DNA from: Candidatus Endomicrobiellum roisinitermitis
Lineage (GTDB): Bacteria; Elusimicrobiota; Endomicrobiia; Endomicrobiales; Endomicrobiaceae
Direction: 5' to 3'
DNA length: 32,942 bases
Assembly: GCA_031287855.1 (NCBI GenBank)
Contig: JAITSL010000040.1
Coordinates: 1 to 32,942 of the forward strand
Positions 1-32,942 of this stretch are shown piece after piece. The translations under genes were made by a program, and so were the position numbers. How positions within the stretch are numbered: the stretch's first letter is position 1; every line of letters starts with the position of its first letter. The notes under the pieces were generated by a model. It worked only from the letters and a program-made list of their open reading frames with translations. It was not told where the DNA came from and made no database searches.

Positions 1-1
1 G

Positions 2-139
2 ACAAGGGAAATAGCAATAAGTTTAGCAGTGTTAAATGATTCGATAAACAAGATATCGTTTAATAGGATAATAGAAGATGCAAAACGTAGAACTAAAACT
101 TCTACTAATGCTATTAAAAATATCCTAGGAGCTGCTTAA
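2..139 (+). CDS. 3' end of an unidentified gene (truncated by window edge)
   Basis: An open frame enters from the left edge and runs 45 codons to a TAA at 137-139. The visible tail is rich in Ile, Asn, Ser and Lys and ends in ILGAA, with a basic stretch DAKRRTKT about 20 residues before the end. No domain can be recognised from this piece and no function is proposed. It is called coding because the frame is open to the edge and the codon choice matches its neighbours (A/T in third positions). hemW starts 71 bases downstream on the same strand. A short inverted repeat (TTTACA 173-178 with TGTAAA 184-189) lies between the two genes, but it has no T-run and is not a convincing terminator. Confidence 0.55.
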   Translation, partial: TREIAISLAVLNDSINKISFNRIIEDAKRRTKTSTNAIKNILGAA

Positions 140-210
140 ATACGTATTGTTTGTAAAAGAGATAATATGTATTTTACATTACGTGTAAATGTATGTTATT
201 TTAAAAATCT

Positions 211-1296
211 ATGTTAGGTTTATATATTCATATACCATTTTGTAAACAAAAATGTTTTTACTGCAATTTCTTTTCAATTAGATATGAGGAAGATTTTGCA
301 GATGAATATATAGGCGCTTTAATTAAACATAGTTTGGATTTTGAAGGCAGAGCTTTAGATTCTGTGTATATTGGCGGAGGTACGCCATCTGTTTTATCTT
401 CTAGACAAATTGAAAGATTATTATGTTGTATAAATGATAAATTTGATCTTTCTAAACTTTTTGAATTTACTTTTGAGTTGAATTCAGATTCTACAACTCT
501 AGAAAAATTGACTATTTTAAAAAATTATAATGTAAATAGGTTAAGTATTGGCCTTGAATCTGTAGATGATAGGCTTCTTAGTTTGTTAGGTAGAGTTCAT
601 GATTTTAACAATTTTTGTAATGTTTATGATCTTGTAAGACAAGTTGGTTTTAACAATATTAGTATTGATTTGATGTACGGTATTTCACATCAAACTCTAA
701 AAGATTGGGAAAATGCTTTAAGAAAAGTTTTAAGTTTTAACAGTGCAAATCTCTCTTTATATCCTATTTCGATAGAAAAAGATACGATGTTTTATAAAAG
801 AGGAATTGTTACGTCTGAATATGTTCAAAGAGATATGTATGATTTTAGCGTAGAATTTTTAGAGCAGAATGGATATAACCATTACGAAATTTCTAATTGG
901 GCAAGAAGTGGTAAAGAGTCTTTCCATAATACAAATTATTGGCGTAATAAGGAATATATTGCAATTGGTGCAGGAGCAAGCGGTTATTTAAATAGGATTA
1001 GATATAAGAATGTTGAAAATATAAAAGAATATATGAAGTTGGTAAATAAAGGTTTAAATGCTCAGTTTGAAAAAGAATATATTGATGATAAATTATATTC
1101 TTTTGAGTATATTATGTTAGGACTTAGACTTTTAAAAGAAGGAGTAAGTATTAAACATTTTAATAATAAGTATTATCAAAACGTACTTAAGAAATGTATA
1201 GATGAAAGGGTTTTAGTGCAAGATAATAATGTAATAAAATTTGCTAAAGGGTATGAATTTCTTTTTAATGAGGTTGTTTCTAAATTCGTAATTTAA
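211..1296 (+). CDS. hemW: HemW-like radical SAM heme chaperone (coproporphyrinogen III oxidase-like)
   Basis: This is a radical SAM protein of the HemN/HemW family. The cluster-binding motif CxxxCxxC is at Cys11, Cys15 and Cys18, next to YIHIPFC, and the SAM-binding GGGTPS follows near residue 55. The HemW signature HN..YW....YI..GAGA lies around residues 236-255, and a winged-helix-like C-terminal part completes the protein. The length (361 aa) is normal for the family. HemW proteins bind heme and are thought to hand it to respiratory enzymes; they are often mis-annotated as oxygen-independent coproporphyrinogen oxidase. The start is the first ATG before the conserved N-terminus; no clear ribosome binding site precedes it. 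No heme genes are visible nearby, so the biological role in this organism stays open. Confidence 0.88.
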   Translation: MLGLYIHIPFCKQKCFYCNFFSIRYEEDFADEYIGALIKHSLDFEGRALDSVYIGGGTPSVLSSRQIERLLCCINDKFDLSKLFEFTFELNSDSTTLEKLTILKNYNVNRLSIGLESVDDRLLSLLGRVHDFNNFCNVYDLVRQVGFNNISIDLMYGISHQTLKDWENALRKVLSFNSANLSLYPISIEKDTMFYKRGIVTSEYVQRDMYDFSVEFLEQNGYNHYEISNWARSGKESFHNTNYWRNKEYIAIGAGASGYLNRIRYKNVENIKEYMKLVNKGLNAQFEKEYIDDKLYSFEYIMLGLRLLKEGVSIKHFNNKYYQNVLKKCIDERVLVQDNNVIKFAKGYEFLFNEVVSKFVI

Positions 1297-1351
1297 CGTA
1301 ATAATAGATTTATGAGATATTAACTTGTAGTGTTTATAACTAAATATTGTA

Positions 1352-1360
1352 TGGTATAAT
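1352..1360 (+). promoter_or_regulatory. Extended -10 promoter
   Basis: TGGTATAAT is a perfect extended -10 (TGnTATAAT). Only a weak -35-like TTTATA sits about 16 bases upstream of the hexamer, which is expected for extended -10 promoters. Transcription would start near 1367, just before a strong AAGGAGAGG ribosome binding site at 1370-1378. It probably drives plsC and the genes after it. Confidence 0.55.
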
Positions 1361-1380
1361 ACGTATGAAAAGGAGAGGTA

Positions 1381-1470
1381 ATGGTCCAAGATATAGATTT
1401 CCCTTTGCCTAATAAATTATATCCATTAACAGCAGAACTTGAACGTACATGTTTTTTTAAAATGTTATAA
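1381..1470 (+). CDS. Tiny ORF (29 aa), leader peptide or gene remnant
   Basis: A 29-codon ORF starts with ATG directly after a strong Shine-Dalgarno sequence (AAGGAGAGG at 1370-1378) and an extended -10 promoter, and stops at TAA 1468-1470. The peptide begins MVQDIDFPLPNK and has no recognisable domain. A second frame continues open after the stop, from about 1471 to the plsC start. The whole 1381-1557 stretch could therefore be the shortened relic of a former gene upstream of plsC, or a genuine leader peptide. The expression signals are good and the coding identity is unknown. The reading is uncertain. Confidence 0.3.
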   Translation: MVQDIDFPLPNKLYPLTAELERTCFFKML

Positions 1471-1557
1471 CTTGGAAGAATATAATTGTTGGGAGTTCAC
1501 GATTGCAAGTTGTGTAAATATTTCCTTCTCAGGATTTTATGAGGTTTTGAAAAATAT

Positions 1558-2148
1558 ATGCAAATAAGAGAAAAATCTACATTCTTGTTTTTACTTGGCA
1601 GGCAAATGTTTAGGATAATGTTTAAATTGTTTTATAGGTGGGATATTGAAGGTGTGGGAAATATTCCTAAAACAGGGGGCGCTATTATAGCACCAAATCA
1701 TACGAGTTTTTTCGATCCACCTTTGGCAGGTTCTGCTATGAGAAGGCCTCTATACTTTATGGCTAAAAAAGAGCTATTTAATATACCAATTTTTGGTTGG
1801 ACGATAAAGCGTACAAATGCTTTTCCTGTAAAAAGGGGCAGACAAGACGTAAATGCGGTGAAACATGCCTTTTCATTGTTAGAAAGTGGGCATTTGTTGT
1901 TGATGTTTCCTGAAGGGACACGTTCAAAAGATGGTAAGTTAGGTGTGGCAAAGGCTGGTCCTGGAATGGTGGCTTGTAATGCACAAATCCCTTTAATCCC
2001 TGTGAAAATAGAAAATACCAATAAGATGTTACAATTTGAGCAAATAAAAATTAAATATGGAAAACCTATATATCCACCAAAAGAGTTTACTAAAAATGAT
2101 TATGTTATTTTATCGCAAAGAGTTTTAGATGAGATTTCTAAAATGTAA
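1558..2148 (+). CDS. plsC: 1-acyl-sn-glycerol-3-phosphate acyltransferase (PlsC family)
   Basis: PlsC transfers an acyl group to lysophosphatidic acid to make phosphatidic acid, the precursor of membrane phospholipids, at the inner membrane. Both hallmark blocks are present: the catalytic HX4D motif in NHTSFFD (His48, Asp53) and the substrate-binding FPEGTRS at residues 117-123. A hydrophobic stretch at residues 8-25 could anchor the protein. At 196 aa it is a compact single-domain member. It is followed 33 bases later by ispH and then by the S1 protein gene; plsC, ispH and rpsA-type genes occur together in many bacteria. GAGG lies about 13 bases before the ATG, which is rather far for a ribosome binding site, so the start is likely but not certain. 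Confidence 0.9.
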   Translation: MQIREKSTFLFLLGRQMFRIMFKLFYRWDIEGVGNIPKTGGAIIAPNHTSFFDPPLAGSAMRRPLYFMAKKELFNIPIFGWTIKRTNAFPVKRGRQDVNAVKHAFSLLESGHLLLMFPEGTRSKDGKLGVAKAGPGMVACNAQIPLIPVKIENTNKMLQFEQIKIKYGKPIYPPKEFTKNDYVILSQRVLDEISKM

Positions 2149-2181
2149 CTTTTTTATATAAAGACAAGGTGAATTTTAGAT

Positions 2182-3060
2182 ATGTTAAAAATTAAAGTGG
2201 CTAAAAATGCTGGTTTTTGTTTTGGTGTTAGAAGAGCAATAGAAATTGCTGAGAAGACTTTAAAAAATAAATCTAAAGTTTATACTTTAGGTCCAATTAT
2301 TCATAATCCTCAAGAAGTGAAGCGTCTTGAAAAACAAGGTATAAAAATTTTGAAATCTGTAAGTAGGATACGAGATGGGTATGTAATTTTACGTACGCAC
2401 GGTATTCCTTTTGATCTTCATAAAAAACTTAATGAAAATAAAAATATTAACGTTATTGATTCCACGTGTCCTTTTGTAAAAAGAGCTCAAGATGTGGTAA
2501 AAGAGTTGAGTAATAACGAAACAGCGGAAAATTTAAATATTATTATTGTAGGAGAAAAGGTTCACCCTGAAGTAGTTGCGCTGGTTTCTTATGGTAATAA
2601 AAAGTGTGTTGTTATAGAAACTTCACAAGAAGCTAAAATGTTTAAAGGTAGTAAAAATTTAAGTATTGTAAGTCAAACAACGCAAACTTCTGAAAATTTT
2701 AATAATATAGTAAATATTTTAAGTAAAAATTATAAGATAGCGGTATATAACACCATATGCAGAGCAACTTTGGATAGGCAGCAATCTGCACAGGAGCTTG
2801 CTTGTATTGTAGATTTAATGATAGTTATAGGTGGTAAAAATTCTGGTAATACTACTAGACTTGCGCAGATATGTTCTTGTAAAACTAGAACTTACCATAT
2901 AGAAACTTTTAAGGATTTAAAAAAAAGTTGGTTTAAAAATATTTCTACTGTTGGGTTGACTGCAGGGGCATCCACTCCTGACTGGATAATAAAAGATGTT
3001 GAAATTAAAGTAAAAGAAATTGGCGATACTATAAAAGAGACATTAGGAGAATTTAAATAA
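2182..3060 (+). CDS. ispH: 4-hydroxy-3-methylbut-2-enyl diphosphate reductase
   Basis: IspH (LytB) carries out the last step of the MEP isoprenoid pathway, reducing HMBPP to IPP and DMAPP with a [4Fe-4S] cluster. The three cluster ligands are visible: Cys13 in AGFCFGVRRA, Cys96 in DSTCPFVK and Cys193 in NTICRAT. Substrate-binding His41, His73 (RTHG) and His128 with catalytic Glu130 (HPEV), the SQTTQT block near residues 164-169 and the C-terminal GGKNSGNT are also present. The length of 292 aa is typical. AAGGTG ten bases before the ATG can serve as ribosome binding site. It lies 33 bases after plsC and 14 bases before the S1 gene, so the three are probably co-transcribed. It implies that isoprenoids come from the MEP route here. 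Confidence 0.95.
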   Translation: MLKIKVAKNAGFCFGVRRAIEIAEKTLKNKSKVYTLGPIIHNPQEVKRLEKQGIKILKSVSRIRDGYVILRTHGIPFDLHKKLNENKNINVIDSTCPFVKRAQDVVKELSNNETAENLNIIIVGEKVHPEVVALVSYGNKKCVVIETSQEAKMFKGSKNLSIVSQTTQTSENFNNIVNILSKNYKIAVYNTICRATLDRQQSAQELACIVDLMIVIGGKNSGNTTRLAQICSCKTRTYHIETFKDLKKSWFKNISTVGLTAGASTPDWIIKDVEIKVKEIGDTIKETLGEFK

Positions 3061-3074
3061 ACCTAGGAGTTCAA

Positions 3075-4769
3075 ATGATAGAAAATAATAGTTCAGATAA
3101 AGTGATTACAAGTTTTGACGATAATGGAGATAATGAAAATGTAAGTATGGCAGACTTATTAAAAGACTACGATCTTTCTTTAGAGAATATTAATTTAGGT
3201 AAAGAGTTAGATGGAACTATTATTGAGGAGAATTCTGATGGGTTTATGGTAAATTTAGGAATGAAATCTGAAGGGATAATTCCTAAGTCAGAGTTTGAAT
3301 ATGGTAAGATTCCTGATGAGCTTAAAGTAGGTGCTACTGTAAAAGTTAAGTTTATAAATAATCAAGGACGTTCTATTTTGTCGTACAAGGCAATCGTTGA
3401 AGAGGCAAAATGGAAAGAATTAGAGAAATCATTTAAACAATCTAAACATATACTAGGTACGATACTTAAAGCAACAAAGGGTGGTTTTTTTGTAGATATT
3501 TCTGGGGTGAGAGCATTTTTGCCTGTTTCTCAAGTGGATATTTGTTTTGTCAAAGATGTAAATAGTTATGTTGGGCAAACTTATGATTTTATAATTATAG
3601 AGTTTTATAAGAGTAAGAAAAACATAGTTTTATCAAGGAGAAAGCTTTTACAAGAAGCTAAAGATGTTGCTCGTACTGACGCGTTGAAAAAAATTGAAGA
3701 AGGGCAAATAATTGATGGCACAATTTCAAATATTACAAGGTTTGGAGCTTTTGTAGACCTTAATGGCATGGAAGGTCTCTTACATATCGGAGAACTTGCT
3801 TGGTACAAAGTTAAAAAAGTTGAAGACTTACTTCATATAGGGCAACAAATAAGAGTGCAAGTTTTAAAGGTAGACAAGAGTTCTGAGAAAATTTCATTGA
3901 GTATGAAAAATCTTACTCCACATCCTTGGGATAATGCTGAGGAAAGATTTCCTATAGGGCTTGTAACAAAAGGTATTGTAACTTCAATTGTAGATTATGG
4001 AGTTTTTGTTGAAATAGAGCCAGGAATAGATGGCTTATTGCATTCATCTGAATATTCGTGGAATAATAGGACAGCCCTGCTTAAGAAAGAAATTAAAAAA
4101 GGGCAAGAAATAGAAGTTAAAATAATAAGTGTAGATAAAGCTACCAAAAAGATTGCTTTATCTGTAAAACAAATACAAGAAAGTCCTTGGGATGTAGCTT
4201 TTAAACATTATATTCCAGGAACAAAGGTTAAAGGTATTGTTGTAAATATCATGCCTTTTGGAGCTTTTGTTAAGCTTGAAGAAGGGGTGGAAGGTCTGAT
4301 ACATATAAGTCATTTTTCTTGGACCAAAACAATAAAAAATCCTGAAAGTATGTTAAAAAAAGGTGACGAAGTTGAAGTAATTATTTTAGAAGTTAATCCA
4401 AAAAATGAAAGAATATCTCTTTCTTTAAAGCATGTTCAAGAAGACCCTTATAAAAAGTATAAAATAGGGAATGTGGTTAAAGGTAAAGTTGTTAGAGTTG
4501 TAGATTATGGGGCTTATGTCGAATTAGAATCAGAAGTAGAAGCATTTATAAGAAATAATGAATTTTCTTCCATGTTAAATGAAAGATCTCAAAGTTTATT
4601 TAAAGAAGGGCAAGATATAGAAGCTAAAATAATAAAGGTTGATTTAAAAAATCGTAAGATAGAGATTTCTATAAAAAGATTAGAATTAGAGAGAGAAAAA
4701 GATTTAATAAAACAGTATTCAAATCAAAATAGTGCAGTTACTTTAGGAGAAACACTTTCTGAAGAATAG
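3075..4769 (+). CDS. rpsA: 30S ribosomal protein S1 (six S1 domains)
   Basis: The protein is built from six consecutive S1 RNA-binding domains, at roughly residues 42-110, 122-190, 207-277, 292-365, 380-452 and 465-540. Domains 3-6 show the repeated pattern G-x-V-x-x-I-x-x-x-G-x-F/Y-V with GLLHIGELAW-like ends. At 564 aa it matches full-length S1 of Gram-negative bacteria, which binds mRNA and helps place it on the 30S subunit. An acidic N-terminal leader of about 40 residues precedes the first domain. The start has a good TAGGAG ribosome binding site. Fourteen bases separate it from ispH. In some bacteria IspH and S1 are fused; here they are separate. A strong AT-rich hairpin follows the stop. 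Confidence 0.93.
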   Translation: MIENNSSDKVITSFDDNGDNENVSMADLLKDYDLSLENINLGKELDGTIIEENSDGFMVNLGMKSEGIIPKSEFEYGKIPDELKVGATVKVKFINNQGRSILSYKAIVEEAKWKELEKSFKQSKHILGTILKATKGGFFVDISGVRAFLPVSQVDICFVKDVNSYVGQTYDFIIIEFYKSKKNIVLSRRKLLQEAKDVARTDALKKIEEGQIIDGTISNITRFGAFVDLNGMEGLLHIGELAWYKVKKVEDLLHIGQQIRVQVLKVDKSSEKISLSMKNLTPHPWDNAEERFPIGLVTKGIVTSIVDYGVFVEIEPGIDGLLHSSEYSWNNRTALLKKEIKKGQEIEVKIISVDKATKKIALSVKQIQESPWDVAFKHYIPGTKVKGIVVNIMPFGAFVKLEEGVEGLIHISHFSWTKTIKNPESMLKKGDEVEVIILEVNPKNERISLSLKHVQEDPYKKYKIGNVVKGKVVRVVDYGAYVELESEVEAFIRNNEFSSMLNERSQSLFKEGQDIEAKIIKVDLKNRKIEISIKRLELEREKDLIKQYSNQNSAVTLGETLSEE

Positions 4770-4772
4770 CAA

Positions 4773-4805
4773 TTTTTGTAAAAACTAATTTACAAAAAAT
4801 TTTTT
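4773..4805 (+). terminator. Intrinsic terminator after rpsA
   Basis: A perfect 10-bp stem (4773-4782 with 4789-4798, TTTTTGTAAA / TTTACAAAAA) with a 6-base loop AACTAA is followed by six T at 4800-4805. It begins three bases after the S1 stop codon. The stem holds only one G-C pair, as expected in such an AT-rich genome. The flanking A and T runs would let it act in both directions, serving the convergent glyS transcript too. Confidence 0.7.
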
Positions 4806-4946
4806 AAAATCAGTAAATCTAGCTGGTATGATATTTTATCGCTTATTTATTGTCTTTCATAATATATTTTATGTTATAGTTTAAGTTAGTTAATATTCTT
4901 TCAAGATATAAATTTATTTTTGTCTATTTTTAGACTCTTATCTATG

Positions 4947-5030
4947 CTACTAGAGCAATCGCAAGTAAACATTTAAACAAATTAGCGAAATGGTAAGACA
5001 ATAAGGATTTAAATGTATTTAGCTTCAAAC
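4947..5030 (+). repeat. Dispersed repeat, copy 1
   Basis: This stretch aligns with 12014-12107. Shared identical blocks are AGCAATCGCAA (4954-4964), AAATGGTAAGACAA (4988-5001) and GCTTCAAAC (5022-5030), in the same order and orientation, with similar AT-rich spacers between them. Copy 1 lacks a short segment that copy 2 has before the AAATGG block. It lies in an intergenic region. Confidence 0.65.
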
Positions 5031-5082
5031 TTGCTCTTTTTCTAATGGGTTGATGCTAAGCAATATTAAATGTTTATTGCTC
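4953..5082. repeat. Inverted-repeat structure with two competing arms
   Basis: GAGCAA (4953-4958) and TAAACATTTAA (4966-4976) pair with TTAAATGTTTA (5066-5076) and TTGCTC (5077-5082): 17 pairs interrupted only by the bulge TCGCAAG. TTAGC (4982-4986) with GCTAA (5055-5059) extends the stem. The same left arm can instead pair with TTTAAATG (5008-5015) and TTGCTC (5031-5036). The two folds exclude each other. This may be a structured RNA or the palindromic end of a small mobile element; the sequence does not decide. Confidence 0.5.
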
Positions 5083-5271
5083 GTAGACCGCTCTTTGAGG
5101 GAACTCCGGTCAGGTTCTAAACATACCAAACTAACTATTTCTGTTTCAAACAATACCGGTAACATCAGGGCGGAGTGTTTAGATTAGCAGGGATGAGTGG
5201 ATGTAGAGATCTGCTGGTGGGTTAAAAATTATGTGGTTATCATGCCTATATTGACGACATTTGTAGAGAAA

Positions 5272-7386
5272 TTATTTCTGTAATATAGAAAAATCTATAA
5301 AACCAGAAAATATGTTTTTTATGTACACTAAAAGAGCAATTCTGTTAAGTTTAATATTTTCTTCATTTACCATAATCATAACTTTATCAAAAAAAGAATC
5401 AATACTCGTTTTTAGTTCTAAGGCTGTGTTAAATATTTTATCGTAATCATTGTTTGTTGCGTATTTTTCAATTAGATCTTTTGAAATTGTGGCTTTTTCA
5501 AATAGATTTTTTTCTGATTCTTCAACAAATAAAGATTGGTTTGGTGTGGTTGTAATGTGTATGTTTTGTTTTTTTGCTTGATTTAAAATGTTGTTTATTC
5601 TTTTAAACACGCCAGCAACAGAAATAAAATCACCTTTTTGTTTTGCTTTTTGTAAAGATAAAAGTTTTAATTTTAATGAAGCAAGTTTTTTAATTCCATA
5701 TATTTTTGATTCATTTATAACAGCTTTAATTTCGGAAGAATCAAATCCTTCAGTTTCAATAAGACTTCCTATTCTTTGCCATAGGAAGTTAGTTAATTTA
5801 TCTTGAAGGTTAGTTGCTGCTATGTTATTTTTTATATGATCTGGTAGAAACTCAAAGATATGCTTTATTACTTGTGATAAATCTTCCCATGGTACTATCT
5901 CTATAGCTATCCTTATAAAACCTATGGCTGTTCTTCTAAGACCATAAGGATCTGCTGAACCTGACGGTTCTAAACCTATAGAAACATTTGTTGCTAAAGT
6001 ATCTATTTTGTCTGCCATAGATATTATAGAAGCTAGTTTAGATGTTGGTAAACTTCCGGAAGAAGTTAATGGAAAGTAGTGCTCTTGTAATGCTTGTGCA
6101 ACTTCTGAACTTTCTTTAAGTTTTAAAGCATAAATTTTGCCCATTATACCTTGCAGTTGGGGATATTCAAAAACCATTTCACTTACTAAGTCTGCTTTGG
6201 ACAACATTGCAGCTTTTTCTATTAAGGTGTTGTCTACATTTAAATTGAATTCTTTGTTCAAGAACAAGGCAATTTGTTTTATGCGTAAAACCTTTTCGTA
6301 AACAGTTCCTATTTCTTTATGAAACATAACGCCTTTTAACTTTTCAATATTATTTTCTAAACCGTTTTTTAAGTCATTGTTATAAAAAAATTCTGCATCA
6401 GCAAGTCTTGCTGAGACAACTTTTTGATAGCCTTCTTTAACTATGTCTTGATATGTTGAAATACCGTTTTTTATTCCTATAAAATGGTTTGAAAAATTTC
6501 CACTTTTGTCATTTACAGCAAAACACTTTTGGCTTTTTCTCATACATACTGTTAAAACTTCTTTGGGGAGGTTAAGGTACTTGTTATCAAAAGAACAACA
6601 AATTGCACTAGGGTACTCAACAAGATAATTTACTTCGTTAATAAGTGTTTGGTCAGGTAATATATTGCCTATATTGTTAATGGAAGATTTAATGGAACTT
6701 TCTATTTCTTTTCTTCTTTCATCTTGCTTTACTATTACAGATTTGTTTTTTAATATAGATAGATAGTTTTCAGGTAAATCTATTTTTATTTTTCTGTTAT
6801 CGTAAGAATGAAGTCCTATTGTCCAATTAGAAGATGTAACATCTGCAATTTTGAACTTAATTATATTTTTGCCAAATAAAGCAACTATGTTTCTTATAGG
6901 CCTAGCAAATTTAAAACCACTTTCTTCCCAAGTCATACTTTTAGGGAAACTTATACTTTTTATAATTTCAGGAAAAATTGTTCTTAAAAGTTTTTGTGTT
7001 TTTTTACCTTTAATTTTTTTTGTAAAACAGAGATATTCACCTTTTTCGGTGACTTTTGTTTGCAGTTTTTCTACTCTAGTGTCATTTTTTGTAGCAAATC
7101 CTAACGCTGCTTTTGTAAAATTGCCTTTAGTGTCCTTTGCAGCTTTTATAGAAGGCCCTAAAAATTCTTCAGTTATGTAGTTACTTTTTTCATGAAGATC
7201 CTCAATAATTAGCACAAGTCTCCTAGGGGTAGCGTAAGTTTTTATGTTGTTAAAATTTAAACCATAATTTGTAAGAGTTTTAGTTGCAGACTGTTTAATT
7301 TGATCTAAAGCAGGGTCAATATAAGACGTAGGAATTTCTTCTACGCCTATTTCAAGTAATGCAGTTTTTATTTTTGAAGCGCTCAT
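5272..7386 (-). CDS. glyS: Glycyl-tRNA synthetase beta subunit
   Basis: GlyS is the tRNA-binding subunit of the alpha2beta2 bacterial glycyl-tRNA synthetase, which charges tRNA-Gly in the cytoplasm. The N-terminus reads LLEIGVEEIPTSY, the usual signature. Family blocks such as RPIRNIVALFG, EYPSAICCSFD and the GSADPYGLRR segment follow, and the C-terminus is the helical anticodon-binding part. At 704 aa it has normal length. The reading frame can be extended four codons upstream to a TTG at 7398. The ATG at 7386 (MSASKIK) is preferred because GGAG (7396-7393 on the minus strand) lies exactly six bases before it. glyQ ends 43 bases upstream, so the two form an operon. Transcription runs toward the S1 gene and ends in the shared convergent region. 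Confidence 0.95.
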   Translation of the reverse strand: MSASKIKTALLEIGVEEIPTSYIDPALDQIKQSATKTLTNYGLNFNNIKTYATPRRLVLIIEDLHEKSNYITEEFLGPSIKAAKDTKGNFTKAALGFATKNDTRVEKLQTKVTEKGEYLCFTKKIKGKKTQKLLRTIFPEIIKSISFPKSMTWEESGFKFARPIRNIVALFGKNIIKFKIADVTSSNWTIGLHSYDNRKIKIDLPENYLSILKNKSVIVKQDERRKEIESSIKSSINNIGNILPDQTLINEVNYLVEYPSAICCSFDNKYLNLPKEVLTVCMRKSQKCFAVNDKSGNFSNHFIGIKNGISTYQDIVKEGYQKVVSARLADAEFFYNNDLKNGLENNIEKLKGVMFHKEIGTVYEKVLRIKQIALFLNKEFNLNVDNTLIEKAAMLSKADLVSEMVFEYPQLQGIMGKIYALKLKESSEVAQALQEHYFPLTSSGSLPTSKLASIISMADKIDTLATNVSIGLEPSGSADPYGLRRTAIGFIRIAIEIVPWEDLSQVIKHIFEFLPDHIKNNIAATNLQDKLTNFLWQRIGSLIETEGFDSSEIKAVINESKIYGIKKLASLKLKLLSLQKAKQKGDFISVAGVFKRINNILNQAKKQNIHITTTPNQSLFVEESEKNLFEKATISKDLIEKYATNNDYDKIFNTALELKTSIDSFFDKVMIMVNEENIKLNRIALLVYIKNIFSGFIDFSILQK

Positions 7387-7429
7387 TACATACTCCAATT
7401 AATTGTTATTTAGATATTACTTTTAGATA

Positions 7430-8251
7430 TTATTCAGCGACTGCTTTTGCAATTGTTCGTACTCTTAAAATGTATCCAACTCTTTCAGATACAGAAATTG
7501 CTCCTCTGGCGTCTAACAAATTGAACAAGTGAGAACATTTCATTACAGCATCATAAGCAGGCAGTGGCAAATTTTTTTGGCTAAGTTTTTGTGCTTCTTT
7601 TTCCCAATCTGCAAAATGTTGCTTTAATATATTAGTGTCAGTATGTTCGAAATTGTAACAAGACCATTCTATTTCATCTTCCTTATGTATATCTGCATAT
7701 GTTAACTCATCATTCCATTGTAAGTCGTAAACACTATATTTTTTTTGTACATACATTGCTAAACGTTCAATGCCGTATGCGATTTCAGCTGATATTGGGT
7801 TTAGTGGTATACCTCCAACTTGCTGAAAATATGTGAATTGTGTAGCTTCCATGCCATCAATCCACACTTCCCATCCAAGTCCCCAAGCACCAAGCGTGGG
7901 TGACTCCCAATCATCTTCCACAAATCTTATATCATGTTTTTTAGGGTCTAGGCCTATAGTTTTTAAACTTTTCAAATAAATTGCTTGTATATCTTTAGGA
8001 GCAGGTTTCATAAGTACTTGGAATTGATAATAATGTTGTAACCTGTTTGGGTTTTCTCCATACCTGCCGTCACTTGGCCTTCTTGAAGGTTCTACATAAG
8101 CTACATTCCAAGGTTTTGGTCCTAAAGAACGCAAAAATGTAGCAGGATTAAATGTTCCAGCGCCTTTTTCTAAGTCGTAAGGTTGCCACATCAAACAACC
8201 TTGTTTTGCCCAAAATTGTTGTAGTTTAAAAATAATTTCTTGAAAATTCAT
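7430..8251 (-). CDS. glyQ: Glycyl-tRNA synthetase alpha subunit
   Basis: GlyQ is the catalytic class II subunit that activates glycine and works with GlyS. The sequence is very conserved: [14 protein letters not shown] near the start, then [20 protein letters not shown], the [18 protein letters not shown] block and [14 protein letters not shown], with GIERLAMY as motif 3. The length of 273 aa is slightly short of common homologues (about 290), with only the variable C-terminus reduced. The minus-strand start has AGAGG a few bases upstream. It is the first gene of the glyQ-glyS pair and is transcribed away from the pseudogene at 8542. No T-box leader could be recognised in the 290 bases upstream. 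Confidence 0.96.
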
Positions 8252-8541
8252 GTAATCCTCTAAATTTACACAATAATAAATTTAAAAATATATTATCAAA
8301 AAATATATATCTGTACAAATTTTTATCATTGCTATAAATGCAAATTTAAAATATTAAAATAAGCTTCTTGTTTGTTTGAAAAAATTTTTATATTATTAAC
8401 ATGCAATGAATAATTTTGAGAATATTATATCTCTACTGTACATTTTTATAATTAAAAAAATTTTCTGTTTTTAAAAGAGAATATTTTTGTAAAACAGATA
8501 AATAATGCTTTTTAGTAATTTTTGAGTTTTTTGGAGAATGT
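8252..8541. other. Divergent AT-rich upstream region
   Basis: This is the intergenic stretch between glyQ (minus) and the decayed barrel gene (plus). It is almost entirely A and T and must hold the glyQ promoter. A GATAAT box on the minus strand (8297-8292) is the only plausible -10 seen, and its -35 is poor. No ORF, tRNA or repeat was seen. Confidence 0.4.
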
Positions 8542-9025
8542 ATGAAAACGCTGTTTGTAATTATTATTTCTTTTTCTTTTTTTATTTAAAATCCTTTGCA
8601 GAAGATGTAAATAATTATAATGATTTTAAGGTACTTAATAAGTAATGCTAATAATTGCTATATAAATATAACAGCTCATATGATAACAACGACCGGAGAT
8701 ATAGATAGAGTTGGAAGAGCAACAAAAAATATTACTAGTAGTAGTGGTAGTGTTTTAAATGGTGCCAAATAAATTGTATATTTGAAGGTACTCAGGAAGT
8801 GTTTAATAGCTATGGAATTATGACAGGTAAAAATATTTTTGGAATAGGTATTGGTGGAAATTATATTTTGAGTGATGATATTTCTTTATTTGCTAAAACA
8901 AACCTCTCTTTAGCTAAAAAATATGAGGGTATATATTATATGCAAATGTTGGAATGGTTTATAAGTTCGATCTTCCAAGAGAGCGCAGGCTTACAGTAGA
9001 AAAAGATAAGCTAGGAAATGTCTAA
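8542..9025 (+). pseudogene. Decayed autotransporter / outer-membrane barrel gene
   Basis: The pieces of a secreted barrel protein lie in different frames. The ATG at 8542 has a good TTGGAG site and opens a signal peptide (MKTLFVIIISFSFF). A shift in the T-rich run near 8580 is needed to reach its end, KSFAED, which carries a normal cleavage site. Another shift and a stop near 8643 lead to a Ser/Thr-rich passage (ITAHMITTTGDIDRVG) that stops near 8770. A third frame gives FGIGIGGNYILSDDISLFAK, a beta-barrel strand pattern. A last shift near 8935 gives YANVGMVYKFDLPRE and the stop at 9023-9025. Alternating strands and NVGMVYKF near the C-terminus are typical of autotransporter or Omp barrels. 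Only about 160 codons remain, so large deletions are likely as well as frameshifts. The 8799-8999 open frame is part of this wreck, not a gene. Confidence 0.7.
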
Positions 9026-9084
9026 TCCTATTCGTAAAAGATTACAAGTTATGAATTAATAACGAAATATAAAGAGGACTAAAT

Positions 9085-10386
9085 ATGAAAACGTTTGTTT
9101 TAGACACCAATGTTTTGTTGTATGATCCAGATGCTATGTTTACTTTTGATGATAACAAGGTTGTTGTTCCAATGATTGTTATTGAAGAACTAGACTCTTT
9201 TAAGAAGTTAAACGATGAAAGAGGTCGGAATGCTAGACTTATATCTAGAAAACTTGATTCTTTAAGAGTAAATGGCAAATTGTCTGATGGTGTAAAAATC
9301 AAAAATGGTGGGGTTATTAAAATAGAAATGAACCATCATGATGTAGATTTGCCTAAAGATTTTTCTGGCCAAAAATCTGATAACCAAATATTGCAAGTAG
9401 CTTTAAGTTTAAAACAAAAAGGTGAAAAAGTATTTTTTATAACAAAAGATGTTAATTTAAGAATTAAGTCTGAAATTTTAGGTATACCGGCACATAACTA
9501 TGAAACTTCTAAAATAAAAATAGATGAGCTTTACACAGGCTGGAGAGAAATAAAAGTTAGCGCTAACCAAATAGATAGTTTTTATAAAGGTGGGATTTTA
9601 GATTTAGGGCAAGAATTTTATCCTAATGAGTTTGTTATTTTAAAAGATGAAGATGGGTCTTCAAAAAGTGCTTTAACAAAATATTCAAAGAAAGATAAAG
9701 TTTTGTCTCAAATTTTTCATCAAAAAGCTATGCCATGGGGATTAAAGCCACTAAATACAGAACAGAAGTTTGCTATAGAGTTGTTACTGTGTAATGAAAT
9801 TAAACTAGTAACGTTAATAGGTTTGCCTGGCGCTGGGAAAACAATTCTTGCTCTTGCCTGTGGATTGCAAAAAGTTGTTGAGGAAAGATTTTTTAGAAAA
9901 CTTTATATAGCTAGACCTATAATTCCGATGGGTCGTGACATTGGATTTTTGCCGGGTTCAAAAGAGGAAAAACTTGGAGCATGGATGGGCGCTATTAACG
10001 ATAACTTAGAGTTTCTTATGGATAAAAGTCAATCTGACTCAAAAAAAGACGAGAAAATAGATTATCTTTTTAGTACAGGGCAGATAGAAATTGATTCATT
10101 GACTTATATAAGAGGTCGTTCTTTGCCTCAACAGTATATTATTATTGATGATGCTCAAAACTTGACTCCTCATGAAATTAAGACAATTGCTTCTCGTGCT
10201 GGTCATGGCACTAAGATAGTTTTAACTGGAGATCCTTATCAAATTGATAATCCTTACCTTGATGCGTCTTCTAATGGTCTTAGCTATTTAGTAGAAAGGT
10301 TTAAAGGGCAAGAAGTTTTTGGACATATAACTTTTTCAAAGAGTGAAAGGAGTGCTTTAGCTGCTTTATCTTCACAGCTACTGTAA
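9085..10386 (+). CDS. PIN domain-PhoH family ATPase
   Basis: This is a two-domain protein of 433 aa. Residues 1-140 form a PIN-type nuclease domain with the acidic residues Asp7 (LDTNVLLYDP), Glu34/35 (IEELDSFK), Asp102 (SDNQIL) and Asp121 (TKDVNL). Residues 220-433 form a PhoH ATPase with Walker A GLPGAGKT at 246-253, a Walker B-like IIIDDAQN and an LTGDP block. PIN-PhoH proteins (YlaK/PhoH2 type) are linked to RNA unwinding and cleavage; in actinobacteria they come with toxin-antitoxin-like features, but no antitoxin gene is visible here. The start follows AGAGGA with good spacing. The gene stands right after the decayed barrel gene, and its own promoter is not obvious. Confidence 0.9.
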   Translation: MKTFVLDTNVLLYDPDAMFTFDDNKVVVPMIVIEELDSFKKLNDERGRNARLISRKLDSLRVNGKLSDGVKIKNGGVIKIEMNHHDVDLPKDFSGQKSDNQILQVALSLKQKGEKVFFITKDVNLRIKSEILGIPAHNYETSKIKIDELYTGWREIKVSANQIDSFYKGGILDLGQEFYPNEFVILKDEDGSSKSALTKYSKKDKVLSQIFHQKAMPWGLKPLNTEQKFAIELLLCNEIKLVTLIGLPGAGKTILALACGLQKVVEERFFRKLYIARPIIPMGRDIGFLPGSKEEKLGAWMGAINDNLEFLMDKSQSDSKKDEKIDYLFSTGQIEIDSLTYIRGRSLPQQYIIIDDAQNLTPHEIKTIASRAGHGTKIVLTGDPYQIDNPYLDASSNGLSYLVERFKGQEVFGHITFSKSERSALAALSSQLL

Positions 10387-10396
10387 AGAGAGATAA

Positions 10397-10501
10397 ATGG
10401 GTTATAAGCTTATAGATATGCATCTTCATACAAATTTTCTGACAGTATCTTTCAACTTGAATATGGCCAACAAAAAACAATTAAATAAGTTAATAATATA
10501 A
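10397..10501 (+). pseudogene. Remnant of a PHP-domain phosphoesterase gene
   Basis: A 34-codon ORF with a weak AGAGAG site begins MGYKLIDMHLHTNF. The IDMHLHT segment is the first metal-binding motif (HxH) that opens PHP-superfamily phosphoesterases, where it is normally followed by SDG and over 200 further residues. Here the sequence jumps to an unrelated Lys/Asn-rich tail and stops at TAA 10499-10501. That looks like a large internal deletion joining the first and last codons of the old gene. The stop overlaps the ATG of the next gene (TAATG), so the remnant may still be translated and couple translation of its neighbour. Confidence 0.55.
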
Positions 10502-11964
10502 TGGAATATATAAACAAAACGGTTTTTATAAATTATTTAAGTTGTCCTACTCTTGCTTGGCTTACCAAAAGAAATAAAATCCCAAAATTTACAGGTTTAA
10601 ATAACGATTTCCTTGTATATGAAGGTGAAATTATTCGCCAAAAAGCATGGCAACTTTTTAATAATTCTGTTGTTGTACAAAAAAAAGTTGAAGATGAAGA
10701 TGTGTTTTTACAGACAAAAAAGTTGCTTGCAAACTCTAATATAAATACAGTTTGTAATGCTTGCTTTGTTCAAGACGGATATTATGTAAAAGCAGATATA
10801 TTAAAAAGAATTGACAAAAATTCATGGCACTTGTTTGAAGTAAAGTCTGGTAGCAAGTATAAGGTAAAATATACAAACGATGTAGCTTTTACTGCGATGG
10901 TTTTATCAAAAGCAAATATAAATGTGTCTAAGTATAGTGTGTTATATTTGTCGAATAGTTATCGTTTAGGCATGCAAATAGATAGTCTTTTTAAAGAAAT
11001 AGATTGTACTGAAAAAGTAGAACTTATGTTTTTAGATTTCCTTTCTGTTTCAGAACAAGTGATAAAAGAGATAAGTTCTGAAAACATGCCCGAACCGTAT
11101 TTAAAAAGAAGTTGTAAGAATTGCCCTGTGTTTGATGTATGTATGGGTAAAAATGTTAAGAATCATATTTTTGACTTGCCAAGATTATCTATTCCTGCTA
11201 TGGAAGAGTTAATAGCACTTAAAATATACACCATTGATAAAGTCCCAGATGATTTTGAACTTACTCAGATGCAAAAAATAGTTAAGGACAGCGTTTTAAC
11301 AAACACAACTTACATTTCTGATACTTTGCTTAGTGAGCTTAACAATATAAAACAACCGTATTATTATCTTGATTTTGAGTCTGTCACTGCGATATTGCCT
11401 TTATATTCTGACATTGCTCCGCACACTCAAGTATTAACACAGTTTTCTTTGGATGAAGCTGGCAATGTAGGAAATGTATTAAATCATTACGAATATATTG
11501 CAGACTATACAAAAGATTGTCGTAGAGAACTTGCAATACAACTTATTAAGTATTTAAAACAAGATGGTAGTATTATAACTTATTCAAACTCAGAACGCAT
11601 GTATATATTAAAGCTCGCTAGCTTGTTTGAAGATTTAAGTGACAGTTTAAGCAAAATAGCTGATCGCATAGTTGATTTAGAGCTGATTTTAAAGAAAAAT
11701 TATTATGATGTAAATTTTCATGGACGAAGTTCAATAAAAAAAGTTTTACCTGTGTTGGTACCAAAAGAAACTTACTTAGATTTAGAAATAGGTGATGGCG
11801 GTGATGCTGCAGCTTCTTTTGCTTTTATGGCTATGGGAATGTATGGTGAAAAACAGGTAGAACAAACAAAAATGAATTTATTGAAATATTGTGCAAAAGA
11901 TACTGTTGCTATGATTTATATACATCAGTTTTTAATTAATATTTCTAAAGATAGATGTAGTTAA
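10501..11964 (+). CDS. DUF2779-type protein: Cas4-like nuclease fused to DEDDy exonuclease domain
   Basis: This 487-aa protein appears to hold two nuclease folds. The N-terminal half has a RecB/Cas4-like PD-(D/E)XK core: Asp99 (KADILKRID), then Glu113-x-Lys115 in FEVKSGSK. Cys16 (LSCPTLAW) together with Cys205, Cys208 and Cys214 (CKNCPVFDVC) has the same one-plus-three spacing that holds a [4Fe-4S] cluster in Cas4 and AddB. The C-terminal half begins YYYLDFES (Asp291, Glu293) and ends with YCAKD (Tyr463, Asp467), a YxxxD motif as in DEDDy 3'-5' exonucleases. It resembles the DUF2779 / TM0106-like RecB nuclease group, whose role is not established. No CRISPR array or cas genes are in the window. 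The start ATG overlaps the PHP remnant stop. Confidence 0.72.
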   Translation: MEYINKTVFINYLSCPTLAWLTKRNKIPKFTGLNNDFLVYEGEIIRQKAWQLFNNSVVVQKKVEDEDVFLQTKKLLANSNINTVCNACFVQDGYYVKADILKRIDKNSWHLFEVKSGSKYKVKYTNDVAFTAMVLSKANINVSKYSVLYLSNSYRLGMQIDSLFKEIDCTEKVELMFLDFLSVSEQVIKEISSENMPEPYLKRSCKNCPVFDVCMGKNVKNHIFDLPRLSIPAMEELIALKIYTIDKVPDDFELTQMQKIVKDSVLTNTTYISDTLLSELNNIKQPYYYLDFESVTAILPLYSDIAPHTQVLTQFSLDEAGNVGNVLNHYEYIADYTKDCRRELAIQLIKYLKQDGSIITYSNSERMYILKLASLFEDLSDSLSKIADRIVDLELILKKNYYDVNFHGRSSIKKVLPVLVPKETYLDLEIGDGGDAAASFAFMAMGMYGEKQVEQTKMNLLKYCAKDTVAMIYIHQFLINISKDRCS

Positions 11965-12013
11965 TGTATAAGTTAGCACATAATTATTATCTTACCCACG
12001 TTACAATAGTGAT

Positions 12014-12107
12014 CCACTAATGCAGCAATCGCAAATAAGCATTTAAAAAATAAGCAAACTTGCAAAATGGTAAGACAAGAAAGGCATAAATGAATTTTGC
12101 TTCAAAC
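12014..12107 (+). repeat. Dispersed repeat, copy 2
   Basis: Same-orientation copy of 4947-5030. Identical blocks are AGCAATCGCAA (12024-12034), AAATGGTAAGACAA (12065-12078) and GCTTCAAAC (12099-12107). A stem seems to be kept in both copies: here CATTTA (12040-12045) pairs with TAAATG (12087-12092) and GCAAA (12031-12035) with TTTGC (12096-12100). Copy 1 keeps an equivalent CATTTAAA/TTTAAATG pairing. Confidence 0.62.
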
Positions 12108-12115
12108 ACTGATAT

Positions 12116-12279
12116 GGAGTCTGTCTAAAAACCTTAACGCATATTTCTACTATGCCTTTTTCTACACTGCTGCGTTAAAAAACTTGTGTTTATTACGCTA
12201 TAAAGCCCAGTGTTTTTTGCCTTACATTGTCAAAAAATTCACAGTAATTATAAGCATTTAGAGTTTTTAGACAGATCCC
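12116..12279. mobile_element. MITE-like element with terminal inverted repeats
   Basis: The ends of this 164-base non-coding segment are inverted repeats. TCTGTCTAAAAAC (12120-12132) is the exact reverse complement of 12263-12275, and the match extends to both ends (12116 and 12279) with two mismatches. Inside, TTAACGCA (12134-12141) and TGCGTTAA (12171-12178) form a second perfect inverted pair. It has no ORF, so it would need a transposase supplied from elsewhere. No clear target-site duplication was found in the flanks. Confidence 0.5.
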
Positions 12280-12289
12280 TTACATTAAA

Positions 12290-12318
12290 ATGACAAAATA
12301 TATTAAAAATTATATAAT
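12290..12318 (+). promoter_or_regulatory. Sigma70-type promoter of the UDP-sugar dehydrogenase gene
   Basis: ATGACA (12290-12295, five of six bases of the -35 consensus), a 17-base spacer and a perfect TATAAT (12313-12318). Transcription would start near 12325, about 23 bases before the ATG at 12348, which has GAGG in front. The promoter begins 11 bases after the MITE-like element ends. Confidence 0.65.
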
Positions 12319-12347
12319 TAAAACCAAAATGTTTTTAATGAGGTTAT

Positions 12348-13649
12348 ATGTATAAAAGTTTGCTTGAAAAAATTAATTCTAAAAATGCAAAAATTGGTGT
12401 TATAGGTCAAGGGTATGTAGGGCTTCCTTTATCTTGTCAGCTTGCAAAACAGGGGTTTAGCGTTACAGGTTTTGAAGTGGACGAGTCTAAAGTTAAGATG
12501 ATAAATAGTGGGAAATCGTATATTGGTGATGTAAGTTCTAAAGATTTAAAAGAGTTGGTTGATACTAAAAAGATTTCTGCAGACACAAATTTTAAAAACC
12601 TTTCACATATGGATGTTTTAATTATTTGTGTACCAACTCCTCTTAGGAAATCTAAAGATCCGGATGTCTCTTGTTTACTTGAGGCAGCAAAGAATGCTAG
12701 AAAAACTTTAAAAAAAGGCCAACTTATTATATTAGAGTCTACAACTTATCCTGGCACTACAGAAGAGTTGGTGCTTCCGATATTAAAAGAAACAGGTTTA
12801 GTTGTGGGAAAAGATTTCTTTTTAGCTTTTAGCCCAGAAAGAATAGATCCGTCAAATAAAAAGTTTGATATAAAAAATACACCAAAAGTTGTTGGTGGTA
12901 TGTGTGCAAAGTGTGCTGATCTTGCTTTGGCAGTGTATTCTTCTTTTACGGAAGTTTATAAAGTTTCGTCAACTCAAACTGCAGAAATGGTAAAACTTTT
13001 AGAAAACACTTTTAGAGCAGTAAATATTGCTTTGGTTAATGAAGTTGCTTTAATGTGTGACAAGTTGAGCCTTAATGTTTGGGAAATTATAGATGCAGCT
13101 TCAACAAAACCGTTTGGATTTATGCCTTTTTATCCTGGTCCTGGAATAGGTGGTCATTGTATACCTTTAGATCCACACTATTTGTCTTGGAAACTTAAGA
13201 CAGTAAACTTTTATTCAAGGTTCATAGATTTGGCTGGAGATTTAAATGCTAAAATGCCAAACTATGTTGTCTCAAAATTGCAAGATGCGTTAAATGCAAG
13301 GTCTAAAGCTTTAAAAAATGCAAAGATTTTAATTTTGGGCGTAGCTTATAAAAAAGACGTATCTGACGGTAGAGAATCACCAGCAATAGATGTTATAAAT
13401 ATATTGATGGAAAAAATGGCAAACGTTTTTTATTATGATGCACATGTACCTGTTGTAAAAAATTGTGTGTGTGGTAAAATTTTGAGTTCATTAAATAATC
13501 TTAACAATTTAAATAAATTTGATGCTGTCGTGGTAGTTACAGACCATTCAGATATAGATTATAAAAAAGTTTTAAAAGATGCTAAAGTTATTATAGATAC
13601 AAGAAATGTTTTTAAAAATGTTAAGTCAAGTAAAATTGTAAGAATATAA
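12348..13649 (+). CDS. UDP-N-acetylglucosamine 6-dehydrogenase-type nucleotide-sugar dehydrogenase (WbpA-like)
   Basis: The enzyme oxidises the C6 hydroxyl of a UDP-sugar to a carboxylate with NAD+, supplying uronic-acid precursors for surface polysaccharide. Residues 20-27 (GQGYVGLP) are the Rossmann nucleotide-binding loop. ESTTYPGTTEE and SPERIDPS are family blocks, and the catalytic cysteine is Cys271 in GGHCIPLDPHYLSWK. The C-terminal UDP-binding domain contains GVAYKKDVSDGRESPA. The length, 433 aa, is typical of the UDP-GlcNAc/UDP-ManNAc dehydrogenase subgroup; the TYPGTTEE and GKDFF motifs favour the WbpA-like UDP-GlcNAc side, but substrate cannot be fixed from sequence. It has its own promoter and opens the carbohydrate block. 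Confidence 0.9.
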   Translation: MYKSLLEKINSKNAKIGVIGQGYVGLPLSCQLAKQGFSVTGFEVDESKVKMINSGKSYIGDVSSKDLKELVDTKKISADTNFKNLSHMDVLIICVPTPLRKSKDPDVSCLLEAAKNARKTLKKGQLIILESTTYPGTTEELVLPILKETGLVVGKDFFLAFSPERIDPSNKKFDIKNTPKVVGGMCAKCADLALAVYSSFTEVYKVSSTQTAEMVKLLENTFRAVNIALVNEVALMCDKLSLNVWEIIDAASTKPFGFMPFYPGPGIGGHCIPLDPHYLSWKLKTVNFYSRFIDLAGDLNAKMPNYVVSKLQDALNARSKALKNAKILILGVAYKKDVSDGRESPAIDVINILMEKMANVFYYDAHVPVVKNCVCGKILSSLNNLNNLNKFDAVVVVTDHSDIDYKKVLKDAKVIIDTRNVFKNVKSSKIVRI

Positions 13650-13756
13650 TCAATTTGTATAAGTGGTTAGTATAAAACAAATCTGAAAATAAGTAGTTTC
13701 TCAGAAATGTCTAAAAATTTTTTAAAAATAGAATTTTTAATAACTCCGGAGGAAGT

Positions 13757-14827
13757 ATGGTAAAAGATGAAAAACTTAAAGCTTTGGATTTAGCGTTATC
13801 TCAAATTGAAAAAGATTTTGGCAAAGAAGCAATTATGAGGCTTGGTGAAAAACATGCAAAAGAAAATGTAGATTCTATATCTACTGGCGCACTTCCCTTA
13901 GACATTGCTATAGGTATTGGTGGTATTCCTAGAGGGAGAATCATTGAGATTTATGGACCAGAATCTTCTGGTAAAACTACTCTTGCTTTATGTATGGTAG
14001 CGCAAACTCAAAAACTTGGTGGTATAGCAGCATATATAGACGCTGAGCATGCAATGGACCCAGAATACGCAAAAAAGATAGGTGTGGATATAGAAAATTT
14101 GTTAATCTCTCAACCAGATTCAGGGGAGCAAGGTCTTGAAATTGCAGATAAACTTATACGTTCTGGAGCTGTAGATATAATAGTTGTAGACTCAGTAGCG
14201 GCACTTGTTCCAAAAGCTGAAATTGAAGGCGAAATGGGAGATTCTTTTGTAGGGCTTCAAGCTAGACTTATGAGTCAAGCTTTAAGGAAACTTACTTCTA
14301 ATATTTCAAAATCAAAAACCTCTATTGTATTTATAAATCAATTAAGACAGAAGATAGGAGTTATGTGGGGAAGTCCGGAGACAACTCCTGGTGGTCTTGC
14401 TTTGAAGTTCTATTCTTCTGTAAGACTTGATATTAGAAGAATTGAGTCTGTCAAAAAAGGTGATGAAGTTTTGGGTAACAGGGTGAGAGTAAAAGTTGTT
14501 AAAAATAAAGTAGCAGCTCCATTTAAGCAAGCGGAATTTGAAATAATTTTTGGACAGGGTGTAGATAAGTTTGGCTATTTAATAGATATGGGTGTAAATG
14601 ATGGCATAATAGAAAAAGCAGGTGCTTTTTTTAGTTATAAAGGTGAGAAACTTGGGCAGGGTAGGGAAAATGTAAAAGTATTTTTAGTTGAAAATCCTGC
14701 TATAGCAGAAGAAATAGAAACAAAAATAAGAGAAAAAGCTTTTGGTTTAGAAAAAAATGAAGAAAATAAATCAGAATCTTCTGTTTCAAAAGAAAAGAGT
14801 TCTAAAAACTCAAAAAAAAGAGAATAA
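13757..14827 (+). CDS. recA: RecA recombinase
   Basis: RecA forms ATP-dependent filaments on single-stranded DNA, drives strand exchange and triggers LexA-type autocleavage. Walker A is GPESSGKT at residues 67-74; the conserved [21 protein letters not shown] (L2 and neighbouring region) and the [18 protein letters not shown] segment (Walker B and L1) are all intact. The length of 356 aa includes a charged Ser/Lys-rich tail after residue 330 that varies among bacteria. The TCCGGAGG ribosome binding site is the strongest in the window. No LexA-like operator was recognised in the 107 bases upstream. The GT9 gene starts three bases after the stop, an unusual partner for recA that suggests read-through into the carbohydrate genes. 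Confidence 0.97.
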
Positions 14828-14830
14828 GCA

Positions 14831-16030
14831 ATGATTGTAAGTTGTAGCCCGGACAATAAACAACTTCTAGAAGAGTCTGATTTACACATATCTAATTTAA
14901 GTAGAAAACTTTTAAGGGAGAAAGTGCGCATTTCTTTTAGACGAAGTTTAAAAGACTTTTTTAAAAGTTTGCCAGAATCTTTAAACTTTGTCTTAAAAAA
15001 GAATAATAAGACAAAGATATATATTGCACTTGTGCTTGCTGGTGGTATGGGCGATATTTTAAGGCAGAAGGACGCTCTTTGTGCTATTTTAGAGGTGTTT
15101 CCTTATGCCGTGGTTGATGTTTATGGTAAAACTTACAAGTTATTTTTTAAAGATATAAAAAATGTAAGATTTTTTTTCAATAAATATTTTATAAGTTTTT
15201 CTAGAAAAAGATATGACATAGTTTTAGACTATTTTTCTAGTGACAATATTACAAGTGGTATTTGTGATTTAGCTGTTAATTCATTAAGAACTGATAGTTT
15301 AAAAAGCTTTAAAGCAGATTTTGAATATTTGAAAACTCAGTACCCTTATTGTTTTAAATTTGAAAATCAATATTTTTTTCAAAAGAAAGCTGTAGAAAAC
15401 AAATTAAAATTTAACAATGTAGTTAAACTAACTGCAGGGATTAAAAATTTTACAAAAATTGCGTTGCCATTAAATTTTAGAGAGCAAGATATTTTAAAGT
15501 TTGGGTTAAATAAACAGTGTAAATATATAACTTTTCAACATGGATGGGGAAACAAAGGTTATATTCCAAATAAAATGTATATGTCTACACATCTTTGGGA
15601 GACAAAAAATTGGGAAGAATTGCTTAAAAAAATAAAAAGAATGTTACCTGAATATAAAATAGTTCAGCTAGGTTTGGCAAGTCCGCATGTTACATGTGCA
15701 GATGTAAACTTAGTAGGCAAAACTTCTTTTGATGAGCTTTGCTCTGTTATTAAGTACTCATCATTGCATATAGATACTGATTGTGGTTGTGTTCATATTG
15801 CTCAAGCTGTTAATACTAGATCTGTAGTGCTCTTTGGTCCTTCAAATGCGGAATATGTTGGATATGAAGATAATATAAATATTGTTGCTAATTCGTGTCG
15901 TAACTGTTTTGTGATAGAAAAGTGGTATGAAAAGTGTGTTAGAGGTTTTAAGGATCCAATATGTATGAAATCGATATTACCAAATTTTGTTGCAAACACC
16001 ATAAAAGAAAATTTAAGGGATAGTAGATGA
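14831..16030 (+). CDS. Glycosyltransferase family 9 (heptosyltransferase-like)
   Basis: GT9 enzymes add heptose or related sugars to the LPS core at the cytoplasmic face of the inner membrane. The acceptor-domain signature is present as LAGGMGDILRQKDAL. The C-terminal donor-binding part shows HIDTDCGCVHIAQAVNT followed by VVLFGPSNAEYVGY. A Cys-rich tail (SCRNC ... KCVRG ... ICMKSI) matches the CxxC...C...CM pattern of heptosyltransferases. The protein is 399 aa; about 60 basic residues at the N-terminus are extra compared with simple GT9 proteins. It begins three bases after recA, with AAGAGA inside the recA end as a possible ribosome binding site, and its TGA overlaps the ATG of the epimerase gene (ATGA). 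The exact sugar is unknown. Confidence 0.82.
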   Translation: MIVSCSPDNKQLLEESDLHISNLSRKLLREKVRISFRRSLKDFFKSLPESLNFVLKKNNKTKIYIALVLAGGMGDILRQKDALCAILEVFPYAVVDVYGKTYKLFFKDIKNVRFFFNKYFISFSRKRYDIVLDYFSSDNITSGICDLAVNSLRTDSLKSFKADFEYLKTQYPYCFKFENQYFFQKKAVENKLKFNNVVKLTAGIKNFTKIALPLNFREQDILKFGLNKQCKYITFQHGWGNKGYIPNKMYMSTHLWETKNWEELLKKIKRMLPEYKIVQLGLASPHVTCADVNLVGKTSFDELCSVIKYSSLHIDTDCGCVHIAQAVNTRSVVLFGPSNAEYVGYEDNINIVANSCRNCFVIEKWYEKCVRGFKDPICMKSILPNFVANTIKENLRDSR

Positions 16031-16956
16031 AAGTTCTTGTTACAGGAGGGGCAGGCTTTATAGGTTCTAATATTGTAGACGCTTTACTTGGAAAGAAGTA
16101 TTCAGTTGTTGTTATTGACAATTTATCTTCAGGGAAAAAGGAAAACGTCAACAAACAATCTAAATTTTACAAAGTTGATATTTGCGATCAGAAAAAAATG
16201 TTAGATATATTTAAACAAGAAAAACCGCAAAATGTAATACATCATGCCGCGCAAATTGATGTAAGAAAATCTGTTGCGGACCCTGTTTTTGATGTAAATG
16301 TAAATATTATAGGATCAATTAATATTCTTGATGCGTGTAGGCAAACAAAGGTTAAAAAGATAATTTTTGCTTCTTCAGGTGGTACAATTTATGGAGAATG
16401 TAAAGCTGTTGCTCCAAAAGAAGATTCAATGCCAAACCCTTTGTCTCCATATGGGATTGCCAAAAATTCTGTGGAGAACTATATAAAATTTTATTCTGAG
16501 ATTTATGGTTTAGAATATACAATTTTAAGATATGGGAATGTTTTTGGGCCAAGACAAGACCCTTACGGCGAGGCAGGTGTAGTTGCTATATTTGCTCAAA
16601 GAATGCTTAAAAATGAAGATATTATGGTTTTTGGAGACGGTAAACAGATGAGAGATTATGTTTATGTTTTTGATGTTGTAGATGCAAATGTTAAATCTTT
16701 AACAAAAGGGAAAAATGAAGTTATAAATATAGGTACATCTAAAACAACTTCTGTTAATAAACTTGTAGAAGTTATGAGCAAAGTTAGTGGGTATAAGAAA
16801 AAAACTATACATAAACCTAAAAGAGAAGGAGAAGTATTTAAAAGTTTTTTAAACATAAATAGAGCAAGAAAAGTTTTAGGGTGGACACCTAAAGTAAATT
16901 TAAATAATGGTATAAAAGTTACTCTAGAATATTTTAAAGAGAGACTAAATAAATGA
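16027..16956 (+). CDS. NAD-dependent sugar-nucleotide epimerase/dehydratase (GalE-like)
   Basis: An extended short-chain dehydrogenase of 309 aa. The NAD-binding GGAGFIG is at residues 7-13, the catalytic Ser lies in FASSGGTIYGE (Ser116/117), and Tyr142 and Lys146 form the YxxxK pair in PYGIAKNSVE. RYGNVFGPRQDPYGEAGVV and the GDGKQMRDYVYV block are typical of UDP-glucose/UDP-GlcNAc 4-epimerases. It interconverts UDP-hexoses for surface glycans, but whether the substrate is UDP-Glc, UDP-GlcNAc or the uronic acid made by the upstream dehydrogenase cannot be told. It overlaps the GT9 gene before it and the nucleotidyltransferase gene after it by four bases each (ATGA), which points to translational coupling. 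Confidence 0.87.
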   Translation: MKVLVTGGAGFIGSNIVDALLGKKYSVVVIDNLSSGKKENVNKQSKFYKVDICDQKKMLDIFKQEKPQNVIHHAAQIDVRKSVADPVFDVNVNIIGSINILDACRQTKVKKIIFASSGGTIYGECKAVAPKEDSMPNPLSPYGIAKNSVENYIKFYSEIYGLEYTILRYGNVFGPRQDPYGEAGVVAIFAQRMLKNEDIMVFGDGKQMRDYVYVFDVVDANVKSLTKGKNEVINIGTSKTTSVNKLVEVMSKVSGYKKKTIHKPKREGEVFKSFLNINRARKVLGWTPKVNLNNGIKVTLEYFKERLNK

Positions 16957-17990
16957 AAGCGTTTGTTCTAGCTGCAGGAATTGGTACAAGGCTTAAGCCT
17001 CTTACTACAGATATACCTAAGCCAATGGTACCTATTTTAGACAAGCCAGCTTTATATTATACATTTGCTAATCTTTTAAAGTATGGTTTTGACAGTGCTT
17101 GTGTAAACACACATTACCGGAGCGAAGTTATAACAGAATATTTTAAAGATAATAAATTGGGCATAGATTTAAAGTTTTCTTGTGAGCACAAACTTTTAGG
17201 TACAGCAGGAGCAATAAAAAAGAACGAATCTTTTTTTGATGGTACATTTGTTGTTATGTCTGGCGATGGCTTAACTGATATTAACCTTAAAAAAGCTCTA
17301 GGATTTCATAAACGAAAAAAATCTATTGCAACTGTTGTTTTAAAAAGAATAAATTTAAGATTTGAATATGGTATAGCAATAACGGACAAAGCAGGACAAA
17401 TTAAATCTTTTGTGGAAAAGCCATTGTGGGGAGATGTTTTTAATGATGAAGTAAATACTGGTATATATATATTTGAGCCCAAAATTTTTGGTTTTATTCC
17501 AACTGGCAAATTTTTTGATTTTGGTAAAGACTTATTCCCTCTTTTAATGCAGAAAAAAGAGAAGATGTACGGGTATTTAATGGATGAATATTGGACAGAT
17601 ATCGGGAACATTTCTGAGTATAAAAAGGGTGTTTTTGATATTTTAGATGATAAAGTTAAAGTAGATTTAAATGCTATAAAAAATTCAAGTAATAGGTATA
17701 TATCTTCTAGCGCTAAAATAGATAAAACTGTAAAAATACAAGGGCCTTGTTATATTGGTGACAACGTTGCAATAAAAGGAGGGACAAATATAAAACCTTA
17801 TAGTGTTGTATCAAAAAATGTCATAATAGACGCAAACAGCTTAATAGAGAAGTCTATACTTTGGGAAAATACTAAAATTGGTAAAAGTGTGAAATTAACT
17901 AACACAATTGTTGGTAGTAATATACTAGTTGCTAATCAAATAACATTGTTTGATTCCATAATAATGGAAGAAAAAACGTCAGTCAGGTGA
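16953..17990 (+). CDS. Sugar-phosphate nucleotidyltransferase with C-terminal beta-helix
   Basis: The enzyme joins a sugar-1-phosphate to an NTP to give an activated sugar. The N-terminal pyrophosphorylase signature runs from Gly9: GIGTRLKPLTTDIPKPM. MSGDGLTDINL supplies the metal-binding aspartate and FVEKP the sugar-binding block. From about residue 245 the chain turns into hexapeptide-type repeats (IDKTVKIQG, CYIGDNVAIK, ENTKIGKSVK, NTIVGSNI) of a left-handed beta-helix, as in mannose-1-phosphate guanylyltransferase-like and GlmU/GlgC-like proteins. The length, 345 aa, is normal. It is the last of the ATGA-coupled genes; metK starts 54 bases later with its own ribosome binding site. The nucleotide and sugar are not determined. 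Confidence 0.85.
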   Translation: MKAFVLAAGIGTRLKPLTTDIPKPMVPILDKPALYYTFANLLKYGFDSACVNTHYRSEVITEYFKDNKLGIDLKFSCEHKLLGTAGAIKKNESFFDGTFVVMSGDGLTDINLKKALGFHKRKKSIATVVLKRINLRFEYGIAITDKAGQIKSFVEKPLWGDVFNDEVNTGIYIFEPKIFGFIPTGKFFDFGKDLFPLLMQKKEKMYGYLMDEYWTDIGNISEYKKGVFDILDDKVKVDLNAIKNSSNRYISSSAKIDKTVKIQGPCYIGDNVAIKGGTNIKPYSVVSKNVIIDANSLIEKSILWENTKIGKSVKLTNTIVGSNILVANQITLFDSIIMEEKTSVR

Positions 17991-18044
17991 AAATTTAATT
18001 ATTTTTAACATTTCTCTAATTGAATATTATAGGTGGATTATTTT

Positions 18045-19208
18045 ATGTCAAATCAAAACGGATACTTTTTTACATCTGAGTCTGTTACAGAGGGGCATCC
18101 AGATAAAGTATGTGATATAGTTTCAGATACCATTTTAGATGCTATTTTAGAACAGGATACAAAAGCTAGAGTAGCATGTGAAACTTTTATATCTAAAGGA
18201 CTTGTTATTGTAGGTGGAGAAATTACAACCACGGCAAAAATAAATACAAGGAGAATTATAAAAAATGCAATAAAAAAAATAGGGTATGATAGACCTTCAT
18301 TTGGTTTTGATTATAATACTTGCGCAATAATAGATACAATAAACACGCAATCTCCTGATATTGCTATGGGTGTTGACGATGGTGGAGCTGGTGATCAAGG
18401 TTTAATGATGGGGTTTGCTTGTAAAGAAACTCCGGAGCTTATGCCTCTTCCTATAACTTTAGCTCATAAGCTTTCTATGCGACTTGCTCGAGTAAGAAAA
18501 GAAGATATTTTACCTTATTTAGGACCGGATGGTAAAACTCAAGTTACTGTAGAATATGTTGATTGGGAACCTAAAAGAATAAGCGCTGTTGTTTTATCTA
18601 CACAGCATACGGAAGCAATTTTAGATAAAACGGGTAGCCATATAACAGAAAAATCAAAAAATGAAATTTTTGATGCTGTAATAAATCCAATTTTAGAGAA
18701 ATTGATAGATAAAGACACAAAGATTTATATAAATCCAACGGGCAAATTTATTATTGGTGGTCCTGCAGCAGATACTGGGCTTACTGGTAGAAAAATAATA
18801 GTTGATACATACGGTGCAATGGCGGCACATGGTGGTGGTGCTTTTTCTGGTAAAGATTATACAAAAGTTGATAGAAGTGCTTGTTATATGGCAAGACATA
18901 TAGCAAAAAATATAGTTGCTGCAGGCTTTGCGCAAAAGTGTACAGTTCAGCTCGCTTATGCTATAGGGGTTAAAGATCCTGTCTCAGTTATGGTAGATAC
19001 TCATAGTACCGGCCAAATTCCAGGCTTTAAATTTGAGCCTATTGTAAGAAAAATTTTTCCTCTTACTCCTAAAGGTATAGCAAATTATTTGCAACTGTAT
19101 AAACCTATTTTTGCTAAGACAGCTTCTTATGGACATTTTGGTAGAAAAGAGTTTACTTGGGAAAATTTAAATAAAGTTGAAGAGCTTCATAAATGTTTGA
19201 GACAATAA
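18045..19208 (+). CDS. metK: S-adenosylmethionine synthetase
   Basis: MetK makes S-adenosylmethionine from methionine and ATP. Visible signatures are GHPDK at residues 17-21, the GAGDQG methionine-loop motif at 114-119 and the phosphate loop GGGAFSGKD at 263-271, followed by [16 protein letters not shown]. At 387 aa it is full length. The frame extends to a GTG four codons upstream (18033), but ATG 18045 (MSNQNGYFF) is preferred because AGGTGG at 18031-18036 sits eight bases before it and would itself be consumed by the longer start. No SAM riboswitch is visible in the 54 bases upstream. It is a housekeeping gene inside a surface-carbohydrate block. Confidence 0.96.
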
Positions 19209-19311
19209 AGTAAGCTAAGTGTAAAACCTGGAACTTACTATATAAAAAAGCAACTTTAAATTTGCTTTACGAATGTAAAATAAATCCTTTAAACACTAAA
19301 CAAGGTTTAAA
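19209..19311 (+). terminator. Run of three hairpins after metK (possible terminator)
   Basis: Three short stems follow metK: AGTAAG (19209-19214) with CTTACT (19234-19239), AAAGCAA (19247-19253) with TTGCTTT (19262-19268), and TTTAAAC (19288-19294) with GTTTAAA (19305-19311). None has a proper T-run, so termination is only a possibility; RNA processing or stability signals would fit as well. Confidence 0.3.
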
Positions 19312-19338
19312 TATTAAAAAATTAAGGTCATAAAGTTA

Positions 19339-20406
19339 ATGAGTTGGTATATAAAAAAAAAATTAAAATCATTACGTAAAAAGGTTGCAAAAAAAATTTT
19401 AGATAAAAAAAATAGAAAATTTAATATTTTTGCTGTTAATAACATTAAATCAATTCTGTTTTTTAGGAATGATGATAAAATTGGTGATATGGTAGTTTCT
19501 ACACTAATTTTTAGAGAGATAAAAAAACATTATCCTGATGTTAAAATTATAGTTTTGAGTGGTAAAAATAATGCTAAAATTTTAAAATACAATAAAAATG
19601 TTGACTCAGTTTATGTAATAAGTGGTAGCTTTTTTAAAGATTTGCTGATTTATATTAAGCTGAGAAACCAGCACATTTCTTTAGGTGTAGATTTCTATAC
19701 GTTTGGGCTTTACTTTATACCGTTACTTATTTTACGTATTATTGCTGTTAATACCCTAATAGGTTTTTATAAAAGTTTATATAATGTTTACGATATATCA
19801 ATAGATAAAGATTTTTTTAATGAGCATATTTCAAAACGTTATAAATATGTTTTAAATATATTAAAAATTAATAAACCAAATTTAAGTTATGATGTTTTTA
19901 CTAGTAATAAAGAAGATAGTATAGCTGTTAAGTTGTTAGAAAAATCTAATTCAAAGTACAACATAGTTTTAAATCCTTTTGCAGCAAGTAAGCATAGAAG
20001 TTTTTCATTTAGTAAATTGCAATCTTTAATCTCTCTTTTAGAAAAGCAATTTAATTGTAGTATTTTTGTAATAGGTCATAAAAATAATAAGTTATATTCT
20101 TTAGAAAATGATAGGACTTTTATTTGTTTATTTGATGACATTTTAGAGAGTGCAAGCTTAGTAAAATATTCTGATATTATTATTACTCCAGACACATCTA
20201 TAGTACATATAGCGTCTGCTTTTAATAAAAAAACAGTAGCTTTGTATTTAGACTATTCAAAAGTATATGAAAAAATAAATATAATTTGGGCACCTAATAA
20301 CAAAAACGCTATTAGTGTATCTTTAGATGCTAGAAATGGCTTGAAAAATGATGTGAAAAATATACCTGATGTCGATATTATAAGTGCAGTAGAAAAACTT
20401 TTATAG
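19339..20406 (+). CDS. Glycosyltransferase family 9 (LPS heptosyltransferase-like)
   Basis: A second GT9 protein, 355 aa, clearly different from the one at 14831. After a very basic N-terminus (about 30 residues, many Lys) comes the classic FRNDDKIGDMVVSTLIFREI block, then HYPDVKIIVLSG, and in the C-terminal donor-binding half NPFAASKHRSFS and DTSIVHIASAFNKKTVALY. These match the ADP-heptose:LPS transferase family, which works on the cytoplasmic side of the inner membrane. The Cys-rich tail of the other GT9 is missing. The following GT2 gene starts eight bases after the stop. The donor sugar is unknown. Confidence 0.83.
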   Translation: MSWYIKKKLKSLRKKVAKKILDKKNRKFNIFAVNNIKSILFFRNDDKIGDMVVSTLIFREIKKHYPDVKIIVLSGKNNAKILKYNKNVDSVYVISGSFFKDLLIYIKLRNQHISLGVDFYTFGLYFIPLLILRIIAVNTLIGFYKSLYNVYDISIDKDFFNEHISKRYKYVLNILKINKPNLSYDVFTSNKEDSIAVKLLEKSNSKYNIVLNPFAASKHRSFSFSKLQSLISLLEKQFNCSIFVIGHKNNKLYSLENDRTFICLFDDILESASLVKYSDIIITPDTSIVHIASAFNKKTVALYLDYSKVYEKINIIWAPNNKNAISVSLDARNGLKNDVKNIPDVDIISAVEKLL

Positions 20407-20414
20407 AGGCTTTT

Positions 20415-21254
20415 ATGAAGTTAATGATTGCAATTCCTGTTTATAATAGAAAAAATTATCTTAATATAATGCTTAAATCTCTAAAAGAGTGCGACCATAT
20501 TAACAAGACTTTTGTTAAAGTATTTAATGATTGTAGTACGGAATTTGATGAGACTTATTTAAGACAGATATTTAAAGGTTTAAATATAAACATTATTACA
20601 AGACGTGAAAATTTAAGAGCAGATAGAAATAATTATCAAATAATGCTTGACTTTTTAAACACAGATAACGATGTCCTTTTTATTTGCGATTCTGATCTTT
20701 TGTTAAGACCAGACACTATCGAGTATATATATTCTAATTTTAAAAAGACTGATGGTTTTTTAAGTGTATATAATTCAGATCTTCATAGAGATATTTATGT
20801 TGACGGTAAATTTGTATATAAGCAAGATGTTGGTTTTGCTGGTATGTGTATATCAAAAGATTTGCTTAAAAGTTTTATTTTAAAGCAAAAAGAAGCTCCG
20901 CGTTCTATGGACTTTAAACTGTCCTCTTTTCTACTCAAAAAGGGTGTTAGGCTTATAGTTCCAAAAAACAGTTATGTTCAACATATAGGTTTTGATGGAC
21001 AAAATTGTAGTAGTGAATCTGTAGACTTTTCTTCAAGTTTTGTTCCTTTGTCTGACTTTAATAAGAAAATAATTGATGAAGTTGTTCCTATTGTTTTAAA
21101 ACGTCAATCAGAAATGATAAAGTATCTTTTATTTAAAGATAAATATAAAAGATGTGGTTTTATGTTCCACCAACCTAAGAAACATTTTGCCAAGAATCTA
21201 CTTTTTAAAAAATTAAGAAAACTTTATTTTAAGCTTTACCCAGCTAGTAACTAA
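20415..21254 (+). CDS. Glycosyltransferase family 2
   Basis: A 279-aa GT-A fold transferase. It opens with IAIPVYNRKNYL, the nucleotide-sugar binding start of GT2 enzymes, followed by VFNDCSTE and the metal-binding DSD motif at Asp92-Ser93-Asp94 (ICDSDLLLRPD). A PRSMDFKLS segment near the middle corresponds to the acceptor region. No membrane segment is seen, so it is a soluble or peripheral cytoplasmic enzyme. GAGG lies five bases before the ATG. It is flanked by the GT9 and ChbG-like genes in a tight same-strand series, consistent with building one surface glycan. Substrate unknown. Confidence 0.82.
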   Translation: MKLMIAIPVYNRKNYLNIMLKSLKECDHINKTFVKVFNDCSTEFDETYLRQIFKGLNINIITRRENLRADRNNYQIMLDFLNTDNDVLFICDSDLLLRPDTIEYIYSNFKKTDGFLSVYNSDLHRDIYVDGKFVYKQDVGFAGMCISKDLLKSFILKQKEAPRSMDFKLSSFLLKKGVRLIVPKNSYVQHIGFDGQNCSSESVDFSSSFVPLSDFNKKIIDEVVPIVLKRQSEMIKYLLFKDKYKRCGFMFHQPKKHFAKNLLFKKLRKLYFKLYPASN

Positions 21255-21272
21255 AAAAGGAGTTATCCTGAA

Positions 21273-21971
21273 ATGAAGAAGAAACTTATAATCAATGCGG
21301 ACGATTTTGGAAAAAGACTAGATATTACTCAAGCTATTATATTTGCTCATAAATATGGCGTGCTTTCATCTGCTACAGTTATGACAACAGTGGAAGCTTT
21401 TGAACTTGCCAGTAAATTTATTAAAGAAACCCCTAATTTGAAAACAGGTCTTCATATAGATTTAGATCTTATATTTTTAATGAAAGAACCTAACAGGTTT
21501 TACAAAAGACTTATAACAATTACTCAGTCTATGAAAATAAAAATAAAAGATGAAATAAACAAACAATTGGATAAATTTTTAAAAGCAGGTTTTGTTTTAA
21601 CGCATTTAGACAGTCATCATCATGCTCATATGCATCCTGAAGTTTTACCTATTGTAGCTTGTAAAGCAAAAGAGTTAGGTGTACCTATAAGGTTTCATAA
21701 TGGGTACTATGACAGTAGTAAGTTTTTTTATAAAAATCTTGAAAAAGAAGTTTTAATTCCAATTTTAAAACATTTTGATTTGAAGTATCCATACTTTCTT
21801 AGAGATAAGATTGATTTAGATTCAAACTATGAAGTGGGAGAAGTTATGATGCATCCTGGGTTTTTGGAAAAATGGAGAATTTATGACCTTGTTAGATGCC
21901 TAAATCCAGAACTTAAAAAGAATATTGAAGAAAAAAATATAGAAATAATTTCTTTTAGTGACTTAAAATAA
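21273..21971 (+). CDS. ChbG/YdjC-family carbohydrate deacetylase
   Basis: Members of this family remove acetyl groups from N-acetylated sugars (ChbG: chitobiose; HpnK-like: lipid-linked sugars). The metal and catalytic residues are visible: Asp10-Asp11 in INADDFG, and His111, His115, His117 and His119 in HLDSHHHAHMHPE. A GEVMMHPG block near the C-terminus carries the last conserved His. At 232 aa it is close to family length. A strong AAAGGAG lies ten bases before the ATG. Its place between GT2 and an LtaS-like transferase suggests trimming of an acetylated sugar on a surface glycan or glycolipid rather than chitin use, but this is inference. Confidence 0.82.
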   Translation: MKKKLIINADDFGKRLDITQAIIFAHKYGVLSSATVMTTVEAFELASKFIKETPNLKTGLHIDLDLIFLMKEPNRFYKRLITITQSMKIKIKDEINKQLDKFLKAGFVLTHLDSHHHAHMHPEVLPIVACKAKELGVPIRFHNGYYDSSKFFYKNLEKEVLIPILKHFDLKYPYFLRDKIDLDSNYEVGEVMMHPGFLEKWRIYDLVRCLNPELKKNIEEKNIEIISFSDLK

Positions 21972-21983
21972 TCGGAAATTAAA

Positions 21984-23915
21984 TTGGATAAATATAATAA
22001 AAATTTGTTCAGACTAAAATTAACTTTAGTATACTTTTCTATCTTAATTGCTGCTTTTTTTGCATTTAGGGTTGCGCTGTTGTATACTAATTACAGATTT
22101 TTTAATCAATTGTCTTGTCTTGAACTTTTATATTCTTTTTTGCTAGGGTTTCGTTTTGATGTTTTCGCGATTTCTGTGGTTTGTGGAATTCTTTTGTTTT
22201 TAATAAATATACCTCTAAAATCTAAATTATTTTTAAAAATCAATTGTAGTTTCCTTAATATTTTTATTTTCTTTACTACTTTATTACTTGCTGGAGATAT
22301 AATTAATTTTAAATTTTTTAATAAACACTTAACTACAGAAATTTCATTAGCTAAAAATCATGTCAGTTACTTTTTGAGTTTAGCGTTTAAAGATTATTTT
22401 TTTATCACTTTAACAATTATATTAGTTTTTATTTTGTTATTTTATTTTTCGTTCCAATTTATAAATAAAAATTATTATTATTCACAAAAAGATACTGCTT
22501 TAAATTTATTTGTAACTTTTATAGTAGCTTTTATTTTGGTTGTTTTTGCTAGAGGTGGGGTGCAAGAGAGGATTCTTTCTATTACAGATGCGTATTCTAG
22601 AAATAAAATTTCAGGAGAATTACAGCTAAACGGCGTTTTTACTTCTTTAAAAAGTATAAGCGCTCAAACTTTGCCAAATGATATAAATGTTTCTTACCAA
22701 AATGCACTTTCTGTTTTAAGAGACAATCTTTTAGATAAAAATGAAGAAGTTTTTGTAGATGATAAATATCCTTTAATGAGGCAAAGAATTAAGTTTAATG
22801 TGAACATGCAAGGGTATAATGTTATAATTATCTTGCTTGAAAGTTGGCAAAAAGATTATATAGATTCGTTGGCTGGAACAAACTATGGTGTTACTCCAAA
22901 TTTTGACAACATTTCTAAAGAATCAATAATATTTGACAATTTTTATGCTAATGGACAAAGAAGTATAATGGGGTTGATGTCAGTTTTGTTGAGTATTCCT
23001 TATGTAAAAGGTATGCTATACTTTGGACAAGGTCTTGAAAATTGCGGTCAAACAAGATTGCCTGCGATACTAGGAAAAAGTGGGTATGACAATGTATTTG
23101 TTCAAGCTGATAAAAGAGAATCCGATAATGCGATAGCAATAGCAAATTATTTAGGTTTTAACGAATCTTATGGTAAGGAAGATATTCCACTTCATCATAA
23201 CTATTTGCAGATAAATAAGGGTTATGATATAGAGGGTCTGGAATTTTTCTTTAATAAAGTTCAAAAATTAAAAAGTCCTTTTTTGGGATTTTACTTTACT
23301 TCAACTACGCATATACCTTACACAAAAACAGTTTTAAAATCCCTTGAAAAATATCCTGAAGATGGTACAGAGAAAACTGGATATTTAAACAGACTGTATT
23401 ACTCTGACTATGCGTTGGGCGAATTTTTTAAAAAAGTAAAAGAGTCTAAATGGTTTGATAAAACAATTTTTATATTACTTTCTGATCATCAAGCTTATGG
23501 AGTGGGTGGGATAAATGGACTTTTTGAAAAGACAAAAGTAGACAAAACATTTAAAATTCCAGCAATAATATACTGCCCAAAGTTGTTTAAGCTTCAAAGG
23601 AATACCAATCTTGCAAGCCAAATTGACATTGTGCCTACAATAATTGATTTGTTGAACATAAGAACTCCGTACTCTTCTTTAGGAAAAAGCTTGTTCTCTA
23701 AAACAAAAAATAGATTTGTTTTTCTTTCTTATGAAGGAGAACAAGTTTATCTGATAAATAGTGAAGGGGTTTTAAGTTACGATTGGAAAAATATTTGTGA
23801 TAAACAAAAAAAGTTGTTGTTTGAAAAGAATGAAAAGTTATTGTTTTCAATAGAAAAAGTGATCTATTATTTAACTGCAAAAGACAAGTGGTACGATAGT
23901 GAGATTTTAAATTAA
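21984..23915 (+). CDS. LtaS-like membrane phosphotransferase / sulfatase-fold protein
   Basis: A 643-aa inner-membrane protein. Residues 10-190 hold about five hydrophobic segments, and the rest is an extracytoplasmic alkaline-phosphatase-superfamily (sulfatase-fold) domain. Metal-binding positions fit Glu286 (ILLESWQ), the nucleophile position Ser327 (NGQRSIMG), His near residue 443 (TSTTHIPY) and Asp/His in LLSDHQAYG. LtaS, OpgB and EptA-type enzymes move phosphoglycerol or phosphoethanolamine onto surface glycans and use Thr at the nucleophile position; here it appears to be Ser. The start is uncertain: TTG 21984 with CGGA seven bases upstream is the only reasonable candidate near the previous stop. 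Neighbouring transferases suggest it decorates LPS or another surface glycan. Confidence 0.8.
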   Translation: MDKYNKNLFRLKLTLVYFSILIAAFFAFRVALLYTNYRFFNQLSCLELLYSFLLGFRFDVFAISVVCGILLFLINIPLKSKLFLKINCSFLNIFIFFTTLLLAGDIINFKFFNKHLTTEISLAKNHVSYFLSLAFKDYFFITLTIILVFILLFYFSFQFINKNYYYSQKDTALNLFVTFIVAFILVVFARGGVQERILSITDAYSRNKISGELQLNGVFTSLKSISAQTLPNDINVSYQNALSVLRDNLLDKNEEVFVDDKYPLMRQRIKFNVNMQGYNVIIILLESWQKDYIDSLAGTNYGVTPNFDNISKESIIFDNFYANGQRSIMGLMSVLLSIPYVKGMLYFGQGLENCGQTRLPAILGKSGYDNVFVQADKRESDNAIAIANYLGFNESYGKEDIPLHHNYLQINKGYDIEGLEFFFNKVQKLKSPFLGFYFTSTTHIPYTKTVLKSLEKYPEDGTEKTGYLNRLYYSDYALGEFFKKVKESKWFDKTIFILLSDHQAYGVGGINGLFEKTKVDKTFKIPAIIYCPKLFKLQRNTNLASQIDIVPTIIDLLNIRTPYSSLGKSLFSKTKNRFVFLSYEGEQVYLINSEGVLSYDWKNICDKQKKLLFEKNEKLLFSIEKVIYYLTAKDKWYDSEILN

Positions 23916-23936
23916 ATTTATAGAGAGTTTAATTTT

Positions 23937-25109
23937 ATGAAAAATTTTATCTGTTTGTTTTCCATCCTTTTATTAGTTACTATGCTAAAAACCGTAGAAG
24001 CTTTTTTTAGTAATTCAGGTTATCAAATTTTTAATTATAATAATTTCTTCATGTCATGTGACTTTTTGTATGAGGATAGTATTATTTGCCCTTTTTGTAC
24101 TAAGATGTCTGCAGGTAGTAATGAAAGTTATGTGGAGGTTACGAACTTATATTTTGAAGAGTTTGATTATGAACCTAGTTTAGAATTTAAACTTTTAACT
24201 CCACAACATCAAAATGGTTCTGTTTCTATATATGATGAAGAAGATGTTGTTTTTAATGTAGTACATAATGATGTAGCAAATAATGCCCCTCAAGAAGGCT
24301 ATCCAAAAATTCTATTAAAGCTTCCTGATGGTTCAGCTAAAACTTACTCAATGAATGAAGGTGGGTCTGTAGATAAAGATAAAGCTTCATATACGTATAC
24401 TTTAAAATTGGATAAAGGTAGTTATGAGTATAAGTATATAACTACAAACAAATATGACAGTAGTAACTTGTGCGAAGTAGATGGAAATTGGCATGTTACT
24501 AGTAGGCCTTACAATTTTGTCAAAAAAGCACCACATTCTACATTTGAAGAAATACCAGACAATGTATGTTTTTCTTGGAACATAAATACTGATGAAAATG
24601 ATGATAAACTATCTTATGATTTATATTTAGGACTTGAATCAAAAAAGTCTGATATTAAAAAAGTAGAAAAAAATCCAGATATTAATTCTTTATCTCATAA
24701 CATAGTAAAATTAAAACATAAGAAAAAATATTATTGGTATATGATTATAAAAAATAAGTTTGGAGTATCTCTTGAAACTGAAATATTTTCTTTTTTTACA
24801 GGAGGGTTAATAGAAAAGTTTTATAATGCACCTAATCCCTTTAATCCTGGTATAGGTACAGTAACTGACTTTGTTTTTCCTATGTATTATGACGGCACTG
24901 CTGAAATAAAAATTTATTCTGAATATGGTGACCTTGTTTGGGAATCAGATAAATCTTTTTTTGAGGGCAATACTACTGGCAACATAAAGTATGATGGAAA
25001 AGATAATTCAGGCAGAAGTCTTTATAATGGTAGTTACATTGCAATTTTAATTAAAAAGTACGATGATAAAACGGAAATTCAACGGTGCAGAATACTTATA
25101 ATAAAATAA
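23937..25109 (+). CDS. Secreted protein with FN3-like and T9SS-type (FlgD-Ig-like) C-terminal domain
   Basis: Exported protein of 390 aa. Residues 1-22 form a signal peptide ending TVEA. Residues 60-190 look like a beta-sandwich module (DGSAKTYSM, YTYTLKLDKGSYEYKY). Residues 195-290 resemble a fibronectin type III domain (VCFSWNINTDENDD ... KKKYYWYMIIKN). The end, from Pro299, carries PNPFNP, then AEIKIYSEYGDLVWE, YDGKDNSGRSLYNGSYI and a final basic-hydrophobic strand RCRILIIK. This order is the pattern of FlgD-Ig-like / type A sorting domains that direct cargo to the type IX secretion system in Bacteroidota and relatives. It sits directly before PorV-like and SprA-like genes, with GAGAG before the ATG. 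It could be cargo or a surface component; function beyond that is unknown. Confidence 0.7.
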   Translation: MKNFICLFSILLLVTMLKTVEAFFSNSGYQIFNYNNFFMSCDFLYEDSIICPFCTKMSAGSNESYVEVTNLYFEEFDYEPSLEFKLLTPQHQNGSVSIYDEEDVVFNVVHNDVANNAPQEGYPKILLKLPDGSAKTYSMNEGGSVDKDKASYTYTLKLDKGSYEYKYITTNKYDSSNLCEVDGNWHVTSRPYNFVKKAPHSTFEEIPDNVCFSWNINTDENDDKLSYDLYLGLESKKSDIKKVEKNPDINSLSHNIVKLKHKKKYYWYMIIKNKFGVSLETEIFSFFTGGLIEKFYNAPNPFNPGIGTVTDFVFPMYYDGTAEIKIYSEYGDLVWESDKSFFEGNTTGNIKYDGKDNSGRSLYNGSYIAILIKKYDDKTEIQRCRILIIK

Positions 25110-26830
25110 TATTAGCTCTTCTCTTATTGTTATTGATATTTCAAGTTAAAGAAATATATGGATATTCGGGTAGAAGAAAACATTTTTTATCGCATGGCCC
25201 AAGCGTTGCTGCTTTTGGTGCTGGAGAAACTGTTTTTTCTGCTTACAGAGATCCGTCAGTTTTACAATATAATCCAGCTTTAATGTCTTTTGCTGCAAAT
25301 GCTGTATCTATATCTCGTTTCAATTTGTTTGAAGGTTCTTCTTATAATTCTGCAACACTTGCTTTTAGATTAGGTAAAAAATTTTATCTTGGACTTTCTA
25401 CATCTAATTTAGCTAGCGGAAATATTGAAATAAGAGAAAATATTTATGCTTTAGAGAAAGTTATTTCTGTAAATAGTTGGAACTATGTTTTTTCTTTTTC
25501 AGGTTTTGTAGAAAGTTTGACAGTTATGTATGGATTAAACGTAAAATATGTATATTTTGATATGTACTTAAAAAAAAGAGCAACATATTGTTGTGATTTT
25601 GGTTTAGCAAAAGAGGTGTTTTTGGCAGATACTATAAAAATAAGAACTGCTTTTTCTGTGCAAAATTTTATTTTAAATAAGCTTGATTACACCTTTGAGG
25701 AAAGCCCTTTAATTTGTAGAGTTAGTTCTGCTTTTGTTTTGCCAACATATTATAGATTTACGTCAAAGGATACTCTTAATATTTATATAGATTTAAAGTA
25801 TGAAGATTCTTTTGGTGATGTTTGTATAGGGGTGTCTTATATTTTTGCAGAAAAATATGCTTTACGTACAGGATATTATAGTAAGCACATTACATTTGGT
25901 GCGGGAGCTGATTTTTATATGTTTACAGTAGACTATTCTGCAGATTTTAGTGAGATAGATTTGATAAACAGATTTATGTTGACATATAGGTGGGGGAAAA
26001 AATGCGATGCTTTATTAAAAGAAGCAAAAATTGCTTTAGATGAAGAAATATCTTCTATGAAGATAGCTCAAGAAGAGTTTAAAAAAGCAAAAGAATTATA
26101 TAATAAAAAAGAATATTTAAAAGCTACAGATAAATTGTCAAAAGTCATTGTTTCTTATCCAAATTTTGAATCGTCAAATCATTTTTATAACGATATTATT
26201 AGATTGATGGATGATAATGCTAATGATAAAAATCTTAATTTTGCTGAAAAATATTATGCTAAAGCTTATATTGAATATTATGATGCAAACTATAAGGAAG
26301 CTTTAAATGAGTGGACAAAATATATAGCGTTTACTGGAGGGAAAGCAGAAGTTTTTGAGTATAAAGATAAGATAGATAACATTTTAAAATTAAAAGAAAT
26401 GGAAGATAGAGAAAAAGAGGTTACCGTTAAAGTTCAAAAACTTTTTCAAGAAGGAATTGAACTTTATAGTTTAAAAAAATGGATACATTGTATTAAAAAG
26501 ATGGAATCTGTAGAGAAATTTATAAGTAATAATAATTTTTCGAAGTCTGTAGAATTTTATAATAAAGCTAAAGAATATATAAATAAATGCGTTATTGAAT
26601 TGTCAAATGATGCGTTACTAGTAGACTCAAATGATAAAGATTCTTTAACAGAAGAAGTCAAATATGATGAAGCTACTTCAGATGAAAAATACAGAGAAGG
26701 GCTTGTCTTATATGCTCAAGGTAAGTACTATCAAGCAAGCAGGATGTGGGAGCTTTCTTTAAGATTAAACCCTAATCATAAAAAAGCAAAAATAGCTTTA
26801 CATAGAATAAAAAAAATTAAGCTTGAGTAA
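25085..26830 (+). CDS. PorV/PorQ-like outer-membrane barrel fused to TPR repeats
   Basis: Residues 1-27 are a signal peptide (LLLLLLIF core, cleavage near IYG). Residues 35-300 look like a PorV/PorQ (UPF0164) barrel: AFGAGETVFSAYRDPSVLQYNPALMS is the typical N-terminal block, followed by alternating strands to about residue 300 (FMLTYRWGK). Residues 305-581 are helical and TPR-like (EEFKKAKELYNKKEYLKATDKL; YREGLVLYAQGKYYQASRMWELSLRLNPNHKKAK). PorV shuttles cargo from the SprA translocon in known T9SS. The periplasmic or surface TPR fusion is unusual. The start is GTG 25085, overlapping the previous gene by 25 bases; CGGA lies shortly upstream. The SprA-like gene starts six bases after the stop. 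Confidence 0.75.
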   Translation: MQNTYNKIILALLLLLLIFQVKEIYGYSGRRKHFLSHGPSVAAFGAGETVFSAYRDPSVLQYNPALMSFAANAVSISRFNLFEGSSYNSATLAFRLGKKFYLGLSTSNLASGNIEIRENIYALEKVISVNSWNYVFSFSGFVESLTVMYGLNVKYVYFDMYLKKRATYCCDFGLAKEVFLADTIKIRTAFSVQNFILNKLDYTFEESPLICRVSSAFVLPTYYRFTSKDTLNIYIDLKYEDSFGDVCIGVSYIFAEKYALRTGYYSKHITFGAGADFYMFTVDYSADFSEIDLINRFMLTYRWGKKCDALLKEAKIALDEEISSMKIAQEEFKKAKELYNKKEYLKATDKLSKVIVSYPNFESSNHFYNDIIRLMDDNANDKNLNFAEKYYAKAYIEYYDANYKEALNEWTKYIAFTGGKAEVFEYKDKIDNILKLKEMEDREKEVTVKVQKLFQEGIELYSLKKWIHCIKKMESVEKFISNNNFSKSVEFYNKAKEYINKCVIELSNDALLVDSNDKDSLTEEVKYDEATSDEKYREGLVLYAQGKYYQASRMWELSLRLNPNHKKAKIALHRIKKIKLE

Positions 26831-26836
26831 TCGTAA

Positions 26837-29800
26837 ATGAAACCTTTTCAAAAAGTTAAATTTTTTATTTTAATACTTCTTATATTAATTACTCTAACAT
26901 ATAAAGTAAATTCTAAAGATGTTGAAAATAAATATTCTGTGCTTGGGACTTACAAGGATGAAGTTTATAAAGGGTTTGATAAGTACAATATGTTTAAAAA
27001 TATTGATGCTGTTGAACCATCTGGAACAATAATATCCCAAGACTATTTTTCACCTCATAGTGAGTTTGAATTGCCAGAATCTGCTCAAGAAATTGCAGGT
27101 CAGGAAATTTTAAAATATTTTAAAAATAAAGAAGATGATAATATAAAGTATTCGCAAAATAGTTGGCTACTAAAAGATCTCATTATCTCTGACACAAATA
27201 CCGTTTTAGTTTCGTCTACTTCTTTGTCTAAAATAAAGTTACCGTTTCAGTCGAGTTTATCAATTACTGGAAGAAAATTGATAGGCTTTAATTATTCACA
27301 AAGAGTTTATGATAATCAAGAATATGGTAAACGCCAAAATTTGTCATCATTTAAAATGGAACAAGAAATGCAAATGAGAGTTTTAGGAGGGGTTGGTGAT
27401 AGGTTTAATGTTAATATCGATTATGATGATAAAGCAGAAAAAAAGGATATATCTTTAATATATAAGGGAAAACCTAAAGAATTTATACAACAGGCTTCAT
27501 TTGGTGATATAGAAGTATCATTACCTACGACAGAATTTACAAGGTATAAAAAAGAGCTGTTTGGTTTAAAAGTGGATACTCGTTATAAAAATTTAGGCGT
27601 TAACGCTTTTTTTAGTAAAACTAAAGGTCTGTCTGAAGTTAAACGTTTTGTAGGAAATACTCAGCTAGAAAGAAAAGTTATACCAGATACTGCTTATATA
27701 AAATTAAAATATTATTCTCTTTTAAGAAATGGGGATAATCGTAAAATAAAAAGTGGAACAGTTAAGGTATATGTGGCTTATCAAAAGTTAGATCCAAAAT
27801 ATAATTTTTCTATTACTTCAGGTGTAACTCTTTATGATTTAAATGTCACTACTGGTTTTTCTTATAAGGGGAACTTTGTTCTTCTTGTTGCAGGGCAAGA
27901 TTTTAGTGTTGACTATAATACTGGTGTGCTTGTTTTTAAAAACTCCATATCTAAAGGTGATGTTGTAGCTGTAAATTATGATTTTGAAGATGGTATGCCT
28001 CTTTCAGTTAACCCTTTAATTATTAAGGATATTAATGATATTCAAAATATCACGACAGAAATTAAAACTTTTTATAATTTAGGTAATTTGAAAATAATAA
28101 GAGATAATGGAAGAGGGAATTTTTTACTTGTAATTAAAGATCTCAATGGTAATACTCCTGCAGTTATTGATGGAGGTAAAAATGTGCCATTATATCCTCA
28201 AAAATCAGGATATAATGCAAATATTGACGTTGATTTTGAAAATGGTATTTTTAGATTGTCTGAAACTTTGCACGATTCTTTGTATTTAACTAATGAGCAT
28301 AAATATAATTTTGAAACAGAGTATCAGTACAATGTCAAAATAATAATGTTAAGACCAAACATAGTTCCAAAGTCAGAGAAAGTTGTTGTTGAGGGTGTCA
28401 CTTTAAGTTCTGAGATAGATTATATTTTAGATTATGATTTAGGTATTTTAACAATAAAGAATGAAAATATAATAAAAGAAAACTCTGTAATAGATGTGTC
28501 TTATGAGTACTCTTTATTAGGTGCTCAGGCAGAGACTGTTCTTCTTGGAGCTAGTAGTAAGCTTAACTTAACTGAAAACATTTCTATTGGTGCAAGTATG
28601 TTGCACAATTTTATGTCTAAAAGTACAGTTTTGCCAGATATAAGGAATGCGCCTACAACTCTTACTGTAGGAGAGGGCGATTTTAAAATTGATAACTTAA
28701 ATATAGATGCATTAAATATACAACTTAATGCAAATGCAGAGTACGCTTTAAGTGCTTATAATGAAAATAGTGTAAATAAAGCTTTAATAGATTCTATGGA
28801 CAGTTCTGTTAGAGAAGATTCAATTATTCTTTTAGAAGATAATTGGTTCCCTAGCGCAGATAAATACCCTACAACAAGAAGAATGTTAAACGATTTATCT
28901 TGGAATAGTTATGAGATCAACATAAAAGATATTGATCCGAGTTTAGAGCTAGTTGATGGTCAAAAACAACTAGTTTTAGAGTTAAATTACGATGTTAGGT
29001 ATAGAAGTCAAATAGCTTTTGCTCAAAAAATTTGTCCAAATTGGGACGGTTTAGATTTTTCTAAAAAACTCTATCTTGAAGTGTGGATAAAAGATAATAA
29101 TTCTAATTTGCATGAAATGGTGATAGATTGTGCTTCATGTATTAATGAGGATTCAGATGGATGTGGTGTGTTAGATACTGAAGATGTCGATGGTACAGGC
29201 ATTTTAAGTCCTTGGAAAGATACTGGTAGAAAATTTCACAATGTTGATGGCACAGTATCTTTAATAGGTGCTCATAATGGTAAACTTGACACGGAAGACA
29301 TAAATGGGAATGGACTACTAGATACTTTAGAAGACATAGCTGGAAGTTACAGTCTTTCAAGCTTGAGTGCTACTGTAATTAAACAGAATATTAATGGTTG
29401 GAAACAAGTTAGGATACCTTTAGGTATAAATGATGCTAATAGGACAAATTGGAAAAATATAAGAATTTTGCGCATTAGAATGAGACAAACGGATTCCGGA
29501 GGTGATACAGGTAAGATTATTATAGGTAAAATTTCTATAGTTGGGAACAAGTGGGAAAAGACAGGTCTTAATGCAGATAATTTTAGTATTTCTTCTATAG
29601 GAAGATATGATCCTGAATATAAGTCAGTTTTAACTAGTAAATACTATTTAGATTTATATGGAATAAGTGGTCAAATTAAAAAAGATGAAAATGCTTTAAA
29701 GTTTTTTTATGATACGTTTATTACTAATGTTCCTTTACTGGCAAAAGCAGTTTATAGTGGAGATGTTTTAGACATATCTAAATATGACAGTATATGTTTT

Positions 29801-32146
29801 ATGATTTATGCAAAACCTAGTGATGGTTTTGCACAAGTAGGAGATGAAATAATATTTAGAGCTTGTGGAAATGATGATAATTATTTTGAGTATAAAACTA
29901 TAGTGAGTAATGATGTATCGTGGCAAGATTGGAAAGTTATTAAAATTAATCAATCAGGTTTTGGAAAGAATGCTTCCTGGACAAGCGCTGACCCTGGTGG
30001 ACAAATAACAGTAACTGGAAACCCGTCATTAAATAGGATTTCTCAATTTGTGTTAGGTGTTAAGTCAAACTCTGTGGGAAGCAAACATCAAATTTGGTTT
30101 AAAGAATTGCATGTAATTGGTAGTAAAGAGACCATAGGTAAAGCTTATAAAACAGCAGGTGATATTAAGTGGAATGGAACATCTAGTTTAGGCGCAGTTT
30201 CTGTTGGAGGATCTAAAAAATCTATAAATAGAAATTTTCAAAATCTTGCAGCAGGAGTGTATAATAGAGAGTTGCTTGAAGAAGACGCTTATGTTAGTTT
30301 GGGAGGCTTTACTCCTAAGGAAGATATAAGTATTCTTCCTATTAAAACTGGAATTTCAAGAAGGTGTACAATAACCCCTGAAGTTATAGAAAACAGGTCT
30401 AATTTAATTTCTTTAAACGAGGAAGGGCGAGTAATAACATATGCAGGTTATACTCAAACTGATTTAAGTTTAGGCACAAATTTACCGCAAGTATCTGCAG
30501 AATATAGTAGGTCTATTATAGATACTTCTAAAATCAGTCGTTTAGAGGATAGGGAAACTTTGTCAGGTAATATGGTTTACAATAACCCTATTAGAATTTT
30601 TCTGTTGCCTACAAATATTAACGCTGATGTAAAAACGATAAAATCTTATTATAAAGTGTATCCTTCAACTCCCATACTAGAGTCCGATTCTTTTTTAGGT
30701 TTAGACAAAATAAACGAGTATTTGGACGTTAATCAATACCATACGTTAGAGCAGTCTAATATGTTTATTTTTAAACTTCCTTTTAAATTTTTTGATAGTG
30801 TTACATTTTTACCAGCTTATTCATTAAATATGGTAAAAGAAAAAAATAATGATTTTACTGCTGAAATTGAGTACGACAAAACTTTAAACCAAGCTGTAGG
30901 TGCAAGTTTAATTTTAGGGTTTGTAAATTGGTTTAGTCCGTCTTGTATATATAGTATTAACACAAAAGAAAATTATGATATAAATTTAAGCACATCTCAA
31001 ACAACCTTAAAAATACCTGGTCAAAAAAAATATATAGAAAGAAGTGGTGTTGGTGAAATTGCATGGAACTTAAATGCTTGTGATATTACAAATTTAGCTC
31101 TATTTAAAAGTTTAACTTTTTCAACATATTATAGATTACAAGATTCTGATTCTTATGATAAGGTAAATAAAGATTTTAGGTCTATAGGTTTTGCTATGGA
31201 CAAACTTTGGGTCAGAGGCAATATTTTAATGGATTTGGAACCTTTTTATTCTAGCAATTCTTATATTGTTAAAACAATTTTAAATAAAGATGATATTCGT
31301 TTTTCTGGGAAATATATGCCTTTTGAAATATTTTCTTTTCAAGGATACCTTTTACCATTAAACACGGTTACTACTAATTTTACTTACACACAAGGAGATG
31401 AAAATTCATATATAACTGGAACAAGACGAACTATATGTACGTTGACTTGGCCAGATATTCTTATAGGCATATCTAAAACAGAGAGACTTTTATTTAGTAC
31501 AAATTTTTTAAGCGATACTCAATTGAATGCTAAATATAAAAATAAGCAGATGACAACTTATGGAATTTCATATTCTGATAGTCTTTTATGTGGTTTAGAG
31601 TATAGGTTCAAATTTGTAAAACTTTTTGATTTGTATTTAGGTTTAGATAATACAGACTTTAAAGAACATGATTATATTACTTACGATGTTCTTTATAATG
31701 GTAATGGTCAAAAATATGCGTGTCAGGGCGCTGTTGATGTGGGTGAATGGAGGTTTTCTATAAGATATGAAAATGAACATAATTGGCAAAAAAATGCTTC
31801 TGGAAGATATATGTCTAATGTTAAAAAAAATACTTATTTAGGACAAGTAAATTTAGACACTTTGTTCCCTTCGGGGTTTAGGATACCAATTATAAAAATA
31901 TTTGTTCCACTTAGAAACAGAATTATTTTTACGTCTAATCTTAAATATATAGACCAGCAGTCTCAAGTAAATGTAGAAAAAGACAATAATACAAACTATG
32001 GTGTTTCTTTAAATACTGATTATGAAATATCTAAATATTTTAGATTCATTTTTGGACTTATTTGGGATAGGTTTGAGTTTCGATATAACAGAAATTTGAA
32101 TTATCACGATATTACTGCTTTGAGTAAACTAACTTTTCAGTTTTAA
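26837..32146 (+). CDS. SprA/Sov-like giant outer-membrane protein (T9SS translocon candidate)
   Basis: A 1769-aa exported protein, the largest in the window. Signal peptide at residues 1-26 (LILLILITL core, VNS). The N-terminal region reads LPFQSSLSITGRKLIGFNYS and GDRFNVNIDYDDKAE, then GDIEVSLPTTEFTRYKKELFGLKVDTRYKNLGV, which follows the order seen in SprA (Sov) proteins. Many alternating beta strands fill the rest, and the chain ends in LTFQF, a terminal aromatic typical of outer-membrane barrels. Residues 768-835 hold Asp-rich repeats (DTEDVDGTGIL, DTEDINGNGLLDT) resembling calcium-binding TSP3-like repeats. SprA of Flavobacterium is about 2400 aa, so this one is clearly shorter. SprA forms the very large T9SS channel; the PorV-like gene upstream supports this reading. 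Confidence 0.68.
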   Translation: MKPFQKVKFFILILLILITLTYKVNSKDVENKYSVLGTYKDEVYKGFDKYNMFKNIDAVEPSGTIISQDYFSPHSEFELPESAQEIAGQEILKYFKNKEDDNIKYSQNSWLLKDLIISDTNTVLVSSTSLSKIKLPFQSSLSITGRKLIGFNYSQRVYDNQEYGKRQNLSSFKMEQEMQMRVLGGVGDRFNVNIDYDDKAEKKDISLIYKGKPKEFIQQASFGDIEVSLPTTEFTRYKKELFGLKVDTRYKNLGVNAFFSKTKGLSEVKRFVGNTQLERKVIPDTAYIKLKYYSLLRNGDNRKIKSGTVKVYVAYQKLDPKYNFSITSGVTLYDLNVTTGFSYKGNFVLLVAGQDFSVDYNTGVLVFKNSISKGDVVAVNYDFEDGMPLSVNPLIIKDINDIQNITTEIKTFYNLGNLKIIRDNGRGNFLLVIKDLNGNTPAVIDGGKNVPLYPQKSGYNANIDVDFENGIFRLSETLHDSLYLTNEHKYNFETEYQYNVKIIMLRPNIVPKSEKVVVEGVTLSSEIDYILDYDLGILTIKNENIIKENSVIDVSYEYSLLGAQAETVLLGASSKLNLTENISIGASMLHNFMSKSTVLPDIRNAPTTLTVGEGDFKIDNLNIDALNIQLNANAEYALSAYNENSVNKALIDSMDSSVREDSIILLEDNWFPSADKYPTTRRMLNDLSWNSYEINIKDIDPSLELVDGQKQLVLELNYDVRYRSQIAFAQKICPNWDGLDFSKKLYLEVWIKDNNSNLHEMVIDCASCINEDSDGCGVLDTEDVDGTGILSPWKDTGRKFHNVDGTVSLIGAHNGKLDTEDINGNGLLDTLEDIAGSYSLSSLSATVIKQNINGWKQVRIPLGINDANRTNWKNIRILRIRMRQTDSGGDTGKIIIGKISIVGNKWEKTGLNADNFSISSIGRYDPEYKSVLTSKYYLDLYGISGQIKKDENALKFFYDTFITNVPLLAKAVYSGDVLDISKYDSICFMIYAKPSDGFAQVGDEIIFRACGNDDNYFEYKTIVSNDVSWQDWKVIKINQSGFGKNASWTSADPGGQITVTGNPSLNRISQFVLGVKSNSVGSKHQIWFKELHVIGSKETIGKAYKTAGDIKWNGTSSLGAVSVGGSKKSINRNFQNLAAGVYNRELLEEDAYVSLGGFTPKEDISILPIKTGISRRCTITPEVIENRSNLISLNEEGRVITYAGYTQTDLSLGTNLPQVSAEYSRSIIDTSKISRLEDRETLSGNMVYNNPIRIFLLPTNINADVKTIKSYYKVYPSTPILESDSFLGLDKINEYLDVNQYHTLEQSNMFIFKLPFKFFDSVTFLPAYSLNMVKEKNNDFTAEIEYDKTLNQAVGASLILGFVNWFSPSCIYSINTKENYDINLSTSQTTLKIPGQKKYIERSGVGEIAWNLNACDITNLALFKSLTFSTYYRLQDSDSYDKVNKDFRSIGFAMDKLWVRGNILMDLEPFYSSNSYIVKTILNKDDIRFSGKYMPFEIFSFQGYLLPLNTVTTNFTYTQGDENSYITGTRRTICTLTWPDILIGISKTERLLFSTNFLSDTQLNAKYKNKQMTTYGISYSDSLLCGLEYRFKFVKLFDLYLGLDNTDFKEHDYITYDVLYNGNGQKYACQGAVDVGEWRFSIRYENEHNWQKNASGRYMSNVKKNTYLGQVNLDTLFPSGFRIPIIKIFVPLRNRIIFTSNLKYIDQQSQVNVEKDNNTNYGVSLNTDYEISKYFRFIFGLIWDRFEFRYNRNLNYHDITALSKLTFQF

Positions 32147-32156
32147 AATTTTGAAA

Positions 32157-32876
32157 ATGATAAAAAAAATATTTTTTAAAACAATTAATTTATTATATCC
32201 TGTTACTTGTTCTTTATGTGGTAAAGATTTGACTGCTATATCTAAATATAAAATTTGCGATGAATGTAAAAAATCTTTTAATAAAATACGAAATGATATA
32301 TGCCAAAAGTGTGGTATTAATTTAGGTGATGGAGGAAATTTGTGTTGCACATGTAGGAAAAATTTACAAATATATGGCTTTGACAAATTAAGATCAGTTT
32401 ATTTATATAAAGGAAACTTAAGAAAATTAATTTTAAAATTTAAGTATTCAAACAGACCTTTTTTGTATAAAGACTTTGCTTTTGAAATGAATAAGTCGAT
32501 ACAAGAATATGATTTTTTTAAAAGTTCAGATTTCATTATACCTGTCCCTCTAAATATTTTAAGGAAAATAAAAAGGGGTTATAATCAAGCAGAACTTTTA
32601 GCAAAAGAAGTGTCTATTAAAACAGAAATTCCTATATTAAGGAATATTTTGTTTAGAAAAAAAATTACAAAACCTCAATTTAAATTATCTAAATCTGAAA
32701 GAATAAAAAATATTGACAATTCTTTTATTGTGAAAAATAAAAATGTGATAAAAGGCAAAACGATTTTGTTAGTAGATGATATAGCTACTACTTGTTCAAC
32801 TGTGTCTTCTTGTGCTAATGTCCTTAAAGGCAATGGAGCACAAAAAGTTTACGTTTTAACGCTTGCTAGAGATTAA
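32157..32876 (+). CDS. comF: ComF family phosphoribosyltransferase-like protein
   Basis: ComF/GntX-type protein with an N-terminal zinc-finger region made of Cys pairs (CSLCGKD, CDECKK, CQKCG, CCTCRK) and a C-terminal type I phosphoribosyltransferase domain whose PRPP loop is VDDIATTCST at about residues 206-215. YKGNLRKLILKFKY and GYNQAELLAKEV are further family marks. ComF is needed for DNA uptake in naturally competent bacteria, but relatives are widespread in non-competent ones, so competence is not implied. The ATG at 32157 gives 239 aa; a TTG two codons upstream (32151) is possible. It starts ten bases after the SprA-like gene with no clear ribosome binding site. Confidence 0.87.
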   Translation: MIKKIFFKTINLLYPVTCSLCGKDLTAISKYKICDECKKSFNKIRNDICQKCGINLGDGGNLCCTCRKNLQIYGFDKLRSVYLYKGNLRKLILKFKYSNRPFLYKDFAFEMNKSIQEYDFFKSSDFIIPVPLNILRKIKRGYNQAELLAKEVSIKTEIPILRNILFRKKITKPQFKLSKSERIKNIDNSFIVKNKNVIKGKTILLVDDIATTCSTVSSCANVLKGNGAQKVYVLTLARD

Positions 32877-32895
32877 TATGTTGTTGAGTTGGAAT

Positions 32896-32924
32896 TTGAC
32901 AATATAGAGTTTTTTTATTATATT
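32896..32924 (+). promoter_or_regulatory. Near-consensus sigma70 promoter at the right edge
   Basis: Perfect -35 TTGACA (32896-32901), a 17-base spacer and -10 TATATT (32919-32924, five of six). Transcription would start near 32931 and leave the window, so it belongs to a gene or RNA beyond 32942. It is the best-matching two-box promoter in the window. Confidence 0.65.
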
Positions 32925-32942
32925 AATAAAGTGCATATACAG

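What the first reader, a model, noticed from the sequence alone, without database searches (positions are those of the whole stretch)
23937..32146. Candidate type IX secretion-like module: sorting-domain protein, PorV-like and SprA-like genes in a row
Three adjacent same-strand genes encode a secreted protein ending in a PNPFNP/FlgD-Ig-like domain, a PorV/PorQ-like barrel and a 1769-aa SprA/Sov-like barrel. In established T9SS, SprA is the translocon, PorV collects cargo, and cargo carries a type A C-terminal sorting domain. Finding all three side by side is more than a chance single-domain match. T9SS is best known from Bacteroidota and relatives; the rest of this window does not look like that phylum, so a compact, divergent version is possible. 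Core motor parts (GldK/L/M/N, PorT-type proteins) are not in the window.
Basis: partly seen in the sequence, partly recalled or inferred. Interest (0 to 1): 0.82.

Follow-up and report, generated by a model that had tools for sequence, protein, structure and literature searches.

The report
Motor-less type IX-like export in Elusimicrobiota
A termite-gut bacterium from a phylum not thought to have it, and nearly all of its sequenced relatives, carry the outer-membrane gate, carrier barrels and address-tagged cargo of the type IX protein secretion system, but no recognisable version of the motor that drives it in the species where it was discovered.

Summary
The window belongs to an Endomicrobium-type genome (Elusimicrobiota; 1.26 Mb, 98% complete). 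The 1769-aa protein is a SprA homologue: TIGR04189 E=3.9e-39; a 20-sequence profile finds only SprA in the PDB (E=1.8e-41); the fold of residues 570-1769 matches SprA best (E=4e-36, next family 1.5e-5). The 581-aa protein is a PorV-family barrel fused to TPRs; its best structural match is the PorV chain of the SprA complex. The 390-aa protein ends in a type-A-like sorting domain, weak alone but supported by leave-one-out. The same genome has four further such cargo proteins (three subtilase-like, one CTD-only) and three more PorV-family barrels, two beside cargo. SprA occurs in 292 of 341 Elusimicrobiota genomes, its tree following taxonomy; the CTD occurs in 286. SprA, PorV and intact CTDs are lost together in reduced endosymbionts. 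GldL, GldM and GldN are undetectable in 150 genomes; a C25 (PorU-type) peptidase is in one. So this is not a complete T9SS but a phylum-wide SprA/PorV/CTD export module with an unknown energy source. The held literature calls T9SS genes absent outside the FCB group. The side-by-side arrangement is specific to one Endomicrobium clade.

The parts
23937..25109 (+). 390-aa secreted protein: signal-peptide-like N terminus, Ig/fibronectin-like middle, type-A-like C-terminal sorting domain (residues about 294-390; PNPFNP ... YDGKDNSG ... CRILIIK). Proposed cargo or attachment partner of the next gene.
24816..25106 (+). C-terminal sorting domain of the 390-aa protein
25085..26830 (+). 581-aa PorV/PorQ-family outer-membrane barrel (about residues 70-303) with a C-terminal TPR region (about 308-580) that should face the periplasm; start overlaps the cargo stop by 25 nt in all copies measured. 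Proposed shuttle.
26837..32146 (+). 1769-aa SprA/Sov homologue, outer-membrane translocon; signal-peptide-like N terminus, barrel ending in an invariant C-terminal Phe
21984..23915 (+). 643-aa LtaS/OpgB-like phosphoglycerol-transferase-type membrane sulfatase; precedes the cargo gene in this clade and some relatives; function in the module not shown
32151..32876 (+). ComF-family protein, next to sprA across the phylum (17 of 20 loci outside the genus); probably positional linkage only

Best explanation
This is a protein-export module built from the translocon half of the type IX secretion system. Cargo crosses the inner membrane by Sec, enters the SprA-type outer-membrane barrel, and its C-terminal domain is caught by the extracellular loops of a PorV-family barrel docked at the lateral opening of SprA. 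Shuttle and cargo then leave sideways to the cell surface. Each shuttle tends to be encoded beside its own CTD protein. Here the 390-aa protein is the partner of the 581-aa PorV-TPR barrel; in the same genome a CTD-only protein is paired with another PorV-TPR barrel and a subtilase with a plain PorV barrel. The step powered by GldLM in Bacteroidota must be driven by something else, or by homologues too divergent to detect; the TPR regions fused to some shuttles, or the TPR lipoprotein beside another, are the likeliest places for that coupling. Shown here: homology of translocon, shuttle and sorting domain; predicted fold of translocon and shuttle; gene pairing; phylum-wide co-occurrence; co-loss. 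Inferred: actual transport, shuttle specificity, lateral exit, energy coupling.
For: SprA homology by profile, by PDB profile search where only SprA is hit and by fold. PorV homology and fold, top hit the PorV chain 6h3i_F. Five CTD proteins and four PorV-family barrels in a 1.26-Mb genome. Curated T9SS type A profiles exceeded by two of the cargo proteins: TIGR04183 33.4 and 27.6 bits against 23, PF18962 30.8 against 27. PorV barrels adjacent to CTD genes at C50, C36 and C19, and PorV plus M6-protease-CTD genes beside sprA in other families. SprA in 292/341 and CTD in 286/341 genomes, associated with odds ratio 19. In the genus, 12 of 16 SprA+ and 0 of 26 SprA- genomes keep an uninterrupted full-length CTD. 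Vertical SprA tree. Mechanism taken from F. johnsoniae (PMC10994853); cognate shuttle-substrate pairs known there for type B CTDs (PMC12618676).
Against: No GldL, GldM or GldN and almost no C25 sortase detected, so the known energy and attachment steps have no identified agent. GldK and SprE were not searched. The SprA match stays below the equivalog cut-off. CTDs are scarce and weak in gut Elusimicrobiaceae (family f15) although SprA is kept there. Co-loss in endosymbionts is confounded by general genome reduction and by shared ancestry. FlgD-type Ig domains resemble these CTDs.
Confidence: 0.78

Rival explanations
1. A complete, canonical T9SS whose GldLM motor, GldKN ring and sortase have diverged beyond these profiles.
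For: GldL and GldM are short relative to SprA, and the profiles were built from Bacteroidota; no positive control genome with these genes was in the control set. One genome, G335, has a C25 peptidase with a CTD.
Against: The equally Bacteroidota-built SprA profile finds 292 of 341 genomes, whereas the few GldL/GldM/GldN hits are weak (best E=1.8e-5) and those read are coiled-coil or unrelated proteins.
Confidence: 0.2
2. The SprA homologue has been taken over for lipid or LPS transport: it lies divergent to lptF and lptG in most families, and the PorV/CTD genes are incidental.
For: lptF/lptG adjacent in 16 of 20 loci outside the genus.
Against: A separate LptD of about 700 aa is detectable in 13 of 150 genomes, including several that also carry SprA. 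The fold matches SprA about 30 orders of magnitude better in E-value than LptD. PorV and CTD genes also cluster at sprA in eight other families and are co-lost with it.
Confidence: 0.07
3. The CTDs are ordinary FlgD-like Ig domains and the barrel is a FadL-like porin; the neighbourhood is chance.
For: The CTD profile also hits FlgD structures; FadL folds appear lower in the PorV search.
Against: The top CTD profile hit is PorU, and PorZ is aligned to its last residue; T9SS cut-offs are exceeded; the top barrel hit is PorV; three separate PorV-CTD pairs in one genome; conserved 25-nt overlap.
Confidence: 0.04

Closest known systems
Type IX secretion system of Flavobacterium johnsoniae / Porphyromonas gingivalis (SprA/Sov, PorV, CTD cargo, GldKLMN/PorKLMN, PorU)
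   Same: SprA-type translocon, PorV-family shuttles, C-terminal type-A-like sorting domains on secreted proteases and Ig-domain proteins.
   Different: No detectable GldL, GldM or GldN; C25 sortase in only 1 of 150 genomes; translocon about 1770 rather than about 2400 residues; shuttle fused to TPRs; different phylum; sprA linked to lptF/lptG.
Type B CTD with cognate PorP/SprF shuttles (PMC12618676)
   Same: Shuttle gene encoded next to its own CTD protein.
   Different: Here the shuttle is PorV-family and the CTD resembles type A.
PorXY-SigP-PorA circuit of P. gingivalis (PMC7712824)
   Same: A response regulator (and a sigma factor in one relative) lies directly beside a PorV-TPR gene and a small CTD protein.
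   Different: No evidence of function; the small protein here is a CTD alone without an adhesin domain.

Membership tests
Type IX secretion system | SprA/Sov outer-membrane translocon | tested here: met
   TIGR04189 E=3.9e-39 (below curated cut-off), PDB profile E=1.8e-41 to SprA only, fold E=4e-36
Type IX secretion system | PorV shuttle | tested here: met
   NF033709 E=2.8e-16, paralogue over cut-off, top fold hit PorV chain; family-level, not the PorV equivalog
Type IX secretion system | Cargo with type A or B C-terminal sorting domain | tested here: met
   TIGR04183 and PF18962 over cut-off for other cargo of this genome; window cargo weak but supported by leave-one-out
Type IX secretion system | GldL/GldM (PorL/PorM) proton-driven motor | tested here: not met
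   no convincing match in 150 genomes including this one; no positive control
Type IX secretion system | GldN (PorN) ring protein | tested here: not met
Type IX secretion system | GldK (PorK) ring lipoprotein; SprE/PorW; SprT/PorT | not tested
Type IX secretion system | PorU C25 sortase | tested here: not met
   0 in own genome, 1 of 150
Type IX secretion system | SprA-dependent export of CTD proteins | not testable with these tools
   needs genetics; only co-occurrence and co-loss available
LptD LPS translocon | LptD sequence or fold as closest match | tested here: not met
   SprA matches far better; separate LptD present in some genomes that also carry SprA

The most novel reading that the evidence does not exclude
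SprA, PorV-family shuttles and CTD cargo form an old, self-standing export module present in the ancestor of Elusimicrobiota, which works without the GldLM rotary motor and is powered through another route (for example Tol/ExbBD-type coupling to the TPR regions of the shuttles, or cargo folding outside). The Bacteroidota T9SS would then be this module plus a motor.
Probability: 0.4. Interest if true: 0.88.

Novelty: new variant of a known kind. Interest (0 to 1): 0.78.

Why it matters
Held literature states that T9SS genes are absent outside the FCB group (PMC11285876; a 2016 survey found T9SS in Bacteroidetes only, PMC4793230). If SprA, PorV and CTD proteins really are an export pathway in almost all Elusimicrobiota, the system is older or more widely spread than thought, a whole phylum gains an assignable secretome (first-look candidates up to about 130 per genome), and there is a natural case of the translocon without its known motor. 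That makes the open question of what the motor does in T9SS transport directly testable. In termite-gut symbionts it also marks a surface-protein pathway that is lost during genome reduction.

Tried and rejected
LptD replacement: rejected after finding a separate LptD in some genomes that also carry SprA. Apparent GldL/GldM/GldN hits: those opened were coiled-coil, repetitive or unrelated proteins. Giant 5.9-kaa ORF at C16 as cargo: the FlgD_ig hit there is a 27-residue fragment away from the end and was not counted. Single-sequence PDB search of SprA gave nothing and needed the profile. Sequence search of the PorV profile against the PDB returned essentially only TPR proteins; the barrel was placed by fold. 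Horizontal transfer of the triplet from Bacteroidota: not supported, since SprA is in 292 of 341 genomes and its tree follows taxonomy.
Full report
What the window is. The window is contig C50 of a 1.26-Mb, 98% complete genome. Its SprA-like gene is 83-96% identical to those of Endomicrobium/Endomicrobiellum metagenome-assembled genomes, so the organism is an Endomicrobium-type member of Elusimicrobiota. The rest of the window is housekeeping (recA, glyQS, lytB/ispH, S1 protein, SAM synthetase) and sugar genes.

The three genes. They sit at 23937-25109, 25085-26830 and 26837-32146, all + strand, with a 25-nt overlap between the first two and a 6-nt gap before the third. The overlap is exactly 25 nt in all 12 relative loci measured, which suggests translational coupling of cargo and shuttle.

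The translocon. TIGR04189 (SprA) matches at E=3.9e-39 in four stretches, under the equivalog cut-off of 200 bits. A profile of 20 Elusimicrobiota sequences, 27-84% identical to the window protein, hits only F. johnsoniae SprA in the PDB (E=1.8e-41; F. johnsoniae residues 151-267, 701-779 and 1158-1571, collinear). AlphaFold2 on residues 570-1769 gave mean pLDDT 81 and, by my count of the listed strands, about 28 long strands in the last 700 residues. Foldseek puts SprA structures first at E=4e-36 to 5e-27, with the next family at 1.5e-5. TM-scores are modest (0.43), probably because a third of the protein is missing from the modelled piece. The last residue is Phe in all 20 sequences, as expected of an outer-membrane barrel.

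The shuttle. The barrel half of the 581-aa protein matches PorV/PorQ family NF033709 (E=2.8e-16). The model is of middling quality (pLDDT 70), with about 16 strands followed by TPR helices. The best PDB match is the PorV chain of the SprA complex (6h3i_F, E=2.4e-11, 21% identity), ahead of OmpG and FadL. The genome holds three more PorV-family barrels: 718 aa with TPRs (C36, over the family cut-off), 301 aa (C19) and 441 aa (C44).

The cargo domain. The window protein's C-terminal domain is weak by itself, but a profile that excludes it finds residues 294-390. The same genome has subtilase-like proteins with this domain at C24, C18 and C19 and a 113-aa secreted protein at C36 that is a CTD alone. 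TIGR04183 is exceeded by the C24 (33.4 bits) and C36 (27.6) proteins, cut-off 23, and PF18962 by C24. PorV and CTD genes are neighbours at C50, C36 and C19. This one-to-one pairing recalls the cognate PorP/SprF-type B pairs shown experimentally in F. johnsoniae (PMC12618676).

How general it is. SprA is found in 292 of 341 Elusimicrobiota genomes, with one gene per fetched locus of about 1730-1940 aa apart from one longer ORF. A SprA tree groups members of the same family and order, so it looks vertically inherited and old in the phylum. The CTD profile matches in 286 of 341 genomes, with first-look candidates up to 131 per genome, only 14 of which are scored. The two are associated (268 both, 31 neither, 24 and 18 discordant; odds ratio 19, p=7e-17; the table was counted by hand from the lists, and the test is not corrected for phylogeny). 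Within the genus, 12 of 16 SprA-positive and none of 26 SprA-negative genomes keep an uninterrupted full-length CTD, and PorV-family matches fall from 16/16 to 3/26. Genome reduction is a confounder: median size is 1.23 Mb against 0.75 Mb. Seven SprA-negative genomes are 1.0 Mb or larger.

Neighbourhood. Outside the genus sprA usually lies divergent to lptF/lptG (16 of 20 loci) and before comF (17 of 20). In families f2, f3, f4, f6, f19 and f29 an M6 metalloprotease with a CTD, and in f2, f3, f6, f9 and f19 a PorV-family barrel, lie a few genes away. This arrangement of the same toolkit differs from that in the window. The cargo-PorV-SprA triplet itself occurs only in the window's clade; in G250, G258, G284, G293, G295 and G298 the cargo-PorV pair stands without sprA in the stretch read.

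What is missing. GldL, GldM and GldN profiles give no convincing match in 150 genomes; the hits examined are coiled coils, repeats or unrelated proteins. C25 peptidases occur in one genome, G335, where one carries a CTD. GldK, SprE and SprT were not tested, and no T9SS-positive control genome was available. In F. johnsoniae the motor powers release of shuttle plus substrate from SprA, while loading needs no energy (PMC10994853). So a motor-less or differently powered module is mechanically conceivable, and the TPR regions fused to two of the shuttles are candidate coupling points. That step is inference.

Comparison with the literature. [quoted passage not shown] A 2016 survey found it in Bacteroidetes only (PMC4793230). 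Searches joining Elusimicrobia with type IX or T9SS gave no report of the system there. The held library lacks most subscription papers and all preprints.

Verdict. Homology and composition are strong. It works like the translocon-shuttle-CTD half of a T9SS with good probability, but it is not filed as a member of the T9SS as defined, because the motor and sortase were tested and not met. New variant of a known kind.

Noticed in passing
L019 (G000:C36:8000-24000) 6333-9562 and L106 (G291:C24) 4568-8715: An OmpR-type response regulator (plus a sigma factor in L106) lies directly upstream of a PorV-TPR barrel gene and a CTD-only secreted protein, recalling the PorXY-SigP-PorA circuit of P. gingivalis.
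   Followed up: partly
L057-L071 and L074, either side of sprA: sprA is divergent to lptF/lptG and in most cases followed by comF across most Elusimicrobiota families; reason unknown.
   Followed up: partly
L107 (G335:C55) 6723-9617 and L094: One Elusimicrobiota genome (family f29) has C25 (gingipain/PorU-type) peptidase sequences, one with a CTD.
   Followed up: partly
L022 (G000:C16) 3-17708, - strand: Open reading frame of at least 5902 aa covering most of the contig, content unknown.
   Followed up: no
L101 11984-13336 and L102 8370-9662: Near the cargo gene in other Endomicrobiaceae lie an ankyrin-repeat protein (L101) and a BspA-type leucine-rich-repeat protein (L102).
   Followed up: no
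G012-G101, family f15: Most gut Elusimicrobiaceae genomes keep SprA but have very few and weak CTD matches; either the cargo domain has drifted or SprA serves few substrates there.
   Followed up: no
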